The notes below the pieces were generated by a model that saw nothing but the letters and a program-made list of their open reading frames with translations, searched no databases and was not told the origin of the DNA. A DNA stretch of 64,000 nt from Microvirga ossetica (GTDB lineage: Bacteria; Pseudomonadota; Alphaproteobacteria; Rhizobiales; Beijerinckiaceae). The stretch is taken from the NCBI RefSeq assembly GCF_002741015.1, contig NZ_CP016616.1:3753501-3817500 (forward strand). The letters run 5' to 3'. Each line of letters opens with the position of its first letter. Within the stretch, counting starts at the first letter, position 1. Shown piece after piece: positions 1 through 64,000 of this stretch. A program made the position numbers and the translations under genes.

Positions 1-294
1 GTCCATGGCGAGGCTTCCTTTGGCGCCTTCGGCCTTGATGGTCTGGATGGCAGATTCGTTGCGGTGCCGGATGCGCAGGCTGATGCCCTCCCGGTGCAGG
101 GCATGATCCTCGGTGTCGAAATAGACCGCATGGAGCTGTCCGCCCTGGTCGGGCAGAGGGCGGAGATGGGACAGGGCCGGATGGGTGAGAAGGTCGTCGG
201 CGGTGCCGGAGGCGAGCTCCAGCTTCAACTCGATCTCCCGGGGTGGGATGTCCGATCTCGAACTCCGCTTCAGCCGGTTCTCGGGGGCACTCAT
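1..294 (-). CDS. CYTH-domain phosphohydrolase, N-terminal part (3' truncated by window edge)
   Basis: The first 98 codons are present and the gene runs off the left end. After a short basic N-terminus, residues 20-26 read EIELKLE, the ExExK metal/phosphate-binding signature that opens CYTH domains (adenylate cyclase class IV/thiamine triphosphatase fold). YFDTEDHALHREGISLRIR follows, the usual second strand pair with alternating charged residues. Family members include inorganic triphosphatases such as YgiF, which adds a C-terminal CHAD domain; whether CHAD is present here cannot be seen. It is transcribed in the same direction as yidC but lies beyond a strong terminator, so it is probably a separate unit. 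The ATG at 292-294 is the only sensible start. Confidence 0.8.
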   Translation of the reverse strand, partial: MSAPENRLKRSSRSDIPPREIELKLELASGTADDLLTHPALSHLRPLPDQGGQLHAVYFDTEDHALHREGISLRIRHRNESAIQTIKAEGAKGSLAMD

Positions 295-377
295 GACCTG
301 TCACCGCTCTGTCTCGACCCTTCTTCATATAGAGGCGGAGAGGCGGGAGAACATCGCGACGAGGGAGACCGGCGCCG

Positions 378-409
378 AAAAGAAAATCCCCGGGACGAGG
401 CCCGGGGAT
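378..409 (-). terminator. Rho-independent terminator after yidC
   Basis: A 9-bp perfect stem (ATCCCCGGG / CCCGGGGAT) with a 6-nt loop is followed on the minus strand by a T-rich tract. It lies 24 bp beyond the yidC stop codon, so it ends the rpmH-rnpA-yidC unit. Confidence 0.75.
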
Positions 410-432
410 GATCATGTTCGGTTTTCTTCCGC

Positions 433-2292
433 TCAGCTCTTGGCAGGGCTGGTCTTGCGGCTGAAGGTCTTGCGCAGGTTGTCGAAGAGCTCGATCTTCA
501 CGCCGTTGCGCCTCATGATGAAGGCCTGTTGCGTCACGGAGAGCAGGTTGTTCCAGGCCCAGTAGATCACGAGGCCGGCGGGGAACGAGCCCAGCATGAA
601 GGTGAAGATCACCGGCATCCAGGCGAAGACCTGCTTCTGCACCGGATCCGGCGGCTCCGGGTTCATCTTCATCTGCAGCCACATGGTGATGCCCATGAGG
701 ATCGGCCAAACGCCGAGCATGAGGAAGTGGCCGACCACCGGCACCGCGCCCGGATTGAAAGGCAGGAGGCCGAACAGGTTGAAGATCGTGGTCGGATCGG
801 GCGCGGCGAGGTCGCGGATCCAGCCGAAGAACGGCGCGTGGCGCATCTCGATGGTGACGAAGAGCACCTTGTAGAGCGCGAAGAACACCGGGATCTGGAT
901 CAGCACCGGCCAGCAGCCGGCGACCGGGTTGATCTTCTCCTTGCGGTAGAGCTCCATCAGCGCCTGCTGCTGCTTCATCTTGTCGTCGGCATAGCGCTCG
1001 CGGATGGAGGCCATCTCCGGCTGCACCGCCTTCATCTTCGCCATGGATCGGTAGGACTTGTTGGCGAGCGGGAAGAACAGGATCTTCAGCAGCACCGTGA
1101 CGAGCAGGATCGCGATGCCGAAATTGCCGAACAGGTGGAAGAAGAAGTCGAGCACCTTAAAGAGCGGCTTGGTGATGAAGTAGAACCAGCCCCAGTCGAT
1201 CAGGAGATCGAAGTTCTTGATGCTGTACCTCTCGTGATAGGCATCGACGGTCGCGACCTCCTTGGCGCCGGCAAAGAGGCGCTGGTTCACTTCGGTCGTG
1301 GCACCGGGCTGAAGCGTCTGCGATGCGCCGGCAATCGTGGCCTGATAGGTGCGATCGGTCGTCTGGCCCTGCTGCGAAGTGAAGGAACCCTGGAAAGGCT
1401 GCGTTTGGTCGGGAATGACGGCAGCGGCCCAGTACTTGTCGGTGATGCCGAGGAAGCCGCCGGTGACCGAGTTCCAGATCTGGCCGACCGTATTGCCGCC
1501 CGAGATCGGCTCCTTCTTGTCGAGGTTCGCGTAGGTGACCTCCTGCAGGCCCTCGTCGCCGAGAACACCGATCATGCCCTCGTGCAGCACGTAATAGCCG
1601 AGGGTGACCGGGCGGCCGTGGCGGGAGACGAGGCTGTAGGATTGCAGGGTCACGGGCGCCGTGCCGCGGTTCTCGACCGCGTCCTTCACCGCGAACATGA
1701 ACTTGTCGTCGACCGAGATCGTGCGGCGGAAGACCAGACCCTGCTCGTTCTGCCAGGTCAGGGTGACCGGGCTGCCGGGAGTCAGAGAAGTCTTGTCGGC
1801 CGTCCACACCGTATTCTGGTTCGGCAGGCTGCCCGCCTGTGCGCCGATCCAGCCGAACTCCGCGTAATAGGGGTTCTGGGCGCCGGTGGGCGACAGGAGC
1901 ACGATGATCGGGCTCTTGGGATCGACGGTCTCGCGGTAGTTCTTCAGGGACACGTCGTCGATGCGGCCGCCGCGCAGGTTGATGGAGCCGGCGATGGAGG
2001 GAGTGTCGATGGCGACGCGCGGCGAGCTGGCGAGGGCTGCCTCACGAGTCTGAACAGTTGGAGCCGACGACGTGCTCGGAACCGTTCCCGGCACGGTGGG
2101 CGAGGCGCCACCGGCTTGGCTCGGGCTTGCGGGCGGATTCGGTGCGTTGGGATTGACCTGCGTGGATTGCGCCTGCTGCGCGGCCTGCCGCTGCTTTTCG
2201 GCCTGGGGAGCCGCAAAGAAGTATTGCCAGCCCAGCAAGACCGCCAGCGACAGGGCGATGGCGATGATGAGGTTTTTGTTATCTTCACGCAT
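433..2292 (-). CDS. yidC: YidC membrane protein insertase
   Basis: A 619-residue Oxa1/YidC/Alb3 insertase that inserts and folds inner-membrane proteins with or without SecYEG. It has an N-terminal membrane anchor (residues about 6-24, [19 protein letters not shown]), a Pro/Ser/Thr-rich linker and a large periplasmic beta domain. The C-terminal core of about five helices includes a [13 protein letters not shown] segment, the cytoplasmic coiled-coil hairpin (MKAVQPEM...[11 protein letters not shown]) and the [22 protein letters not shown] segment. An upstream extension of the frame into rnpA is ignored: [13 protein letters not shown] is the canonical Rhizobiales N-terminus. The start overlaps the 3' end of rnpA by 8 bp, implying translational coupling. 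No yidD is visible between rnpA and yidC. Confidence 0.97.
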
Positions 2293-2719
2293 GGGAATGT
2301 CCGCGACGCTCGCCGTTGGAGGGAGGTGAGGAAGGTTTGGTACGCTCTGCCGGAGACGCGCTTTTCGGCCTGGTGACCGCCCGCAGCGCGCGCCGAAGAT
2401 CGTCGATGAGGACGTCGAAGTCGGCGGAGAGGATGTCGCGCCGTCCGATGATGACGACGTCCGCATCGATCATGGCGTAGTCCCGGCCTGCCGTGGGGAT
2501 GGCGGCCCGGAGCCGGCGCTTGATCCGGTTGCGCTCGGTGGCGTGGCCGACTCGCTTCGTCACCGTGAGGCCGAAGCGCAGGCCGAGGCCCGATCCCTCG
2601 CGCAGCCGAGCCTGGACCGACATCCGCTCGGTATGAAAGCGGCGGCCAGAGGCCGCCGCGACGAAGTCAGGTCTTTTCGTCAGACGCCCGAGGCTCAGCT
2701 CTGCGCGAGGCTCGCGCAT
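2285..2719 (-). CDS. rnpA: Ribonuclease P protein component
   Basis: A 144-residue basic protein subunit of RNase P, which supports the RNA subunit in trimming the 5' leaders of tRNA precursors. The RNR-type signature is clear: [20 protein letters not shown] at residues about 53-72. An N-terminal RLTKRPDFV motif and a [21 protein letters not shown] segment also fit the family. The Lys/Pro/Ser-rich C-terminal tail is longer than in E. coli and overlaps the yidC start. Position between rpmH and yidC is the classic ribosome-biogenesis/membrane-insertion arrangement. Confidence 0.97.
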
Positions 2720-2737
2720 CGGGCTATCCTAGGCTGC

Positions 2738-2872
2738 TTACGCCGAAAGGCGCTTGCGGCCATGGGCGCGGCGAGCGGCAATGACCTTGCGGCCACCCTT
2801 GGTCGCCATGCGCGCACGGAAGCCGTGGCGGCGCTTGCGAACCAGCTTGCTCGGTTGATACGTCCTCTTCAC
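2738..2872 (-). CDS. rpmH: 50S ribosomal protein L34
   Basis: A 44-residue, very basic protein beginning [20 protein letters not shown] and ending HGRKRLSA, which is the conserved L34 sequence. The start codon is GTG; a nearby upstream ATG is in another frame. L34 is a late-assembling large-subunit protein. The 18-bp gap to rnpA shows co-transcription. Confidence 0.97.
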
Positions 2873-3139
2873 GGCACATCTCCGGTCGAATGGGGCAGCG
2901 GTGCTCGAAGGCTCGCGCCCGTCTGGTTTGAATGGGGTTTCCCCCGAAACTGTCTCGAAAAAACGATCAGCGCCCCAGAAGAGCGCTGTCAGCTTGCGGG
3001 CTTATGACGGAACGGATGGGCAAAGTCAACGCCGCTCTGGTCTTTATGCGGCAATCGGCCCGGCGCCCGTCGTCCTCTGAGCGGGACGGTGGGCGCACAT
3101 CTTCCGGGCACTACATAACACGCCGATTCAGGAGAATCC

Positions 3140-3934
3140 GTGGCTGCGACACAACCGAATCCCGCCCGCGCAAAGGAGACCGGCCTGCCCTGGCGGGTCC
3201 TGCCCCTCGTCCTGTTCCTGGTTGCGGTCGGAGCTGTCTTCGCGACTGGGCTGCATCGGTCCCTGAGCTTCGAGACCTTCCTTCGCTACCAAGCCTGGCT
3301 TCAGGATCTCGTCGAAGCCCACCCGATGAGGATGCTCGGGCTCTTCGCCGCGGTGTATGTGGCAGCGGCGACCTTGTCGCTGCCGGTCTCGGCCTTTCTG
3401 ATCACCCTCAGCGGCTATCTCTTCGGCTGGGCGCTCGGCGGCCTTGTCGCCGCCGTTGCCGCGACCTTGGGGGCAGCAAACATTTTCCTGATCGCCCGCA
3501 CCTCCATCGGCCAGCCCCTGCTGTCGCGGTCGGGGCCCCGGATCCAGAACCTTGCCGCGGGTTTTCGGGGTCAGGCGTTCCTCTACCTTCTCTCCTTGCG
3601 TCTGATCCCCGTCATGCCGTTCTGGCTCACGAATCTGGCCGCCGCCTTCTTCGGTATGCGCCTGCGGCCTTTCCTGCTCGCGACCCAGATCGGCATGCTG
3701 CCGATTTGCTTCGCCTTTGCGTTCGCAGGATCGGGCCTGGACGAGGTCATCGCCCGGCACGAGGCCCTCCGCACCCAATGCCTCGCAGCCGGCCGGAGCG
3801 ATTGCGCGATCGAACTCAGCGCCGCGAGCCTGTTGACGCCCCAACTGACCGCTGCTCTCTCCATGTTGGGAATTCTGGCGCTGGTCCCGGTCGCACTCAG
3901 ATATTGGCGCCGACGGGGAGGTGGAGAGGGATGA
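3140..3934 (+). CDS. TVP38/TMEM64 (DedA-like) membrane protein
   Basis: A 264-residue integral membrane protein with an N-terminal helix (residues about 19-38), then helices around LFAAVYVAAATLSLPVSAFL and LFGWALGGLVAAVAATLGA. The family motif region SLRLIPVMPFWLTNLAAAFFGM matches the SNARE-associated/VTT domain (F/LxRLIPxxPF) shared by DedA and TVP38 proteins, which are linked to lipid scrambling and membrane homeostasis. The start is GTG with AGGAG eight bases upstream. The gene is monocistronic, with 95 bp before a sensor kinase. Substrate is unknown. Confidence 0.85.
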   Translation: MAATQPNPARAKETGLPWRVLPLVLFLVAVGAVFATGLHRSLSFETFLRYQAWLQDLVEAHPMRMLGLFAAVYVAAATLSLPVSAFLITLSGYLFGWALGGLVAAVAATLGAANIFLIARTSIGQPLLSRSGPRIQNLAAGFRGQAFLYLLSLRLIPVMPFWLTNLAAAFFGMRLRPFLLATQIGMLPICFAFAFAGSGLDEVIARHEALRTQCLAAGRSDCAIELSAASLLTPQLTAALSMLGILALVPVALRYWRRRGGGEG

Positions 3935-4029
3935 AGAGGGCGCCTTCCCGTGTCTTTCCCATGGGATGAGGGTGCGGCGATGGAATGTTATGGCTTGTGT
4001 CATACTGCGCCGCCTGAGATGAAACGGGA

Positions 4030-5466
4030 ATGAGCCGAGAGCAGACCACCTTTTCAGGGCGTATCCTGAGCCAGTTCGGGCTCTCTGCGCGCCTGCTCCT
4101 GCTGACCGTGCTCTTCGTGATGATCGCGGAGGTGCTCATCTATGTGCCCTCGGTCGCCAATTTCCGGCTGACCTGGCTCAACGACCGACTGGCGGCGGCG
4201 CAGATCGCCGCCATGGTTCTCGATGCGGCGCCTGAGGAAACCCTGTCGGAAGAGCTGGAAATGCGCCTTCTGCAGGGCGTCGGCGCAAGGGCCATCGCCT
4301 TGAAGGGGGGAGGGCGCAGAAGCCTCCTGGCCGCAGGCGATGTCCCGCCGGAAGTGAGCAAGACGGTCGATCTGCGCGACGCGCAGTGGATGACCCTGGC
4401 CCGGGACGCCATGGAGGTCCTGTTCAATCCCGCCGACAAGCCGATCCGGGTCATCGGTTCGGGCATGGGAGTCGAGTTCGTCGAGATGATTCTCGATCAG
4501 CGCCCCCTGCGCCATGCCATGATCGAGTTCTCGCGCAACCTCCTGCTCCTGTCCCTGTTCATCTCCGCCATCACAGCGAGCCTCGTCTATCTCACCCTGC
4601 AATGGGTGATCGTGCGTCCCGTGCGGCGGCTCACCGGCAATATCGCGGAGTTCTCCAGCAACCCCGAGGATGCCTCGCGGGTGATCCGGCCGACCGACCG
4701 GGTCGACGAGATCGGGCTTGCCGAACAGGCGCTGGCCCGCATGGAGACCACCCTTGCCGATGAGCTGCGCCAGAAGCGGCGCCTGGCCCAGCTCGGCCTT
4801 GCGGTGAGCAAGATCAATCACGAGCTGCGCAACATGCTCACGACGGCGCAGCTTCTCACCGACCGCCTCGACCGGGTCAGCGACGAGAGCGTGCAGCGCA
4901 TCGCGCCCCGGCTCGTCAGCACCCTCGACCGTGCCATCGCCTTCTGCGAGACCACCCTTGCCTATGGCCGGGCGACGGAGCCCCTGCCGCAGCGGCGTAT
5001 GATCCCCCTCGCGCCCCTGATCGACGAATTGTCGAACCTGACGGATCTGGCCCCGGAGGTGGGAATTACGTTCGAGGCGCAGGTGTCGGATGACCTGATG
5101 GTCGATGCCGACCCGGATCAGCTCTCTCGCGTCCTCGTCAACGTGGTCCGCAACGCCGTCCAGGCGATGAGCCAGGCGGGATCTCCCGAGGGCACGCCGC
5201 GGATCGACGTGTCCGCCTCTCGGGAGGGCGCTTCCGTGGTCATCCTGATCCGGGACAACGGGCCCGGCATTCCCGAGCGGGCCAGGGCCAACCTCTTCGC
5301 GCCCTTCCAGGGCTCGGCCCAGAAGGGTGGGACAGGCCTCGGCCTGCCCATCGCCGCGGAGCTCGTCCAGCTTCATGGCGGAACGATCAGCCTCGACGAA
5401 GGCAACGGAAAAACCTGCTTCCGCATCACCATTCCGGACCGGCTTTCACCCGCAGCGGCAAAGTGA
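4030..5466 (+). CDS. Membrane-bound sensor histidine kinase
   Basis: A 478-residue class I kinase. Two membrane helices (about 20-40 and 168-192) flank a periplasmic sensor of about 125 residues. A HAMP linker (about 193-250, starting VRPVRRLTGNI) follows, then the H-box SKINHELRNML with phospho-accepting His264. The HATPase_c domain shows an N-box (NVVRNAVQAM), G1 (DNGPGIP) and G2 (GGTGLGL). The asparagine before the histidine (NHELRN) is less common than SHELRT and recurs in a Rhizobiales subgroup. No response regulator is adjacent, so the partner is unknown. Start ATG at 4030 follows the TVP38 gene without an obvious terminator. Confidence 0.92.
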   Translation: MSREQTTFSGRILSQFGLSARLLLLTVLFVMIAEVLIYVPSVANFRLTWLNDRLAAAQIAAMVLDAAPEETLSEELEMRLLQGVGARAIALKGGGRRSLLAAGDVPPEVSKTVDLRDAQWMTLARDAMEVLFNPADKPIRVIGSGMGVEFVEMILDQRPLRHAMIEFSRNLLLLSLFISAITASLVYLTLQWVIVRPVRRLTGNIAEFSSNPEDASRVIRPTDRVDEIGLAEQALARMETTLADELRQKRRLAQLGLAVSKINHELRNMLTTAQLLTDRLDRVSDESVQRIAPRLVSTLDRAIAFCETTLAYGRATEPLPQRRMIPLAPLIDELSNLTDLAPEVGITFEAQVSDDLMVDADPDQLSRVLVNVVRNAVQAMSQAGSPEGTPRIDVSASREGASVVILIRDNGPGIPERARANLFAPFQGSAQKGGTGLGLPIAAELVQLHGGTISLDEGNGKTCFRITIPDRLSPAAAK

Positions 5467-5572
5467 GGCTTTCCGCATATCTTCTGCACGAAGAGGCTTG
5501 CCAACCGGATCAGATCCCTCTATGTCACCGGCCTCGGCCAACGTTGCTTCCCAAGAGCGACCTGCCGACCAA

Positions 5573-5649
5573 GCGCCCGTAGCTCAGCTGGATAGAGCAC
5601 CAGACTACGAATCTGGGGGTCAGAGGTTCGAATCCTTTCGGGCGCGCCA
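5573..5649 (+). tRNA. tRNA-Arg (anticodon ACG)
   Basis: A 77-nt cloverleaf with acceptor GCGCCCG/CGGGCGC, D-arm GCTC...GAGC, anticodon arm CCAGA-CTACGAA-TCTGG with ACG in the loop, a 5-nt variable loop and T-arm AGAGG-TTCGAAT-CCTTT. The discriminator is G and CCA is encoded. ACG is expected to be edited to ICG and to read CGU/CGC/CGA. The gene stands alone. Confidence 0.96.
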
Positions 5650-5719
5650 TTTTCTCCTTACATTGACGATGCAGGCAAGGTTCGACGCTGCTCGTTCACG
5701 CGCAGCAGCCCCTGGCCAT

Positions 5720-5761
5720 TGCATTGGAGTATCGAGGTTCTGCATTGGAGTATCGAGGTTC
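5720..5761. repeat. Exact 21-bp tandem duplication
   Basis: Two perfect, directly adjacent copies of a 21-bp unit (5720-5740 and 5741-5761) that begins TGCATTGGAG and ends CGAGGTTC. The second copy covers two bases of the stop codon of the small minus-strand HTH gene. A GAGGTT/AACCTC inverted repeat spans the junction. Only two copies occur, so this is a recent local duplication and no array. Confidence 0.85.
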
Positions 5762-5927
5762 AAACCTCTGCGGCTGGCGTGACGCCGAGGTCGTCGAGCT
5801 TGGCGCGAACCTCGGTGACCGGGCGTTTCAGCTTCAGGCTGATGACCGAGACAGGAACGCCTTCTCTGGCGAGGGCCAGGAGGGCCTGCACGGCCTCATA
5901 ATTCCAGTGTTCTCCGGCAGAGTTCAT
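5760..5927 (-). CDS. 55-residue GcrA/Myb-like helix-turn-helix protein
   Basis: A small protein of 55 residues that opens with MNSAGEHWNYEAVQALLALA. The spacing W..E.V..L..L..EG......I...L.R....V..K...LG resembles the N-terminal DNA-binding helix-turn-helix of the cell-cycle regulator GcrA, without the rest of GcrA. It is therefore read as a small DNA-binding protein of unknown target. On the minus strand a GGAAC-N16-GGTT promoter-like motif lies about 90 bp upstream, suggesting general-stress control. The ATG at 5925-5927 is the only start that keeps the conserved Trp near the N-terminus. The coding call rests on the coherent fold-like pattern and on the fit to neighbouring stress genes. Confidence 0.55.
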   Translation of the reverse strand: MNSAGEHWNYEAVQALLALAREGVPVSVISLKLKRPVTEVRAKLDDLGVTPAAEV

Positions 5928-6014
5928 GACATCTGTCTCCGTTGCGAGCCGGGAGGGTCCGCCTCAAGTGAGGCGAGATGATGAAAAAGCGGGGCTGGGA
6001 AAGCTTTCCGCCGC

Positions 6015-6039
6015 AACCTTAGCCGAAGCTGTGCGTTCC
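6015..6039 (-). promoter_or_regulatory. EcfG-type promoter motif for the small HTH gene
   Basis: Read on the minus strand: GGAAC, 16 bases, GGTT. The alphaproteobacterial general-stress sigma EcfG recognises GGAAC-N16/17-CGTT, so there is one mismatch in the -10. It points to the 55-residue HTH gene. Confidence 0.4.
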
Positions 6040-6072
6040 TTGAGAAGGCAACACACTGACAGGGACCGCATC

Positions 6073-6339
6073 ATGAGCATTATCTGGACCATCATTATCG
6101 GCTTCGTGGCTGGTTTGATCGCGAAATGGATCATGCCAGGCCGGAACGAACCGTCCGGCTTCATCATGACAACCATTCTCGGCATCGTGGGTGCCGTCAT
6201 CGCCACCTATCTCGGTCAGGCTCTGGGCTGGTATCGTGCCGATGAGGGGGCAGGTTTTATCGGTGCCATCGTCGGAGCCATCGTCGTTCTGTTCATTTAT
6301 GGCCTGATCGCCGGACGCCGTTCCACTTCGTCCTACTGA
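6073..6339 (+). CDS. GlsB/YeaQ/YmgE family stress-response membrane protein
   Basis: An 88-residue protein beginning MSIIWTIIIGFVAGLIAKWI, with three hydrophobic segments and glycine-rich packing (GFIGAIVGAIVVLFIYGLIAGR). This is the transglycosylase-associated protein family: small inner-membrane proteins induced by envelope or stationary-phase stress, of unknown biochemical role. The longer open frame upstream is discarded because the family N-terminus begins at this ATG, preceded by AGGGAC. It belongs to the stress island, though no clear EcfG motif was found directly in front of it. Confidence 0.88.
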   Translation: MSIIWTIIIGFVAGLIAKWIMPGRNEPSGFIMTTILGIVGAVIATYLGQALGWYRADEGAGFIGAIVGAIVVLFIYGLIAGRRSTSSY

Positions 6340-6394
6340 GTTCTCACGCGCGTCTAGACGGAAAGGCCGCAGCGCTGCTGCGGCCGTTTCCCGT

Positions 6395-6619
6395 TCAGCC
6401 CCGATAGACGAGGCGTTCGCTGTCGTGGCCGCCCGTGATAGCCGCCTTGACCGGGCAATTGCCTACATATCCGCGCCAAGCCAGATAAGAACCGCCGGCG
6501 AGCGCGAGCACGCTCAGCAGCGGGTTCGGGCGCGGCTTGGCTGCCGCGGCGGCGAGGCCAAGGCCCACGAGCATGTAGACCCCGCGTTCGGCGGTGCTGA
6601 GATTGGGCTCTCCGTTCAT
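6395..6619 (-). CDS. DUF2892/YgaP-type small membrane protein
   Basis: A 74-residue protein (MNGEPNLSTAERGVYMLVGL...) with two hydrophobic segments around residues 14-26 and 34-45, then a conserved NCPVKAAI tail. This matches the DUF2892 / rhodanese-less YgaP membrane domain. The ATG at 6617-6619 has AGGAG 12 bases upstream and is preferred over the in-frame GTG three bases earlier. A perfect EcfG-type promoter motif lies on the same strand 30 bp upstream. Function is unknown; it is likely stress-induced. Confidence 0.8.
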   Translation of the reverse strand: MNGEPNLSTAERGVYMLVGLGLAAAAAKPRPNPLLSVLALAGGSYLAWRGYVGNCPVKAAITGGHDSERLVYRG

Positions 6620-6649
6620 CACTTCGGTTCTCCTTGCTTGGCTTTGGCG

Positions 6650-6675
6650 AACGCGACGCGAAGCCCGGTTGTTCC
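6650..6675 (-). promoter_or_regulatory. EcfG-type promoter for the DUF2892 gene
   Basis: Minus-strand GGAAC, 17 bases, CGTT: a full match to the EcfG consensus, ending 31 bp before the ATG of the DUF2892 gene. It lies back to back with the yciF promoter. Confidence 0.65.
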
Positions 6676-6700
6676 GCGCGACGCAGGCGTGACCGGGGCA

Positions 6701-6725
6701 GGAACCTCAAAGCTTGACCTTCGTT
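6701..6725 (+). promoter_or_regulatory. EcfG-type promoter for yciF
   Basis: GGAAC, 16 bases, CGTT on the plus strand, a full match to the consensus. The -10 lies 31 bp before the start codon of the YciF-like gene. Confidence 0.68.
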
Positions 6726-6756
6726 GAGTCCACGCTTCAACCATGGAGTTGTCACG

Positions 6757-7251
6757 ATGCCAGCAAGCGAAAAAACTCTGAACGATCTCTTCCTTCATAC
6801 GCTGAAGGACATTTTCTACGCCGAGAAGCAGATCCTGAAGGCGCTGCCGAAGATGGCGAAGAACGCCGAATCCGAAGAGCTGAAGCAGGCCTTCGAGACT
6901 CATCTCGAAGAAACGCAGGGCCAGATCGAACGGCTGGAAAAAGTATTCGAAATGCTCGGCAAGCCGGCCCGCGGCGTGCAATGCGAGGCGATCAACGGCC
7001 TCATCGAGGAAGGCAAGGAAGTCATGGAAGACTTCGCCGACAGCGCGGCGCTCGATGCCGGCATTCTCGCCGCTGCGCAGGCCGTCGAGCATTACGAGAT
7101 CACCCGTTACGGCTCGTTGAAGACCTGGGCTGAGGAACTGGGCATGCGCGATGCCGCAAAGCTCCTCGATCAGAACCTTCAGGAGGAGAAGAAGACCGAT
7201 CTGCTCCTGACCAAGCTGGCCGAGGCCCGCGTGAATACGAAGGCTGCCTGA
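6757..7251 (+). CDS. YciE/YciF ferroxidase family protein (DUF892)
   Basis: A 164-residue all-helical protein starting MPASEKTLNDLFLHTLKDIF. Carboxylate/histidine positions of a ferritin-like four-helix bundle are visible: YAEKQILKALP, FETHLEETQGQIERLE, and later AVEHYEITRYGSLKTWAEEL. YciF proteins are stress-induced ferritin-like proteins thought to bind a di-iron centre. The start is chosen at the family N-terminus with GGAG upstream, discarding an 11-codon extension. It has a perfect EcfG-type promoter and its own terminator, so it is a monocistronic general-stress gene. Confidence 0.9.
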   Translation: MPASEKTLNDLFLHTLKDIFYAEKQILKALPKMAKNAESEELKQAFETHLEETQGQIERLEKVFEMLGKPARGVQCEAINGLIEEGKEVMEDFADSAALDAGILAAAQAVEHYEITRYGSLKTWAEELGMRDAAKLLDQNLQEEKKTDLLLTKLAEARVNTKAA

Positions 7252-7270
7252 TAGCGGTCTGCCCTTTAAA

Positions 7271-7304
7271 GGCTCCGCGCTCCCGATGGGCGCGGAGCCT
7301 TTTT
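7271..7304 (+). terminator. Terminator after the YciF gene
   Basis: Perfect 9-bp stem GGCTCCGCG / CGCGGAGCC with an 11-nt loop, followed by TTTTT. Confidence 0.85.
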
Positions 7305-7313
7305 CATGAGGTC

Positions 7314-7562
7314 TCAATGGCAATGTGCATTGTCCGGCGCAACCTCCGTATCCAGGATCAGGCGCATGGAGCCGGATGGCGTAATCTCGAGCGCGGCTTT
7401 CATCGTGTCCGGAAATTCGACCAGATGCATGAAGGCGAGAAGCCTGAGGCGCACGATCGGAGGAAGCTGCGCGAGACATTGTGCCAGGGATTGCGATGCG
7501 CGGTCGATCATCTCTTCCTGGACGAAGGAGGCGAGGGGAAGGTTCTCGTCAGGCAGCGACAT
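7314..7562 (-). CDS. Small hypothetical protein coupled to luxI
   Basis: An 82-residue protein, mostly helical and Leu-rich in the middle (RASQSLAQCLAQLPPIVRLRLL). It starts 14 bp inside the end of the luxI reading frame, so it is translationally coupled to the C-terminal part of luxI. No family is recognised. Small genes next to luxI homologues occur in Methylobacteriaceae, but no equivalence is claimed. If ribosomes stop at the TGA in luxI, expression of this gene would fall. Confidence 0.55.
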   Translation of the reverse strand: MSLPDENLPLASFVQEEMIDRASQSLAQCLAQLPPIVRLRLLAFMHLVEFPDTMKAALEITPSGSMRLILDTEVAPDNAHCH

Positions 7563-8190
7563 GGGGCACCCGATTCAGAGGGCCGCGCAGCGGCGCGTTG
7601 CGGACAAGGGCGGAACTGCGCAGTCCTGCGAGGCCGCAGACGCGGTCCAGGCTTTGCTGCGAAATCTCGATCGAGGCCGCGATGCATGGCTGGCCCTCGA
7701 TCACGGTGGGCAGGCCCAGTGGTTTGACCTTGAAGCCGGCCTGGTGCCAACGGGGCAGCCACCACATCTCGACGACCGCCGTAACCTCCGTAATCCCCTC
7801 CTCGAGTCAGAATTGCTGAATGGCTGCGAGAAGCCGACAATCGGTTCGGCCCATCCGTCTCTCCTTAACGACGAAATAGCGCGTCCACTCGAGAACATGC
7901 TGCGCCTTTGGGAGGCCGCGCGGTGCCATATGGCCGAAAACCTCGCTCAGCATGTGCGGCAGAACGGTCGGGTAGAGCCGCTGCCCGCCGACCACCCGGT
8001 CTCCATCGAGGGCGAGCAGGTAGATCGCATCATCGTTGTCGTAATCATCGATCTCGCGCCCGTCGATCTGGTGTAGATCGCGCCATCCTCGCTCGTTCAC
8101 GAATATTTCGTATCTAAGGCGGAAGTATTCATCCAAGATGTCTTGGTATGAATCTCGATTTGTTCTATCGATAACGTGGATTCTGGTCAT
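7549..8190 (-). pseudogene. luxI-like: LuxI-type acyl-homoserine-lactone synthase with in-frame TGA
   Basis: The N-terminal 127 codons encode MTRIHVIDRTNRDSYQDILD, then conserved synthase motifs: RYEIFVNERGW (invariant Arg, Phe, Trp), DNDDAIYLL, VVGGQRLYPT and LEWTRYFV (Glu/Arg). A TGA at 7807-7809 follows ...AAIQQF. The same frame continues without a shift as LEEGITEVTAVVEMWWLPRW and on to VPHVAA, restoring a normal LuxI length of about 213 residues. One substitution, for example a Cys codon TGC to TGA, explains the break. The shortened product lacks the C-terminal acyl-binding region and is probably inactive. An alternative ATG 24 bp upstream could extend the N-terminus by 8 residues. Confidence 0.85.
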
Positions 8191-8254
8191 CTTGCGCAAT
8201 CCCCAATCTTCCATTGATGGGGCAATCCTCGCGCATCCGGGTGACGGCGGATAT

Positions 8255-8268
8255 TGTAGGAAGTTACA
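8255..8268. promoter_or_regulatory. Possible lux box upstream of luxI
   Basis: TGTA, 6 bases, TACA forms a dyad in the short luxR-luxI gap, 65 bp before the preferred luxI start and 10 bp below the luxR stop. Position and dyad shape fit a LuxR-family operator; the match to any published box is only partial. Confidence 0.4.
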
Positions 8269-8277
8269 GGGTCGGCA

Positions 8278-9033
8278 TCATATGCCGATCAGCTTGTACT
8301 GCAGGGCTCGCGCCACGGCCTGGGTCTTGTTGACGGCGTCGAGCTTCTGGCAGGCGCTCGCGATATGGGCGGTCACCGTCCGCTCGGTGATGCCCAAGAT
8401 CTCGCCTGTATCCGCGGCCGATTTTCCGGCGGCGGCCCAGATTAGGGCTTCGCGCTCCCGTGGGGTCAGGAGGCCGGAGCCGGCATGCAGACTGGGCTTG
8501 AGCAATTCCCGGGCACGCTCGAAGGCATACATGGCCATCAGATGCAGGGCGGGCTTCGTCCGGGATGACAGGTCGAGGTCCACGCCGCTCATGGAGAAGC
8601 ACGCCTCGTAGCCGTTGATGCCGTGAATCGGCAGGCAGAAGCCTTCCTTCATCCTGAAATCCGTCGCCCGCTCCATGATCTCGGCAGCTCTCGGCTCGCC
8701 TGCCCGATCGTAGGGAGCTTCCGACCATTCGAAAGGCTGGGTCGTATTCCTGCAGAGGCGGATGATGGGATCGCTGCGCACATAGTCTTCCCTAGCATAG
8801 ATGTCGAACCAGCCCCTGGGCCATTTCTTCAGCAGAACGACTTGCTCGAACCGTTCCCTGGGGCTCGGCAGGCCAGTAATGATGAAGTTTTCGAACCCGA
8901 AGAGGGAAAACGTTTTGGCGACTGCTTCCACGACCTTACCCGGGCTGTCCAGGTGATCGAGGCTATCGATGAAATCGAAGGCCTCCGTTGCATGGTCGAA
9001 GGTGCTGCCGCTCACGGAAATCTCCACAGTCAA
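8278..9033 (-). CDS. luxR-like: LuxR-family quorum-sensing transcriptional regulator
   Basis: A 251-residue protein with an N-terminal autoinducer-binding domain. The ligand-pocket residues are visible in RGWFDIYAREDYVRSDPI (Trp, Tyr, Asp-Pro). A GerE-type C-terminal helix-turn-helix starts LLTPREREALIWAAAGKSAA and contains TERTVTAHIASACQKL. It is intact and lies directly upstream of luxI in the same direction. The start is uncertain: the first possible codon is TTG with no good ribosome site, and a GTG lies two codons later. With luxI interrupted, it may act as a LuxR solo. Confidence 0.9.
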   Translation of the reverse strand: MTVEISVSGSTFDHATEAFDFIDSLDHLDSPGKVVEAVAKTFSLFGFENFIITGLPSPRERFEQVVLLKKWPRGWFDIYAREDYVRSDPIIRLCRNTTQPFEWSEAPYDRAGEPRAAEIMERATDFRMKEGFCLPIHGINGYEACFSMSGVDLDLSSRTKPALHLMAMYAFERARELLKPSLHAGSGLLTPREREALIWAAAGKSAADTGEILGITERTVTAHIASACQKLDAVNKTQAVARALQYKLIGI

Positions 9034-9123
9034 TACAACTTTTAGTTAAATATTATAGATATACTACCAAAAGTTTTAGAAATGGCCTAGATAGGAAAAG
9101 GCAGAGCAAAGCAGGAGCGGCGG

Positions 9124-9510
9124 TTGCAAAAGAAGTCTCCCAACCAGGTCGACAGGCATATCGGCAGCCGCGTCAGGGCGCGGCGGCTCATGCTTGGAAT
9201 GAGCCAGGAAAAACTCGCGGACGCCTTGGGGCTTACCTTCCAGCAAGTTCAGAAATACGAGAAAGGCGTGAACCGCATCGGCGCCAGCCGCCTGCTTCAC
9301 ATCGCCGGGATCCTGGATGTCAGCATCGAGTTCTTCTTCGAAGGGCTCCCCGGGCTGCGTGCGGGAGGGTTCTCCGATGACAGCCTCGTGGCGGAATTTC
9401 TGACGCGATCGGAAAGCGACCGCCTTGTCCGCGGGTTCCTGAAGCTGAAGGACGACGAAGCCCGCAGGAAGGTCGCCGACCTGGTCGATTGGCTCGCTTC
9501 GGTGAGCTAG
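9124..9510 (+). CDS. XRE-family helix-turn-helix regulator
   Basis: A 128-residue Cro/C1-type repressor. Residues about 11-65 form the HTH (IGSRVRARRLMLGMSQEKLA then ALGLTFQQVQKYEKGVNRIG), followed by a short helical C-terminus (RSESDRLVRGFLKLKD). This compact type is highly repeated in Rhizobiales genomes. The start is TTG at 9124, well placed behind AGGAG; there is no ATG before the HTH. It is divergent from luxR across a 90-bp AT-rich gap, so it could regulate luxR or itself; that is inference from position only. Confidence 0.88.
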   Translation: MQKKSPNQVDRHIGSRVRARRLMLGMSQEKLADALGLTFQQVQKYEKGVNRIGASRLLHIAGILDVSIEFFFEGLPGLRAGGFSDDSLVAEFLTRSESDRLVRGFLKLKDDEARRKVADLVDWLASVS

Positions 9511-9565
9511 AGGGGGAGGCGGCGAACCGTGTCCGGTGCTAAAGCATTGGGCCCTGGGAAGGTTC

Positions 9566-9591
9566 GGAACCTGCCGCGCTTCTAAATGGTT
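9566..9591 (+). promoter_or_regulatory. EcfG-type promoter for the DUF883-like operon
   Basis: GGAAC, 17 bases, GGTT; one mismatch in the -10 against CGTT. It ends 28 bp before the first gene of the four-gene stress operon. Confidence 0.5.
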
Positions 9592-9619
9592 AGACACTCA
9601 CGATTAAGAGAGGTCTACC

Positions 9620-10147
9620 ATGGGCGTGGGACAGCAGAACACCAACAGCCAACAGGACAATGGCAACGAGGATTGGGATGCGCTGAAAGGCGATGTCGGC
9701 GACATTGCCGGCGCCGCAGTGGAGCGCAGCCGCTATTTCATCGATTCGGCGCGTGAGCAGGCAACCGATTATGCCGACCGCCGCAAGGACGATGTCGCGG
9801 CATCGGTCGCGGACTTCGCGAATTCCCTGCGCGAGTCCACGCGGTCCTTCGACGAGCGCCCCAACATCCGCGCCGTCGTCGACAGCGCCGCCGAAGGCCT
9901 AGAGCAGCTGGCGGAATCGATCCGCGAGCGCACCTTCGCCGATTTCTTCAACGAATTCGAGGATGTCGTGCGCCGTCGCCCGGCAACCGTGGCCGCCGTA
10001 TCGGTCGCCGTCGGATTCCTCGCCGCCCGCTTCATCAAGAGCACGGCGGAAGATCTCCGCTACGATGACGCTGGTCACGCCGCGGCTCGCGGCGCACGGG
10101 CCCCTGTCCGCCAGGCGCAGCGCCCGCGCACACAGACCGGCGCCTAG
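9620..10147 (+). CDS. DUF883/YqjD-like membrane-anchored stress protein
   Basis: A 175-residue acidic, helical protein with a C-terminal hydrophobic anchor (RRRPATVAAVSVAVGFLAAR, about residues 117-136) and an Arg-rich tail. Its plan resembles YqjD/ElaB (DUF883) proteins, tail-anchored and linked to stationary-phase ribosome or membrane association; the match is by architecture, not by clear motif. First gene of a four-gene operon behind an EcfG-type promoter. The ATG has AGAGAGG upstream. Its stop codon overlaps the GTG that precedes the next start. Confidence 0.75.
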   Translation: MGVGQQNTNSQQDNGNEDWDALKGDVGDIAGAAVERSRYFIDSAREQATDYADRRKDDVAASVADFANSLRESTRSFDERPNIRAVVDSAAEGLEQLAESIRERTFADFFNEFEDVVRRRPATVAAVSVAVGFLAARFIKSTAEDLRYDDAGHAAARGARAPVRQAQRPRTQTGA

Positions 10148-10158
10148 TGGGGACCGCC

Positions 10159-10548
10159 ATGCAGGGCAACAACCAAACCATCCAAGGTCTCGTCGGCGAG
10201 GCGCTGCGGGAATCGACCGATCTCGCGCAGAAGGAACTCACTCTCTTCCGTACGGAGATTTCCCAGAACATCCGTACTCTCTTCCTGGGCCTCGCCATGG
10301 TGGTCGTGGCGGCAATCTTCGCCATCGCTGCCTTGATGCTGCTGACCGAGTCGCTTGTCGAATGGCTGGCGACGGTCGTCAATTCCGAGGCCCTGGCCGC
10401 GCTCATCGTCGGTGGCGTCATGGCTCTGATCGCCATCGGACTCGGGCTATGGGGCCGCAGCACCATGACATCGTCCTCGCTTGCGCCGGAGAGAACGATG
10501 CGCTCGCTCAAGCGTGATGCGGAAGTTCTGTCGGAAAGAGGTGCATGA
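10159..10548 (+). CDS. Holin-X / DUF1469-like phage-holin-family membrane protein
   Basis: A 129-residue protein with an amphipathic N-terminus (GLVGEALRESTDLAQKELTL) and two strong membrane helices (about 42-66 and 77-99). This is the Actinobacterial Holin-X/DUF1469 plan, common in alphaproteobacterial stress operons and unrelated to actual phages. GGGGA six bases upstream selects ATG 10159 over the GTG at 10147. It ends in an ATGATGA overlap with the next gene, so the two are translationally coupled. Confidence 0.78.
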   Translation: MQGNNQTIQGLVGEALRESTDLAQKELTLFRTEISQNIRTLFLGLAMVVVAAIFAIAALMLLTESLVEWLATVVNSEALAALIVGGVMALIAIGLGLWGRSTMTSSSLAPERTMRSLKRDAEVLSERGA

Positions 10549-10961
10549 TGACGCAGAGCTTGCACGATCTGGAGCAGGACATCGCGCGCAGCCGCGCCCA
10601 GCTCGACCGGACCATCGATCGTCTGCAGGACAAGATGTCCGTCTCGGGTGTCGTCGACGACATGCTCGGCACTGCGCGCACCAGTCAATATGGGCCGCTC
10701 TATGACCGGGTTCTGGAAACGGTCAAACGCAATCCGGTTCCCGTGATGCTGATCGCGTTGGGCATTGGCCTTCTCGCCCACCGGCTCAGCCGACCGCCAT
10801 CCAGATCCCATAAACGGCTGATCGCCGCCGATGAGGATCTCATCACCGAGGAGCACCTCTTGATGGAGATGGAAGACTCGCGACTTTACGGCTCGCAGGC
10901 CGATCCGCTGCAGCGCTCCGACGAGCTTTTCGAGAGTCCCAGCACGACACCCCGCTTTTAG
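10548..10961 (+). CDS. DUF3618 domain protein
   Basis: A 137-residue protein beginning MTQSLHDLEQDIARSRAQLD, the DUF3618 signature in which a helical segment (DRTIDRLQDKM) precedes a membrane helix (NPVPVMLIALGIGLLAHRL, about 65-83). The rest is a charged cytoplasmic tail. Two consecutive ATGs occur; the second is better spaced from AGAGG. Usually found beside holin-X and DUF883-like genes, as here. Function is unknown. Confidence 0.82.
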   Translation: MTQSLHDLEQDIARSRAQLDRTIDRLQDKMSVSGVVDDMLGTARTSQYGPLYDRVLETVKRNPVPVMLIALGIGLLAHRLSRPPSRSHKRLIAADEDLITEEHLLMEMEDSRLYGSQADPLQRSDELFESPSTTPRF

Positions 10962-10991
10962 CGATTTCAGTGAATTGAACAGGAGCTTTCC

Positions 10992-11681
10992 ATGGTGAAT
11001 AACAAGAACGAGACCGGCCGTTCGGCCAATGACAAGCAGAGTGGAACGGAGACAGGTACCGCGGGCAAAGTATCCGCAGGAACGTCCGTCGGGAATATCG
11101 GCGAGGCCCCGATGCCGCATGCGCACGATCAGAAATCCGCGCAAGCAGGGAGCAGCCAGGGTCAGCAGAAAGGCCAGTCCTCGCAGAATGCGCAACGTCA
11201 GGACGACTCCCTGACCGGCAAGGCTCAGCAGGCTGCCGAGCAGGTGCGCGACCGGGCCGAGGATGTCTATGAAGGCGCGTCGGAATGGGCACAGGACACT
11301 TATGGGCGTGCGTCCGAGTGGGCCTCCGATGCCTATCAGAACCAGCGCCGTCGTGCGGCTCATGTGGGCAACCGCTCTGCAAGCGCGTTCGGCCATGCCC
11401 GCGGAGGCGTTCAGAGCTACGTGTCCGAGAATCCGATGGTCGTGGGTCTCGTCGGCCTGGCAGCCGGCCTGCTCCTGGGCGCCTTGCTGCCGCGCACCCG
11501 ACGCGAGAACGAGATGTTCGGCGAATGGGCGGATGAGGTTCGCAATCAGGGAGTGCGCTACGCCCGCGAAGCCGCCGATCGCGGCCGTGAATATGTCGAA
11601 GAGGCGTTCAACGGCGACGATGCACGCTTCAGCCGGCATGACAGCGAGTTCGGCGGCCAGAAAGATGCGAACCGGCACTGA
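10992..11681 (+). CDS. Glycine-zipper membrane-anchored stress protein
   Basis: A 229-residue protein. The first 75 residues are low-complexity and Gln/Ser/Gly-rich. A helical repeat region follows with recurring A/W/Y spacing (EGASEWAQDTYGRASEWASD), as in DUF883/LEA-like proteins. Next come a glycine-zipper membrane helix (MVVGLVGLAAGLLLGALLP, about 149-167) and an amphipathic C-terminus. Last gene of the EcfG-type operon, 30 bp after DUF3618, with AGGAG upstream and a strong terminator behind it. A membrane-protective role is inference. Confidence 0.75.
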   Translation: MVNNKNETGRSANDKQSGTETGTAGKVSAGTSVGNIGEAPMPHAHDQKSAQAGSSQGQQKGQSSQNAQRQDDSLTGKAQQAAEQVRDRAEDVYEGASEWAQDTYGRASEWASDAYQNQRRRAAHVGNRSASAFGHARGGVQSYVSENPMVVGLVGLAAGLLLGALLPRTRRENEMFGEWADEVRNQGVRYAREAADRGREYVEEAFNGDDARFSRHDSEFGGQKDANRH

Positions 11682-11704
11682 TCCCCGAGGTCAGCCAAAT
11701 AGAA

Positions 11705-11736
11705 AGAGCGCCGGTGAAAGCCGGCGCTCTTTTTTC
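11705..11736 (+). terminator. Terminator of the stress operon
   Basis: Perfect 10-bp stem AGAGCGCCGG / CCGGCGCTCT, loop TGAAAG, then six T. Confidence 0.9.
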
Positions 11737-11741
11737 ATGAA

Positions 11742-12103
11742 GCCAATATCGGCAACAGTAAAAACAACAACGGCCACGGCGAAAATGATGCGCGTACATC
11801 CGGCGTCATCAGATCTGCAACGTGACCGCTTCTGGTGGTCAATCATGTGGACAATCATGCCACCAGGTTGATCATGAGATAGGAATGGGGCGGGCCGGTT
11901 TCAAGCGGCGGCGCTCTATCGGCGGCGTTTCTCAGCCCGCATGGCGTTAACCCTGAATTCTCAAACTTCCGATGTGCCGAGCCAATTTCAGGAACTCTGG
12001 GGCCATGAACCGGTTGCTTCCATGCTGGGACAAAGTTCCCGCTCTCCAAAAGGCTTTTCGGCTCGGGAAGTTGGCCTACTGGGCCAGCGAGTAGGGGTTT
12101 GGC
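11742..12103. other. Gene-free leader region before the receiver gene
   Basis: No convincing gene here. It holds a CTGGTGG/CCACCAG inverted repeat (11832-11866) whose loop includes two similar CAATCATG words, and the EcfG-like motif listed separately. A 74-codon frame starting at 11941 has no family character and overlaps the next gene. Confidence 0.5.
11991..12015 (+). promoter_or_regulatory. EcfG-like promoter upstream of the receiver-uvsE pair
   Basis: GGAAC, 16 bases, GGTT (one mismatch). It lies 88 bp before the receiver gene, implying a leader of about 80 nt. Confidence 0.4.
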
Positions 12104-12457
12104 GTGCGCATTCTGATCCTGGAAGACGATCCGATGATCGCTTTGGATTTGCAGGCGATCCTTGAGGCCGAGGGGCACGAGGTTCCCGATGCGCTGAGTT
12201 CTCTGTCCGAAGCCTATCGGCATCTCGATGACGGTTTCGATTGCGCCTTGCTCGACATCGATGTGGTCGGCGGCAAGAGCTTCGGCGTGGCCGAGGCGCT
12301 CATCGAACGGCAGATCCCGTTCGTTTTCGTGTCGGCCTCCAAGCGGTCCGATCTGCCCCGGCCGCTCCAGCAGGCCGCCTTCATCGCAAAGCCATACGAT
12401 GAGCAGGCACTTCTTGATTCCGTCGGAGACATCGCAGGCAATCGATTGCTGTGCTAG
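12104..12457 (+). CDS. Receiver-only response regulator
   Basis: A 117-residue single-domain CheY-like receiver with no output domain. It shows MRILILEDDPMIALDLQ (acidic pair Asp9/Asp10 after Glu8), the phospho-acceptor Asp in CALLDIDVVGG, the Ser in FVFVSAS and the Lys in FIAKPYD. Such proteins act by protein contact or as phosphate sinks. The start is GTG with AGGGG upstream. It lies 44 bp before uvsE in the same direction and probably forms an operon with it. The cognate kinase is unknown. Confidence 0.88.
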   Translation: MRILILEDDPMIALDLQAILEAEGHEVPDALSSLSEAYRHLDDGFDCALLDIDVVGGKSFGVAEALIERQIPFVFVSASKRSDLPRPLQQAAFIAKPYDEQALLDSVGDIAGNRLLC

Positions 12458-12501
12458 AGCATCGGGCAGAATCTCGTTGCCCCGCAAACAACATCCTCAT
12501 C

Positions 12502-13536
12502 ATGCAAGACTCGCGATTCGGCTTCTGCTGCAAATATATTCCCGAAGACGGCTCCGCTCAGACCGCGCGGGAGATGAACACGAGCACGGTGACGATGACC
12601 TATCTCGGCCGTCTGGAACCAAGCGCCGCCTACGACAAACTCGCATCCGTCGTCGCGCATAACCTGGAAGCGTTCCGGCTCCAGATCGCGCATGTAGCGA
12701 CCCGGCCGAAGCGCGAGCGCCTGCACCGCCTTTCCAGCGATCTGCTCCCCGGCTACACGCATCCGGGCTGCCACGACTATTACCGCGATCCCGATCTGCG
12801 CCGGCTCATCGAGACGAAGCTTTCTGCCCTGGGACAGATCGCCCGTGACGGGGATGTCCGCCTCAGTATGCATCCGAGCCAGTTCTGCGTGATCGCCTCG
12901 GCCAATCCCGCAGCCGCGGCGAACGGTCGTGCGGAATTCGAGTATCACGCCGAGATTATGGCTCTCATGGGATTCGGCGGAGGCTGGCATCCGCATGGCG
13001 CGCACGTCAACATTCATGGCGGCGCGAAGGCTGTCGGAGCGGAGGGCATCCGTAGCGGGCTCAAGCATCTGTCCCAGACGGCCCGAAACCTGATCACGGT
13101 CGAGAATGACGAGGTCAGCTTCGGTCTCGACGACCTTCTGCCCCTTGCCGACGAGGTGCCGCTCGTTCTCGACCTTCACCATCACTGGATCATGAGCAAG
13201 GGCGAATATATCGAGCCTGACGATCCACGGATCGGACGCATCGTCGCTTCCTGGCGCGGCGTGCGGCCTGTGAGCCATGTCAGCGTCTCCCGGGAGGATC
13301 TCCTGCCGGATCAGGACATCGCGGCGCTTCCCGATTTCGAGGTGCTGGTGGCGGCAGGGATCAAGCCGAAGGATCTGCGCGCCCATTCGGACCTCATGTG
13401 GAACGAGGCGGTCAACGACCTGGTGTTGCGCCATCTGTCCTGGTCCGATTTCGAGATCGAGGCCAAGCTCAAGAACATCGCCACCGAGGGATTGGTGCGC
13501 CATGTCGAAAAACGACTAGCGCCGGCAGGCATATGA
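12502..13536 (+). CDS. uvsE: UV damage endonuclease UvsE/UVDE
   Basis: A 344-residue TIM-barrel nuclease that nicks 5' to UV photoproducts and some other lesions, starting alternative excision repair. Family motifs: N-terminal RFGFCCKYIP, HPGCHDYYRDP, RLSMHPSQFCV, HGAHVNIHGG, TVENDEVSFG, VPLVLDLHHHW and AHSDLMWN, which supply the metal-ligand His, Glu and Asp residues. The family N-terminus fixes the start at ATG 12502 (MQDSRFGFCC), discarding 17 upstream codons. It follows a receiver gene behind an EcfG-like motif, so stress induction is likely. Confidence 0.95.
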   Translation: MQDSRFGFCCKYIPEDGSAQTAREMNTSTVTMTYLGRLEPSAAYDKLASVVAHNLEAFRLQIAHVATRPKRERLHRLSSDLLPGYTHPGCHDYYRDPDLRRLIETKLSALGQIARDGDVRLSMHPSQFCVIASANPAAAANGRAEFEYHAEIMALMGFGGGWHPHGAHVNIHGGAKAVGAEGIRSGLKHLSQTARNLITVENDEVSFGLDDLLPLADEVPLVLDLHHHWIMSKGEYIEPDDPRIGRIVASWRGVRPVSHVSVSREDLLPDQDIAALPDFEVLVAAGIKPKDLRAHSDLMWNEAVNDLVLRHLSWSDFEIEAKLKNIATEGLVRHVEKRLAPAGI

Positions 13537-13566
13537 AATAGCATTGCAAATGACTCGTTTTTCCTT

Positions 13567-13591
13567 GGAACCGAACCGATTTGGTGGCGTT
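13567..13591 (+). promoter_or_regulatory. EcfG-type promoter for the second receiver gene
   Basis: GGAAC, 16 bases, CGTT: a full consensus match, ending 33 bp before the start codon of the receiver gene. Confidence 0.65.
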
Positions 13592-13624
13592 GTCGGACAT
13601 TGTTCAGTGAGCCAAAGACAGTTG

Positions 13625-14074
13625 ATGTCCGACCCTTCCACGATCCTCCTCGTCGAAGACGAGCCCCTGATCCGCCTGTTCATCTCAGATCTTCTCGAAG
13701 ACGTCGGCTTCAAGGTCGTCGAGGCAGCCAACGCGGCCGAGGCCCTGGTTCTGCTGGAGGCGGGATTGCAGGTTGAGGTTCTCCTGACGGATGTGGACAT
13801 GCCCCTCGGGTGCAGTGGCTTCGAGCTTGCCCACCGCGTGCATCGGACCTGGCCGGCGACCGAGATCCTGATCATGTCGGGTCGGCAATGGCCGTCTCAG
13901 GGCGATCTGCCTCCCGGCGCGGCCTTTCTGGCCAAGCCCTGCCCGAATGAGTCGATCGTGTCACATGTCCAGTCGGCGGTAGAACGGACGAAGCGAGCTT
14001 GGCATGTTGCCAAAAACCCACGGCCATCGGTCGAACAGCCTGCCAAGGTTCTGCCCTTCCCGAAAACCGCCTAA
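13625..14074 (+). CDS. Receiver-only response regulator (stress-linked)
   Basis: A 149-residue CheY-like receiver: MSDPSTILLVEDEPLIRLFI (Glu-Asp pair), phospho-Asp in VLLTDVDMPLG, Ser in ILIMSGRQ and Lys in AFLAKPC. The 35-residue C-terminal extension has no visible domain. An earlier in-frame ATG (13544) would place the start upstream of the promoter motif and is rejected. With a perfect EcfG-type promoter it is likely part of the general stress response. No kinase adjoins it. Confidence 0.88.
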   Translation: MSDPSTILLVEDEPLIRLFISDLLEDVGFKVVEAANAAEALVLLEAGLQVEVLLTDVDMPLGCSGFELAHRVHRTWPATEILIMSGRQWPSQGDLPPGAAFLAKPCPNESIVSHVQSAVERTKRAWHVAKNPRPSVEQPAKVLPFPKTA

Positions 14075-14259
14075 ATTCCTGAAGTCCGGCTTGCTGACGG
14101 CGTTGCACGGACATAAGCTCTGCCGGAATTGACCTTCTGTCAGGGGGCCGGGTACCGGTAAGTCTCTCCGGGATGCCCGACCGACGATCGGTCAATGAGC
14201 TTTCGGGCCCGGCTACAGGGCTGTCGATAAGCTTTCCCATACGATTCCCGGAGGAATAC

Positions 14260-14583
14260 ATGCCGACCAAGACTACAGACGGAAAAGCCGGTGCGAAGAA
14301 GGCTGCAGACAAGCCTGCCGCTAAGAAGGCTGCCGGCTCCAAGCCCAATGCTCTTCAGAAGCCTTTGCAGCCGTCCAAGGAACTGGCCGCCATCGTAGGC
14401 TCTGATCCGCTGCCGCGTGGCGAGGTCGTGAGCAAGATCTGGGATTACATCAAGAAGAACAACCTTCAGAATCCCGAGAACAAGCGCGAGATCATCGCCG
14501 ACGACAAGCTGAAGCCAATTTTCGGCAAGCCGAAGGTGACGATGTTCGAGATGAACAAGCATCTCGCGCAGCACCTCAAATAA
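14260..14583 (+). CDS. SWIB/MDM2 domain protein
   Basis: A 107-residue protein. The first 40 residues are a Lys/Ala-rich, histone-tail-like region (AGAKKAADKPAAKKAAGSKP). The rest is a SWIB/MDM2 domain: LQKPLQPSKELAAIVG, EVVSKIWDYIKKNNLQ, IIADDKLKPIFG and VTMFEMNKHLAQHLK. In eukaryotes and Chlamydia such domains occur in chromatin or topoisomerase proteins; in Rhizobiales stand-alone copies with basic tails are probably nucleoid-associated. GGAGG six bases before ATG 14260 fixes the start. Confidence 0.93.
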   Translation: MPTKTTDGKAGAKKAADKPAAKKAAGSKPNALQKPLQPSKELAAIVGSDPLPRGEVVSKIWDYIKKNNLQNPENKREIIADDKLKPIFGKPKVTMFEMNKHLAQHLK

Positions 14584-14592
14584 GATCGCTTA

Positions 14593-14702
14593 GCGCATCG
14601 TGCGGAAAGTGGATCCGGTTTTCCGCGAAAAACGATGCGCCAACTAAGAAGGAGCATCGGATTGGATCCCAAAAGTTGAATCCACTTTTGGGTCCGATGC
14701 TC
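14593..14702 (+). repeat. Bipartite intergenic palindrome, copy 1 (modules A and B)
   Basis: Module A (14593-14640) is a hairpin bounded by GCGCATCGT / ACGATGCGC. Module B (14652-14702) is a hairpin bounded by GAGCATCGGA / TCCGATGCTC with a CCAAAAGT/ACTTTTGG core. Both also occur at 28669-28781 in reverse orientation; module B alone occurs at 17812-17861. A dispersed REP-like element. Confidence 0.85.
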
Positions 14703-14714
14703 TGGCTGATTTCA

Positions 14715-15329
14715 TCAAGAATCCTGCCGCCACTTCGTGAGCGGCAGGATATCCGGCCTCTGACCCGGGGCCTTCTCCCACGGATCCACCGCCCATTCCG
14801 CCCCTGTCCGTTTCTCGGCGATCACAGCGGTGAAATGCGGATAGCGTCCATCGAGGAAGAAGCCGCGCGATTCCGGGTATTCCACCACATGATGGGTCAG
14901 AAGCCCCTGGTCCTGCAGGACCAGAAGCAGGCTCGTCGTGTTCGCGGTCTCGTCCAGGCAATCCATCTGCCCGTAGACGCCAGACATCTGGGGCGGTGAG
15001 CCGGGTCTGTCCGGCTTTCCCCCGAAGGACGCCGCCAGATAGGCCGTATAGGACCGGACCACATCGCCAAGGGCACGGCGTTCCGCGTCAGGCGACCCCT
15101 GTCCCGTCCGCAGGATGGTCCTAGCCTGGCTCAGCCATGTCCCGTCGACGGAAATCTGCATCCGGCGCACGCAGCCATAGCCGTGACAGGCGATGATCCG
15201 GCCCCCCGCGGGCCCGACATAGCCCTGCTGGTTGAACCAGCTTTCCGCCGGCAGGGAGCTGGCCGCTGCCGGCGCCGTCATGAACAGGAATGGCAGGGCT
15301 GTCAAAATGAGAAGTGGCGTCGATCTCAT
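14715..15329 (-). CDS. Secreted hypothetical protein
   Basis: A 204-residue protein with a Sec-type signal peptide (MRSTPLLILTALPFLFMTAP, cleavage near AAASS-LPAE). The mature part contains CHGYGCVRRMQIS, conserved YGQMDCLDETANTTSLLLVL and HFTAVIAEKRTGAEWAVDPW. The Cys and Asp/Glu pattern and the VDPW ending resemble a conserved Rhizobiales periplasmic family, but no function is known. The start is taken at the signal peptide, discarding 21 upstream residues. It is divergent from the aminotransferase gene. Confidence 0.78.
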   Translation of the reverse strand: MRSTPLLILTALPFLFMTAPAAASSLPAESWFNQQGYVGPAGGRIIACHGYGCVRRMQISVDGTWLSQARTILRTGQGSPDAERRALGDVVRSYTAYLAASFGGKPDRPGSPPQMSGVYGQMDCLDETANTTSLLLVLQDQGLLTHHVVEYPESRGFFLDGRYPHFTAVIAEKRTGAEWAVDPWEKAPGQRPDILPLTKWRQDS

Positions 15330-15442
15330 GATGGCGATACCTATCCTCGAAAGGCTGCAGGTGCCCTCGGGGATATAGGTCGAGCGGTTCATCTGCCCAT
15401 AGGTTAAGCTTGGTGGAATCGCGTTACGCCTTTGGAGTTGGC

Positions 15443-16306
15443 ATGTCCCGCATCGTCTTCCTGAATGGATCCTTTCTCCCGATCGAAGAGGCCAAGGTGC
15501 CCTTCATGGACCGCGGCTTCCTGTTTGGCGACGGAGTCTACGAAGGGGTCGGGATGCTGGACGGGCGCCTGATCGACAACGAGGCTCATCTCGAGCGCCT
15601 GGAGCGCTCGCTCGGCGAGGTCCGCATCGCCAATCCTTATTCCAAGGCCGAGTGGACCGCCCTGCAGGAAGAACTCGCGCGCCGAAACGGCATGACGGAG
15701 GGCTTCATCTACTTCCAGGTCACCCGCGGCGTTGCCGAACGGGATTTCTTCTTTCCGGAGAACGCCAAGCCCACGGTTGCGATGTTCACGCAGGCCAAGG
15801 CCATCGCGAATGCGCCGGCGGCGGAGAAGGGAATCGCCGTGGTCACCGTGCCGGATCTGCGCTGGCAGAGGCGGGATATCAAATCGATCAACCTGCTCGC
15901 GCAGGTTCTCGCCAAGCAGGCGGCCAAGGAGGCCGGAGCGCAGGAGGCTTGGCTGGTCGAGGACGGATTCGTGACGGAGGGAGGCTCGTCGAGTGCCTTC
16001 ATTGTCACGAAAGCAGGGAGCATCGTCGTGCGCCCGCTCTCCCAGGCCATCCTGCCAGGGATCACGCGCAAATCCCTCCTGCGGCTCTCGCAAGAAAGCG
16101 GGATTGTCCTCGAGGAACGTCGATTCACGGTCGCGGAGGCCTATGAGGCGGGGGAAGCCTTCCTGACCAGCGCCTCGAATTTCGTGCTGCCGGTGGTGTC
16201 CATCGACGGACGCCCCGTTGCCGACGGCAGGCCCGGCCCGATCACGACGAGGTTGCGCCAGCTCTACCTGCAGATGGCAAGCGCGCCGGCGATGGCTGCG
16301 GAATAG
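15443..16306 (+). CDS. dat: D-amino-acid aminotransferase (class IV PLP enzyme)
   Basis: A 287-residue fold-type IV PLP aminotransferase. It contains the N-terminal FMDRGFLFGDGVYEG motif and the catalytic Lys in DIKSINLLAQVLAKQAA. The phosphate-binding and carboxylate regions are EAWLVEDGFVTEGGSSSAFI and EAFLTSASNFVLPVVSIDG. D-amino-acid transaminase supplies D-Glu/D-Ala for peptidoglycan; branched-chain aminotransferase and aminodeoxychorismate lyase are relatives, but SSSAFIV and overall length favour DAAT. The family N-terminus (MSRIVFLNGSF) sets the start. Confidence 0.88.
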   Translation: MSRIVFLNGSFLPIEEAKVPFMDRGFLFGDGVYEGVGMLDGRLIDNEAHLERLERSLGEVRIANPYSKAEWTALQEELARRNGMTEGFIYFQVTRGVAERDFFFPENAKPTVAMFTQAKAIANAPAAEKGIAVVTVPDLRWQRRDIKSINLLAQVLAKQAAKEAGAQEAWLVEDGFVTEGGSSSAFIVTKAGSIVVRPLSQAILPGITRKSLLRLSQESGIVLEERRFTVAEAYEAGEAFLTSASNFVLPVVSIDGRPVADGRPGPITTRLRQLYLQMASAPAMAAE

Positions 16307-16313
16307 CTTTGCC

Positions 16314-16338
16314 GGAACCCGCTTCCGGGTCGCCCGTT
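16314..16338 (+). promoter_or_regulatory. EcfG-type promoter for the proline-rich secreted protein
   Basis: GGAAC, 16 bases, CGTT: a full consensus match. The -10 ends 21 bp before the ATG, with AAGGAG in between. Confidence 0.6.
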
Positions 16339-16359
16339 GCCTTCGCAAAGGAGTGATCC

Positions 16360-16713
16360 ATGAAGCGCGTGCTGGTCCTATCCACGATCCTTGCAGCCGG
16401 TCTTGGCACCGCTGCGCTGGCGCAGAACCCTGAAGTGCTGCAGCAGCGGCCGCCTAACATGCCGGCGCCTAACCAGATGCCGGCGGAAAAGATCGAGCCC
16501 AATACCGATGGCGGCACGACGAGCGGCCCGTCTGAGACGGGGTCCACCAACACCTTGAGCGACAAGCTGGAGCGGTCGGACGGCGTGATCCGGCCCCCGG
16601 AGAGCGCCACGCCCGACATCACCGTGCCCGCGCCCGTGCCGGATCCCAACTCGACGCCGGTCATCCGTCCTCCGGGAAGTCCGGGCGGCAATCAACAGGT
16701 CGTTCCGAAGTAA
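16360..16713 (+). CDS. Small secreted proline-rich protein
   Basis: A 117-residue protein with a clear signal peptide (MKRVLVLSTILAAGLGTAAL, cleavage at LAQ-NPE). The mature part is disordered and rich in Pro, Asn, Ser and Thr, with repeated RPP/PAP words and no Cys. No family is recognised. The strong AAGGAG site and a perfect EcfG-type promoter suggest a periplasmic stress protein; the function is not known. Confidence 0.75.
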   Translation: MKRVLVLSTILAAGLGTAALAQNPEVLQQRPPNMPAPNQMPAEKIEPNTDGGTTSGPSETGSTNTLSDKLERSDGVIRPPESATPDITVPAPVPDPNSTPVIRPPGSPGGNQQVVPK

Positions 16714-16732
16714 TCCCGGTTCGCCGGGACGG

Positions 16733-17740
16733 CTACCGTCCAGCCGAACGGCGCCGCTTGCCCTCACGGGACCTGTTGTTGTCCCGGGATTTGCCTTCAT
16801 CGGGCTGGTCATCGCCGCTTTTCATGATCTGGGTGGCCACTTCGGAGATCTGACGACGAAGCTCGTCGTTCTGGCTCTCTGAACCTTCAAGGTTTCCGAG
16901 GCGGGTTTGAGCCTCGTCCCGCTCGCTTTCGAGTTCGCGGATCCGCGGCTCGAGGGTCAGGCTGCGTTCCTGTTCCGCGGCAAAGCGTCTGGCCAGCTCG
17001 GCGAGGCGTAACCGCTCGTCCGACAATTCGCTCTGCCGTTCGTTCAGGGCGCGCTCGAAATCGTTGCCCCGCGCGGTCTGCGTCATCAGGCGGGTTTCGA
17101 GATCCGAGACCATGATGCGTTTGGTGGCGAGATCGCCCAGCGCGCTCGTCACCTGCCGTTCCGCATCGACCAGATCCGTCTCCAGGCGGGCAATTTTTTC
17201 TTCCGCCTGAACAAGCTCCGTCCTGACCTTGGAGCGCTCGCTCTGCGCCAGATCGAGCTCCATGCGCGTATTGGACAATTCGTTCAAGGTGGCCCGGTGG
17301 GCGTTCTCGAGGGCGGCAAGGGTTTCCCGCGCGCTGGCGAGATGGGTCTGTGTCTGACCCAGATCGGTTTCGCCGGCCGCGAGCCGGGTCTGGGTGGCGG
17401 CCAGGGCGGTCTCGAGTTCGAGGACCAGCCGCTCGCGCTCCGCGAGAGTGCTCTCGAGGGCTTCGATGCGAATGGCCCGCCGGCCGAGCTCTTCCATGCT
17501 CTCTCGCTTGACGGTCAGCGCCTCCTCGACCTTGCGCTCGATCCGGCGCTGCTGCACGGCGAATTCGGCGCGCAGGTGATCTTTCTCCGCCGTCAGCTCC
17601 GAGATTGACAGGGGAAACAGGGCTTCGGCCCTGCGGCGCGCCAGGCGCTCGGCCCGGGCGTTCACGGCAGGGATGATGAGAAGCGCGATCAGGGATGCGG
17701 CGACGAATCCCAGCGCGAAGATCATGATGGTTTCGACCAC
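16733..17740 (-). CDS. Membrane-anchored long coiled-coil protein
   Basis: A 335-residue protein with one N-terminal membrane helix (TIMIFALGFVAASLIALLII, residues 4-23). About 250 residues of continuous heptad-type coiled coil follow, with leucine/alanine a/d positions and charged flanks throughout, ending in a basic Arg/Lys/Ser tail. The plan resembles conserved Rhizobiales membrane coiled-coil proteins of unknown role, possibly scaffolding. A perfect 12-bp hairpin sits 15 bp upstream of the start and may control its translation. Confidence 0.8.
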   Translation of the reverse strand: MVETIMIFALGFVAASLIALLIIPAVNARAERLARRRAEALFPLSISELTAEKDHLRAEFAVQQRRIERKVEEALTVKRESMEELGRRAIRIEALESTLAERERLVLELETALAATQTRLAAGETDLGQTQTHLASARETLAALENAHRATLNELSNTRMELDLAQSERSKVRTELVQAEEKIARLETDLVDAERQVTSALGDLATKRIMVSDLETRLMTQTARGNDFERALNERQSELSDERLRLAELARRFAAEQERSLTLEPRIRELESERDEAQTRLGNLEGSESQNDELRRQISEVATQIMKSGDDQPDEGKSRDNNRSREGKRRRSAGR

Positions 17741-17754
17741 GCGGACGCCAACTC

Positions 17755-17788
17755 CAAGGTGCTTGATCGGTAACGCTCAAGCACCTTG
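17755..17788. promoter_or_regulatory. Perfect 12-bp inverted repeat in the leader of the coiled-coil gene
   Basis: CAAGGTGCTTGA and TCAAGCACCTTG pair perfectly around a 10-nt loop. No T-tract follows in either direction, so a terminator is unlikely. It may be an operator or an mRNA leader hairpin of the adjacent minus-strand gene. Confidence 0.55.
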
Positions 17789-17811
17789 CCTTGTGCCTGC
17801 GCAGCTTTCCA

Positions 17812-17861
17812 GAGCCTCGGACCCGAAAGTGGAGGCCACTTTCGGGATCCATCCGATGCTC
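17812..17861 (-). repeat. Bipartite palindrome family, copy 2 (module B only)
   Basis: A hairpin bounded by GAGCCTCGGA / TCCGATGCTC with a CCGAAAGTGG/CCACTTTCGG core. It is a diverged copy of module B in the orientation of the 28.7-kb copy; module A is absent. Confidence 0.8.
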
Positions 17862-17952
17862 ATTCCGGAGCCCTATGCTCCAGACGGCCCGTTGTAGCGC
17901 ATTCGCAGGCCGTTTCCACTGCCTTGGACGAGGCTTGCCGGGAGAGGCGTCG

Positions 17953-18555
17953 CTAGAAGGGGTTCCAGGTCGGCTCGGAGGTGAATTTCAGATAGCCCAC
18001 ATTGACGCCGAGACGCGCCCCGACGCCGGCCCGGATCGGCACCACGATCATCTCGTCCGCTGCAACCGCCGTGACGCCGAAGCCGCCGATGAAATAGGCC
18101 GAGCCGTCGATGCCGACGAAGCGCTTATAGAGCGCGTCGGTGAAGGGCATGTTGTAGACCAGCATCATGGTCCGTGCCCCGTCGCCGCCCACATCGAAGC
18201 CGAGGGACGGGCCCTGCCAGAAGATGCGGCGGTCGCCGGCATTGCGGGTGAAGAGCTTGCCCTCGCCGTAGCGCAATCCACCGAAGAAGGCACCGGAGGC
18301 CTCCTGGCCCAGGATGTAGCCGTTCGGCTCGCCCCAGCGCCGGACAGCCTCCTGAAGGGCAAGCGCGATGCCGCGGGAGGCCGAGCCGAAGAACTGATGC
18401 CCCGACTCGACCAGTTCGTTGGAATTGAACGATTCCGGACCGCCGGGATTGGCCGCATAGGCACGCTGGACGGTTTGGGCGGAAGCCTCCAGGGGCAGGG
18501 CACCGAACAGGGCGGCAAAGAGGGCCGCGGCAATGATCTTGGATCGGGAGCGCAT
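17953..18555 (-). CDS. eipA: EipA-like envelope integrity protein (DUF1134)
   Basis: A 200-residue periplasmic protein with a signal peptide (MRSRSKIIAAALFAALFGAL, cleavage near ASAQT). It carries DUF1134 hallmarks: FNSNELVESGHQFFG, SRGIALALQEAVRRWGEPNG, GQEASGAFFGGLRYGEG, WQGPSLGFDVGGDG, TMMLVYNMP and GVGARLGVNVGYLKF, ending TWNPF. EipA in Brucella folds as a small beta-barrel needed for envelope integrity. The start and full family length are present. Confidence 0.9.
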   Translation of the reverse strand: MRSRSKIIAAALFAALFGALPLEASAQTVQRAYAANPGGPESFNSNELVESGHQFFGSASRGIALALQEAVRRWGEPNGYILGQEASGAFFGGLRYGEGKLFTRNAGDRRIFWQGPSLGFDVGGDGARTMMLVYNMPFTDALYKRFVGIDGSAYFIGGFGVTAVAADEMIVVPIRAGVGARLGVNVGYLKFTSEPTWNPF

Positions 18556-18714
18556 AGGCTATCTCCTCGCATGAGACAGGGGGCAATCTGGCCATGTCCG
18601 GCCGGAAGGCTGCTATCGAGGTTCGAACTTTAAGTTCATCAACCCTAACAATGTCTGTACGTCATGCCTTTTCATGGCGAGAGCATGATGGGCGTTGGTG
18701 TCAGGGATCGCCTC

Positions 18715-19548
18715 TCAGGCGGCCGAGGCTGCGACGGGCAGGTCGAGCCGGGGGGCGAGGGCGACGTCGCCGATCGCCGCGAAGGGGCCGTTCCGGAAGC
18801 CGCGGTCCTCGTGGCCGTAGGTGAGGGGAGCGCCGCCGGGGCCTACGACGCTGCCGCCCGCTCGGGTCAGAATATGGTCGCCGGCCGCCGTATCCCATTC
18901 CATGGTCGGGCCGCAGCGTACATAGACATCGGCCTCGCCTGAGGCGATGAGGCAGAATTTCAGGGCCGAGGAGGTCATGCGCCGCGTGCCGATCGACAGG
19001 ACCGAGAGGCAGGCCTCAGTGGCGATGTCCCCATGCCGACGACTCACCAGGGCCACCAGATCCGTCTCGGGGGCCGGCCGAACCTTCGCCTCGCGCCATT
19101 CGAATGTCGCCTCCGAACCGGCCGGGAGCGCGCTCACGCGGGCGGTCGTGCCCGCGGTCCAGATCGATCCCATGGCCGGAGCGGCGACGACCGCCGCCAG
19201 GGGCCTGTCGCCATGGATCAGGGCAATGTTGACGCTGTACTCACCGGTGCCGTGGATGAAGTCGCCGGTGCCGTCGAGGGGATCGACGAGAAAAAAGTAA
19301 TCCTCCGTCTCGGCCGAGCTGCAGGTTTCTTCCGCGACCACCGGAACGCCGGACCAGGCTTCGTCCAAACGCTTGATGATGAGTTCCTCCGCGGCCAGAT
19401 CGGCAGCGGTCGTCGGGGACCCGTCGCTCTTGATACGCTTGTCGATAAAGGCGTTTTCCATGCTGCGCAGAACCCGCCCAGCCTCCCAGGCGATGTCGGC
19501 AAGCTTCAGGGCGATCTCGTCGGGACTCTGACCAGCGAAGCGCATCAT
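18715..19548 (-). CDS. cysQ: 3'(2'),5'-bisphosphate nucleotidase (CysQ)
   Basis: A 277-residue member of the inositol-monophosphatase-like family, hydrolysing 3'-phosphoadenosine 5'-phosphate from sulfate assimilation. Metal-site motifs: PVVAEE (Glu), DPLDGTGDFI (Asp-x-x-Asp-Gly-Thr) and the C-terminal WDTAAGDHILTRAGG. STTAADLAAE-type N-terminal helix residues (PTTAADLAAEELI) also fit. The start is ambiguous: two consecutive ATGs at 19548/19545 are taken, as the upstream TTG extension (18 codons) has no family support. Confidence 0.9.
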   Translation of the reverse strand: MMRFAGQSPDEIALKLADIAWEAGRVLRSMENAFIDKRIKSDGSPTTAADLAAEELIIKRLDEAWSGVPVVAEETCSSAETEDYFFLVDPLDGTGDFIHGTGEYSVNIALIHGDRPLAAVVAAPAMGSIWTAGTTARVSALPAGSEATFEWREAKVRPAPETDLVALVSRRHGDIATEACLSVLSIGTRRMTSSALKFCLIASGEADVYVRCGPTMEWDTAAGDHILTRAGGSVVGPGGAPLTYGHEDRGFRNGPFAAIGDVALAPRLDLPVAASAA

Positions 19549-19720
19549 GGCTTTGTGCCCGTTCCCCCGGGAAGTGTCGATCTCTTTTTGCCCGCTTTCC
19601 AAAGAACCCGTAGCCGGGTATCCGGGTTCACGTTCTCTTTCCTGTTTGGCTGTATTGGTGCTCGTCGAAATCTCGATTTCATGAACACATAGCCGAATTT
19701 ACGGTGCTTCCGGAGCCCTC

Positions 19721-20362
19721 ATGGCCACGATCTCGCTCGATTCGCTCGACCTCGCCGCTCTCCTCTGCTCGCGCGTCTGCCACGACGTGATCTCGCCGGT
19801 CGGTGCGATCGTCAACGGGCTGGAGGTGCTCGAGGACGACAGCGACGCTTCCATGCGCGATTTCGCGCTCGACCTCATTCAGAAGAGCGCCAAGCAGGCC
19901 TCGGCCCGTCTGCAATTCGCGCGCCTCGCCTTCGGCGCGGCCGGATCGGCCGGCGCCTCCATCGATCTCGGCGACGCGGAGCAGGTCGCCCGCGGTCTTT
20001 TCCTCGACGACAAGATCAGCTTTTCCTGGTCCTCGCCGCGGCTGCTGTTCCCGAAGAACCGGGTGAAGCTTCTCCTCAACCTGGTCATGATCGCCACCAC
20101 GGCCATCCCGCGCGGCGGCTCGATTGCAGTGACCGTCACCGGCGAGGCGGAATCCTGCGTGTTCACCATCGTGTCGAAGGGCCTCAATGCGCGTATTCCC
20201 GCCCATTCCGAGGCGCTGCTCGCCGGAAGCTCGGAGACGGGCACCGTCGATGCTCACGGCATCCAGATCTATTATGCCGGCATGATCGCCCGCGCCGCGA
20301 ACATGAGCATCGCGTTCAGCATCGAAGGCGATGAGGTGACGATCCGGGCTGTGACCACCTGA
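19721..20362 (+). CDS. chpT: Histidine phosphotransferase ChpT
   Basis: A 213-residue dimeric HPt-like protein with a DHp helix pair and a degenerate ATPase domain. It relays phosphate from hybrid kinase CckA to CtrA and CpdR. The phospho-accepting His21 is in LLCSRVCHDVISPVGAIVNG, and FALDLIQKSAKQASARLQFARLAFG is the second helix. The domain lacks catalytic G boxes, as expected. The gene lies beside ctrA, its target. Its stop abuts the stop of the convergent EamA-type gene with no gap. Confidence 0.93.
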   Translation: MATISLDSLDLAALLCSRVCHDVISPVGAIVNGLEVLEDDSDASMRDFALDLIQKSAKQASARLQFARLAFGAAGSAGASIDLGDAEQVARGLFLDDKISFSWSSPRLLFPKNRVKLLLNLVMIATTAIPRGGSIAVTVTGEAESCVFTIVSKGLNARIPAHSEALLAGSSETGTVDAHGIQIYYAGMIARAANMSIAFSIEGDEVTIRAVTT

Positions 20363-20800
20363 TCACGCTCTGTAGGCGACGAGAACGGCGCCCGCGGCGA
20401 TCAGCGCGATGCCGATCCAGTTCGGCATCGACAGCTTCTCCCCGAGAAAGAGAACGCCGAGTATGGCAACGAAAACGACGCTCAGCTTGTCGAGCGGCGC
20501 GACGCGTGCCGCGTCGCCGAGTTTCAAGGCTCTGAAGTAGCACAGCCAGGATGCGCCCGTGGCGAGGCCTGAAAGGACAAGGAAGAGATAGGTTCTTCCC
20601 GAGATGGATGTCGGCGGCTGCCATTGCCCGCTGCCGAGCAGAATCCCGCCGAGCACGATGAGGATCACCACGGTTCTGATGAAGGTCGCCACGTCCGAAT
20701 CGATCTGCTCGATGCCGATCTTGGCGAAGATGGCGGTGAGAGCTGCGAAGGTGGCCGACAGCAAGGCCCAGAATTGCCACGACATCAGAACGGTTTTCAT
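20363..20800 (-). CDS. Single-domain EamA-family transporter
   Basis: A 145-residue protein with five hydrophobic segments, making one EamA/DMT repeat (FWALLSATFAALTAIFAKIG, FIRTVVILIVLGGILLG, LFLVLSGLATGASWLCYFRA, VFVAILGVLFLGEKLSMPNW, ALIAAGAVLVAY). This is the 4-5 helix COG2510 type, which probably dimerises. Substrate unknown. ATG 20800 is chosen because GGAGG stands six bases upstream. A terminator separates it from ctrA upstream. Confidence 0.83.
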   Translation of the reverse strand: MKTVLMSWQFWALLSATFAALTAIFAKIGIEQIDSDVATFIRTVVILIVLGGILLGSGQWQPPTSISGRTYLFLVLSGLATGASWLCYFRALKLGDAARVAPLDKLSVVFVAILGVLFLGEKLSMPNWIGIALIAAGAVLVAYRA

Positions 20801-20824
20801 GACGGCCTCCATGCCTGACAACGA

Positions 20825-20853
20825 AAAAAGCCCGGGCTGGGACCGGGCTTTTT
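20825..20853 (-). terminator. Terminator of ctrA
   Basis: Perfect 11-bp stem AAAAAGCCCGG / CCGGGCTTTTT with a 7-nt loop, 22 bp past the ctrA stop. T-runs on both sides. Confidence 0.85.
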
Positions 20854-20874
20854 GAAACTGCCGATGGGCGGTTT

Positions 20875-21576
20875 TTAGATCGCGATGCGCTCTTCCACCT
20901 CGCTGGGCTCGCGCAGCACATAGCCGCGGCCCCAAACGGTCTCGATGTAGTTGCGGCCCTGCGAGGCGTTGGCGAGCTTCTTACGCAGCTTGCAGATGAA
21001 GACGTCGATAATCTTCAGCTCCGGCTCGTCCATTCCGCCATAGAGGTGGTTGAGGAACATCTCCTTGGTCAGGGTCGTGCCCTTGCGCAGGGAAAGGAGT
21101 TCCAGCATCTGGTATTCCTTGCCCGTCAGGTGCACGCGGGCGCCGCTGACTTCGACCGTCTTGGTGTCGAGGTTCACGATCAGGTCGCCGGTGGTGATGA
21201 CCGACTGGGCGTGCCCCTTGGAGCGGCGGACGATCGCATGGATGCGGGCGACCATCTCGTCCTTGTGGAAGGGCTTCGTCAGGTAGTCGTCGGCGCCGAA
21301 GCCGAGACCCTTCACCTTGTCCTCGATGCCGGCCATGCCGGAGAGGATCAGGATCGGCGTCTTCACCTTCGCGACGCGCAGCGTCCGCAGAACCTCGTAG
21401 CCCGACATGTCGGGGAGGTTCAGGTCGAGAAGGATGATGTCGTAATCGTAGAGTTTGCCGAGGTCGATGCCCTCTTCTCCGAGATCGGTCGTATAGATAT
21501 TAAAGTTCTCGGACTTCAGCATCAGTTCGATGCTTTGCGCAGTCGCGCTGTCGTCTTCGATCAGAAGTACGCGCAT
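20875..21576 (-). CDS. ctrA: Cell-cycle master response regulator CtrA
   Basis: A 233-residue OmpR/PhoB-type regulator. The receiver shows [14 protein letters not shown], phospho-acceptor Asp51 in [12 protein letters not shown], and the Thr/Ser and Lys switch residues ([17 protein letters not shown]). The winged helix carries the almost invariant CtrA stretches [20 protein letters not shown] and [20 protein letters not shown]. CtrA controls division, flagellar and replication genes in alphaproteobacteria. ATG 21576 gives the family N-terminus; the TTG two codons earlier is ignored. The C-terminus ends ERIAI and not the Ala-Ala of Caulobacter. Confidence 0.98.
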
Positions 21577-22083
21577 GTTCAATCCCCAGCCCTAGCCCGA
21601 GAGCTTGTGAACAGCGGGAGGCTGTCCATCCGCCGCCGGGCCTGAGGCGGATGCTCTTTTGAACTGATTCGAAACGCTAATTCAGAATGGTTAACAAACC
21701 CTGATTCTGGGATGCAAGCGCTTAACGCGCTTGACAGCCGGATCATCCGACGAAGGCCATTATCCTGTGGATTCTGGGTAACCATAGGGAACCGCCTCAC
21801 TTCATCCCAAAAGCTTATTCCGTAAGCGTTTCAGCTGTATCCGGACGCGGATCCGAGGGAGCCATGCCCGTGACCGAGCCAGTGTTAACGAAATCGGTAA
21901 ACGAAAGGTTTACGAAGCTCGACGGCGGGAGCCCCGGGGCGAGGGATTGAAGGGGATAGGAAATTTTTTGTCGCAGCCGGTAAGGAAAGCTCAACTTCCG
22001 TCGGTGAAGGTGTCGCATGTCTGGCGGGTAACTGAGCGATCCGTGAGATGCACTGCAACAGCGACGTGTGGAGTTGAATCAAG
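21577..22083. promoter_or_regulatory. ctrA-fliJ divergent control region
   Basis: This 507-bp gap holds no gene. Three GATTC (GANTC, CcrM-type) sites lie at 21666-21670, 21703-21707 and 21770-21774, 90-200 bp before ctrA; a further GAATC is at 22076-22080. A TTAACCAT CtrA half-site-like word is at 21687-21694 (minus strand). Two dyads are present: AAGCGC-TTAAC-GCGCTT (21716-21732) and GTAAAC-GAAAG-GTTTAC (21897-21913). Together this looks like a methylation- and CtrA-sensitive promoter region; the exact start sites are not identified. Confidence 0.55.
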
Positions 22084-22473
22084 ATGAAGTCGCGGGATAC
22101 GCTCATCCGCCTCAAGCGCTTTCAGGTCGACGAGAAGCGTCGCCGGGTGGCGCAGATCGAGATGATGATCGCCGAGTTCGACCGCATGGCGGCTGACCTT
22201 GACCGGGAAATCGCGGCGGAGGAGCAGAAGGCCGGCATCTCCGACCCGAACCACTTTGCCTACCCGACCTATGCACGCGCCGCTGCCCAGCGGCGGGACA
22301 ACCTTCGCCTCTCGGCCCAAAACCTCCATATCCAGCTCGACGACGCGAAGGCCGAGCTCGGCGAGGCCTTCGAGGAGCTGAAGAAGGCAGAGAGCCTCGA
22401 GGATCGCGAGCGCTCCCTGGATGCCGCGATCAGCCAGATCGGGCACGGACGCCCGGTGCGCGCGACCGCCTGA
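22084..22473 (+). CDS. fliJ: Flagellar export protein FliJ
   Basis: A 129-residue all-helical coiled-coil protein (MKSRDTLIRLKRFQVDEKRR, with later EIAAEEQKAGISDPNHFAYP and QLDDAKAELGEAFEELKKAE) of FliJ length. FliJ is the central stalk-like component of the flagellar type III export ATPase complex. Divergent placement from ctrA is a recurrent Rhizobiales arrangement. No other flagellar gene is in the window. Confidence 0.85.
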   Translation: MKSRDTLIRLKRFQVDEKRRRVAQIEMMIAEFDRMAADLDREIAAEEQKAGISDPNHFAYPTYARAAAQRRDNLRLSAQNLHIQLDDAKAELGEAFEELKKAESLEDRERSLDAAISQIGHGRPVRATA

Positions 22474-22498
22474 TCCGCCGCACACGTCTTGAGATTTG

Positions 22499-22530
22499 AA
22501 AGGGCGCGTCCGCCGGGACGCGTCCTTTTT
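22499..22530 (+). terminator. Terminator after fliJ
   Basis: An imperfect 13-bp stem (AAAGGGCGCGTCC / GGACGCGTCCTTT, one mismatch) with a short loop and a run of T. It ends on the first base of the convergent acetyltransferase stop. Confidence 0.75.
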
Positions 22531-23153
22531 CATGTCCGGGGTTTGAGGACCGGAACATGGGGCGCCGATTCCCGCGGCAGGAAGCCGAGCAGGCGGGGAT
22601 CCTCCGCCACCTCGATCGCGCGCTTGTAGGGCGTAAAGCCCGAGCGGAGATAGAAGGCGAGGGCGCCCGGGGCATCGAGCGTGCAGGTATGGACGAAGAA
22701 GCGCCGGATCGGCCGGGCGAAGGCGCGGGCGATGGCCTCGTTCATCAGGAAGCGGCCGGCTCCTTGGCCGATGAAGCCTGGGACGAGGCCAAGGAAGGCC
22801 AGTTCCACCTCACCCTCCGTCCGAAAGTCGAGTTCCAGCAGGCCGACATCCGCACGTCCGTCGTTCAGGGCATAGGCCTCGACCTCGGGATCGCCGAGGA
22901 TCTCTGCGAGACGGTCGTCGGGCATCACGGCCCGGCTGAACCAGAGCCATGGCTCGCCCACCATCCGGAACAGCCTCCGGTAGCGCGCGAGGTCCGCATC
23001 GATGCGCTGGAGCGTCCAACCCTGCGGCACCGGAGCGGGAGACAGGGACGGGCGTTCCCGCATCTCGAGATAGGTGACGATCGTCGCGATCTTGTCCGGC
23101 GGCAGGTCGGTATAGCCGTCGAGGTTGAGAGCTGCTGCCGCATATACCGACAT
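22530..23153 (-). CDS. GNAT-family N-acetyltransferase
   Basis: A 207-residue protein. The acetyl-CoA-binding motif is visible as ELAFLGLVPGFIGQGAGRFL (V-x-x-x-x-Q/R-G-x-G-x), followed by a FVHTCTLDAPGALAFYLRSG segment typical of GNAT motif B. The N-terminal 60 residues are specific to this subfamily. Substrate unknown. The IS21-type element has inserted 56 bp upstream of the start, so its promoter may be altered. Confidence 0.85.
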   Translation of the reverse strand: MSVYAAAALNLDGYTDLPPDKIATIVTYLEMRERPSLSPAPVPQGWTLQRIDADLARYRRLFRMVGEPWLWFSRAVMPDDRLAEILGDPEVEAYALNDGRADVGLLELDFRTEGEVELAFLGLVPGFIGQGAGRFLMNEAIARAFARPIRRFFVHTCTLDAPGALAFYLRSGFTPYKRAIEVAEDPRLLGFLPRESAPHVPVLKPRT

Positions 23154-23305
23154 CGCGTACCTTTCGGGATGCTAAGGGAGAGAAACCGGCTTGATAAGGG
23201 GATTGTCGTGCGCATCTCGCGGATCGTGAGCGCTCATTTCGTGGGATCGTGAGCAGGCATTTCACGCGATCATGAGCGGTCGCGTCGACCGATGGGGTGA
23301 TGGAG

Positions 23306-24067
23306 TCAGGAGATTTGGTCGCCGTCAAGAGGGCGGGCTCTGGCGTTCTGCTTTCTCATGCTTTCTCCGGCGAGTTGAAGGCGGTGGGCATTGTGAACAA
23401 GACGATCCAAGATTGCGTCTCCAAGAGTGGGATCCCCAATCAGGTCATGCCATGCGTCCACGGGAACCTGGCTCGTGACGATGGTCGATGAGCGGCCGTG
23501 ACGATCGTCGAGGATTTCCAGGAGATCGCGCCGCTCGGACCCGGTGAGCACTGACAAGCCCCAATCATCGAGGATCAGCACCTGTACGCGACCGAGGGCC
23601 TTGAGCAGGCGGCCATAGCGCCCGTCGCCGCGCGCGAGCGCCAATGCCTCGAACAGGCGCGGCACGCGGTGGTAGAGCACCGAGCGGTTATCCCGGCAGG
23701 CCTTGTGGCCGAGCGCGCAGGCGATCCAGCTCTTGCCGAGGCCGGCCGCCCCTGTAATCAGCACATTCTCATGCCGGTCGATCCAGTCGCCAACAACCAG
23801 CCGGGCAAAGACCGCGCGATCGATGCCGCGCGGGGTTCGCCAATCGACGTCCTCGACGCAGGCGTTCTGGCGCAGCGCCGCGAACTTGAGCCGCGCGGTG
23901 AGACGCTTGGTGTCGCGCTCGGCCGCTTCGCGGTCGACCAACAGCCCGATGCGCTCCTCAAAGGACAGAGCGTCGAGATCGGGCAATCGTCGCTGCTCCT
24001 CGAAGGCTTTGGCCATGCCGGTCAGGCCAAGCGCGATCAGGCGCTCATGGGTGGGATGGGTCAGCAT
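23306..24067 (-). CDS. istB: IS21 transposition helper ATPase IstB
   Basis: A 253-residue AAA+ ATPase related to DnaC. Walker A is GAAGLGKSW (about 106-114), Walker B VLILDDWG, with a sensor-like TSQVP. IstB assembles on target DNA and stimulates IstA. It starts 18 bp after the istA stop, the usual operon. Both termini are intact. Confidence 0.95.
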   Translation of the reverse strand: MLTHPTHERLIALGLTGMAKAFEEQRRLPDLDALSFEERIGLLVDREAAERDTKRLTARLKFAALRQNACVEDVDWRTPRGIDRAVFARLVVGDWIDRHENVLITGAAGLGKSWIACALGHKACRDNRSVLYHRVPRLFEALALARGDGRYGRLLKALGRVQVLILDDWGLSVLTGSERRDLLEILDDRHGRSSTIVTSQVPVDAWHDLIGDPTLGDAILDRLVHNAHRLQLAGESMRKQNARARPLDGDQIS

Positions 24068-24085
24068 CGGTTGGGTCTCCTGGGT

Positions 24086-25624
24086 TCAGTGGAAGTAACC
24101 CTGGCCGCGGATGTTGCCGTGGCGCAGGGGTTCGTGGTCGGGCGTCTCGTCAACGACGGCGCGGTCGAGGCCATTCTTGAGAATCGACCGGATCGAGGCG
24201 ACGGAGCGTGCCTTGATGAGGAGGCCGCGCCGGCAGGCGGCCTCGACGCGGGTGTCGCCATAGCTCCTGGCCAGCGACAGGATGCCGAGGCAGGTGCGGA
24301 AGCCCTGCTCGGGATGTGGACGGTCGGCGATCACCGCCTCGAAGAAAGCCGCGACGGAGGGCCCAATCCGTTCACCGGCGGCGATCAGGCCTCGTGGGGT
24401 CCACTGGCCGTGGCGGCGATGGGCGCTCGGCATATGCTCGGCAACGGTGGTGTGGCCGCGCCGGTTCGGCGCCCGGGCATGGCTGGCGACCCGCTGGCCC
24501 TTGTGGAAGATCTCGACCGTCGCACCGGCAAGGCGCACGTCGACGAGTTCCCGGATCAGGCGGTAGGGCACGGAGTACCAGTGGCCGTCGACCTCGACAT
24601 GGTAGTCCGGCGCGACGCGGCAGCGCTTCCAGCGGGCGAAGACGTAGGGCTCGTCTGGCAGCGCTCCCAGCCGGGGCCGGTCGATCTCGGCAAAGAGTTC
24701 GGCCCGGCTGGAGCCGAAGCCGCGCATCTGGCGGGCGTTGAGTTCGACGACCAGGCTGCGAATGGCGCGATTGAGCTCGGCGAGCGCGAAGAAGCGATGG
24801 TTGCGCAGCCGGGCCAGGATCCAGCGCTGGGCGATTTGGACCGCGACCTCAACTTTGGCCTTATCCTTCGGGCGTCTCGGCCGCGCCGCGAGAATGGCGG
24901 TGCCGTAATGGCCGGCCATCTCGGCATAGGTGCGGTTGAGGCCGGGATCGTAGCGGTCGGGATTGGTCACCGCCGCCTTGAGGTTGTCGCAGATCACGAA
25001 CTTCGGAACCCCGCCCAGGAAGGCAAACAGGTTGGCGTGCACGGCAATCCAGTCCGGCAGGCTCTCGCTCGCGCAGGCCTCGGCATAGGTGTAGTTGGAG
25101 GCGCCCATGGCGGCGACGAACAGCTTCATGGGATGGGCTTGGCCGGTCAGCGGATCGAAGACGTCGATGGTGTCGCCGGCAAAATCGACAAACACCTTCT
25201 CGCCGCCCCTGTGGGTCTGGCGCATTGTTGGGCGAACGCGCCCCTTCCAGGCCTCGTAGGTGGTGCAGAACCAGGTGTAGCCGAAGCCATCGGGATGGGC
25301 GGCGCGATATTCCTCCCAGAGCAGCACGCGCGTCACGCCACGCCGGCGCAGCTCCTTCTCGACATAAACCCAGTCGGGGACCGGGCGCCGATCGGTCTGA
25401 GCCGAGGATGGTGCCGGAAACAGCAGGAGTTCGAGCGCGTCGTCATCGAGCCCGTCCGGCAGCGGCCAGCTCAGCCCTGCCAGACGGGCGCGGCGCAGGT
25501 AGCCATGAACGACGCCATTGCTGATCCCCAGCGTGCGCGCGATGACGCGCTCGGTCAGGCCTTGGACATGTCTTAAACGAAGTACTTCTCGGATCCGGCG
25601 CATCGACAATCTCTGGGTTGGCAT
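24086..25624 (-). CDS. istA: IS21 transposase IstA
   Basis: A 512-residue DDE transposase. An N-terminal helix-turn-helix (IREVLRLRHVQGLTERVIAR then TLGISNGVVHGYLRRA) precedes a second DNA-binding region (YVEKELRRRGVT). The catalytic core shows FVDFAGDT (first Asp), FVICDNLKAAV (second Asp) and RPKDKAKVEVAVQ (Glu). The C-terminal Mu-type beta-barrel region includes HVEVDGHWYSVPYRLI. No frameshift is seen, so the element should be active. Confidence 0.95.
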   Translation of the reverse strand: MPTQRLSMRRIREVLRLRHVQGLTERVIARTLGISNGVVHGYLRRARLAGLSWPLPDGLDDDALELLLFPAPSSAQTDRRPVPDWVYVEKELRRRGVTRVLLWEEYRAAHPDGFGYTWFCTTYEAWKGRVRPTMRQTHRGGEKVFVDFAGDTIDVFDPLTGQAHPMKLFVAAMGASNYTYAEACASESLPDWIAVHANLFAFLGGVPKFVICDNLKAAVTNPDRYDPGLNRTYAEMAGHYGTAILAARPRRPKDKAKVEVAVQIAQRWILARLRNHRFFALAELNRAIRSLVVELNARQMRGFGSSRAELFAEIDRPRLGALPDEPYVFARWKRCRVAPDYHVEVDGHWYSVPYRLIRELVDVRLAGATVEIFHKGQRVASHARAPNRRGHTTVAEHMPSAHRRHGQWTPRGLIAAGERIGPSVAAFFEAVIADRPHPEQGFRTCLGILSLARSYGDTRVEAACRRGLLIKARSVASIRSILKNGLDRAVVDETPDHEPLRHGNIRGQGYFH

Positions 25625-25781
25625 CGGGCCTCCTCGTGGGTTGAACGAGGCACCCGTAGCCGGTTGAGTTGTCGGCCGAAGCTCCCGGCACCTCCGAAAA
25701 GGTGCTCACGATCCTCTGAAATCGTTGCTCACGGTGCCGCGAAATCGCTGCTCACGATCACGCGAAACACGCAGATTGTCG

Positions 25782-25947
25782 CCCGCCGACACGCCTCCCG
25801 TTGCAGCGGGCGGGACGACCGACTACCACTCAACCGCCCCGCCCTTCTGAATTGGACCTTATGTCATGCCGCGTGAGGGCAATATCCCCTTGCGGACCAA
25901 GGGGATTGTAGGCACAGAAGAGGGAATGAGGGAGTGCTGCCGGCTCG
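25782..25947. promoter_or_regulatory. Leader region of the flippase-like gene
   Basis: Non-coding. It contains a perfect 9-bp inverted repeat ATCCCCTTG-CGGAC-CAAGGGGAT (25884-25906), 41 bp before the start codon. The word AAGGGGATTGT in its right arm also occurs next to the IS target site (23196-23206). Confidence 0.35.
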
Positions 25948-26961
25948 ATGAAGAATGTGCGTGAGTTCATTTGGCCCGTGATCGGGCTCCTGGCAGTCGT
26001 CATATCGGGCTGGCTTCTTTATCGTGAATTGCGCGGCATGTCCCTCGACGATGTCTGGGACAGTCTGACCGCCGTGCCGGCCCACCGCTACGCGCTTGCC
26101 GCCCTCTCCACCCTGGTCGCCTATGCCGCCCTGGCCTGGTATGACCGCATCGCCCTGCTGCATCTGGGCGTGCACCATATCTCGTGGCTGTTCGTCTCCA
26201 TCACCTCGTTCACCACCTATGCCCTGTCGCACAATATCGGCGCCTCGGTCTTTTCCGGCGCGGTGGTGCGATATCGGGCCTACACGTCGAAGGGCTTGGG
26301 CGCTCCCCAGATCGCGGTGCTGGTGGCCCTGTGCTCCTTCACCTTCGGACTCGGCACCATTCTGCTGGGCGGCATCGCTCTCGTCGCCGATCCGACCCTG
26401 CTGCACCGGCTCGAGGAGCTTCTGCCCTCGATGCTGACCAATCCGGCCACGGCCCGCATCGTCGGCCTGCTGCTGCTCGGTTTCGTCGCGCTCTATGTGG
26501 TCGGCTCCATCCTGCATCTGCCGCCGCTCGTCATCCGCAAGGCCAAGCTGGAATATCCCCGTCCCGCCGTGATGGTGCGCCAGCTGATCGCTGCGCCGCT
26601 CGAACTTCTCGGCGCCGCGGGCATCATCTATTTCGTGCTGCCGGCCCATCTCGAGCCGAGCTTCATCGTCGTGCTCGCCGTCTTCCTGGCCTCCTTCTCC
26701 GCCGCTCTGGTCAGCCACGCTCCCGGCGGCCTCGGGGTGTTCGAGCTCGTGTTCCTGACGGCGATGCCCGACATCCCGAAGGCCGACGTGTTGGCGGCGC
26801 TCATCATCTTCCGCCTGTTCTATCTCCTGATCCCCTTCGGGCTCTCACTTGTGGTCGTGCTGATGTTCGAGCGCGCGCGCCTCGCCCAAGCCTGGCGCGG
26901 TCGGGTCGCCGCGCCCGAGGGAACCGTGCCGCCGCCGCCCCTGTCCTCGTCCGATCAATGA
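25948..26961 (+). CDS. UPF0104 / lysylphosphatidylglycerol-synthase-like flippase membrane protein
   Basis: A 337-residue protein with about eight membrane helices. The LPG_synthase_TM/UPF0104 signature regions are SFTTYALSHNIGASVFSGAV (helix with SHNIG) and SAALVSHAPGGLGVFELVFL (PGGLGxFE). Family members lie in the membrane domains of MprF and in YbhN-type proteins and are thought to move lipids. Its stop overlaps the next gene as ATGA, so it is coupled to a methyltransferase. Confidence 0.9.
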   Translation: MKNVREFIWPVIGLLAVVISGWLLYRELRGMSLDDVWDSLTAVPAHRYALAALSTLVAYAALAWYDRIALLHLGVHHISWLFVSITSFTTYALSHNIGASVFSGAVVRYRAYTSKGLGAPQIAVLVALCSFTFGLGTILLGGIALVADPTLLHRLEELLPSMLTNPATARIVGLLLLGFVALYVVGSILHLPPLVIRKAKLEYPRPAVMVRQLIAAPLELLGAAGIIYFVLPAHLEPSFIVVLAVFLASFSAALVSHAPGGLGVFELVFLTAMPDIPKADVLAALIIFRLFYLLIPFGLSLVVVLMFERARLAQAWRGRVAAPEGTVPPPPLSSSDQ

Positions 26962-27785
26962 GCCATTTCTGGCGAAGGCTGCGCTTCGGCGCTGCGACGC
27001 TGCTCGGCGTCAGACGGCTCGGCTTCTTCATTCCCTATCGCTATGCGCAGAGCGTCGAGCCGCTCGATTACCCAGCGCTTCGGCCGCTGTTCGAGGCGGC
27101 TCAGCCGCGCTTCTCATCGGTGCTTGCGGCCATCGAGAGCCATGCCGGCGATCTCCGCCAGATCCTGCAGGGAAGGGGGCCTGCTCGCTTCGATCAGAGC
27201 TGGTTCCCCCGGCTCGATGCGGCGGCGGCTTATGCCATCGTCCGCCGGGAGAAGCCGGCGCGCATCGTCGAGATCGGCTCCGGCCACTCGACCCGCTTCA
27301 TGGCTCAGGCGGTCCGGGACGGGGCACTTTCCACCCGCATCACCTGCATCGATCCCGCGCCGCGGGCGAGCTTGAGAAAGCTCGAGGTGGAGCATCGGCA
27401 GGTGCTGCTTCGGGATGCCGATCCAGGTGTGTTCGAGGCTCTTGCGGCGGGAGACATCCTGTTCATCGATTCAAGCCATATCGCCATGCCCGGCACCGAC
27501 GTGGATCGCCTGTTTCTCGACGTGCTGCCTCGTCTCGCAGGCGGAACGCTCGTCCACATCCACGACATCGCGCTGCCCTATGGCTATCCGAAGATCTGGG
27601 ATTGGCGCGGCTACAACGAGCAGCTGCTCGCCGGCGCGTTCCTGCAGGGCGGCGGCTACGAATTGGCATTCGCCAGCCATTATCTGGCGCGGGATCGTTC
27701 CGACGTTTTTGGCCCGGGCATCCTGTCGGAGCTGCCGCTGGTCCCGGGCGCGCACGAGACCAGCCTCTGGTTGCGCAAGCTGTAA
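26958..27785 (+). CDS. Class I SAM-dependent methyltransferase-like protein
   Basis: A 275-residue protein. Motif I is ARIVEIGSGHSTRFMAQAV, the acidic residue after strand 2 is ITCIDPAP, and GDILFIDSSH with LVHIHDIALPYGYP forms the later strands. This matches Methyltransf_24-type enzymes linked to surface polysaccharide or lipid modification. ATG 26958 overlaps the stop of the flippase gene; the pair probably works on one envelope substrate, which cannot be named. Confidence 0.8.
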   Translation: MSHFWRRLRFGAATLLGVRRLGFFIPYRYAQSVEPLDYPALRPLFEAAQPRFSSVLAAIESHAGDLRQILQGRGPARFDQSWFPRLDAAAAYAIVRREKPARIVEIGSGHSTRFMAQAVRDGALSTRITCIDPAPRASLRKLEVEHRQVLLRDADPGVFEALAAGDILFIDSSHIAMPGTDVDRLFLDVLPRLAGGTLVHIHDIALPYGYPKIWDWRGYNEQLLAGAFLQGGGYELAFASHYLARDRSDVFGPGILSELPLVPGAHETSLWLRKL

Positions 27786-27791
27786 CTCCGT

Positions 27792-28064
27792 TCAGGCCGC
27801 AGCAGGCTTCTGCCCGGGCTCCGGCACGGCAATGCCGGCTTCCATGTATTCGTTCAGCTTGTTGCGCAGGGTGCGGATCGAGATGCCCAGGATCCTCGCC
27901 GCATGGGTCCGGTTGCCGAAGCAGAAGGCGAGGGTGTCGAGGATGAGGTGACGCTCCACATCGGCGATGGTCCGGCCGATGAGGACGCGTCTCAGGGCAT
28001 CTGCAGCTTCGGCATGCACCTGGGTTGATCCTTGCTTTTCCAACGAATCCTGGATGCCAAGCAC
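27792..28064 (-). CDS. Fis-type HTH protein resembling the FlbD/NtrC C-terminal domain
   Basis: A 90-residue stand-alone DNA-binding domain. The segment DVERHLILDTLAFCFGNRTH continues into AARILGISIRTLRNKLNEY, the Fis-type helix-turn-helix ending sigma-54 activators and especially flagellar FlbD. The receiver and AAA+ domains are absent. The start is GTG. A CtrA-like box lies 54 bp upstream and sciP is the next gene on the same strand. It could modulate flagellar promoters; that is inference. Confidence 0.82.
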   Translation of the reverse strand: MLGIQDSLEKQGSTQVHAEAADALRRVLIGRTIADVERHLILDTLAFCFGNRTHAARILGISIRTLRNKLNEYMEAGIAVPEPGQKPAAA

Positions 28065-28117
28065 GATGTGAGCCTGCCTTAAGGGAAATGATTCAGGAGT
28101 TTATGCTCATCTTATGG

Positions 28118-28132
28118 TTAGAAAGGTCTTAA
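28118..28132. promoter_or_regulatory. CtrA-like box upstream of the Fis-type gene
   Basis: TTAG-N7-TTAA on the plus strand (TTAA-N7-CTAA on the minus strand), one base off the TTAA-N7-TTAA CtrA consensus. It ends 54 bp before the GTG start. Confidence 0.5.
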
Positions 28133-28170
28133 CGGCCACGCTTTTGCCCTCGGTTTTGACGCCTCTAACG

Positions 28171-28205
28171 AAAAAGGCGCTGCTCGTTGTCGAGCAGCGC
28201 CTTTT
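28171..28205 (-). terminator. Terminator of sciP
   Basis: Perfect 15-bp stem AAAAGGCGCTGCTCG / CGAGCAGCGCCTTTT with a TTGT loop and T-runs on both sides, 20 bp past the sciP stop. Confidence 0.88.
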
Positions 28206-28224
28206 CATCGGAGATGTCGGAAAG

Positions 28225-28500
28225 CTATTGCCGATATTGCTGGATGCGGGTGGTGCGCAGGCCGGCCAGGCCATGCTGATCGATCGACATCTGCCAGCTC
28301 AGGAACTCTTCGGTGGTCAGCGTGTAGCGCTGACAGGCTTCCTCGAGGCTTAAGAGACCACCGCGGACGGCGGCGACGACTTCGGCCTTGCGGCGGATGA
28401 CCCAGCGGCGGGTGCCGGAGGGAGGAAGGTCGGCAATCGTCAGGGGACTGCCGTCAGGCCCAATGACATACTTGACCCTTGGGCGGTGGGGTTCGGTCAT
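28225..28500 (-). CDS. sciP: SciP, small CtrA-inhibitory protein (DUF1153)
   Basis: A 91-residue helix-turn-helix protein. Highly conserved DUF1153 sequence: KYVIGPDGSPLTIADLPP, RRWVIRRKAEVVAAVRGGLL, SLEEACQRY and HGLAGLRTTRIQQYR. In Caulobacter SciP binds CtrA and prevents RNA polymerase recruitment at CtrA promoters in swarmer cells. ATG 28500 is chosen over the codon five residues earlier. A CtrA-like box upstream is consistent with the known feedback loop. It has its own terminator. Confidence 0.95.
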   Translation of the reverse strand: MTEPHRPRVKYVIGPDGSPLTIADLPPSGTRRWVIRRKAEVVAAVRGGLLSLEEACQRYTLTTEEFLSWQMSIDQHGLAGLRTTRIQQYRQ

Positions 28501-28558
28501 GATACGCTCACACAAAAATTCAACGACCTTTGACAGGCTCGAACCTACGCGACGGGAC

Positions 28559-28573
28559 TTAATGTTTTCCTAA
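28559..28573. promoter_or_regulatory. CtrA-like box upstream of sciP
   Basis: TTAA-N7-CTAA (minus strand TTAG-N7-TTAA), one base off the CtrA consensus and the mirror of the box at 28118. It lies 58 bp before the sciP ATG. Confidence 0.5.
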
Positions 28574-28668
28574 GCCCGATCAGGCGGTTACGAGAATGCC
28601 TAAGCTTAGCCATAAACGTTAACGTTGGCTTATTCCCGCGCACTTTCCCTTTAAGAATTGTGGCGCAA
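28574..28668. other. Non-coding stretch between the sciP control region and the palindrome element
   Basis: No gene. It contains the palindrome AACGTTAACGTT near 28616-28627. With the box and the repeat it makes up the 341-bp sciP-mnmA gap. Confidence 0.4.
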
Positions 28669-28781
28669 GAGCATCGGACCCAAAAGTGGCCTTGCATTTT
28701 TGGGATCCAATCCGATGCTCCACTCCTGGCTGGCGCATCGTTGAGCGTCGAAAACCGGGTCCACTTTTCCGCACGATGCGC
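28669..28781 (-). repeat. Bipartite intergenic palindrome, copy 3 (modules B and A, inverted)
   Basis: Module B (28669-28720, bounded by GAGCATCGGA / TCCGATGCTC) is followed by module A (28733-28781, bounded by GCGCATCGT / ACGATGCGC). The reverse complement matches the A-B order and sequence of the 14.6-kb copy. Confidence 0.85.
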
Positions 28782-28841
28782 TATAGAAGGGCTTTCACAC
28801 CCTCCTGTGCGCCGCCTTGAACGGCGCCTCTGGACGGAAAC

Positions 28842-29996
28842 ATGCTCAACACACTCGACCTTCCCACCGATCCCTCGAAGACCCGTGTCGTCGTCGCCAT
28901 GTCGGGCGGCGTGGATTCGTCCGTCGTCGCAGCCCTGCTCAAGCGCGAGGGCTATGATGTCATCGGCATCACGCTCCAGCTCTACGACCACGGTGCCGCC
29001 GCCCATCGCAAAGGCGCCTGCTGCGCCGGCCAGGACATCTACGATGCCCGCCGGGTGGCGGAGGCCATCGGCATTCCGCATTACGTGCTCGATTACGAGG
29101 CGCGCTTCCGGGAGGCGGTGATCGACCGCTTCACCCAGAGCTATCTCGAGGGCGAGACGCCGATCCCCTGCGTCGAATGCAACCGCTCCATCAAGTTCCG
29201 CGACCTCCTGGAGACCGCCAGGGAACTCGGCGCGGATGTGCTCGCCACCGGCCATTACGTGGCAAGCCGCCGCTTGCCGGATGGGCGCCGGGCGCTGCAC
29301 CGGGCGGCCGATCCGGACCGGGATCAGAGCTACTTCCTCTATGCGACGACGCCGGAGCAGCTCGACCTGCTGCGCTTTCCCCTGGGCGAATTGCCCAAGG
29401 ATAAGACCCGCGATCTCGCGCGCGAATTCGGGCTCACCGTCGCGGAGAAGGCGGACAGCCAGGACATCTGCTTCGTCACGCAAGGGCGCTACAGCGACGT
29501 GATCGAGCGTCTCAAGCCGGGCGCCGTGCAGGGCGGCGAGATCGTCCATCTCGACGGCCGTGTGCTCGGCCGCCACGAGGGCATCATCCACTACACGGTC
29601 GGGCAGCGGAAGGGGCTCGGCCTGTCCGTGGGCGAGCCGCTCTATGTCGTTCGCCTCGATGCCAAGGAGGCCCGCGTGGTCGTCGGCCCCCGGGAGGCCC
29701 TGGCCACCCGCCTGATCCGCGTCACCGATGTGAACTGGCTCGGCGACGTGCCTCTCGAGGCCCTGGGCGAGAACGGCATGGAGGTGGCCGTGCGCGTCCG
29801 CTCCACGCGCGAGCCGCGTCCGGCCATCTTACGATCCACAGGAACCGGCACTATTGTCGAGCTGTTATCGGCGGAGGATGGGGTGTCTCCCGGTCAAGCT
29901 TGTGTCATCTATGAGAGCGATGCTTCCCGGGCACGCGTGCTTGGCGGGGGCACCATTGCTCGCACTCTCGCCGAAGCCGCCCCCGCCGCGGCGTGA
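28842..29996 (+). CDS. mnmA: tRNA-specific 2-thiouridylase MnmA
   Basis: A 384-residue enzyme that thiolates U34 of tRNA-Lys, -Glu and -Gln. PP-loop [13 protein letters not shown] at about residue 21, catalytic Cys in [10 protein letters not shown] and partner Cys in DSQDICFV, plus GHYVASR and the C-terminal [14 protein letters not shown] region. Full family length. The C-terminal Ala-rich tail ends 22 bp before the next gene. Confidence 0.96.
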
Positions 29997-30018
29997 GGCA
30001 TCGACCGAAGGGATCTTT

Positions 30019-30660
30019 ATGACGGATGGAGCGACCACCGTCCTGATGCGCAAGGCTTATGCGCGTTGGGCGCCGATCTATGACCTCGTCTACGACAAGC
30101 TGACGGAACCGGCCGCCCGCGCCGCGGTGAATGCCGCCGTGGCCTGCGGACCCAAGGTGCTGGAGGCCGGTGTCGGGACGGGGCTGTCCCTCGGCTACTA
30201 TCCCAGGCACGCCGAGGTCTATGGGGTCGATCTGTCGGAGGACATGCTCCGCCGGGCCCAGGACAAGGTCGAGAAGAAAGGGCTCTCCCATGTGAAGAGC
30301 CTGCAGGTGATGGACGTCACCCACCTCGGCTTTCCGGACGAGACCTTCGACGCCGTTACCGCGCAGTTCATCATCACCCTCGTTCCGGAGCCCGAAACGG
30401 CCCTCGACGAGTTCATGCGGGTGCTGAAGCCGGGCGGGGAGATCGTGCTCGCCAATCATTGGGGGCAGCCCTCCGGCCCCGTCGCCGCCCTGGAGGAGCT
30501 GGCTTCGCCCGTCGCCAAGGCGATCGGCTGGAGCTCGGCCTTCAAGGCCGCCCGCGTCGAGACCTGGGCGCGCGGAACGGGGCGCATGGAGGTGGTCGAA
30601 CTCCGATCCCTGTTCCCGGCCGGCTTCTTCAAGCTGATGAGAATCAGGAAGAAAACCTGA
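30019..30660 (+). CDS. Class I SAM methyltransferase, PmtA-like
   Basis: A 213-residue methyltransferase. YARWAPIYDLVYDKL precedes motif I VLEAGVGTGLSLGYYP. VYGVDLSEDMLRRAQDKVEK, DVTHLGFPDETFDAVTAQFI and VLKPGGEIVLANHWG complete the fold. The N-terminal RWAPxYDxxY motif and length match phosphatidylethanolamine N-methyltransferases of the Rhodobacter PmtA type, which would make phosphatidylcholine; UbiE/COQ5-like activity is an alternative. ATG 30019 follows GAAGGG and discards an overlapping extension. Confidence 0.82.
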   Translation: MTDGATTVLMRKAYARWAPIYDLVYDKLTEPAARAAVNAAVACGPKVLEAGVGTGLSLGYYPRHAEVYGVDLSEDMLRRAQDKVEKKGLSHVKSLQVMDVTHLGFPDETFDAVTAQFIITLVPEPETALDEFMRVLKPGGEIVLANHWGQPSGPVAALEELASPVAKAIGWSSAFKAARVETWARGTGRMEVVELRSLFPAGFFKLMRIRKKT

Positions 30661-30760
30661 GATCACGAGCCGTCCCGGCCCTGGACCGAAAAGATGACTT
30701 TCGGGCCTCGATCCCTATCTAAATAGGGGTCGCCACCATGCTTAACGGAAAGCCAATCCC

Positions 30761-30979
30761 ATGCGCCTCTTCATGTTCACATCTCAGGCCAAGGACGATC
30801 TGCACGCCTTCGCCGGCGACGAGTCCGGCAGCAAGCTCCCGGCCAAATATGGTCCCTGGGGGCTGACCGGAACGCTCAATTCTCGCGAGACGCCGCCGCA
30901 TAAATTCTCGCGCAAGACCATCGAGCAGTCGATCTCGACGGAGGGCTTCCAGCTCTGGCGCATGAAACCCAAGGGCTGA
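30761..30979 (+). CDS. Small conserved hypothetical protein
   Basis: A 72-residue protein, MRLFMFTSQAKDDLHAFAGD and later KYGPWGLTGTLNSRETPPHK, with no membrane segment or signal peptide and a Trp-rich core. No family name is recognised, but its composition and isolated position argue for a real gene. AACGGAAAGCC lies upstream as a weak ribosome site. Confidence 0.6.
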   Translation: MRLFMFTSQAKDDLHAFAGDESGSKLPAKYGPWGLTGTLNSRETPPHKFSRKTIEQSISTEGFQLWRMKPKG

Positions 30980-31090
30980 AAATCCAGCTGCCATATTTCC
31001 GCGCGCCGATGGCCGGTCTTTTCTTGACACTGGGGGGCAACCTTCCCTATATCGCGCTTGCCTGACGCGGGGCTCAGCCCCGCTTCCCGG

Positions 31091-31167
31091 GGCGGAGTAG
31101 CTCAGTTGGTCAGAGCAGAGGAATCATAATCCTTGTGTCGGGGGTTCAAATCCCTCCTCCGCTACCA
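31091..31167 (+). tRNA. tRNA-Met (elongator, anticodon CAT)
   Basis: A 77-nt cloverleaf: acceptor GGCGGAG/CTCCGCT, anticodon arm GAGGA-ATCATAA-TCCTT with CAT, T-arm GGGGG-TTCAAAT-CCCTC, CCA encoded. The sequence matches Rhizobiales elongator tRNA-Met in character; initiator features (C1-A72 mismatch, three G-C pairs) are absent, and Ile2 is less likely. Confidence 0.9.
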
Positions 31168-31170
31168 TCA

Positions 31171-31207
31171 AAAAAGCCCGCAAAAGCAGTAGCTTAGCGG
31201 GCTTTTT
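31171..31207 (+). terminator. Terminator after tRNA-Met
   Basis: Perfect 11-bp stem AAAAAGCCCGC / GCGGGCTTTTT, 15-nt loop. Confidence 0.85.
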
Positions 31208-31337
31208 GCTGTCTGGGAAAGGTCATTGCTTTAAAGATCGTCGACATCTCGGAATAGTCTGGTCCGCTACCGCGCCGCATTCCTTGCTCGGCATTGCTCC
31301 GTCTCGCTAAAATCTTGCCCTTGTAGGCGATGACGTG

Positions 31338-32480
31338 ATGCATCTTGACCCAGCAACGCTAGGAACGGTGTCGATCTTGCTGTCCGCTCTGATGGGTGGA
31401 CTGCTCCTCTTCTCTTGGTTTCAGAACCGCACGATTACAGCTCTCGGATGGTGGGGCGCAGGCTTCCTCATTGCCGCATTGGGGGTCGGCATTCTGGGCT
31501 TTCAGAAACTCCTGCCGGATGAATCCCACGAGGCTATCGCCGTCGGAAATGCTCTCGTCGCGGCTGGCATCGGAAGCAAATATTGCGGCTGCCGTGCATT
31601 CAACGGGCGACCGTCGAGGATCACATGGGGGATGGCCGGTGCACTGGTTTGGCTGGCGGCATGGCCTTTGACTGTCGACAAGCCCCATGTCCGCCTGGCG
31701 TTGATTGGGTTGACCGCGTCCATCTATCTCGCTCTGTCAGCCTGGGAACTGGCGAGGCATGCCCCCCAACAGCTTTTGTCGCAACGGGCCGTCGTCGCTG
31801 TATATGCCATAGCCTCACTCTTCTGTTTGGCGCGTGGAATATTAGGTCCGTCCATGCAGACTGGCTTTTGGGCAGAGCTTTTCAGCAGGGGATGGACCAC
31901 GCAATGGGCGCTGCTGGTGCTTCTCTACATCCCGGCCATTGCGATTCTTCTGCTGTCCATGGCGAAGGAACGGCTCGAATACGAGTCGCGGCAATCCGCA
32001 CTCACAGATCCTCTGACATTGCTGCCTAACCGAAGATCCTTTTTCCAGAAAGCGGAGGCCTTGGTTTCCCGTTACACCTCAAGACCACTGAGCTGTCTCC
32101 TGTTCGATCTCGATCGCTTCAAGCAGATCAATGACGTTTATGGACATCAGGTCGGCGATCAAGTGCTGCAAGGTTTCGCGCATATTCTGGTTACACACCT
32201 TCCAGGCGGCGTATTTGGGCGCTTAGGTGGCGAGGAGTTTGCCGCTCTGATTGAAGGAACCCAGGAAGAAGCTTTGGCATTGGCCGAGCAGATCAAGAAC
32301 GACCTGGAACACAGCGCGATCACGCTTGGAGATGCGCATGCCCAGGCCACCGTGAGTGTCGGCTGCGCCACGGCAGTTGGCGTACCGATTGCAGAGTTGC
32401 TGACACGAGCCGATCAAGCGCTCTATGAGGCAAAGGCCCGCGGCCGCAACCGTGTCGTGTGCGCAGGTCCGAAGCCTTAG
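31338..32480 (+). CDS. Membrane diguanylate cyclase (GGDEF)
   Basis: A 380-residue protein with six or seven N-terminal membrane helices and a C-terminal GGDEF domain. The domain shows DPLTLLPNRRSFF, CLLFDLDRFKQINDVYGHQV and the active-site GGEEF in RLGGEEFAALIEG, so c-di-GMP synthesis from two GTP is expected. No RxxD inhibitory site is obvious before the active site. The input domain type is unknown. ATG 31338 is preferred over the GTG just before it. Convergent with another cyclase. Confidence 0.9.
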   Translation: MHLDPATLGTVSILLSALMGGLLLFSWFQNRTITALGWWGAGFLIAALGVGILGFQKLLPDESHEAIAVGNALVAAGIGSKYCGCRAFNGRPSRITWGMAGALVWLAAWPLTVDKPHVRLALIGLTASIYLALSAWELARHAPQQLLSQRAVVAVYAIASLFCLARGILGPSMQTGFWAELFSRGWTTQWALLVLLYIPAIAILLLSMAKERLEYESRQSALTDPLTLLPNRRSFFQKAEALVSRYTSRPLSCLLFDLDRFKQINDVYGHQVGDQVLQGFAHILVTHLPGGVFGRLGGEEFAALIEGTQEEALALAEQIKNDLEHSAITLGDAHAQATVSVGCATAVGVPIAELLTRADQALYEAKARGRNRVVCAGPKP

Positions 32481-32544
32481 GTCTAAATCCTGGCGGATGC
32501 GCCACGATTCGCGCTGCTTGGGCGCTGAGATCTGCGGCGATGCC

Positions 32545-34059
32545 TCAGGCCGCGGCATGCGGGAGAGGCGGCTGCATCGGCGCGCTTTCGCTGCCCGGGC
32601 CGCAGACCGAGTTTCGGCCCGAGGCCTTGGCGCGGTAGAGCGCGCGATCCGCAGCTTCGAGGAGAACGGACCGTTCGCTTCCGCGCGTCGGCCGTGCGGC
32701 GGCGACGCCGATGCTGACCGTGACCGTGAGATAGGGGCTGCCCTCATGGACGATGTCCATCGACGCGATCGTCCGACGGATGTTCTCGGCAATCGTCAGA
32801 GCACCCGGCAGGTCCGTTTCCGGCAGGACGATGGCGAACTCTTCACCGCCATGGCGCGCGGCAACGTCGCGCGGGCGGCGGATGCTGGCTTCGAGCGAGC
32901 CGGCGATGGCCCCCAGAACCTCGTCACCTCTCCCGTGACCGTAGCGGTCGTTGAAGTTCTTGAAGAAGTCGGCATCGATATAGAGCAGCGACAGAGGCGC
33001 GCCGGAGCGAATCGCTTGACGCCATTCGCGCTCGAACGTTTCCCGGAATGCGCGGCGGTTCGGCAGGCCCGTCAGGTCGTCGGTTCTCGCGATCCGCCGG
33101 AGCTTGGTCTCCGCCCTTGTCCGGCGTCGCAATTCACGCTGGAACAGGATCGTCAGCCCGACGACTGCACAGCACAGGATCAGAGTGGCGAGGCTTAGGA
33201 CCAGCGCTTTGCGCTGCCATGCCGCGAAGATTTCGTCGACGGACAACGCGACAGTCAGAATGAGGGGATACTTGTCCAGGCGTTCGAAGGAGATGATGCG
33301 CCGGACGCCGTCGATGGGCGAAATGGAGTCGAACGTGCCCGATTTGACCCGCATCAGGCGCTGCACGTGCTGAGAACTGCCGAGGTCCTGGTTGACCTGG
33401 CTTTCGAGGAAGGGATAGCGCGTCAGCAGAACGCCATCGCTGCGGAAGAGATTGATCGCTCCCTGCTTCCCAAGGCTCAGGTTGTTGAAATGCTGATTGA
33501 TGGTGTTCAGGGGAATGGAGCCCATGACGACACCTGCGAAGGCGCCATTCTCGTCGGAAACCCTCCGGCTGATTCCGACGGCCAATTCGCCGCGAGCCGT
33601 TCTGCTGGTGAAAGGGCGGCTCACATGAAGCCCGAGATGAGAATTCTCCCGATGCACGATGAAATATTCGCGGTCCGCCACGTTGAGGGACCGCGGCGCG
33701 ATGATCGGTCCGGCATCTGCAATAAGGTTGCCTTCCCGGTCGACGAGGAGCAACGTTCCCATGAAGGAAGCCGAGGCCGCACGGTCGAACAGCATGCGGT
33801 ATTGAAGATCGGGTGGGAGGCGCTGAAAATCAGGATGCCGCAATCCCGCCATCGCCCCCTTCAGCGACGTGTCGAGCAGCTCGATCTTGCCGTCGAGATC
33901 GCGCGCGATGGTGGTCAGCACGTTGCGGGAGGATTTTTCCGCCTCCTGCCAAAGGTTCTGGCGGTCCATCCAGAGCGTATGGGCTGAAATCCCCAAGATG
34001 CCCAAGGCAATCACGCCGGCGATCAGGTGCAGATAGACGTCTGACAGCAGGCGTTTCAT
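32545..34059 (-). CDS. Diguanylate cyclase with dCache-type periplasmic sensor
   Basis: A 504-residue protein. TM1 is about residues 12-30, TM2 about 285-310. Between them lies a periplasmic dCache-like sensor (LLLVDREGNLIADAGPIIAP, NVADREYFIVHRENSHLGLH, VSRPFTSRTARGELAVGISR). The GGDEF domain carries DDLTGLPNRRAFRE, LYIDADFFKNFNDRYGHGRG and active-site GGEEF. The Cache domain suggests it senses a small extracellular ligand. An inverted repeat 30 bp upstream may be an operator. Confidence 0.92.
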   Translation of the reverse strand: MKRLLSDVYLHLIAGVIALGILGISAHTLWMDRQNLWQEAEKSSRNVLTTIARDLDGKIELLDTSLKGAMAGLRHPDFQRLPPDLQYRMLFDRAASASFMGTLLLVDREGNLIADAGPIIAPRSLNVADREYFIVHRENSHLGLHVSRPFTSRTARGELAVGISRRVSDENGAFAGVVMGSIPLNTINQHFNNLSLGKQGAINLFRSDGVLLTRYPFLESQVNQDLGSSQHVQRLMRVKSGTFDSISPIDGVRRIISFERLDKYPLILTVALSVDEIFAAWQRKALVLSLATLILCCAVVGLTILFQRELRRRTRAETKLRRIARTDDLTGLPNRRAFRETFEREWRQAIRSGAPLSLLYIDADFFKNFNDRYGHGRGDEVLGAIAGSLEASIRRPRDVAARHGGEEFAIVLPETDLPGALTIAENIRRTIASMDIVHEGSPYLTVTVSIGVAAARPTRGSERSVLLEAADRALYRAKASGRNSVCGPGSESAPMQPPLPHAAA

Positions 34060-34483
34060 TCGGCGGGAACGACTCTAAAATGAATATATGTCTATAATCG
34101 AACGACAGGGATATAGACAATAGAGGGTTGGATTAGACTCTCGCATAACCGAGTCGGCGTGCAGGCGAGGCGTAACATTTCAATAATGTACAGTAAATAT
34201 CTGAAATGAAGTTACTGTCTCGGGCTGACTTTCTATTGCCTTATGATAGCGCTGCCAACTTGTTCTGAGTGTGGTTCCGACTACACCCAACATCCCGCTT
34301 GGAGAAGGCTCGTCCAAAACAAGCTTAAGCTTTCTCAGCTTTGCCGTTTCCCGTTCACAATCGACTGATCGCATGGCCTCCGCCGTTGAAGGCGACACGG
34401 GGAGAGCCACATCAACTCCATCGGCCCCGTGGAACCGAACACGGCGGGAGAAGCGTTCCCCTGGAATGCGATGGAGGCAGGTC
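34060..34483. other. Gene-free region between the cyclase and the Ala/Pro-rich protein
   Basis: No convincing gene in 424 bp. Besides the inverted repeat at 34089-34119 it is AT-richer than its surroundings near 34080-34260. A GGAAC-N18-CGTT sequence (34431-34457) lies before the next gene, but the spacer is too long for a clear EcfG call. Confidence 0.45.
34089..34119. promoter_or_regulatory. Inverted repeat upstream of the dCache diguanylate cyclase
   Basis: TGTCTATA and TATAGACA pair perfectly across 15 bases, starting 30 bp before the cyclase start codon. AT-rich, no T-tract; operator-like. Confidence 0.45.
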
Positions 34484-35107
34484 ATGACAGGATTCGCCGC
34501 ACGCTGGCTCGTGACCGTCTCGCTTGCCGGCTTTCTCGTAACCCCCGTCGTCGCTCATGCGCAGTCGGGACGCCCCTGGGTAGACCCACCGGCCGAATCC
34601 GACGCGACGCCTCTGCGGCCGACACCAACCGCGACACCGGCTCCTGTCGCCTTGCCTGCCAAACCAGCTGAAACTGTCACCTCTCCAGCTCAGCAGGCCT
34701 CCAAGCCTGCGCTCCAATCCGACACGGTCAATGCGGATGCCGAATTGCAGCATCCGTCGGACGCTTCGCAGCAGAACGCGGCGACGGGCGATCAAGTCAA
34801 GCCGAAGCCATCGATTGAGCGCAAGACGCGCGCGTCGCAACAGGCCAGTTCCTCGGCTCGAAGCCAGAAGCGCAACGCACAGGTCGAACGGCGACGCGAG
34901 GCGAGAACCCGGATGTCGCAGGCCGAGGCGCGCAATGCGTTCGAACGTCGTGCCCGCTTCACGCGCTATGGCTCGGTTCAGGACGGCCTCGATGCCGGGC
35001 TGCAGGTGATGCGGCTGAGAACGATTCAACTGCCGGACGGGCGTCGCATCACCGTTCTGACGCGACCCGATCAGGACATCGCGTCCGGCATACCCGACGG
35101 TTACTGA
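34484..35107 (+). CDS. Secreted Ala/Pro/Gln-rich hypothetical protein
   Basis: A 207-residue protein with a signal peptide (MTGFAARWLVTVSLAGFLVT, cleavage after AHAQ). A low-complexity Pro/Ala/Gln region follows, then a basic helix (SQKRNAQVERRREARTRMSQ) and a C-terminal part LRTIQLPDGRRITVLTRPDQ. No family is recognised. GGAGGCAGGTC before the ATG sets the start. Its last bases overlap the stop of the convergent exonuclease gene. Confidence 0.7.
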   Translation: MTGFAARWLVTVSLAGFLVTPVVAHAQSGRPWVDPPAESDATPLRPTPTATPAPVALPAKPAETVTSPAQQASKPALQSDTVNADAELQHPSDASQQNAATGDQVKPKPSIERKTRASQQASSSARSQKRNAQVERRREARTRMSQAEARNAFERRARFTRYGSVQDGLDAGLQVMRLRTIQLPDGRRITVLTRPDQDIASGIPDGY

Positions 35108-35679
35108 CCCGAACGCGCTGCGACCTCCGTCGCCCGCTGCCGGAGGTCGAGCCACAGATCCCGTTCGCGGCGCGCATCGGCAAGGGCACGATGTTCCGGT
35201 GCCCCCAGTTCGGCATCGATTCTCTGCACCTGCGCAAGGATTTCACGCATCGCGCTGTCATGCAGAGGCTCCGGGACCTTCGCGGCAAGCAGAATCTCCT
35301 GCACGGCCCGCTGGTGAGCGAGTTCCGTATCCTCGATGCGAAGCGCATGTCGTGGCAATCCGGCCGCGCGGAGAAGCTTGCTGAGCCATTTTCCGTCCCA
35401 GGACGGAGCGGTTGCATAGAGTGTGTGGCCCGAGAGAGCGTCCATCATCCGTTGCGCCACATCGTCAACCATCCTTCCCTCAACGACGAGACGATTTCGC
35501 GAGATGCCGTGAATCCGTTCTGCTTCGTCGTCCCAATCGTTCCAGCTTGGATCGGGGCGGATAAGATGGCTTTCTTCCTGGCCATCGATGAGGACCCAGG
35601 CGACCTCGATCGGATATCCTTGCTTGCCGAGAGAAGACGCTTCGAAGTCGAGGAATGCGATGTTCGGAAGGTCGGGCAT
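35101..35679 (-). CDS. DEDDh-type 3'-5' exonuclease
   Basis: A 192-residue exonuclease-fold protein. MPDLPNIAFLDFEASSLGKQ gives Exo I (Asp-x-Glu). TAPSWDGKWLSKLLRAAGL gives the Exo II region with its Asp, and EHRALADARRERDLWLDL the Exo III His/Asp pair. These are the four acidic/His positions of DnaQ-like nucleases. It is short and without other domains, so it likely acts on RNA or short DNA. The start is uncertain: ATGs at 35742 and 35772 are also in frame, and none has a strong ribosome site. Confidence 0.82.
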   Translation of the reverse strand: MPDLPNIAFLDFEASSLGKQGYPIEVAWVLIDGQEESHLIRPDPSWNDWDDEAERIHGISRNRLVVEGRMVDDVAQRMMDALSGHTLYATAPSWDGKWLSKLLRAAGLPRHALRIEDTELAHQRAVQEILLAAKVPEPLHDSAMREILAQVQRIDAELGAPEHRALADARRERDLWLDLRQRATEVAARSGQ

Positions 35680-35855
35680 GTGAACCGGTGCGGGGGCGAA
35701 AGCTGTCGCGCCGTTCGAGATCGAACGGACCTTACCTGACATTGCAAGAGAAGCGCCCGCGGCAAGCCTCAAGCCACGCGAAATTCATCATGGACGTGCG
35801 TTATTCTTCTATCGGGGCAGCTTCGAAGGCCTATGCAGACCCGCGAAGAGAGACG

Positions 35856-36335
35856 TTATCGACTTCCGGCAGCATAGGCTGTAGCAGAGGCGACCGATCC
35901 GGTCATAACAGGATCGCTGGCACCGGTTCGCAAAGCTCGCAAAAGGCCTTTTCGCTTCGCCTCGTAATAATAGCCGCCTGCATAGAGAGCGACCGCGCGA
36001 TCCTGGTTGCCGCCGGCAACCTTATAGGCATTTGCCAGGTAGGGAACGGCGTAAGTCAGGTTGGTGTTAGCGTCGAGCAATCCTGTGACGGCGCCTTGAT
36101 ATCCCATTCCACGGGCCGTCGCATAGCGGATCTGCATCAGACCGAAATTGCCTCGATTGGATGCGCGCGGATTGTAACCGCTCTCGCGCCTGATGACGCG
36201 ATGAATCAATGTTTCGGGAACGCCATGGGCTCTGGCGTGCGCTGTGACGAGGGCATCGATTGCCGCCCGATCATCTGCTGCTGCCGGCAATGTGCAGGCG
36301 ATCGTTGCACAGGCAAGAACAACACGAGCAATCAT
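35856..36335 (-). CDS. Lytic transglycosylase (SLT domain)
   Basis: A 159-residue periplasmic muramidase-like enzyme. Signal peptide (MIARVVLACATIACTLPAAA, cleavage before DDR). SLT motifs: RRESGYNPRASN with catalytic Glu, NFGLMQIRYATARGMGY and NLTYAVPYLANAYKVAGGN, then ALYAGGYYYEAKR. GAGGGG placed six bases before ATG 36335 favours it over the ATG two codons earlier. Such small family 1E enzymes cleave peptidoglycan glycan strands. Confidence 0.9.
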   Translation of the reverse strand: MIARVVLACATIACTLPAAADDRAAIDALVTAHARAHGVPETLIHRVIRRESGYNPRASNRGNFGLMQIRYATARGMGYQGAVTGLLDANTNLTYAVPYLANAYKVAGGNQDRAVALYAGGYYYEAKRKGLLRALRTGASDPVMTGSVASATAYAAGSR

Positions 36336-36702
36336 GAGCATCCCCTCTGTTTGAAGAGATTTCTCGACGTCAATCGTGGCAATTGGGCGTCAGCTTGGCC
36401 ATAGTGGCTGAGCAGACTTCCGGTCGCAGGCTAGGGCGCTCTTCAAGTTTCTGCGTTTTTCTATCGAATTCCCAAATGGAGGTGCTTCAATTGCGACAGC
36501 GTAATAAACTATCGAAGCACCCGAAATTGCTCGCGAAATATTATAGCTTTCAGCCTGCTTTTCAGCGAAGATATGCTTTTCCTCTCAGGAACATAGAAAT
36601 TTCTACCTCCTAAGCATGACCTGCTACCTCTTTATGCGGGATAGTTAACCAACGGTAAATTCGTACAATCCGAGGTAATCTTTGCGGAAAAGGCTCTCTC
36701 GC
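36336..36702. other. AT-rich gene-free region upstream of the first LuxR-type regulator
   Basis: Clearly AT-richer than the average from about 36440 to 36700. No gene is recognised; the short frames in it lack codon bias. GTTAACCAACGG near 36645 is a weak CtrA-like word. Confidence 0.5.
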
Positions 36703-37440
36703 ATGTCCCATCTTCTGCCGGTCACCACTATCCTAGGCTGCAAGAACTCCATGCTTCGTGAGGGCTTGAGGCATATCCTCTCGAGCACTCGCTTCAAGCT
36801 GCATCCGGAGAGCTTCGGGCGCGGGGAGGTCAGGCTCGATGATTCGGCCTCTGACCATCCGCTCCTCTTCGTTCTCGATGCCAATCTTTACCTTTCCGGC
36901 TTGGCCGACGTCATCGGCCCGCTGAAGCTGCAGCATCCGCAGGCGCGCGTCGTCATTCTCGCCGATGTCTTCAACCTGGACGGGATGAAATCGGCTTTTC
37001 AGGCAGGGGCGGATGGGTACTGCCTCGCGACGACCGGGTGCGAAGCCCTGATCAAGTACCTCGATCTGGTCATGCTGGGAGAGGTGGTCTTCCCGTCGGC
37101 AGCCTTCCTGACGGCCATATCCACCCTCGGAATGGAGGACGATGCTCAAAAGGATGCGTCCGCCATCCGGGCTCCCGCTGTCCGTGCCTCTCATGCGGTC
37201 GACGGCCAGGACTCGCCGATTCGGACGCTGTCGAGCCGTGAGGCCGAGATCTTGCATTGCCTGATGCAGGGGTCGCCGAACAAGGTGATCGCGCGCAAGC
37301 TCGATGTGGCCGAAGCGACGGTCAAAGTTCACATCAAGGCGATTCTGCGCAAGATCCGCGTCGCCAATCGCACGCAGGCTGCCATGTGGGCGGTGAACCA
37401 TCTGTCTCCCGATCAGATGGACGGCTCGCGGGCGCCTTAA
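36703..37440 (+). CDS. LuxR/NarL-type response regulator with degenerate receiver
   Basis: A 245-residue protein. The N-terminal domain has the receiver fold (TTILGCKNSMLREGLRHILS, LLFVLDANLYLSGLADVIGP, AFQAGADGYCLATTGCEAL). The acidic pocket at the end of strand 1 is missing (ILGCKN), so phosphorylation is doubtful. The C-terminal GerE HTH is intact: LSSREAEILHCLMQGSPNKV and EATVKVHIKAILRKIRVANR. It is a paralogue of the next gene, 312 bp away. An AT-rich upstream suggests silencing or complex control. Confidence 0.88.
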   Translation: MSHLLPVTTILGCKNSMLREGLRHILSSTRFKLHPESFGRGEVRLDDSASDHPLLFVLDANLYLSGLADVIGPLKLQHPQARVVILADVFNLDGMKSAFQAGADGYCLATTGCEALIKYLDLVMLGEVVFPSAAFLTAISTLGMEDDAQKDASAIRAPAVRASHAVDGQDSPIRTLSSREAEILHCLMQGSPNKVIARKLDVAEATVKVHIKAILRKIRVANRTQAAMWAVNHLSPDQMDGSRAP

Positions 37441-37752
37441 GCAACCGGCGATCGGCGCTACCAATACTGACGGACCCTCGCATCGTTGCGGGGGTTTCGA
37501 CAATTCGCCGGCATGCTCAGTGAAAGCGGCTTACTAGCGGCGTGAAAGTCGCGCGCACCGATAGACATAACGGCGGCATCTCGTCCCAATATTAGTTAAA
37601 CGATATTTCGTATCGTATTCGCGGGCCTAAATTACACTTTGTTAAAATGATTTGAATGGGTAATGATTGTCTGTAATGAGATTATAAGCTAAACATCTTT
37701 AGGGAAATTTCATTATTTTTCTGACCGAATCAAGACCAGAAAGGCCTCTGCG
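37441..37752. other. AT-rich gap between the two paralogous regulators
   Basis: No gene. It contains an ACGATA-TTTCG-TATCGT dyad (37599-37615) and AT-rich promoter-like sequence up to the next gene. Confidence 0.5.
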
Positions 37753-38574
37753 ATGCGGAACACCTACGATCTTGATAGCCTTCCTCATCCGGGCGCCTCT
37801 TCGGCGAAGGATGTTGCATATTCAAGATATATGGAACTGGCCCGTTCGGTAGAGCCCTCGTCGACGGAGCACGCAGCCGCCCGGTCGATCAAGACGCTTC
37901 TCGTCGAGCCGAATGCCCTGCTGAGAGAGGGACTCCGCCGAATCCTGTCCGAGACGGTCTATGCACCCTCCACGGCTGCGGCAAATTTCGACGAGTTGGG
38001 CTCTACGGCGAGCCTGGATAGCAACTCCATCATCCTGATCATCGATGCCAGCCGCAATCACGACGATACCTGTGCCCAGACGCGCAAGCTGAAGGACGAG
38101 CATCCGACAGCGAAAGTGGTCATGCTGGTCGAACAATACGATCTCAAGCAGGTGATCGCAGCCTTCCAGGGCGGCGCGGATGCGTATCTCAAGAAGTCCA
38201 TCTCTCACGAAGTCCTCGTGAAGTCGCTGGATCTCGTGATGCTGGGCGAGGCGATTTTCCCGGGCGCCATTCTCGATATGCTGCGCGAGCAGGACATTCG
38301 CGCCGACCGGGCGAAGGAAGCCCCGGCTGCCGACGAGCCTCAGGAGCTGACCCAGCTTGCAAAGGGATTGTCCGTTCGTGAGACGGTGATCCTGCGCTGC
38401 CTCATGGACGGTGATTCGAACAAGATCATCGCGCGCAAGTTCGACATCACGGAAGCGACCGTGAAGGTCCATGTCAAAGCGATCCTGCGCAAGATTCAGG
38501 CGAAGAACCGGACGCAGGCGGCGATCTGGGCCGCAAGCCATCTGTCGGCTGTCCGCACGGCTTCTGTCAGCTGA
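37753..38574 (+). CDS. LuxR/NarL-type response regulator with degenerate receiver (paralogue)
   Basis: A 273-residue protein related along its length to the preceding regulator, with about 45 extra N-terminal residues. The receiver strand 1 reads TLLVEPNALLREGLRRILSE, again without the usual acidic pair. Strand 3 keeps an Asp (SIILIIDASRNHDD). FQGGADAYLKKSISHEVLVK leads into the linker. The HTH is EATVKVHVKAILRKIQAKNR. Tandem copies suggest duplication and divergent control of targets. No kinase is adjacent. Confidence 0.88.
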   Translation: MRNTYDLDSLPHPGASSAKDVAYSRYMELARSVEPSSTEHAAARSIKTLLVEPNALLREGLRRILSETVYAPSTAAANFDELGSTASLDSNSIILIIDASRNHDDTCAQTRKLKDEHPTAKVVMLVEQYDLKQVIAAFQGGADAYLKKSISHEVLVKSLDLVMLGEAIFPGAILDMLREQDIRADRAKEAPAADEPQELTQLAKGLSVRETVILRCLMDGDSNKIIARKFDITEATVKVHVKAILRKIQAKNRTQAAIWAASHLSAVRTASVS

Positions 38575-38655
38575 TCCCTATAACAACCTGATGGATATCG
38601 CGATGGGCGCCCTTGGCGCCCATCGGCGTATTCGGGCCGACCAAAGCCTTCAGTC

Positions 38656-40296
38656 TCAAGCTGAACGCAGGACCGCCGAAGAGTCGAGTGACTGATCTTC
38701 CAGGATCATCTTGGCGCCCTTGTCGGCGATCATCAGCGTCGGCGAGTTCGTATTGCCGCTCGTGATGGTCGGCATGATCGAGGCGTCGATGACGCGCAGG
38801 CCCTCGATGCCGCGCACGCGCAAACGTCCGTCGGTCACGGCCGCCGGATCGTTGTCGGCACCCATCTTGGCCGTGCCGACCGGATGGAAGATGGTGGTCC
38901 CGACATCGCGCGCACCGTTGAGGAGTTCCTCGTCCGTCGTCAATTGAGCGCCCGGCCGGTATTCCTCGGGCCGGTACTTCCGAAGCGCAGGCATCGACAC
39001 GATGTGCCGGACCAGGCGCAATGCATCCACGGCAACTCTCTGGTCCTCCTCCGTCGACAGGTAGTTCGGGCGGATCGACGGCGAATCGCCCGCTTCGCCG
39101 CTGCGGAGCCTAACGCTGCCGCGGCTGGTTGGCCTTACATTGCACACGCTCGCCGTGAAGGCGGGGAAGGGGTGCGGGTCCTCGCCGAACTTGTCGAGGG
39201 ACAGAGGCTGGACGTGGAACTGCAGGTTGGGCGTCGCATAGTCGGGTGAGGATCGGGTGAAGGCTCCGAGCTGCGAGGGCGCCATGGTAAGTGGCCCCTT
39301 GCGGAAGAAGGCATACTCGAACGCCATCTGCCCTTTCCTCAGGAGCGAGCGGTATTCCTCGTTGAGCGTTCGTACGCCGCTGACCTTGTAGATCGGGCGA
39401 AGCTGCAGATGGTCCTGCAGGTTTTCCCCGACACCCGGCAGGTGGTGGACGACCGGGATACCGTGCTCCTGCAGCAATGCGCCGTTGCCGATTCCGGACA
39501 ATTGCAGAAGCTGGGGCGAGGCGATGGCGCCCGCGGAGAGAACAACCTCCCTGCGCGCGAGAATGCGCCGTACATTGCCATTCTGCCGGATCTCGACCCC
39601 GATGGCGCGACGACCCTCGAAAAGGATGCGCGTGGCGTGGGCCTGAGTCTCGACCTTCAGGTTGGGGCGCGAGAGAGCGGGCCTGAGGAAGCCGCGTGCT
39701 GCGGACCAGCGCCGGCCGTTCTTCTGGTTCACCTGAAAATACGAAATGCCCTCGTTGCTGCCGGTGTTGAAATCGCTCACGCGCGGAATGCCGGCTTCGA
39801 CCGCGGCGTCGATGAACGAGTCCAGGATCTGCCATCGAACCCGCGGCGCCTCGACGCGCCATTCGCCGCCCGCGCCATGATGCTCGCCCGCACCGAGATA
39901 ATGGTCGAGATGCTGCCGGAAGATCGGCTTCACGTCATCCCAGCTCCAGCCTTCGAGGCCCATTTGGCGCCAGTTGTCGTAATCCTCCCGCTGGCCGCGC
40001 ATGTAGATCATGGCGTTGATGGCGGAACAGCCGCCCAGCACCTTGCCGCGGGGGTAGTTGAGGATGCGTCCGTTCAGGCCGGCTTCCGCCTCGGTCTTGA
40101 ACATCCAATCCGCGCGCGGATTGCCGATGGCGAAAAGGTATCCGACCGGAATGTGAAACCAGATCCAATTGTCCTTGCCGCCCGCTTCGAGAAGGCAGAC
40201 CGAATTGCGTGGATCCTTGGACAGGCGGTTGGCGAGAACGCAGCCCGCCGAACCCGCTCCGATGATCACGTAGTCGAATGTATCGCTGTTTGACAT
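38656..40296 (-). CDS. GMC-family FAD-dependent alcohol/choline dehydrogenase
   Basis: A 546-residue oxidoreductase. Dinucleotide-binding GAGSAG at residues 13-18, FAD-binding PRGKVLGGCSAINAMIYMRG (GMC signature 1), VVLSAGAIASPQLLQLSG (signature 2) and catalytic FHPVGTAKMG with SGNTNSPTLMIADKGA near the end. It oxidises an alcohol and passes electrons to the chain; choline and polyethylene-glycol-type alcohols are typical family substrates. It lies downstream of the Liv operon on the same strand, 81 bp after livM, so may be co-expressed with it. Confidence 0.93.
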   Translation of the reverse strand: MSNSDTFDYVIIGAGSAGCVLANRLSKDPRNSVCLLEAGGKDNWIWFHIPVGYLFAIGNPRADWMFKTEAEAGLNGRILNYPRGKVLGGCSAINAMIYMRGQREDYDNWRQMGLEGWSWDDVKPIFRQHLDHYLGAGEHHGAGGEWRVEAPRVRWQILDSFIDAAVEAGIPRVSDFNTGSNEGISYFQVNQKNGRRWSAARGFLRPALSRPNLKVETQAHATRILFEGRRAIGVEIRQNGNVRRILARREVVLSAGAIASPQLLQLSGIGNGALLQEHGIPVVHHLPGVGENLQDHLQLRPIYKVSGVRTLNEEYRSLLRKGQMAFEYAFFRKGPLTMAPSQLGAFTRSSPDYATPNLQFHVQPLSLDKFGEDPHPFPAFTASVCNVRPTSRGSVRLRSGEAGDSPSIRPNYLSTEEDQRVAVDALRLVRHIVSMPALRKYRPEEYRPGAQLTTDEELLNGARDVGTTIFHPVGTAKMGADNDPAAVTDGRLRVRGIEGLRVIDASIMPTITSGNTNSPTLMIADKGAKMILEDQSLDSSAVLRSA

Positions 40297-40377
40297 GGCC
40301 AATGCCCAATCGATGACATCTCAATCGATGCGCCGGCGCCAGCATGGCGGCGCCGGCAAGATCATGGCGCTCACATC

Positions 40378-41352
40378 CTAGGAAGCGCTCTTCGTCCTGC
40401 GCTTCACCAGCTCGAGAATTTCTCCCACGATGCCGCGCCGGAACAGCAGCACGCAGATCACGAAGATGATGCCGATCAGAACCGTGACCGGGAAGTCCGA
40501 GGCGGCGAGATAGTTCTGCAGGGCGATGACCAGACCTGCGCCGACGATGGGGCCGATCATCGTGCCGATGCCGCCCAGCAGCGTCATGAGGATCACCTCG
40601 CCCGACATCTGCCATTGCACGTCGGTGAGCGTCGCGAACTGGAACACGATGGCCTTCGTGCCGCCCGCAAGCCCGGCGAGGGCCGCGGACATGACGAAGG
40701 CGCCGAGCTTGTAGCGATCGACCCGGTAGCCCAGCGACACCGCACGCTTCTCGTTCTCTCGGATCGCCTTGAGGATATTCCCGAACGGCGAATTCACGAT
40801 GCGCCAGATGGCGAGGAAGCCGAACAGGAAGATCGCCAGCGTGACGTAATACATCGTCAGGGGCTGGTTCAGGTCGACCAATCCGAGAAGATAGCCGCGC
40901 GGCACGCCCTGGATGCCGTCCTCACCGTGCGTGAACGGCACCTGCAGGCAGATGAAGGCGAACATCTGCGAGAGGGCGAGCGTGATCATGGCGAAGTAAA
41001 TGCCTTGGCGGCGGATGGCCACGAACCCGATGATCAGGCCCATGACGGCCGCTCCCGCTGCGCCGAGCAGGATGGCGGTCAGAGGCTCCAAGCCCCACAC
41101 CTTGGCCGCATGGGCGGTGACATAGGCGGCGCCGCCGAAGAAGGCGGCGTGCCCGAACGACAGAAGGCCGACATAGCCAATGAGGAGATTGAACGCGCAG
41201 GCGAAGAGCGCGAAGCACAGCACGCTCATCAGCATGACCGGATAGAAGAAGAACGGAGCCGCCAGCAGGGCCGCGACGGCGATCGCGCCCAGCACCATGG
41301 AGGAGGTGCGCAGCTTGGGCTGCTCCGCGAGATATTGGGTTCCAACAGCCAT
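40378..41352 (-). CDS. livM: Branched-chain amino acid ABC permease LivM
   Basis: A 324-residue permease with about ten helices. Family hallmarks: LLIGYVGLLSFGHAAFFGGA and QGIYFAMITLALSQMF, the loop PFGNILKAIRENEKRAVSLG that contacts the ATPase, and MTLLGGIGTMIGPIVGAGLV. Forms the transmembrane pore with LivH. Four bases separate it from livH. Confidence 0.93.
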   Translation of the reverse strand: MAVGTQYLAEQPKLRTSSMVLGAIAVAALLAAPFFFYPVMLMSVLCFALFACAFNLLIGYVGLLSFGHAAFFGGAAYVTAHAAKVWGLEPLTAILLGAAGAAVMGLIIGFVAIRRQGIYFAMITLALSQMFAFICLQVPFTHGEDGIQGVPRGYLLGLVDLNQPLTMYYVTLAIFLFGFLAIWRIVNSPFGNILKAIRENEKRAVSLGYRVDRYKLGAFVMSAALAGLAGGTKAIVFQFATLTDVQWQMSGEVILMTLLGGIGTMIGPIVGAGLVIALQNYLAASDFPVTVLIGIIFVICVLLFRRGIVGEILELVKRRTKSAS

Positions 41353-41356
41353 GATA

Positions 41357-42244
41357 TCACTCCTCCCGCCCGAAGAGACCCGCTGGCCGCACGAGCAGAA
41401 CGATGGCCATGATCACGAAGATAACGATGCTCGAGGCCTCCGGATAGAAAACCTTTGTCAGCCCCTCGAGCACGCCGAGCATGTAGCCCGTGACGATGGC
41501 GCCCAGGATCGAGCCCATACCGCCGACGACCACGACGGCGAAAACGATGATGATGAGGTTCGAGCCCATGAGCGGGCTCACCTGATAGATCGGCGCCGCC
41601 AGAACGCCGGCGAGGGCCGCGAGGGCTGCGCCTAGGCCGTAGGTCAGGGTGAGAAGCAGCGGCACGTTCACACCGAAGGCCTGGACGAGGGTGGCGTTCT
41701 CCGTGGCGGCGCGCAGGTAGGCGCCGAGCCGCGTCTTCTCGATGAGAAGCCAGGTGCCGATGCAGATCACCAGCGACGCGACGACCACCCAGCCCCGGTA
41801 GATCGGCATGAACATGAAGCCAAGATTGAGCGCGCCGGTCAGCTGCTCCGGAGGAGCATAGGGCTTGCCGGCCGCGCCGAACCAGTAGCGGAACGCGCCT
41901 TCGAGAATCAGGGCGAGGCCGAAGGTGAGAAGAAGGCCGTAGAGCGGGTCGACGCCGTAGAGGCGGCTCAGCATCGTCCTCTCGATCACGACCGCGATGA
42001 GGCCGACGATGAGGGGCGCCAGCAGGAGTGCCAGCCAGTAGCCGACACCCACATAGGCCAGGAGCAGGTAGGCCGCGAAAGCGCCAAGCATGTATTGCGC
42101 GCCATGGGCGAAGTTGATGACCCGCAGCAGGCCGAAGATGACGGCAAGGCCAAGGCTGAGCATGGCATAGAACGAGCCGTTGATCAGGCCGATGAGGATC
42201 TGGCCGTAGAGGGCAGGGGTTGGAACGCCGAAAATCGTATTCAT
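41357..42244 (-). CDS. livH: Branched-chain amino acid ABC permease LivH
   Basis: A 295-residue permease: SFYAMLSLGLAVIFGLLRVI and NFAHGAQYMLGAFAAYLLL at the start, with the EAA-like contact TRLGAYLRAATENATLVQAF and GGMGSILGAIVTGYMLGVLE further on. Heterodimer partner of LivM. Six bases downstream of livF. Confidence 0.93.
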   Translation of the reverse strand: MNTIFGVPTPALYGQILIGLINGSFYAMLSLGLAVIFGLLRVINFAHGAQYMLGAFAAYLLLAYVGVGYWLALLLAPLIVGLIAVVIERTMLSRLYGVDPLYGLLLTFGLALILEGAFRYWFGAAGKPYAPPEQLTGALNLGFMFMPIYRGWVVVASLVICIGTWLLIEKTRLGAYLRAATENATLVQAFGVNVPLLLTLTYGLGAALAALAGVLAAPIYQVSPLMGSNLIIIVFAVVVVGGMGSILGAIVTGYMLGVLEGLTKVFYPEASSIVIFVIMAIVLLVRPAGLFGREE

Positions 42245-42250
42245 GATGCC

Positions 42251-42958
42251 CTATACCCCAAGAACTTCGTGAAGTTCGTCCATGCGCGCATCGAGCTCAT
42301 GCCCGGGGAACGAGTTCACCATACGCCCGTCCTCCATGAGGTAGAAGCGGTCGGCCACTTTCTTTGCGAAGCGAAAATTCTGCTCCACGAGCAGGATCGT
42401 CATGCCGCGCTTCTTCAATGCCACCAGCACATCGCCGATGCGCTGCACGATCACTGGGGCGAGACCCTCGGTCGGCTCGTCGAGCAGGATGAACCGTGCG
42501 CCCGTGCGCAGCACGCGGGCGATGGCGAGCATCTGCTGTTCGCCGCCCGACAGCTTCGTGCCCTGGCTCGAACGGCGTTCATGGAGATTGGGAAAGAGCG
42601 TGTAGATCTCCTCGACGCTCATGCCGCCTTCCGAGACGGTGGGCGGCAGCATCAGGTTCTCGGAGACGTTCAGGCTCGCGAAGATGCCGCGCTCCTCCGG
42701 CACATAGCCCAAGCCGGACTGTGCGACCTTGTGGAGCGGCAGTCCCAAGATATCCCTGCCGCGCAGGCGGATCACGCCCTCGCGGCGGCGCAGGATTCCC
42801 ATAATCGCACGCAAGGTGGTGGTCTTGCCCGCACCGTTGCGGCCGAGCAGCGTGACGGTTTCGCCCTCGCGGATATCGAGGTCGACGCCATGCAGGACAT
42901 GGCTTTCGCCGTACCAGGCATTGAGCCCGCGGACTTCAAGAAGGGGAGCGCTACTCAT
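42251..42958 (-). CDS. livF: Branched-chain amino acid ABC ATPase LivF
   Basis: A 235-residue ATPase: Walker A GRNGAGKTTT, signature LSGGEQQMLAIARVL, Walker B FILLDEPTEGLAP, H-loop LVEQN. The start MSSAPLLEVRGL overlaps the end of livG by 8 bp, so translation is coupled. Confidence 0.94.
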   Translation of the reverse strand: MSSAPLLEVRGLNAWYGESHVLHGVDLDIREGETVTLLGRNGAGKTTTLRAIMGILRRREGVIRLRGRDILGLPLHKVAQSGLGYVPEERGIFASLNVSENLMLPPTVSEGGMSVEEIYTLFPNLHERRSSQGTKLSGGEQQMLAIARVLRTGARFILLDEPTEGLAPVIVQRIGDVLVALKKRGMTILLVEQNFRFAKKVADRFYLMEDGRMVNSFPGHELDARMDELHEVLGV

Positions 42959-43709
42959 GCTCGGTTCCCATATAGGCTTCACGGACCCGCGGATCCTGGC
43001 TGACCTTGTCGTAGGTGCCGTCGGAGAGGATCTCGCCGCGGGCCAGAACGGTCACGCGGTCGCAAAGATCGGCGACGACGTTCAGGTTGTGCTCGACCAT
43101 CAGCACCGTGCGGTTGCGGGCGATGCGCCGGATCAGATCGGAGATGCGGCCGATATCCTCGTGGCCCATGCCCGCCATGGGTTCGTCGAGGAGAAGCATG
43201 GCCGGATCGAGCGCGAGCGTCGTCGCGATCTCGAGCGCGCGCTTGCGGCCGTAAGACAATTCGGAGGCGGTCAGATCTCTGTAGGACGAGAGGTTGACCG
43301 CATCGATCAATTCCATGGCCCGCTCGTCGAGGGCGGAGAGGGCACTGGACGAGCGCCAGAACTGCGTCGCCAGGCCGGAGGGGCGCTGCAGCGCCACGCG
43401 CACGTTGTCGAGGACCGACAGGTGCGGAAAGACCGCTGAAATCTGGAAGGACCGCACGAGACCGAGACGCGCGACCTCGGCCGGCTTCAGGCCCGTGATG
43501 TCGGAGCCCTTGAATGTGATCTGCCCGCGGGTCGGCGTCAGGAATTTCGTCAGCAGATTGAAAACCGTTGTCTTGCCGGCGCCGTTCGGCCCGATCAGGG
43601 CATGGACCGTGCCCTCGTTGACTGAGAGCGTCACGTCCTTCACGGCGAGGAAGCCGCGGAACTCCATGGTGAGCCCGGTGGCGCTCAGGATAGGTTGCGT
43701 AGTGACCAT
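42951..43709 (-). CDS. livG: Branched-chain amino acid ABC ATPase LivG
   Basis: A 252-residue ATPase: Walker A GPNGAGKTTVFN, signature TASELSYGRKRALEIATTL (a variant LSYG form usual in LivG), Walker B MLLLDEPMAGMG and H-loop VEHN. C-terminal LivG-type tail (GEILSDGTYDKVSQDPRVRE then AYMG). Confidence 0.94.
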   Translation of the reverse strand: MVTTQPILSATGLTMEFRGFLAVKDVTLSVNEGTVHALIGPNGAGKTTVFNLLTKFLTPTRGQITFKGSDITGLKPAEVARLGLVRSFQISAVFPHLSVLDNVRVALQRPSGLATQFWRSSSALSALDERAMELIDAVNLSSYRDLTASELSYGRKRALEIATTLALDPAMLLLDEPMAGMGHEDIGRISDLIRRIARNRTVLMVEHNLNVVADLCDRVTVLARGEILSDGTYDKVSQDPRVREAYMGTEHE

Positions 43710-43741
43710 AGGGACCGGCCGACACTCTCTTGGTGAGGAGG

Positions 43742-43781
43742 CAACGGCTGGTCCGGGCGCGATGCTCGATACCAGCCGTTG
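43742..43781 (-). promoter_or_regulatory. Intercistronic hairpin between the substrate-binding protein gene and livG
   Basis: CAACGGCTGGT and ACCAGCCGTTG pair perfectly (11 bp) with an 18-nt loop, 53 bp past the binding-protein stop. No T-tract. It fits an mRNA-stabilising or attenuating element that keeps binding-protein mRNA more abundant. Confidence 0.6.
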
Positions 43782-43833
43782 TCAGAGGATGAAGGGCGGG
43801 GCGGCTCACGCCATCTCGCCTCGGCTTTTGAGT

Positions 43834-45042
43834 TTACTGCGTGGCCTGGCAGCCGCTGTCGGCAACCGAGAGATAGGCCTGGTCGCCAGGGACCTTGGCG
43901 AGCTGCTTGTACATGTCCCACTCGCTCTTGCTCTCGTCCGGCTTCTTCACCTGGAAGAGATACATGTCGTAGACCATGCGGCCGTTGGACAGGACCTTGC
44001 CCTTCTTGGCGAAGACATCCTCGACGGGCATCTCGTGCAAGGCCTTTGCCACCGGCTCGGTCGCGTCCGTGCCAGCCTTCTGGATCGCCTTGAGATACTG
44101 CGTCACGGCGGAGTAGGTGCCCACATGGATCATGTTCGGCATGCGGCCGGTCTTCTCCTGGAACTTCTTCGCGAAGGCGCGGTTCTCGTCGCTCTGATCC
44201 CAGTACCAGCCCTCGGTCAGGGTCAGGCCCTGGGCGGCCTTGAGGCCAAGGCCCTTCACCTCGGCGAGCGTGAAGAGAAGCGCCGCAAGGCGGGTGCCGC
44301 CCTGGGTCAGGCCGAACTCCGCGGCCTGCTTGATCGCGTTCGCGGTATCGAGGCCGGCATTGGCCATGCCGATCACGTTCGCGCCGGAGCTCTGCGCCTG
44401 CAGCAGGAAGGACGAGTAATCCGTGGCGGCGAGCGGATGGCGTACGGCGCCGAGCACCTGTCCGCCCTTCGACTTCACGAATTTCGAGGTCTGCTCCTCA
44501 AGAGAGTAGCCGAAGGCATAATCGGCGGTGAGGAAGAACCACTTGTTGCCGCCGTTCTCCACCAGCGCGCCGCCGGTGCCGACCGCGAGAGCATGGGTGT
44601 CGTAGGCCCAGTGGAAGCCGTAAGGAGAGCACTGCTTGCCGGTCAGATCCGTCGTCGCGGCGCCGGTCGTCATCGTGATCTTCTTCTTGTCCTTCGACAG
44701 GCCCTGCACGGCAAGCGCCACCGAGGACGTGGTCAGCTCCATGATGGAATCGACCTTTTCCGTATCGTACCATTGCCGCGCGACGCTGGCGGCCACGTCG
44801 GGCTTGTTCTGATGGTCGGCGCTGACGATCTCGACGGGCACGCCGAGAACCTTGCCGCCGAAATCCTGCACGGCCATGCGCGCGGCCTCGACGGAGGACT
44901 TGCCGCCGAAATCTGCATAGACGCCGGACTGATCGTTCAGGATGCCGATCTTGACCACGCCGTCGGAGGCCTGCTGCGCATAGGCCGACTGCGCCAACAC
45001 GGTGCAGCTGAGAGCGAACAGAATCTTATTGAGAACTCGCAT
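43834..45042 (-). CDS. Liv-type periplasmic substrate-binding protein
   Basis: A 402-residue type I periplasmic binding protein. Signal peptide (MRVLNKILFALSCTVLAQSA, cleavage before QQASD). VVKIGILNDQSGVYADFGGK opens the mature domain, with PVEIVSADHQNKPDVAASVA and WFFLTADYAFGYSLEEQTSK further on. Heads a five-gene operon with livG/F/H/M. The cluster context with a GMC oxidoreductase and an aldehyde dehydrogenase leaves open that the ligand is an amide, urea or other small organic compound instead of leucine. Confidence 0.9.
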   Translation of the reverse strand: MRVLNKILFALSCTVLAQSAYAQQASDGVVKIGILNDQSGVYADFGGKSSVEAARMAVQDFGGKVLGVPVEIVSADHQNKPDVAASVARQWYDTEKVDSIMELTTSSVALAVQGLSKDKKKITMTTGAATTDLTGKQCSPYGFHWAYDTHALAVGTGGALVENGGNKWFFLTADYAFGYSLEEQTSKFVKSKGGQVLGAVRHPLAATDYSSFLLQAQSSGANVIGMANAGLDTANAIKQAAEFGLTQGGTRLAALLFTLAEVKGLGLKAAQGLTLTEGWYWDQSDENRAFAKKFQEKTGRMPNMIHVGTYSAVTQYLKAIQKAGTDATEPVAKALHEMPVEDVFAKKGKVLSNGRMVYDMYLFQVKKPDESKSEWDMYKQLAKVPGDQAYLSVADSGCQATQ

Positions 45043-45352
45043 CGACTTCCTTCCCTTCGCATGATGACCGTTCCTCCGGCCGTGTTCGAGCCCAGCATGA
45101 GGGCATGCTTGGCGATGGTCAGAAAGGTATAGACACCGGCGGGCATGGCAATGCGAGAGAGCGTCATCCTTAAGTCGCAGATATCTTTGAGATTATGCCT
45201 TATTTTAGGGCATTGGCGGGCGCTGCGAATCGGCAAGCTCGGCCGCACTTCCGGTAACCCTGCTCCGCATCTCCTGCGGTTCACAGGAGGGACGGCAGTG
45301 CTTATATCCTCCTCAACATTCTTGACCCGTCGATGATGGTAGGAGCCCTGTT
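45043..45352. promoter_or_regulatory. Divergent promoter region of the Liv operon and gabD-like gene
   Basis: A 310-bp non-coding gap. It holds an AT-richer core around 45180-45210. TTGACC near 45322 is -35-like for the plus-strand gene, and AGGAG stands at 45341-45345 before its ATG. No riboswitch or clear operator is recognised. Confidence 0.4.
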
Positions 45353-46840
45353 ATGACAGCGCAGCTGAAGTCTGTTGAGCGTCGTGTTGTTGAGTTGAAG
45401 GATCGGTCTTTGCTGGTGGACCGGGCCTATGTGGCGGGCGAGTGGATCGCGGCGGCGGACGGCCGGAGCTTTGCCGTCACCGATCCGTTCGACGGTGCGC
45501 CGATCGTCGACGTGCCGGCGCTCGATGCTTCGGCCGCCCGCCGCGCCGTCGATGCGGCGGCCGAGGTGCAGAAGGACTGGGCCAAGCGCCCGGCCAAGGA
45601 GCGCAGCCGCATCCTGAAGGCCTGGTACGACCTGATCGTCGCCAACGCCGACGATCTCGCCCTGATCCTCACCACCGAGCAGGGCAAGCCGCTGTCCGAG
45701 GCCAAGGCTGAGGTGCTCTCGAACGCGGCCTATATCGAGTGGTTTGCGGAGGAGGCCAAGCGCATCGACGGCGACGTCATCCCGGGCGCTGCCCCGAACC
45801 AGCGCATCCTCGTGCTCAAGCAGCCGGTCGGGGTCTGCGCCGCGATCACGCCCTGGAACTTTCCCAACGGCATGATCACCCGCAAGGTCGGCCCGGCGCT
45901 CGCCGCCGGCTGCACCATGGTGCTGAAACCGGCGGCGCAAACCCCGCTCTCGGCCCTGGCGCTGGCCGTGCTGGCCGAGCGCGCCGGTGTGCCGAAGGGC
46001 GCCTTCTCGGTGATCACCACCGACGATGCCAAGGCGATCGGGGCGGAGTTCTGCCACAACCCGAAGGTCGCCAAGATCACCTTCACCGGCTCGACCGGGG
46101 TCGGGCGCTGGCTGATGAAGGAGGCGGCGGACGGGATCAAGCGGCTGTCGCTCGAGCTTGGCGGCAACGCGCCGTTCATCGTGTTCGACGATGCCGATCT
46201 CGATGCGGCGGTCGACGGCGCGATGGCCTCGAAGTTCCGCAATGCCGGCCAGACCTGCGTCTGCGCCAACCGGATCTACGTCCAGGAGAGCGTGGCCGAA
46301 GCCTTTGCCGAAAAGCTTGCCGCCAAGGCCAAGGCGCTCAAGCTCGGCCGGGGCACCGAGGAAGGCGTGAGCATGGGCCCGCTGATCGACGACCGCGCCG
46401 TGGCCAAGATGGAGGAGCATGTGGCCGATGCGCTGGAAAAGGGCGGGCAGGTGCTGGTGGGCGGCCGGCGCTCGAGCCTCGGCGGCACGTTCTTCGAGCC
46501 CACCGTGATGACCGGGATCACGCAGGCCATGAAGGTGACGAAGGAGGAGACGTTTGCGCCGCTGGCGCCGATCGTGGCGTTTACGGACGAGGCCGCGGTG
46601 ATCGCGATGGCGAACGACTCGGAGTTCGGGCTGGCGGCGTACTTTTATGCCCGCGACATGGCCCGGGTCTGGCGCGTGGCGGAGGCGCTCGAGAGCGGTA
46701 TGGTCGGGGTGAACACGCCGGCGCTCGCCAACGAGATGGCGCCGTTCGGCGGCGTGAAGCAGTCAGGGTTGGGCCGCGAGGGCTCGAAATACGGCATCGA
46801 GGGCTTCCTCGAAATCAAATACATCAATCTCGCCATGTGA
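45353..46840 (+). CDS. gabD: NAD(P)-dependent succinate-semialdehyde dehydrogenase
   Basis: A 495-residue aldehyde dehydrogenase. PWNFPNGMITRKVGPALAAG, KPAAQTPLSALALA, FTGSTGVGRWL (cofactor loop) and catalytic Glu in LELGGNAPFIVF. Catalytic Cys in NAGQTCVCANRIYVQ, and EETFAPLAPI with GVKQSGLGREGSKYGIEGFL near the end. The TCVCANR motif is typical of SSADH (GabD), which oxidises succinate semialdehyde to succinate in GABA catabolism. A related semialdehyde is possible. Confidence 0.92.
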   Translation: MTAQLKSVERRVVELKDRSLLVDRAYVAGEWIAAADGRSFAVTDPFDGAPIVDVPALDASAARRAVDAAAEVQKDWAKRPAKERSRILKAWYDLIVANADDLALILTTEQGKPLSEAKAEVLSNAAYIEWFAEEAKRIDGDVIPGAAPNQRILVLKQPVGVCAAITPWNFPNGMITRKVGPALAAGCTMVLKPAAQTPLSALALAVLAERAGVPKGAFSVITTDDAKAIGAEFCHNPKVAKITFTGSTGVGRWLMKEAADGIKRLSLELGGNAPFIVFDDADLDAAVDGAMASKFRNAGQTCVCANRIYVQESVAEAFAEKLAAKAKALKLGRGTEEGVSMGPLIDDRAVAKMEEHVADALEKGGQVLVGGRRSSLGGTFFEPTVMTGITQAMKVTKEETFAPLAPIVAFTDEAAVIAMANDSEFGLAAYFYARDMARVWRVAEALESGMVGVNTPALANEMAPFGGVKQSGLGREGSKYGIEGFLEIKYINLAM

Positions 46841-46863
46841 GTGGCATAAGAATGCGAGACATG

Positions 46864-46890
46864 AAAAAGCCCGGCACCGCCGGGCTTTTT
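46864..46890 (+). terminator. Terminator after gabD
   Basis: AAAAAGCCCGGC / GCCGGGCTTTTT stem with a 3-nt loop, 23 bp after the stop. Confidence 0.88.
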
Positions 46891-47010
46891 CTTGCCAGCA
46901 TGGGCGCTTGAGGGCCTCCGCAACGCCCTCAATCGCATTCGGGCCGTCCCCCGTGCGCAAATCGGCCGTTGCGGACTTCACGCATGGGATTTCTGACGTA
47001 AAGTGACGCC

Positions 47011-48264
47011 ATGCCAAACGATGCCGATATCCTCTACGCACTTTTCGACACGGCCCTGAAAGCCGCGCTTCCGGACGGACAGTTCGAGGGCCGCCTGCCG
47101 GAAAAGCCCAAGGGCCGAACCATCGTCCTCGGCGCCGGCAAGGCTTCCGCCCGCATGGCCGCCGCCTTCGAGGAGGCATGGAGCCGGGCGGGGGGCACGT
47201 GCGAAGGGCTCGTCGTCACGCGTTACGGACATGCCGTGCCGACGCAATCCGTCGAGATCGTCGAGGCCGCGCATCCGGTCCCCGACGAGGCTGGATTGCA
47301 GGCGGCCAAACGGATCCTGGCCCTGGCGCGCGACGCCGATCCCGACGACCTCGTCGTGTGTCTGATGTCGGGCGGCGCCTCGGCGCTCCTGTCGCTGCCG
47401 GCGGATGGGGTAACGCTCGCGGACAAGCAGGACCTGAATCGGGCGCTGCTGAAATCCGGCGCGCCGATCGGCGAGATGAACCTCGTGCGCAAGTCGCTCT
47501 CGGCCATCAAAGGCGGCCGGCTTGCGGCGGCCGCGGGGAGGGCGCAGCTCGTCACCTATCTGATCTCGGACGTTCCGGGCGACGATCCGTCCAGCATCGG
47601 TTCCGGCCCCACCATACCGGAGCGCGTCGACCCGGATGTCGCACTTTCCATCCTGCGCAAATACGGCATCGACGTGCCGGCTCCGATCCTGCAGGTCATC
47701 CGTTCCAATGCGGTGACGGAGCCCGTTGTCGGCGGCACTGTGCACATGCTGGCGACGCCGAAAATGGCGCTCGACGCTGCCGCTGCAAAGGCCCGCGAGT
47801 TTGGCCTGACGCCACTCGTTCTCGGCGATGCGCTCGAAGGAGAGGCACGGGAGGTCGGACGCGTCATGGCCGGCATCGCGCGCTCGGCGCTGATGCATGG
47901 CGAGCCCGCAAAATCACCCTGCGTACTGCTCTCGGGCGGCGAGACGACGGTGACGGTTCGCGGCCAGGGGCGGGGAGGGCGCAATGCGGAATTCCTGTTG
48001 GCGCTTGCTCTCGCGCTGAAGGACGAGACCGGAATTGCGGCCATCGCCTGCGATACGGACGGCATCGACGGATCGGAGGATAACGCCGGCGCGTGGTTCG
48101 ATGGCAGCCTGTTCGACGAGGCGAGGTCGAAGGGCGTCGATCTTGCAGCTCATCTCGAGACGAACGATGCCTATACGGCCTTCGCGCAGCTCGACAGGCT
48201 CATCGTGACCGGCCCGACGCTCACCAACGTCAACGATTTCCGCTGCATTCTCATTCGTTCGTGA
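47011..48264 (+). CDS. gckA: Glycerate 2-kinase GckA (DUF4147 + MOFRL)
   Basis: A 417-residue glycerate kinase. The N-terminal DUF4147 domain holds GAGKASARMA, VCLMSGGASALLSLP and NLVRKSLSAIKGGRLA. The C-terminal MOFRL domain holds LSGGETTVTVRGQGRGGRNA and DTDGIDGSEDNAGAW. It phosphorylates D-glycerate to 2-phosphoglycerate, a step of the serine cycle and of glyoxylate/tartrate breakdown; older databases call the family hydroxypyruvate reductase (TtuD). Monocistronic here. Confidence 0.92.
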   Translation: MPNDADILYALFDTALKAALPDGQFEGRLPEKPKGRTIVLGAGKASARMAAAFEEAWSRAGGTCEGLVVTRYGHAVPTQSVEIVEAAHPVPDEAGLQAAKRILALARDADPDDLVVCLMSGGASALLSLPADGVTLADKQDLNRALLKSGAPIGEMNLVRKSLSAIKGGRLAAAAGRAQLVTYLISDVPGDDPSSIGSGPTIPERVDPDVALSILRKYGIDVPAPILQVIRSNAVTEPVVGGTVHMLATPKMALDAAAAKAREFGLTPLVLGDALEGEAREVGRVMAGIARSALMHGEPAKSPCVLLSGGETTVTVRGQGRGGRNAEFLLALALALKDETGIAAIACDTDGIDGSEDNAGAWFDGSLFDEARSKGVDLAAHLETNDAYTAFAQLDRLIVTGPTLTNVNDFRCILIRS

Positions 48265-48279
48265 AGGCGGGATGCGGGC

Positions 48280-49062
48280 TCAGATGGAGTAGCTGAGCCC
48301 GGTCGTGTTCGTCTCGGGCACGATCATCGTGACTTTGGTGCCATGCCCTTCGAAACTCTCGACCTCCAGGTTGCCGCCATGCAGCTTGAGAATGTACCAG
48401 GCGAGGCTGAGACCTAAGCCGGTGCCCGGCAGCTTCTTCGCATTCTGACCGCGAAAGAACGGCTGCATGATGAAAGTCAGGTCGCGCTCCGGAATGCCGA
48501 TGCCGTGATCCTGGACGACGATCCGGATCATGCCCGCCCGCTTGCGGGCGGTGACCTCGATGGCCTGATCCGGCTGCGAATACTTCATGGCATTCGACAG
48601 GACGATAGTGATCGCCTGTTCCAGTAGAACCGGATCGCCGACGACGATATCCGGAAGGCCTCGCATCTGGAGTTGGAAAGGGCGATCAGGCTCCTGGCCG
48701 ATCTGCTCGCGACAGACGCGGCGGATGAGGTCCTCCGGACTGAACTCGCCTGGATTGAGCACGATTCCACCCGATGTAGCGCGGGTGTAGGAGAGGATCG
48801 TCTCGACCAGTTCATCCAGACGCAGGCTTGCGCGCCAGATCTTTTCGGCCTTTGCGCGCACGTCGGCGGTGCTGAGACGGTCGGCCCTGCGAATGAGGCC
48901 CTGTGCCAAGGCATTGATCGTCGACAGAGGCGTTCTGAGCTGATGGGCGAGCAACGCCATCCGGTCCAAGGGATGAGCCGGCGTCCCCAGAGCGCCGCGG
49001 CGCGTCACCCGGCGGCGAGGGGTTTTAGAGGCGGATCGAGGCGGACGGGCTGCGGGGGACAC
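48280..49062 (-). CDS. Soluble histidine kinase without sensor domain
   Basis: A 260-residue kinase. The first 30 residues are basic and disordered. H-box DRMALLAHQLRTPLSTINAL has phospho-His about residue 40. The ATPase domain shows N-box VLSNAMKYSQ, G1 VVQDHGIGIPE and GTGLGLSLAWYI. There is no membrane helix, PAS or GAF. Start GTG with no strong ribosome site. It is convergent with gckA. An input could come from a partner protein; no receiver is near. Confidence 0.88.
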   Translation of the reverse strand: MSPAARPPRSASKTPRRRVTRRGALGTPAHPLDRMALLAHQLRTPLSTINALAQGLIRRADRLSTADVRAKAEKIWRASLRLDELVETILSYTRATSGGIVLNPGEFSPEDLIRRVCREQIGQEPDRPFQLQMRGLPDIVVGDPVLLEQAITIVLSNAMKYSQPDQAIEVTARKRAGMIRIVVQDHGIGIPERDLTFIMQPFFRGQNAKKLPGTGLGLSLAWYILKLHGGNLEVESFEGHGTKVTMIVPETNTTGLSYSI

Positions 49063-49194
49063 GGACTCGCTATCTTAATAACTATATAACGTATTTGATC
49101 GAACCGACCCCGAATTAGTGCGCCCAGGTGGGTTGTCCATCCCTCCTTCTGCTTCGATGAGCAATTGATCCCGCGATATATCCGAAAGGATATC

Positions 49195-49428
49195 ATGCCT
49201 ATAAATGGGGCCTGGAATTTTCCTGAGAGCGCTTTGGAAGAATTTGCCTTAGCGGCGCGAGACGTTCTCCGTAGATCGAAGCCAATATCCGAGCTTACTG
49301 CTTGCCGGATTCGAATGCCGATCGCGAAAATTTTATGCGAAACCATCCGCGAGCGACGCGCGTTTCTTTCCCGCATATCCAGTTCAGGAGAAATGTCATG
49401 GATAACGATCGCGCCGAAGGCAGCATGA
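49195..49428 (+). CDS. Possible small hypothetical protein overlapping csbD start
   Basis: A 77-residue frame, MPINGAWNFPESALEEFALA followed by RRSKPISELTACRIRMPIAK. The AAGGA site five bases before the ATG and the coherent helical first 50 residues are in favour. The last part runs over the start of csbD in another frame and looks untypical, so the gene may be a degraded remnant. Confidence 0.35.
   Translation: MPINGAWNFPESALEEFALAARDVLRRSKPISELTACRIRMPIAKILCETIRERRAFLSRISSSGEMSWITIAPKAA
49339..49363 (+). promoter_or_regulatory. Weak EcfG-like motif before csbD
   Basis: GAAAC, 17 bases, CGTT: one mismatch in the -35. The spacing and distance (35 bp before the ATG) fit the other stress promoters in the window. 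Confidence 0.35.
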
Positions 49429-49574
49429 AGACCATAAAGGGCCGCGTGAAGGAGGGCCTGGGCAAGGCCCTGGGTGACACGAAGCTAGAGACCGAAGGCA
49501 AGATGGACAAGGCGGAGGGCAAGGTCCAGAACGCCATCGGCGGCATGAAGGACTCGCTGCGCAAAAGCACCTGA
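49398..49574 (+). CDS. CsbD-family stress protein
   Basis: A 58-residue hydrophilic helical protein: MDNDRAEGSMKTIKGRVKEG, DTKLETEGKMDKAEGKVQNA and a GGMKDSLRK end. This is the CsbD signature (G.kGrvKEavGk..gd..lea.Gk.dka.Gk.q). CsbD proteins are general-stress induced and of unknown function. AGGAG lies upstream. Confidence 0.93.
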   Translation: MDNDRAEGSMKTIKGRVKEGLGKALGDTKLETEGKMDKAEGKVQNAIGGMKDSLRKST

Positions 49575-49595
49575 ATTTCATAGGAATAGCATGAG

Positions 49596-49625
49596 AAGGC
49601 CCGGCTTAAGCCGGGCCTTTTTTAT
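49596..49625. terminator. Bidirectional terminator between csbD and the TusA-like gene
   Basis: A near-perfect palindrome, AAGGCCCGGC...GCCGGGCCTT, followed by T on the plus strand. It serves the convergent ends of csbD and the TusA-like gene. Confidence 0.82.
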
Positions 49626-49846
49626 TGACCGACTTTGCGGATCACGAAGCTGATCCTGGCAGCTTCCTGCCTCTGCTCCTCCAGAACATCTCCCGTTTCC
49701 CGGATCAGATTGGGCACATCGATGCCCGCGAGAGGATCGGTGCAGATCACATGCAGCCTGTCTCCCGGCGCCGCGGCGAGCAGGGCCTTGCGCGTGCGAA
49801 GGGCGGGCAGAGGACATTTCAGGCCGGAGAGATCGAGTTCGATCAT
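49622..49846 (-). CDS. TusA/SirA-family sulfur carrier-like protein
   Basis: A 74-residue protein, MIELDLSGLKCPLPALRTRK. The CPxP motif Cys at residue 11 is the persulfide-carrying position, followed by a basic helix. TusA-like proteins pass sulfur for tRNA thiolation, molybdenum cofactor or other pathways. Its ATG overlaps the mobA stop (ATGA), which suggests a role linked to molybdenum enzymes such as formate dehydrogenase maturation. Confidence 0.9.
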   Translation of the reverse strand: MIELDLSGLKCPLPALRTRKALLAAAPGDRLHVICTDPLAGIDVPNLIRETGDVLEEQRQEAARISFVIRKVGQ

Positions 49847-50469
49847 CGAGGATATTCCCGGGAAACCCACATATTCGCCCGAGCCAGATCTTCAGGCGTA
49901 TTGATATTGAAAAACGGATCGACGGTCTCGATGGGCCATGACGCTTCGGCGCAACCGTGGACACTGACCCATACCCTCACACTGCGCATGTCTTTCTCCA
50001 CGATGGCCCGGCGAAGATCGTCGCGCAGGGACACGGGCCAGAGGCCGACGGCGAAGTGCGTCTGCTCACCCGACGAGGCGCAGGCGAGGGGTCGCTGTCC
50101 CTCCCGGCAGGCTTCGTGCAGGCGTCGAACCAGGTCCTTCGGAATGAACGGCGTATCTCCTGGAACGCTGACCACCCACTCGATCCGGGGGCGATGGGCG
50201 GCTGTCCATTCGAGCGCCGTCAGGATTCCCGCCAGAGGTCCCTGGTGACCGGGAATGACGTCGGGCACGACGGGAAGCCCTATGGCATCGAAGCGGGAGG
50301 AGCTTCCATTCGCATTGAGAATCAGGCTCTCGCATTGCGGGGCAACGCGCTCCCTCACATGGTCGAGCAGCGTCTGCCCTCCAAGGACGAGCAGCGATTT
50401 CTCCTGACCACCCATGCGCCGCGACAGGCCGCCGGCCAGGATGACCCCGAGGGTGGGCGGTGGCGTCAT
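49843..50469 (-). CDS. mobA: Molybdenum cofactor guanylyltransferase MobA
   Basis: A 208-residue GT-A-fold nucleotidyltransferase: LGVILAGGLSRRMGGQEKSL (nucleotide-binding loop), VVPDVIPGHQGPLAGILTAL and the metal-binding Asp in VVSVPGDTPFIP. It adds GMP to molybdopterin. Upstream is mrp (10 bp gap) and downstream a TusA-like gene: one operon for cofactor and sulfur handling. Confidence 0.94.
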   Translation of the reverse strand: MTPPPTLGVILAGGLSRRMGGQEKSLLVLGGQTLLDHVRERVAPQCESLILNANGSSSRFDAIGLPVVPDVIPGHQGPLAGILTALEWTAAHRPRIEWVVSVPGDTPFIPKDLVRRLHEACREGQRPLACASSGEQTHFAVGLWPVSLRDDLRRAIVEKDMRSVRVWVSVHGCAEASWPIETVDPFFNINTPEDLARANMWVSREYPR

Positions 50470-50479
50470 GAAAGCCCGC

Positions 50480-51607
50480 TCATTCGATCACGATGCGCGG
50501 GGCGGGCTTGGCGGCAGCGCCTCCCGACAGGGATGCCCAGACCTGCTGCGCCATGTCCTTGTAGATTGTCGCATGCGGCCCCTCGGGATCGGCGACCACA
50601 ACGGGGCGTCCCGCATCGGACAATTCGCGGATCGTCATGTTGAGGGGCACCTCGCCGAGGAAGGGCACGTCCAGGCGCTTGGCTTCTTCCCGGGCGCCGC
50701 CGTGCCCGAAGATATGGGATTCTTGGCCGCAATGGGGGCAGACGAAGGTGGCCATGTTCTCGACGATGCCGAGGATCGGGATCTCCACCCGCTTGAACAT
50801 GGAAACCCCGCGCCGGGCATCGATCAGCGCGAGATCCTGAGGCGTCGAGACGATGACCGCGCCGGCGAGCGGCGTGGCCTGAGCCATGGTGAGCTGGGCG
50901 TCGCCGGTGCCCGGCGGCATGTCGACCACCAGCACGTCGAGATCGCCCCAGGCGACCTCGCGCAGCATCTGGGTGATCGCCGACATCACCATGGGACCGC
51001 GCCAGATCATGGCGGCCTCTTCCTCGACCAGGAAGCCGATGGACATGACCTTGAGGCCGTAGGCCTCCATGGGCTCCAGGATGCGGTTCTCAAGCAGGCG
51101 CGGCTTGCCATGGATGCCGAGAAGCTTCGGCATCGACGGACCGTAGATGTCGGCATCGAGAAGGCCGACCTTCAGCCCGAGCGCCTTGAGGCCGAGCGCC
51201 AGGTTCGCGGCGGTGGTCGACTTGCCGACGCCGCCTTTGCCGGAGGCGACGGCGATCACATGTGCCACGCCGGGGATGCGCTGGTTCTTCGGCTGAGCCG
51301 CTGCCCGGGGCCGCTGCGCTGCCGCAGGCGAGGGAGGCGCTCCCGCGGATCCTGTGGGCCGGTCGGCGGTCAGGCTCGCAAAGACGCCCGTGACCGAAGG
51401 CAGGCCCTGCACGGCGGTGACGGCAGCCTGCCGCACGCGTTCCATGTCGGCGGCCTCGGAGGGATCGATGGTGATCGAGAACATGACCCGGCCGGCATCG
51501 TCCACCACCACGTCGGAGAGGCGGCCGGAGGCGACGAGGCCGGTCCCCTTCGCATCGACCGGAACGGTCGACAGAGCCTGCAGCACATGTTCACGGGTGA
51601 TCGCCAC
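50480..51607 (-). CDS. mrp: Mrp/NBP35 (ApbC) iron-sulfur carrier ATPase
   Basis: A 375-residue protein. An N-terminal MIP18-like domain (residues 1-90), a Pro/Ala linker, then the P-loop ATPase: deviant Walker A GKGGVGKSTTAANLAL, DADIYGPSMPKLLG and VVDMPPGTGDAQLT. The CPHC motif, in NMATFVCPHCGQ, binds a bridging Fe-S cluster. Delivers Fe-S clusters to apo-proteins. First gene of the mrp-mobA-tusA unit. Confidence 0.95.
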   Translation of the reverse strand: MAITREHVLQALSTVPVDAKGTGLVASGRLSDVVVDDAGRVMFSITIDPSEAADMERVRQAAVTAVQGLPSVTGVFASLTADRPTGSAGAPPSPAAAQRPRAAAQPKNQRIPGVAHVIAVASGKGGVGKSTTAANLALGLKALGLKVGLLDADIYGPSMPKLLGIHGKPRLLENRILEPMEAYGLKVMSIGFLVEEEAAMIWRGPMVMSAITQMLREVAWGDLDVLVVDMPPGTGDAQLTMAQATPLAGAVIVSTPQDLALIDARRGVSMFKRVEIPILGIVENMATFVCPHCGQESHIFGHGGAREEAKRLDVPFLGEVPLNMTIRELSDAGRPVVVADPEGPHATIYKDMAQQVWASLSGGAAAKPAPRIVIE

Positions 51608-51814
51608 GTCGATATCTCCTGGATGGCTCCGGTTTGCTGCCCTCCCATGTATAGGGTGCGAGGGCGATCGTTAAGACGGTCCCGGGCCGCTTGGCGCGAC
51701 ATCCCGAACCAAACCGCACCCTGTCCGTTGTTCACCCGACCTCCCGGGACCCGGGCCGAACGACGGTCCGCACCGATCTTCCCAGGGACAGAGACAACGA
51801 TCGAGGAGACGATG

Positions 51815-52318
51815 ATGCACCAACACGGCCATAACGATCCGAATGCCGGAAAGCTCTACGAGCTGATCAAGGACGTGCGGATCGCCATGATGACCACCGT
51901 CGATACGGACGGCACGCTTCACAGCAGGCCCATGCACAATCAGGAAGCGGACGAGCATGGCGACCTCTGGTTCTTCACGCAGATCCAGTCTCCCAAGACC
52001 ACCGAACTCTCCCGCGACAACGAGGTCAACCTGGCCTACAGCGATCCGAGCAGCCAGACCTATGTGTCGGTGACCGGCCGGGCCGAGATCGTGCGCGACA
52101 AGGCAACGATCCAGGATAAGTGGTCCGAGCCCTTGCGGGCCTGGTTCCCGGAGGGTGTCGACGATCCGCAGATCGCCCTGATCCGCGTTCATCCGGCGAA
52201 AGGCGAGTACTGGGACAGCCCGTCCTCCACGCTGGTGCATCTCTACGGCTACGCAAAGGCCGCCATCACCGGCCAGCCGCTGAATCCGGGCGATCAGGCC
52301 AAGGTCAATCTGAGCTGA
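51815..52318 (+). CDS. Pyridoxamine-5'-phosphate-oxidase-fold general stress protein
   Basis: A 167-residue flavin-binding split-barrel protein: AGKLYELIKDVRIAMMTTVD, GTLHSRPMHNQEADEHGDLW, FFTQIQSPKTTELSRDNEVN, YVSVTGRAEIVRDKATI and a C-terminal EYWDSP. Matches the general stress protein 26 family, not true PdxH. The second of two adjacent ATGs is better spaced from AGGAG. Divergent from mrp. Confidence 0.9.
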   Translation: MHQHGHNDPNAGKLYELIKDVRIAMMTTVDTDGTLHSRPMHNQEADEHGDLWFFTQIQSPKTTELSRDNEVNLAYSDPSSQTYVSVTGRAEIVRDKATIQDKWSEPLRAWFPEGVDDPQIALIRVHPAKGEYWDSPSSTLVHLYGYAKAAITGQPLNPGDQAKVNLS

Positions 52319-52343
52319 TTTCTCGCTGCAATGCGAAATATTC

Positions 52344-52366
52344 AGGGGCCGCTTGCGGCCCCTTTT
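52344..52366 (+). terminator. Terminator after the PPOX stress gene
   Basis: GGGGCCGC / GCGGCCCC stem with a two-base loop and TTTT tail. Confidence 0.75.
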
Positions 52367-52500
52367 CTTTGGTCTTTCTTATCCTACCTTTACGTCACAA
52401 ACTTGGGTATAGTTACGCTTAAGAAAACGAAAGAAGCCGAGGACAATCGGCTCGGTCGCCACAACCATAATGTGCCAGGGGGCTTATCTGGGAGGAAACA

Positions 52501-53766
52501 ATGAAGACCGTCCTGCTTGCTGCCGTCTCAGTTGTTGCACTCGCGTCCTCGAGCTTCGCTCAGCCTGCTACTCAATCTCCGACCGGCAATCTGGAGAAAC
52601 TCTCGTCGTTCCAAAGCACGGGAACCGCTGAGCCGCGGCCCGTCGCACAGGAAGGGCGGCGAGCCGATGCCATCCGGAAGAATCTCGAGAAGATCAAGCT
52701 TCCGGCCGGATTCAAGGTCGATCTTTATGCGATCGTGCCCGATGCGCGCCACATGGCTGTGGGTCCCAATGCCGGCGTGGTTTTCGTCGGCACGCGCAAG
52801 AACAATGTCTATGCCGTCACGGACCGCGACAAGGATCGGGTTGCCGATGAGGTGAAGCAATTTGCTCCTTCGGTCTCGTTCAAGATTCCCAACGGCGTCT
52901 GCTTCTCGCGCGACGGCGTTCTCTACGTGGCGGAGCAGAACCGCGTGCTGCAATTCCCGGCCGCCGAGTTCTTCTATGAAGGGCCGGATGTCGCCGCTTT
53001 CGTCGTGGCCAAGCAGGGCGATCTCATTCCTCCGACCGAGGAGAGCTACAACCATACGGCGCGTGTCTGCCGGATCGGTGCGGACAACAAGCTCTACATC
53101 GCGCTCGGCCAGCCCTTCAACGTGCCGCCGAAGGACAAGTTGGACCTGTTCAAGCGCGCCGGGATCGGCGGCGTCGTCCGCATGGATCAGGACGGCAAGA
53201 ACCATGAGGTCTATGCGACAGGGATCCGCAATTCGGTCGGCATGGACTTCAATCCGGGCGACAAGACGCTCTGGTTTACCGACAACCAGGTCGACGGCAT
53301 GGGGGACGATCAGCCTCCCGGAGAGCTCAACCGCATCGCCAATGCGGGACAGAATTTCGGCTTCCCCTACTACGGCGGCGGCACGGTCCGCACGGTCGAG
53401 TACAAGGACGATCCGGTTCCGGCCGGCGTGATCGGTCCGCAGGCCGAAATGGATCCGCATGCGGCCGATCTCGGCATGATGTTCTACACCGGAAGGATGT
53501 TCCCCCAGACCTATCAGGGCGGCATCTTCTCGGCCCAGCACGGCTCCTGGAACCGCACCAAGCCCGTCGGGGCGCGCGTCATGTTCACGCCGCTCAAGCC
53601 GGACGGCACGGCCGACAAGCCCCAGGTCTTCGCGGAGGGCTGGCTGACGGAGAACGGGGAATATCTCGGACGGCCGGTGGATGTCGCCATGCTGCCGGAC
53701 GGTTCGCTCCTGGTCTCGGATGACACGGCCGGCGCGATCTATCGCATCTCCTACGAAGGTCGGTAA
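52501..53766 (+). CDS. PQQ-type sugar dehydrogenase (GDH-B/L-sorbosone family)
   Basis: A 421-residue periplasmic six-bladed beta-propeller. Signal peptide (MKTVLLAAVSVVALASSSFA, cleavage before QPATQ). RHMAVGPNAGVVFVGTRKNN, GIRNSVGMDFNPGDKTLWFT, NAGQNFGFPYYGGG, IFSAQHGSWNRTKPVGARV and VDVAMLPDGSLLVSDDTAGA are the family blade motifs. PQQ dependence is inferred from family. A c-type cytochrome gene lies directly downstream as likely electron acceptor. Good GGAGG before the ATG. Confidence 0.9.
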   Translation: MKTVLLAAVSVVALASSSFAQPATQSPTGNLEKLSSFQSTGTAEPRPVAQEGRRADAIRKNLEKIKLPAGFKVDLYAIVPDARHMAVGPNAGVVFVGTRKNNVYAVTDRDKDRVADEVKQFAPSVSFKIPNGVCFSRDGVLYVAEQNRVLQFPAAEFFYEGPDVAAFVVAKQGDLIPPTEESYNHTARVCRIGADNKLYIALGQPFNVPPKDKLDLFKRAGIGGVVRMDQDGKNHEVYATGIRNSVGMDFNPGDKTLWFTDNQVDGMGDDQPPGELNRIANAGQNFGFPYYGGGTVRTVEYKDDPVPAGVIGPQAEMDPHAADLGMMFYTGRMFPQTYQGGIFSAQHGSWNRTKPVGARVMFTPLKPDGTADKPQVFAEGWLTENGEYLGRPVDVAMLPDGSLLVSDDTAGAIYRISYEGR

Positions 53767-53777
53767 GCACCCATCGA

Positions 53778-53805
53778 CGGGCGCGCCATGAGGCGCGCCC
53801 GTTTT
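53778..53805 (+). terminator. Hairpin between the dehydrogenase and cytochrome genes
   Basis: Perfect 10-bp stem CGGGCGCGCC / GGCGCGCCCG with a 4-nt loop and TTTT. It lies 11 bp after the stop and may attenuate read-through into the cytochrome gene. Confidence 0.75.
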
Positions 53806-53821
53806 CCTTGAAAGGTCGGTC

Positions 53822-54151
53822 ATGACAACGATCCGTGTCCTCGCCCTGACGGGACTGTTCCTGACCAGTCTCGCTTTCGATCAAGCTGATGCGGGCGATG
53901 CCAGGGCAGGGCGCCAGAAGATCACCACCTGCCAGGCCTGCCATGGGCTCGACGGCCTGTCGAAGAACCCGGAATCGCCTAATCTGGCTGGGCAGATCGA
54001 GAGTTACCTGACCCGGAGCCTGGAAGCCTTCCGTTCGGGCGAGCGCAAGAACGATGCCATGAACATCGTAGCGAAGGAGCTGTCCGACGAGGACATCGCC
54101 GATGTTTCGGCCTATTACGCGTCGATCCAGGTCGATGTCCTGCCGCCATGA
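53822..54151 (+). CDS. Class I cytochrome c (c553-like)
   Basis: A 109-residue periplasmic monohaem cytochrome. Signal peptide (MTTIRVLALTGLFLTSLAFD, cleavage near ADAGD), haem motif CQACH, distal Met probably in NDAMNIVAKEL, and ADVSAYYASI as the C-terminal helix. Positioned behind the PQQ-type dehydrogenase, it likely accepts its electrons. AAAGG before ATG. Confidence 0.9.
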   Translation: MTTIRVLALTGLFLTSLAFDQADAGDARAGRQKITTCQACHGLDGLSKNPESPNLAGQIESYLTRSLEAFRSGERKNDAMNIVAKELSDEDIADVSAYYASIQVDVLPP

Positions 54152-54241
54152 CTGCCCTGCGCGTTCTCAATAGCCGGCGCCCTTTCATCATGGACAGGCA
54201 CCCGCTATTGTCTCGCCTCCCTTGAGCGGCAGGAGCAGGCG

Positions 54242-55534
54242 ATGGCGGACATCGCAACACGGGTCTACAACCATACCTGGAAGATCGACCCGATCGTCCG
54301 GTCCGTCCTCGATACGGATTTCTACAAGCTCTTGATGGCGCAGACGATCTTTCGCCGCCATCGGGACGTGAAGGTCACGTTCGGCATCCATAACCGCACC
54401 ACCCGCATCCGCCTCGCCGACATTATCGATGCGGGCGAGTTGCGTGAGCAGCTCGACCATGTGCGCAGCCTGTCCCTGAGCCGGGGCGAGTCCACCTTTC
54501 TGCGCGGCAACACCTTCTACGGCAAGCGCCAGATGTTCTCGCCGGAATTCATGGACTGGCTCGAGACCTTCCGCTTCCCGGAATACCTTCTCGAGAAGGA
54601 GGACGGCCAGTATGTGCTGACCTTCCACGGTCCGTGGATCGAGACCACCATGTGGGAGATCCCGGCGCTCGCGATCCTCAACGAATTGCGCTCGCGCGGC
54701 GTGCTCAAGGGCATGGGGAAGTTCGAGCTCCAGGTGCTCTATGCCCGCGCCATGACACGGGTCTGGGAGAAGATCGAGCGTCTGAGAAAGCTCCCCGATC
54801 TCTCGATCTCCGATTTCGGCACCCGCCGCCGCCACGGCTTCCTCTGGCAGGATTGGTGCGTGCAGGCGATGATGGAAGGGCTCGGATCGTCGTTCCTCGG
54901 CACGTCGAACTGCCTTATCGCCATGCGGCAGGAGGTGGAGGCCGTGGGCACGAACGCCCATGAGCTGCCCATGGTCTATGCGGCCCTGACCGATAGCGAC
55001 GAGGAGCTCGCCGGGGCGCCGTACCGTGTGCTGGCCGACTGGCAGCAGGATTACGAGGGCAACCTGCGCGTCATCCTGCCCGATACCTACGGCACCACGA
55101 ACTTCCTGCGCAACGCGCCGGAATGGGTGGCGTCATGGACAGGCATTCGCGTCGATTCGAAGGATCCGATCGAGGGCGGCGAGGAGGCCATCGAATGGTG
55201 GCACCAGCGCGGGCAGAATCCGAAGGAGAAGCTTGCGATCTTTTCCGACGGGCTCGATGTCGATGTGATCGAGCGCATCCATCGCCATTTCCGCGGGCGC
55301 ATGCGCATCGGCTATGGCTGGGGCACGCTTCTCACCAACGACTTCCGCGGGCTTGCTCCCGACGGCAAGCTCGACCCGATCTCCATCGTCTGCAAGGTGA
55401 TCTCGGCGGATGGAAGGCCGACGGTCAAGCTGTCCGACAATCCGACGAAGGCCCTGGGGACGTCGGCCGACATCGAGCGCTACAAGCGCGTCTTCCACGT
55501 GGGAGAACAGGTTTCTCAACCGGTTTTGGTGTGA
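54242..55534 (+). CDS. pncB: Nicotinate phosphoribosyltransferase
   Basis: A 430-residue enzyme of the NAD salvage (Preiss-Handler) pathway forming nicotinate mononucleotide. [80 protein letters not shown] and [14 protein letters not shown] are family signatures. Full length. Four bases separate it from pxpA. Confidence 0.96.
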
Positions 55535-55538
55535 CGGA

Positions 55539-56297
55539 ATGATCATCGATCTCAACTGCGATATGGGCGAAGGCTTCGGCCCCTGGCCGATGGGAGACGA
55601 CGAGGCGATGCTCGACATCGTGTCCTCCGCCAACATCGCCTGCGGCTATCATGCGGGCGATCCTTCGATCATGTTCCGCACCGCGGAGACGGCGAAGCGC
55701 AAGGGCGTCGCCATCGGCGCGCATCCCGGCTTCAACGACCTGCACGGATTCGGCCGCCGCGTGATCCGCGGCGATTCACCGGCCGAGATCGAGCGCATGG
55801 TCGCCTACCAGATCGGCGCCATGCAGGCCGTCGCTTCGCTTGCGGGGCACAAGGTCACCTATGTGAAGGCGCATGGCGCGCTCAACAACATGGCCAACGA
55901 GGACATGGACTTGGCGCTTGCCATCGCCCGCGCCATCAAGGGCGTGGATGCGAGCCTGATCAATGTCTGCATGCCGGGCCTTTTGATGGAGAAGGCCTCC
56001 CACTCGGTCGGCGTACCGGTCGCTCGCGAGATCTTTGCCGATCGCACTTATGAGGATGATGGCACGCTCACCAGCCGCAAGAAGCCCGGTTCCGTTCTGC
56101 ACGATGCGGAATTTGCCGCCGAGCGCATCCTCCGCGCCGTCCAGGACCGGGCCATAACGACGGTTTCCGGCAAACGGATACCGGTCGAGATCGACACGAT
56201 CTGCGTTCACGGCGACGAGCCCAGCGCAGTTGCGATGGCGCGCACGGTGCGGGCGAAGCTCGAGGCGAACGGCGTTAAGATCAGGCCGTTTTCGTGA
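55539..56297 (+). CDS. pxpA: 5-oxoprolinase subunit A (LamB/YcsF family)
   Basis: A 252-residue protein: [87 protein letters not shown] and TICVHGDEP. The family subunit acts with PxpBC in ATP-dependent opening of 5-oxoproline. No pxpB/pxpC is next to it here; it sits four bases after pncB. Its subunits may be elsewhere. Confidence 0.93.
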
Positions 56298-56402
56298 TCG
56301 CATCCTTTCTATGAAGCTCGTTCCTCAGAGAAAGAGATTTGAATTCGCAAAGTAGTAGCGTCTGGTCTGCCCCAGATTGCGCAGAGGTTACTACGGCGTA
56401 TC

Positions 56403-56526
56403 ACCTCTCCCCGGTGGGGAGAGGTCGAGCGCAGCGAGGGTGAGGGGGAGAGCGCTCTCCGGAGAGAACCTGTAACCCCTCACCCGCCGCACTGACGCGC
56501 GTCGACCTCTCCCTCAAGGAGAGGTT
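56403..56526. repeat. Rhizobiales-type intergenic palindromic repeat
   Basis: Arms built of CCTCTCC...GGGGAGAGGTCGA (56404-56428) and TCGACCTCTCC...GGAGAGG (56502-56524), with inner GGGTGAGGGG / CCCCTCACCC arms, fold into one long cruciform or stem-loop. This sequence type recurs across Rhizobiales genomes. Confidence 0.85.
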
Positions 56527-56560
56527 GGGCTGCGCTTTGCTGGTTTTCCGCTTCAGCTTT

Positions 56561-57433
56561 TCAGCTCATGAACGCCCGCGCGAGAAAAGGCTCCAGAGCC
56601 GCCAGCGTTTCTTCCGGTGCCTCCTCGGCGAGGTAGTGTCCGCAATCGATGCTGTGGCCTTCGACGCGGTCGGCCCAGTCGCGCCAGACGGCCGGCACGT
56701 CGTACCATCGATCGAGGCCGTTCTTCCTCGCCCACAGCGCCTGCACCGGGCACGCGATCCGCCGTCCCGACCTCTGGTCCTCTTCGTCGAGACGCATGTC
56801 GATGGTCGCGCCGGCGCGGTAATCCTCGCACATGGCGTGGATCGTTGCCGGATCGGTGTAGCAGCGGCGGTATTCGGAAAGCGCTTCCTCGTCGAAGAGC
56901 GCGCGTCCGCGGCGCAGGTAGAACACGTCGGGATCCGATGCGATCAGGCGCTCGGGGATGGGATGCGGCTGGGCGAGGAAGAACCAGTGCCAGTAGCCCA
57001 TGGCGAAGGACATGTCCGTGCGCTGGAAATGCTCGGCCGTGGGGATGATGTCGAGCACCGAGAGAGCGGCGATGCGCTCTGGATGGTCGAGCGCCATGCG
57101 ATAGGCGCAGCGTCCGCCGCGATCGTGGCCCACCACGGCGAAACGCTCGAAGCCGAGCGCCTGCATGACTTCAACCATGTCGCGCGCCATGGCGCGCTTG
57201 GAATAGGGCGCATGATCCTCCGCGGTCGGAGGCTTGGAGCTGTCGCCGTAGCCGCGCAGGTCGGCGCAGACGACGCTGTATGTCTCGGCTAGCCTGGGCG
57301 CCACCTTGTGCCACATGGCGTGGGTCTGCGGATGCCCGTGCAGCAGCAGCACGGGCGGGCCGCTGCCGGCATGGCGCAGGTTGATGACGGCCTCTGACGT
57401 GTCGATCCGGCGATGGGTGAAGGTCTCGAACAT
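56561..57433 (-). CDS. Fluoroacetate/haloacetate dehalogenase-type alpha/beta hydrolase
   Basis: A 290-residue alpha/beta hydrolase. Oxyanion motif LLLHGHPQTHAMWHKVAP. The nucleophile elbow GHDRGGR has Asp104 with Arg105 and Arg108, as in fluoroacetate dehalogenases. MGYWHWFFLAQP holds the His-Trp pair that cradles the halide, and EGHSIDCGHYLAEEAP holds the catalytic His. These positions together favour defluorinase/haloacetate dehalogenase over epoxide hydrolase. Substrate identity is not proven. It lies next to a large intergenic repeat. Confidence 0.85.
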   Translation of the reverse strand: MFETFTHRRIDTSEAVINLRHAGSGPPVLLLHGHPQTHAMWHKVAPRLAETYSVVCADLRGYGDSSKPPTAEDHAPYSKRAMARDMVEVMQALGFERFAVVGHDRGGRCAYRMALDHPERIAALSVLDIIPTAEHFQRTDMSFAMGYWHWFFLAQPHPIPERLIASDPDVFYLRRGRALFDEEALSEYRRCYTDPATIHAMCEDYRAGATIDMRLDEEDQRSGRRIACPVQALWARKNGLDRWYDVPAVWRDWADRVEGHSIDCGHYLAEEAPEETLAALEPFLARAFMS

Positions 57434-57479
57434 GATGCTGTTGTCCTACACTTTTCGCATCCGTGCCAGTGCAGGGACC

Positions 57480-58025
57480 TCACCAGGAGCGGCGCTCGCC
57501 GTTGTCGATATGGATGATGCCGTTCCGATAGATCTTGAGGCCTCCCACCTGCGGGTGGCTGCGCAGATAGGCCATCACGCCGCGCCCGCGGGCATGGACC
57601 CGGAAATCGATGGCGCGGCAGGAGAGATGAAGGGACTGACGGGCGCCGCCGGCACGCCAGTTGCGGCCCCGGTTGCGATGGGTGGATTCGACGCTCACCG
57701 GGCCGAACTTCTCCGCCACGGAGGCGACGACCTCCCGCAGGTCGCCCGGGATGCAGTTGGTCGGGGCGGTGTCACGCAGGGCGATAGTGCCTTGCGAGAC
57801 GAGCGACGCGAAGCCAGGGAGAACACGAGCATCCGGCATGCTCCCGGTGACGTCGGGATCCTGTATCTCGTCGTGCGAGGGCAGGCTGGCATATTGCGCC
57901 GGAGGGATGATGATTCCCCCGTCTCCGCCTTCCGCCCGCAGCATCGCCTTCGACGTTCCCAGCAGGGCGATGCAGATCGTGAACGCAAGCATGGATGCAT
58001 GGCGAACGCGACACTTGATGCTCAT
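57480..58025 (-). CDS. DUF882/YcbK-like periplasmic peptidase (M15 family)
   Basis: A 181-residue protein with an N-terminal signal or anchor (RHASMLAFTICIALLGTSKA). The C-terminal half contains THRNRGRNWRAGGARQSLHL, RAIDFRVHARGRGVMAYLRS and GIIHIDNGERRSW. The His-x(6)-Asp and terminal His pattern is that of zinc D,D-peptidases of the VanY/M15 type, which act on peptidoglycan. An ISNCY-type element has landed 27 bp upstream of the start and separates it from its native promoter region. Confidence 0.82.
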   Translation of the reverse strand: MSIKCRVRHASMLAFTICIALLGTSKAMLRAEGGDGGIIIPPAQYASLPSHDEIQDPDVTGSMPDARVLPGFASLVSQGTIALRDTAPTNCIPGDLREVVASVAEKFGPVSVESTHRNRGRNWRAGGARQSLHLSCRAIDFRVHARGRGVMAYLRSHPQVGGLKIYRNGIIHIDNGERRSW

Positions 58026-58051
58026 CGGGTTCTCCCGTTTCGAGCCCCTGT

Positions 58052-59506
58052 TGTAGAACCCCGTTAGAAAGGTCACTCCTCTCCCCGTTACAAATGTCAC
58101 TCTCCCTGGGTGATGGTGCTGGGGAGATTGGGTCTGATGACGGTGATCGGGATGAGCCGGCCGGAGATCGATCGGGTTCACATTCTGCGGGACGTCGTGG
58201 CGGAGCGAATTACGGTGCGCGAAGCTGCCCAACTGCTGCGGATCACACGGCGCCAAGTGTTCCGATTACTCAAGGCCTATCAGACCGGTGGTCCCACGGC
58301 CTTGGTGTCGCGCCGGCGCGGCAAGCCCAGCAACCGCTCCTACCCGGCGGCGCTGCGGACCGAGGTGCTGGCGCTGATCACAGCCAACTATGCCGATTTC
58401 GGCCCGACGCTCGCCTGCGAGAAGCTCGCCGAGCGGCACGGCATCGATCTGGGTGTCGAGACGATCCGGCGCTGGATGATCGCGGCGGGTCTCTGGCAGG
58501 AGCGCCGGCAGAAGCTCAAAGGGGTGCACCAGCCGCGCTATCGGCGCGACTGCGTCGGCGAACTCGTCCAGATCGACGGCTCCGAGCACTACTGGTTCGA
58601 GGATCGCGGCCCACCCTGCACGCTTCTGGTCTACATTGACGATGCCACCAGCCGGCTGATGCACCTGAAGTTCGTCGAGACCGAGTCGACCTTTGATTAT
58701 TTCCGATCGACCCGGGAGTACCTGGAGGCCTACGGCAAGCCGGTGGCGTTCTACTCCGACAAGCATGCCGTCTTCCGCGTCAACGGCAAAGGAGCGGTGG
58801 GCGGTGACGGCATGACCCAGTTCGGGCGGGCGCTGCATCAGCTCAACATCGACATCATCTGCGCCAATGCTCCGCAAGCCAAAGGCCGCGTCGAGCGCGC
58901 CAACGGCACCTTGCAGGACCGCCTGGTCAAGGAGATGCGACTGGCTGGGATCTCGACCCTTGAGGCGGGCAATGCCTTCCTGCCGGCATTCATGGCGGAC
59001 TTCAACCGCCGCTTTGCCAAGGCGCCCTACAGCGACAAGGACCTGCATCGCCCGCTCAGCGAGGACGATGAGCTGGATGACGTGTTCGCCTGGCGGGAGG
59101 AGCGGACGGTCTCGCGCAATCTGACCCTGCAGTACGACCAGGTGCTGTTCATTCTCGAGCCGAACGCGATCACGCTGTCCCTCGCCCGCCAGCGGGTGAC
59201 CGTCTACGACTATCCGGATGGGCGCTTTGCCATCAAGCACAAGGGCCTGGAGCTGCCCTACAGGCCCTTTGACCGACGCCAGCAGGTGGATCAGGCGGCG
59301 GTCGTCGAGAACAAGCGGCTGGGTCCGGTTCTGGCCTACATTGCCGAGCGGCAGAAGGAGCTCGACATGAGCCGGAGCAACAGCGCCCCGCGGCGGCGCG
59401 GCCAAGGCAAGAGCCTGTTCAAGGTGGGTTGAGCTCTCAGCAGTCACTCCCCGGAGGTGACATCTCTAATGAGGACAATCAGAGACTTGTCTAACGAGTT
59501 CTGACA
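58052..59506 (+). mobile_element. Intact ISNCY (IS1202-type) insertion sequence (1455 bp)
   Basis: The left end starts TGTAGAACCCCGTTAGAAAG; the right end read inwards is TGTCAGAACTCGTTAGACAA. They form an imperfect terminal inverted repeat. A 5-bp target duplication CCTGT lies at 58047-58051 and 59507-59511. One complete transposase gene is inside. Confidence 0.9.
58137..59432 (+). CDS. ISNCY-family transposase
   Basis: A 431-residue DDE transposase. The N-terminal HTH is AERITVREAAQLLRITRRQV, followed by SRRRGKPSNRSYP. The catalytic core shows GELVQIDGSEHYWFED (first Asp), YSDKHAVFRVN (second Asp) and KGRVERANGTLQDRLV (Glu). Full length with no stop. Start ATG 58137 is the most likely; a GTG nine codons earlier is possible. 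Confidence 0.93.
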   Translation: MTVIGMSRPEIDRVHILRDVVAERITVREAAQLLRITRRQVFRLLKAYQTGGPTALVSRRRGKPSNRSYPAALRTEVLALITANYADFGPTLACEKLAERHGIDLGVETIRRWMIAAGLWQERRQKLKGVHQPRYRRDCVGELVQIDGSEHYWFEDRGPPCTLLVYIDDATSRLMHLKFVETESTFDYFRSTREYLEAYGKPVAFYSDKHAVFRVNGKGAVGGDGMTQFGRALHQLNIDIICANAPQAKGRVERANGTLQDRLVKEMRLAGISTLEAGNAFLPAFMADFNRRFAKAPYSDKDLHRPLSEDDELDDVFAWREERTVSRNLTLQYDQVLFILEPNAITLSLARQRVTVYDYPDGRFAIKHKGLELPYRPFDRRQQVDQAAVVENKRLGPVLAYIAERQKELDMSRSNSAPRRRGQGKSLFKVG

Positions 59507-59511
59507 CCTGT

Positions 59512-59778
59512 CGACAAGCGCCGCCGCAATCGTCCTCATGCGGCAGCCGTTTTCTTGGTCAGATCGATCCGACGGTCACGCTCGAGGGCGTGATGGGAAC
59601 CGCTACCTAACGTAAGCTTTGCTTCCGGCAAGAGCAGTGAGAGGCGCGGGTGCGGCCCGATCAAACCGGCAGCAAGGAAAGCTTTGCTTGCTAAGGGTTT
59701 CAACGTGTCGGGAATTTGGGATGAGTTATGAAATAACGCGGCTCGTATCTTGCGAAAATCGATCCGAATGCACACATC
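59512..59778. other. Gene-free gap right of the ISNCY-type element
   Basis: A 267-bp region containing what was the upstream DNA of the DUF882 gene before the insertion. No gene or strong motif is seen. A GGAAC occurs near 59596 but lacks a correctly spaced CGTT. Confidence 0.4.
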
Positions 59779-60261
59779 ATGGCCATTCGTGCCGATCATT
59801 TCGACGGCGATCTGGAGACTGGAATGAACGCTGCGCGTGGCGCTGTTTTTGATGCGATCAAGACTGCCGGCCCCACTCGCGCCGATGCGCTCGCGCGCGT
59901 CGCGCTGGTGGCGAAACTGATGGATAACGCCTTCCTGATCCCCGGCCTGAACCGGCGCGTCGGCTTCGACGCCGTGATCGGCCTCATCCCCGGTGTCGGT
60001 GATGTGGTCTCGGCCGCTCTTGCCAGCTACATCATCTGGGAGGCGCGTCAGCTCGGTCTGCCGCGGTGGAAGATCGCGCGCATGATCGGCAACGTCGCAG
60101 CCGATACGGCGATCGGCGCGATCCCGTTCGCCGGCGATGTGTTCGACATCTTCTTCAAGGCCAATCAGCGCAACCTGCGCATCATTCACGAGCATCTGGG
60201 CCTGCCCAAACGCGGACCGCAACAGATCGACGGTACCGCAATGCGCGTCGGAGAGCGGTAA
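59779..60261 (+). CDS. DUF4112 membrane protein
   Basis: A 160-residue protein with the DUF4112 core LMDNAFLIPGLNRRVGFDAV, IGLIPGVGDVVSAALASYII and IGAIPFAGDVFDIFFKANQR. These are two hydrophobic repeats with the GLIPGxGD/ AIPFAGD motif. Probably a membrane or membrane-associated protein; function unknown. A second in-frame ATG 45 bp later is an alternative start. It is immediately followed by a partner membrane protein. Confidence 0.85.
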   Translation: MAIRADHFDGDLETGMNAARGAVFDAIKTAGPTRADALARVALVAKLMDNAFLIPGLNRRVGFDAVIGLIPGVGDVVSAALASYIIWEARQLGLPRWKIARMIGNVAADTAIGAIPFAGDVFDIFFKANQRNLRIIHEHLGLPKRGPQQIDGTAMRVGER

Positions 60262-60654
60262 ATGAAGCGGCTTCTGTGGATCCTGGCCTGGATCGCCGTT
60301 GCGATCTGGTCGCTCTTCGCCTGGGGTGCCTATGGGCTGCTCGACGTGTTCGGCGCCTTCGCCGCGCGCAATGCCGACATCGTCACGGGACATCCCGAGA
60401 CGGTCGAATGGCTGTCCTGGACGCTGATGACATTGCGCAGCCTCGGCCTGGGCGCCATCGCGATCGTGTGGGGCTTGGTCTCGCTGCTGATCCTGGCCGT
60501 TCCGGCCTTGCTCGGCCTCTTTCTCGGCGACTCGCGTCGTGAGCAATATGCCACCGACTGGCGCGAGCCTCGGTTCGATCCCCGCGCGCCGGGATCGGGG
60601 CCGTTCCCGCCGTCATCCGGCACCCCGCCGGTGCGGCGGATCGAAAGAGGTTAG
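60262..60654 (+). CDS. Two-helix membrane protein coupled to DUF4112
   Basis: A 130-residue protein with helices at about 4-24 (LLWILAWIAVAIWSLFAWGA) and 58-88, then a Pro/Arg-rich disordered tail. It begins at the base after the previous stop, so the pair is an operon. The 3' end runs into an IS5-family remnant, and its last three codons and stop may stem from that insertion. Confidence 0.72.
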   Translation: MKRLLWILAWIAVAIWSLFAWGAYGLLDVFGAFAARNADIVTGHPETVEWLSWTLMTLRSLGLGAIAIVWGLVSLLILAVPALLGLFLGDSRREQYATDWREPRFDPRAPGSGPFPPSSGTPPVRRIERG

Positions 60655-60750
60655 GTCGTAGACTCATAAGCGCGCAGCCACAGCCGCATTGAGGCGAGTT
60701 GGACCATGGCGATGAAGTCGGCAGCAAGCTTGCAGTCGCGCGGGCCAGTC
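60651..60750 (-). pseudogene. 3' remnant of an IS5-family transposase
   Basis: On the minus strand this encodes DCKLAADFIAMVQLASMRLW then LRAYESTT and a stop. This is the C-terminal end of IS5-group transposases. Nothing upstream continues the gene, so only a terminal fragment survives. Confidence 0.6.
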
Positions 60751-60756
60751 GCGCGA

Positions 60757-61287
60757 CTATGCGGGAACGTATGTTAACCTAATCACGTCCTCGCCAATTC
60801 GATCGCTCGCCACGAGGCGCAGTGGCGGCCGCGGGCCGGCGAAGAACGGCTTGCCGCGACCAAGCACGACGGGATGGACGTACAGTCGGTATTCGTCGAC
60901 GAGACCGAGGTCGGTCAGGCTTCGCGCCAGCTCAGGTCCGGAAACTTCAATCTCCCCATCCAGTTGAGCCTTCAGTCCGCGGATCGCCGCCTCGATGTCA
61001 TCCACGATGAGAGTGGCGTTCGGACCGACGGACTTCAGCGATCGCGACACGACCCATTTCGGTTTGCTCCGCCACGCTGCTGCATAGTCGTGTTGCGCCG
61101 CGTCCCACTCGGAATTGTCTTCGTCCCAATATCGCATCACCTCGTACATGCGGCGACCGTATACGCTGCCGGTCAGGCCGCGCACGTCGTCGATGAAATG
61201 ACGAAAGGGCGCGGGATCGGGCGCGAATTCCATGTGGTCGACATACCCATCCAAAGACTGGTTCAGGGCGAACACGAGCTTCGCCAT
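60757..61287 (-). CDS. Dihydrofolate-reductase-like protein (RibD C-terminal fold)
   Basis: A 176-residue protein: [58 protein letters not shown] and [19 protein letters not shown]. It shows the YyaP/YwjB type of the RibD/DHFR fold, which reduces pyrimidines or acts on antifolate-like molecules. Not a true FolA. Start chosen at the family N-terminus. The IS5-family remnant touches its 3' side. Confidence 0.88.
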
Positions 61288-61320
61288 GCTGCGGGATCTC
61301 CTCTCCAACTTCAGCTCTAA

Positions 61321-61352
61321 AAACAAAGGGCGAAGCGGCATCCGCTTCGCCC
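61321..61352 (-). terminator. Terminator of the polar amino acid ABC operon
   Basis: Perfect 11-bp stem GGGCGAAGCGG / CCGCTTCGCCC with a 3-nt loop, then TTTGTTTTTAG on the minus strand. Confidence 0.85.
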
Positions 61353-61365
61353 CTTTCGTTTCATC

Positions 61366-62167
<802 letters not shown>

Positions 62168-62175
<8 letters not shown>

Positions 62176-62893
62176 GGGCGGCCTCCAGACGCGGCTCGAT
62201 GGCCGGGGGGCGGCGCAGGTGAGGCGAGAGCCACCATTCGATGGCCATGATGATGCGCGTGATGATGAAGTTGAGGATCAGATAGATCAGGCCGGCGACG
62301 ATGAAGACCTCGACCGCGCGGAAGCTCTGCGAGATCAGCTTCGCGGCAAGACCGGTCACTTCCATCATGGTGATGATCGAGGCGAGCGAGGTCGCCTTCA
62401 CCATGAGGATGATCTCGCTGCCGTAGGCGGGAAGCGCCTGGCGCACCGCGATCGGGAAGACGACGCGGCGGAAGAGCAGGAACCCGGACATGCCGCAGGC
62501 CCGCGCCGCCTCGACCTGATTGTGCGGCACCGATTGCAGGCCGCCGCGGATGATCTCGCTGGCATAGGCCGCCGTGTTCAGGGTGAGCGCGAGAACCGCG
62601 CACCAATAGGGCTCGCGGAAGAAGGTCCACAACCCCCATTCCTGCAGTGTCGGGCGGAACTGCCCGAGGCCGTAATAGATCAGGAAGATCTGCACGAGCA
62701 GCGGCGTGCCGCGGAAGACGAAGACATAGGCTTGGGCCGGCCAGTCGAGCACCTTGAAACCCGACATCCGCATGAGCGCCAGGAGCATGGCGAGAATGGC
62801 GCCGAGCGCGACGGACATGAAGGCAAGGTTCAGCGTCAGCGGCACGCCGCCGAGCAGCGTGAAGAAGCTGTCGCGCATGAAGGCGAAGTCCAT
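62168..62893 (-). CDS. Polar amino acid ABC permease (HisM/OccM type)
   Basis: A 241-residue permease with five helices. The EAA motif is [20 protein letters not shown]. The N-terminal [20 protein letters not shown] and [20 protein letters not shown] fit HisM. Its first base is shared with the stop of the next permease gene (ATGA-type junction). Confidence 0.93.
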
Positions 62894-63615
62894 CAGGAAG
62901 CCCTCCGGATGCCACGCATCGAGTGCGACTCCGCGCGCTGGAACAGGTAGGTCGAAACCCAGGTGATGACGAGGTAGAGGATGGCCGCCGTGATGTAGAA
63001 ATCGAACGGGCGGCGCGTCGAGCCGGCGGCGATATGCGACTGGCGCAGCAGCTCGACGAGGCCCGTGACGGAGATGAGCGCCGATTCCTTCAGGACCAGC
63101 TGCCAGGTATTGCCGAGGCCCGGAATCGCGTAGCGCAGAACCTGCGGTGCGATGATGCGGCGGAACATGAGCCAGCGATGCATGCCCACGGAGCGCGCGG
63201 CCTCAAGCTCGCCGCGGCTGACGACCTGGTAGGCACCGCGGAAGACCTCCGCCTGATAGGCGCCCGACACGATGCCGATGGCCAGCGCGCCGGTGACGAA
63301 GGCCGGCACGCCGATGAATCCCTGGGCTCCGAACAGGCTGCCGATGGCGCCGAGCGCCGCGCTGCCGCCGAAATAGAAGAGGTAGATCACGAGAAGGTCG
63401 GGGATGCCGCGCAGAACGGTGGTGTATCCGTCCGCAAGGCTGCGGATGACGACATTTCCGCCGATCTTGCCCCAGGCGACGAAGGTCCCGACGACCGAGC
63501 CCGCGAGGAAGCCGCAGATGGCGACGGCAATCGTCATACCCGTCGCGGTGAGAAGAGCCCATCCCCATCCATTGGGGCCAAACCCGATGAGCTCGAAATA
63601 GCTCAGTTGCTGCAC
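62893..63615 (-). CDS. Polar amino acid ABC permease (HisQ/OccQ type)
   Basis: A 240-residue permease. EAA motif EAARSVGMHRWLMFRRIIAP, TTVLRGIPDLLVIYLFYFGG and QLVLKESALISVTGLVELLR. The heterodimer partner of the HisM-type permease. Read-through from the binding-protein gene passes two hairpins before it. Confidence 0.93.
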   Translation of the reverse strand: MQQLSYFELIGFGPNGWGWALLTATGMTIAVAICGFLAGSVVGTFVAWGKIGGNVVIRSLADGYTTVLRGIPDLLVIYLFYFGGSAALGAIGSLFGAQGFIGVPAFVTGALAIGIVSGAYQAEVFRGAYQVVSRGELEAARSVGMHRWLMFRRIIAPQVLRYAIPGLGNTWQLVLKESALISVTGLVELLRQSHIAAGSTRRPFDFYITAAILYLVITWVSTYLFQRAESHSMRGIRRAS

Positions 63616-63680
63616 GCTTCAACTTTCCTGACTATGTCTCCCCTTCGCCGGAAAGCTGAGGGTGAGACAGCAACTGTCAC

Positions 63681-63732
63681 ATCCGGCATTCTGGCCGGAT
63701 CATGTCCCGGATCCGTGTAGCGGGTCCGGGAC
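63681..63732 (-). promoter_or_regulatory. Two intercistronic hairpins after the binding-protein gene
   Basis: ATCCGGC / GCCGGAT (63681-63700) and a near-perfect 12-bp stem GTCCCGGATCCG / CGGGTCCGGGAC (63704-63732). Located between the binding-protein and permease genes, without T-tracts. Confidence 0.55.
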
Positions 63733-63762
63733 TTTGCTTCCAGCACGCAATGTCGGACTTGG

Positions 63763-64000
63763 TCAGACTTGCGGCGTGGCGTCGATCTTGAACCACTTCT
63801 CGGACAGCTTCTTGACGGTGCCGTCCTTGATCGCTGCCTCGATCGCCGCGTCGAACGACTTCTTCAGATCGGCGTCGTCCTTGCGCATGGCGACCGCGAC
63901 GCCGCGGCCCAGAATGCCGCCGCGCATGCCCGTCCCGGCGATGACCATGTCCTTGAACTCGGGCTTCTCCTGCGTGGCCTTCAGGGCGCCGTGGCCGGCG
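63763..64000 (-). CDS. Polar amino acid ABC periplasmic-binding protein, C-terminal part
   Basis: The last 78 codons only; the gene continues beyond the window. GRGVAVAMRKDDADLKKSFD, AAIEAAIKDGTVKKLSEKWF and KIDATPQV are the typical C-terminus of ArgT/HisJ-type binding proteins. It heads the four-gene operon whose ATPase and permeases follow. Confidence 0.9.
   Translation of the reverse strand, partial: AGHGALKATQEKPEFKDMVIAGTGMRGGILGRGVAVAMRKDDADLKKSFDAAIEAAIKDGTVKKLSEKWFKIDATPQV

Follow-up and report, generated by a model that had tools for sequence, protein, structure and literature searches.

EcfG-type promoters have been described in Methylobacterium extorquens and Sphingopyxis granuli. 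According to the available portion of one report (PMC4814048), the published EcfG consensus of M. extorquens is GAAC-N16,17-C/GGTT, its six EcfG paralogues reportedly act on promoters of similar sequence, and none of the six ecfG genes of strain AM1 is located at the phyR locus or carries such a promoter. For S. granuli, the available part of PMC7083833 gives the consensus GGAAC-N16-CGTT with the variants GCAAC, TGTT and CATT, and states that variants of the promoter boxes alter promoter strength. Among the literature matches listed, no paper joined Microvirga, EcfG and the general stress response (GSR), and no EcfG paper contained uvsE, UvdE, YciF or DUF892.

For the membrane operon described below, the closest known system is that of YqjD, ElaB and YgaM in E. 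coli, together with the yqjCDEK operon. YqjD is controlled by RpoS, as given in the accessible part of PMC8778775. The FATGUY single-domain receivers are defined by the motif PFXFATG(G/Y), as far as the excerpt of PMC5964349 goes.

Here we analysed a 64,000-nucleotide stretch of DNA from the soil bacterium Microvirga ossetica (the window) and found a block of about 10 kb (6015-16338) whose clustered genes are very probably transcribed directly by the GSR sigma factor EcfG in Microvirga.

Seven EcfG-type promoter elements are clustered in one block

The block contains seven exact GGAAC-N16/17-(C/G)GTT elements, located at promoter distance in front of seven genes or operons, and all seven thus have the form of EcfG-dependent promoters. 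The initial annotation had claimed seven such motifs, four of them with the full CGTT box; all were present on the correct strand and 5' of the named genes, with four CGTT and three GGTT boxes. The whole window held eight exact matches compared with 1.27 in shuffled sequences, none of 100 shuffles reaching eight, and the eighth match (44160-44184) had no promoter placement.

Genome-wide, raw matches were not in excess (330, against 386 when the motif was reversed), so that by itself the motif has little predictive value and the case rests on placement and conservation. A background scan, as the initial annotation had proposed, was evaluated by placement in 79 stretches of 20 kb, which together cover 1.58 Mb of a single replicon, the main chromosome, with genes called by a home-made caller at a coding fraction of 0.74. 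Promoter-placed sites comprised 13 CGTT and 8 GGTT matches, with at most three in any stretch. GGAAC-N16/17-CGTT ranked first among 360 scored motif pairs (13, with a next best of 6 and a mean of 1.28), and its matches were concentrated at spacings of 16 (8) and 17 (5), with 0-2 at 13 other spacings. The peak was less clear for GGTT, with 3 and 5 matches at these two spacings and 0-2 elsewhere. When single substitutions were scanned, only GGTT stood out after CGTT (8, with 0.67 at off spacings). A further eleven variants scored 4-6 and were indistinguishable at the given sample size, and TGTT was not enriched among the promoter-placed sites of the genome (1 versus 1.33 at off spacings).

Against this background, 0.14 promoter-placed elements were expected in the 10.3-kb block and seven were observed (Poisson P = 1.6e-10, or about 3e-7 after a crude genome-size correction, with block edges that are defined by the motifs themselves). 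An equal motif density in intergenic DNA elsewhere, named beforehand as evidence against a stress island, was not seen.

The promoter elements are conserved across Microvirga

Conservation was assessed in 33 named Microvirga loci, which are related to each other, so that the counts are not independent. Relaxed to GGAAC-N16/17-NGTT, the motif was kept upstream of the DUF2892 gene (31/31), yciF (31/31), the operon beginning with OpA (33/33), receiver-uvsE (32/33), the second receiver (32/32), the secreted protein (32/32) and the 55-residue ORF (20/26), and it was found in only 1 of 401 upstream regions of 13 other block genes used as a control. The -35 and -10 boxes are thus conserved in the genus, more weakly for the 55-residue ORF (20/26) and for receiver-uvsE under the strict box (16/33). 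In the DUF2892, YciF and secreted proline-rich protein promoters, the first -10 base was always C in the Microvirga loci.

Most Microvirga genomes covered by the analysis retain the cluster, and the block genes that were found occurred in a common order in all 33 named loci. M. massiliensis, at the same place, is without the part from the 55-residue ORF to yciF and without the second receiver, and uvsE had no match in 5 of 24 same-genus genomes. In these five genomes, all five OpA relatives retain GGAAC-N16-GGTT, and eight of nine YciF matches retain GGAAC-N16/17-(C/A)GTT (four at 80-86% identity and four near 55%; the ninth, at 28%, was left unscored).

Three permuted patterns approached or exceeded the true motif, and all were accounted for. 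GAACG-TTGC (23/26 at the 55-residue ORF, where the true motif gave 20) and CGGAA-CGTT (29/32 at the secreted protein) each read the true site shifted by one base, and GAACG-GTTC (30/31 at yciF) is the divergent DUF2892 promoter on the opposite strand. A separate observation concerns the permuted pattern CGAAG-TTCG, which occurred, with no explanation, in 15 of 33 SWIB upstream regions.

Genes located downstream of the promoter elements

At one end of the block, the element GGAAC-N16-GGTT at 6015..6039 (minus strand) precedes the 55-residue ORF (5760..5927, minus strand). The exact site, always with GGTT, was found in 20 of 26 Microvirga loci and missing in six. Of 120 candidates, 119 were relatives of the ORF, and all nine relatives with an organism in the shown name were from Microvirga; its earlier naming as an HTH protein did not gain support from Pfam, which gave no match above cut-off, and the look of the sequence and the source names make it a putative small HTH protein. 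A conserved palindrome-like stretch, seen in the alignment and unexplained, lies at about 5945-5990 between this ORF and the Transgly_assoc gene. Two divergent elements follow, each conserved in 31/31 loci: GGAAC-N17-CGTT (6650..6675, minus strand) upstream of a DUF2892/YgaP-like transmembrane protein (6395..6622, minus strand; PF11127, E = 3.3e-6, 27.6 bits, cut-off 25.3), and GGAAC-N16-CGTT (6701..6725, plus strand) upstream of a YciF-like DUF892 protein (6757..7251, plus strand; PF05974, E = 1.6e-63). All the features below are on the plus strand.

The four-gene membrane operon is preceded by GGAAC-N17-GGTT at 9566..9591, conserved in 33/33 loci (32 GGTT, 1 TGTT), and GGTT was also present in five of five further species. 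In the 22 non-Microvirga loci with the operon, all of which had the promoter, the first -10 base was G in 11, T in 10, A in one and C in none, so that C never opens this box, whether in the 33 loci of Microvirga or in the 22 from elsewhere, which was less expected. The operon encodes OpA (9620..10147), a helical-looking protein with a C-terminal hydrophobic stretch that is conserved as far as Methylobacterium and has no Pfam family above cut-off; OpB (10159..10548), a Phage_holin_3_6 membrane protein (PF07332, E = 1.1e-25) that is presumably YqjE-like; OpC (10545..10961), a DUF3618 protein (PF12277, E = 1.1e-9); and OpD (10992..11681), a possible DUF883-like C-tail-anchored protein with weak orthologue matches. 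The initial annotation had described a DUF883-like operon. The operon and its promoter stand, and the DUF883 likeness is weak: DUF883 was matched by 2 of 11 OpD orthologues and DUF883_C by 4 of 11 (best E 0.0016 and 0.0042), the window copy matched neither, and neither OpD nor any OpA orthologue gave the DUF883 match above cut-off that marks the YqjD/ElaB family. A terminator-like hairpin whose 3' arm ends in six U follows the operon (11701..11734; -26.3 kcal/mol, z -6.7); it was not listed by the consensus scan.

The receiver-uvsE element, GGAAC-N16-GGTT at 11991..12015, was found with NGTT in 32 of 33 loci (15 T, 14 C, 2 G, 1 A). TGTT was the commonest form, and the strict (C/G)GTT rule held in 16/33 loci and, in a separate count, in 10/20. 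The first receiver (12104..12457) is an SdrG-like single-domain receiver, and its best PDB matches were 2lpm (E = 6.7e-12), which we take to be the FATGUY protein Sma0114, and SdrG (5ieb, E = 8.9e-12), as expected of an SdrG-type lone receiver. The motif PFxFATG was found in none of 33 Microvirga orthologues, so the FATGUY motif PFXFATG(G/Y) is lacking; less expectedly, PFxFVSAS was present in 32 of 33, as PFVFVSAS in the window copy. The next gene encodes a UvdE/UvsE-type UV-damage endonuclease (12502..13536; PF03851, E = 1e-36, 127.1 bits versus a cut-off of 24) that matches PDB 3tc3 with a profile (E = 6.1e-17) and lies below the TIGR00629 equivalog cut-off (97.2 versus 124.45 bits). GGAAC-N16-CGTT at 13567..13591 (32/32 loci: 31 C, 1 A) precedes the second single-domain receiver (13625..14074; PF00072, E = 3.5e-15), whose C-terminal tail ends in LPFPKTA in 26 of 32 orthologues and in PFxKxA in 31 of 32.

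The last element of the block, GGAAC-N16-CGTT at 16314..16338 (32/32 loci), precedes a proline-rich protein (16360..16713) with an apparent signal peptide, judged by eye, which has no Pfam match or known family and which none of the 33 named Microvirga loci lacks. Outside the cluster, a weaker eighth site that had been proposed before csbD (49398..49574; PF05532, E = 4.8e-17) was recovered as GAAAC-N17-CGTT at 49339..49364, imperfect and yet conserved. Among 30 csbD relatives, including the own copy, a script found CGTT with GAAAC in 18 and with GGAAC in one; by eye, CGTT was accompanied by GCAAC in six and AGAAC in two, one had GAAAC with CATT, and two had none.

The genome encodes the EcfG system

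The genes phyR, nepR and ecfG, expected of a GSR, are located together in the genome based on Pfam, and the same promoter type was found 5' of phyR and of nepR-ecfG. Over 5.5 kb, this locus has nine SGTT matches, of which only some are promoter-placed, so the clustered block is not unique. The genome has 13 NepR matches above cut-off and, less expectedly, 13 EcfG-like frames, each with an identity of 52% or more.

Discussion

The excess of promoter-placed elements, their conservation in Microvirga and the presence of phyR, nepR and ecfG with the same promoter type support the stress-island reading of the initial annotation, and from these features we infer EcfG control of the seven units. Counted against it are the raw counts, the strict-box loss at receiver-uvsE, the missing sites of the 55-residue ORF and the several EcfG-like factors. 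The further claim that most of the genes belong to families stress-linked in alphaproteobacteria had support in print for csbD (available part of PMC7083833) and none that we found for the other families; the main text of PMC6599016 has none of DUF892, CsbD, DUF883 or SWIB. On the best reading, the regulon is already known and the block genes would be its new members, and the cluster looks like a genuine but rather usual part of how this stress response is wired, although a few of its members are unstudied.

Stress kinases would phosphorylate PhyR, which would then bind NepR and release EcfG to transcribe the seven block units. Judging from their families, YciF may act as a ferritin-like protein, the YqjD/YqjE-like membrane operon in ribosome anchoring or membrane protection in non-growing cells, UvsE in UV-lesion repair, and the DUF2892 and secreted proteins in the envelope. 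The two single-domain receivers would swap phosphate with the stress kinases and provide feedback, and the non-C -10 box of the membrane operon may set a lower output.

It is unlikely, though worth weighing, that the promoters are real ECF promoters divided among the 13 EcfG-like sigma factors by the first -10 base or the -35 box (CGTT, GGTT and GAAAC variants). The number and identity of these frames, the promoter-specific bases (never C at OpA, always C at the DUF2892, YciF and proline-rich protein genes) and the mostly GAAAC or GCAAC -35 box of csbD favour such a division, but the six M. extorquens paralogues reportedly recognise similar promoters (PMC4814048, available portion), and box variants in S. 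granuli change strength (PMC7083833, available part). We regard as slightly less likely still a divided GSR in which about 13 EcfGs read promoters with fixed departures (GAAAC for csbD and GGTT for the YqjD-like operon), while the PFxFVSAS receiver, induced by stress, feeds back by draining phosphate from stress kinases. That the block is mobile or was recently acquired as an island is very improbable: tRNA-Arg(acg) (5573-5649) adjoins the block, and the genes absent from M. massiliensis and the five genomes without a uvsE match would fit it, but it is not supported because the gene order is shared by all 33 named loci, and a general family scan found no integrase among 20 block proteins. Least credible is that the motifs reflect chance or another constraint, such as a different GGAAC-binding regulator, and cluster by accident, as the raw counts not exceeding the reversed-motif control might suggest, but placement and spacing statistics, conservation and the same motif before phyR and nepR-ecfG speak against it, and chance clustering is rejected by the shuffles, the placement statistics and the block excess.

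Direct control by EcfG, the reading we prefer, yields a list, drawn from genome comparison, of likely EcfG targets in Microvirga, of which the 55-residue protein, the proline-rich secreted protein, the two receivers and the UvsE-type repair gene are unstudied. With the fixed non-consensus boxes, EcfG paralogue choice versus promoter strength becomes directly testable on eight natural promoters.

Compared with known systems, the membrane operon shares with E. coli YqjD/ElaB/YgaM a C-terminal membrane stretch, a holin-X-type partner and, probably, dependence on a sigma factor of the general stress response, but its promoter is EcfG-type rather than RpoS-dependent, uvsE is nearby and the profile matches are weak. 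The first receiver resembles the FATGUY receivers SdrG and MrrA, SdrG and 2lpm being its two best PDB matches, but has PFxFVSAS instead of PFxFATG(G/Y). As in the S. granuli TFA regulon (PMC7083833, available part), there are GGAAC/GCAAC -35 boxes, CGTT with TGTT/CATT variants and csbD as a target, here a probable one, whereas in Microvirga some variants are fixed per promoter genus-wide, and csbD has GAAAC. The M. extorquens PhyR-NepR-EcfG regulon has the same promoter type and multiple EcfG and NepR paralogues (PMC4814048, available portion), whereas Microvirga has 13 EcfG-like frames and 13 NepR matches, a canonical ecfG that adjoins nepR and phyR and has a GGAAC promoter, and several probable targets in one block.

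Density of promoter-placed elements

The seven GGAAC-N16/17-(C/G)GTT elements reported in the initial annotation were all confirmed, with CGTT in four and GGTT in three, and the window, at C1:3753501-3817500 of its genome, contained 8 exact matches, compared with 1.27 in shuffled sequences. Raw counts over the source genome (9.63 Mb on six contigs) showed no excess, with 154+176 matches versus 193+193 for the reversed motif. Because these counts were uninformative, we counted promoter-placed matches (outside genes, 5-150 nt before a start, same strand) in a 1.58-Mb sample of one replicon, the main chromosome, made up of 79 stretches of 20 kb, with genes called by a simple codon-usage method. 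GGAAC-N16/17 was promoter-placed with CGTT in 13 cases and with GGTT in 8. A set of 360 pairs, made up of the true motif and its permutations, averaged 1.28, and the runner-up to the 13 of the true CGTT motif reached 6. CGTT matches occurred 8 times at spacing 16 and 5 times at 17, with 0-2 at each of the 13 remaining spacings scored; GGTT matches numbered 3 and 5 at these two spacings and 0-2 elsewhere.

All seven window sites were promoter-placed by the same rule. The initial annotation had proposed a comparison with the genome-wide background rate, and on the rate from the 1.58-Mb sample the clustering held: the 10.3-kb block (6015-16338) carried 7 sites versus 0.14 expected (P = 1.6e-10; ~3e-7 after a crude genome correction), and the densest 20-kb background stretch had at most 3. 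The phyR-nepR-ecfG locus (C1:1094922-1100414; L128:9422-14914), fetched on purpose and excluded from the sample, has nine (C/G)GTT matches in 5.5 kb, not all of them promoter-placed, and the block is therefore not unique. At that locus, DUF1328 and short-chain dehydrogenase genes are among those preceded by a motif.

Conservation of the promoters and of gene order

The 33 best matches of the window uvsE among named genomes were all from Microvirga, the nearest being M. zambiensis (91%), which places the window in that genus. The genes found were in shared order at all 33 loci, and 26 had the full set of eight markers (55-residue ORF, DUF2892, yciF, OpA, first receiver, uvsE, second receiver and secreted protein). 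Some of the seven incomplete loci were truncated at contig ends; that of M. massiliensis (L161) was without the first part of the block and the second receiver.

We searched 150 nt upstream for GGAAC-N16/17-NGTT, with starts transferred from the window, dropping partial or weak matches and rows short of upstream DNA; the loci are related, so the counts are not independent. The element was found before DUF2892 and yciF (31/31 each), the membrane operon (33/33), receiver-uvsE (32/33), the second receiver and the secreted protein (32/32 each), and the 55-residue ORF (20/26), compared with 1 of 401 control regions, taken from upstream of 13 further genes in the block. When the -10 box was restricted to (C/G)GTT, the element preceded receiver-uvsE in 16/33 named loci and in 10/20 of a separate set of relatives. 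Among the aligned upstream regions inspected, the -35 and -10 boxes of most promoters were islands of identity, and the membrane-operon and yciF promoters also kept the spacer. At the membrane-operon promoter (9566-9615), spacer and downstream bases were near-invariant in most of 20 aligned Microvirga sequences and differed in five species whose genomes gave no match to uvsE.

A uvsE match was absent from 5 of 24 same-genus genomes. In these five, OpA and yciF relatives lay ~13-44 kb apart in three and were neighbours in two; the element was kept by 5/5 OpA relatives and 8/9 yciF matches, the ninth being left unscored. Outside Microvirga (mostly Methylobacterium), the operon lay within some 6 kb of uvsE in 22 of 47 loci, all 22 with GGAAC-N16/17-NGTT at most 300 nt before it; the first -10 base was G in 11, T in 10, A in one and C in none.

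Genes of the block

The YciF/DUF892, holin-X (OpB) and DUF3618 (OpC) assignments are secure, and DUF2892 is narrowly over its cut-off. A profile search found no family for OpA, the first gene of the membrane operon; OpD is weakly DUF883-like, its window copy giving no DUF883 profile match. UvsE strongly matched Pfam UvdE, yet fell under the TIGR00629 cut-off. The membrane operon ends in a strong hairpin and receiver-uvsE has its own promoter, so the latter is probably a separate unit. The second receiver ends in LPFPKTA in 26/32 cases. The 55-residue protein had 119 relatives among 120 candidates, in a search that finds only those sharing short exact words; the nine with an organism in the shown name were all Microvirga.

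Other features were observed in and next to the block. A LuxI-like autoinducer synthase frame (7807-8214, minus strand), whose match stops at 108 of 183 model positions, is possibly a broken luxI; a LuxR-like gene (8278-9033) adjoins it, and the frame next to it had no Pfam match. A conserved palindrome-like stretch in the alignment (~5945-5990), between the 55-residue ORF and a Transgly_assoc gene, is a possible operator. CGAAG-N16/17-TTCG occurs in 15 of the 33 Microvirga sequences taken from upstream of the SWIB gene (upstream of 14260 in the window).

Probable EcfG control and comparison with known systems

The PhyR, NepR and EcfG genes lie together in the genome, and phyR and nepR-ecfG are each preceded by GGAAC-N16-CGTT. 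Taken with the published EcfG promoter consensus (PMC4814048 and PMC7083833), this makes direct EcfG control of the seven units the simplest reading and, judged from sequence, a very likely one. By family, their products would serve membrane and ribosome protection, UV repair, the envelope and phosphate exchange with kinases, and include a ferritin-like protein.

Which EcfG would act has many candidates: 13 of 22 genome matches are EcfG-like open frames that share 52% or more identity with the canonical protein (for example C1:1098172, C1:3886143, C1:2576830, C4:491869 and C2:1167250), the other nine being fragments or 37-42% relatives. NepR gave 17 matches, 13 over the cut-off. Across 31 Microvirga genomes, EcfG-query matches ranged from 2 to 23 (E up to 1e-20, a tally that still contains fragments and ECF factors of other kinds) and NepR matches from 2 to 17 (E up to 0.001). 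The M. extorquens paper, which studies six EcfG proteins, reports Methylobacterium to be the genus richest in them (PMC4814048). The csbD promoter (49339-49364), outside the block, has the -35 box GAAAC, and 24 of 30 csbD relatives, scored partly by eye, carry GAAAC or GCAAC with CGTT.

In S. granuli, the output of a given promoter is reported to drop with departures from CGTT (PMC7083833); the membrane operon, with its fixed non-C -10 box, may be tuned to a lower output in this way. The nearest PDB entries to the first receiver are 2lpm and SdrG, but it carries PFxFVSAS (32/33 orthologues) where FATGUY receivers have PFxFATG(G/Y).
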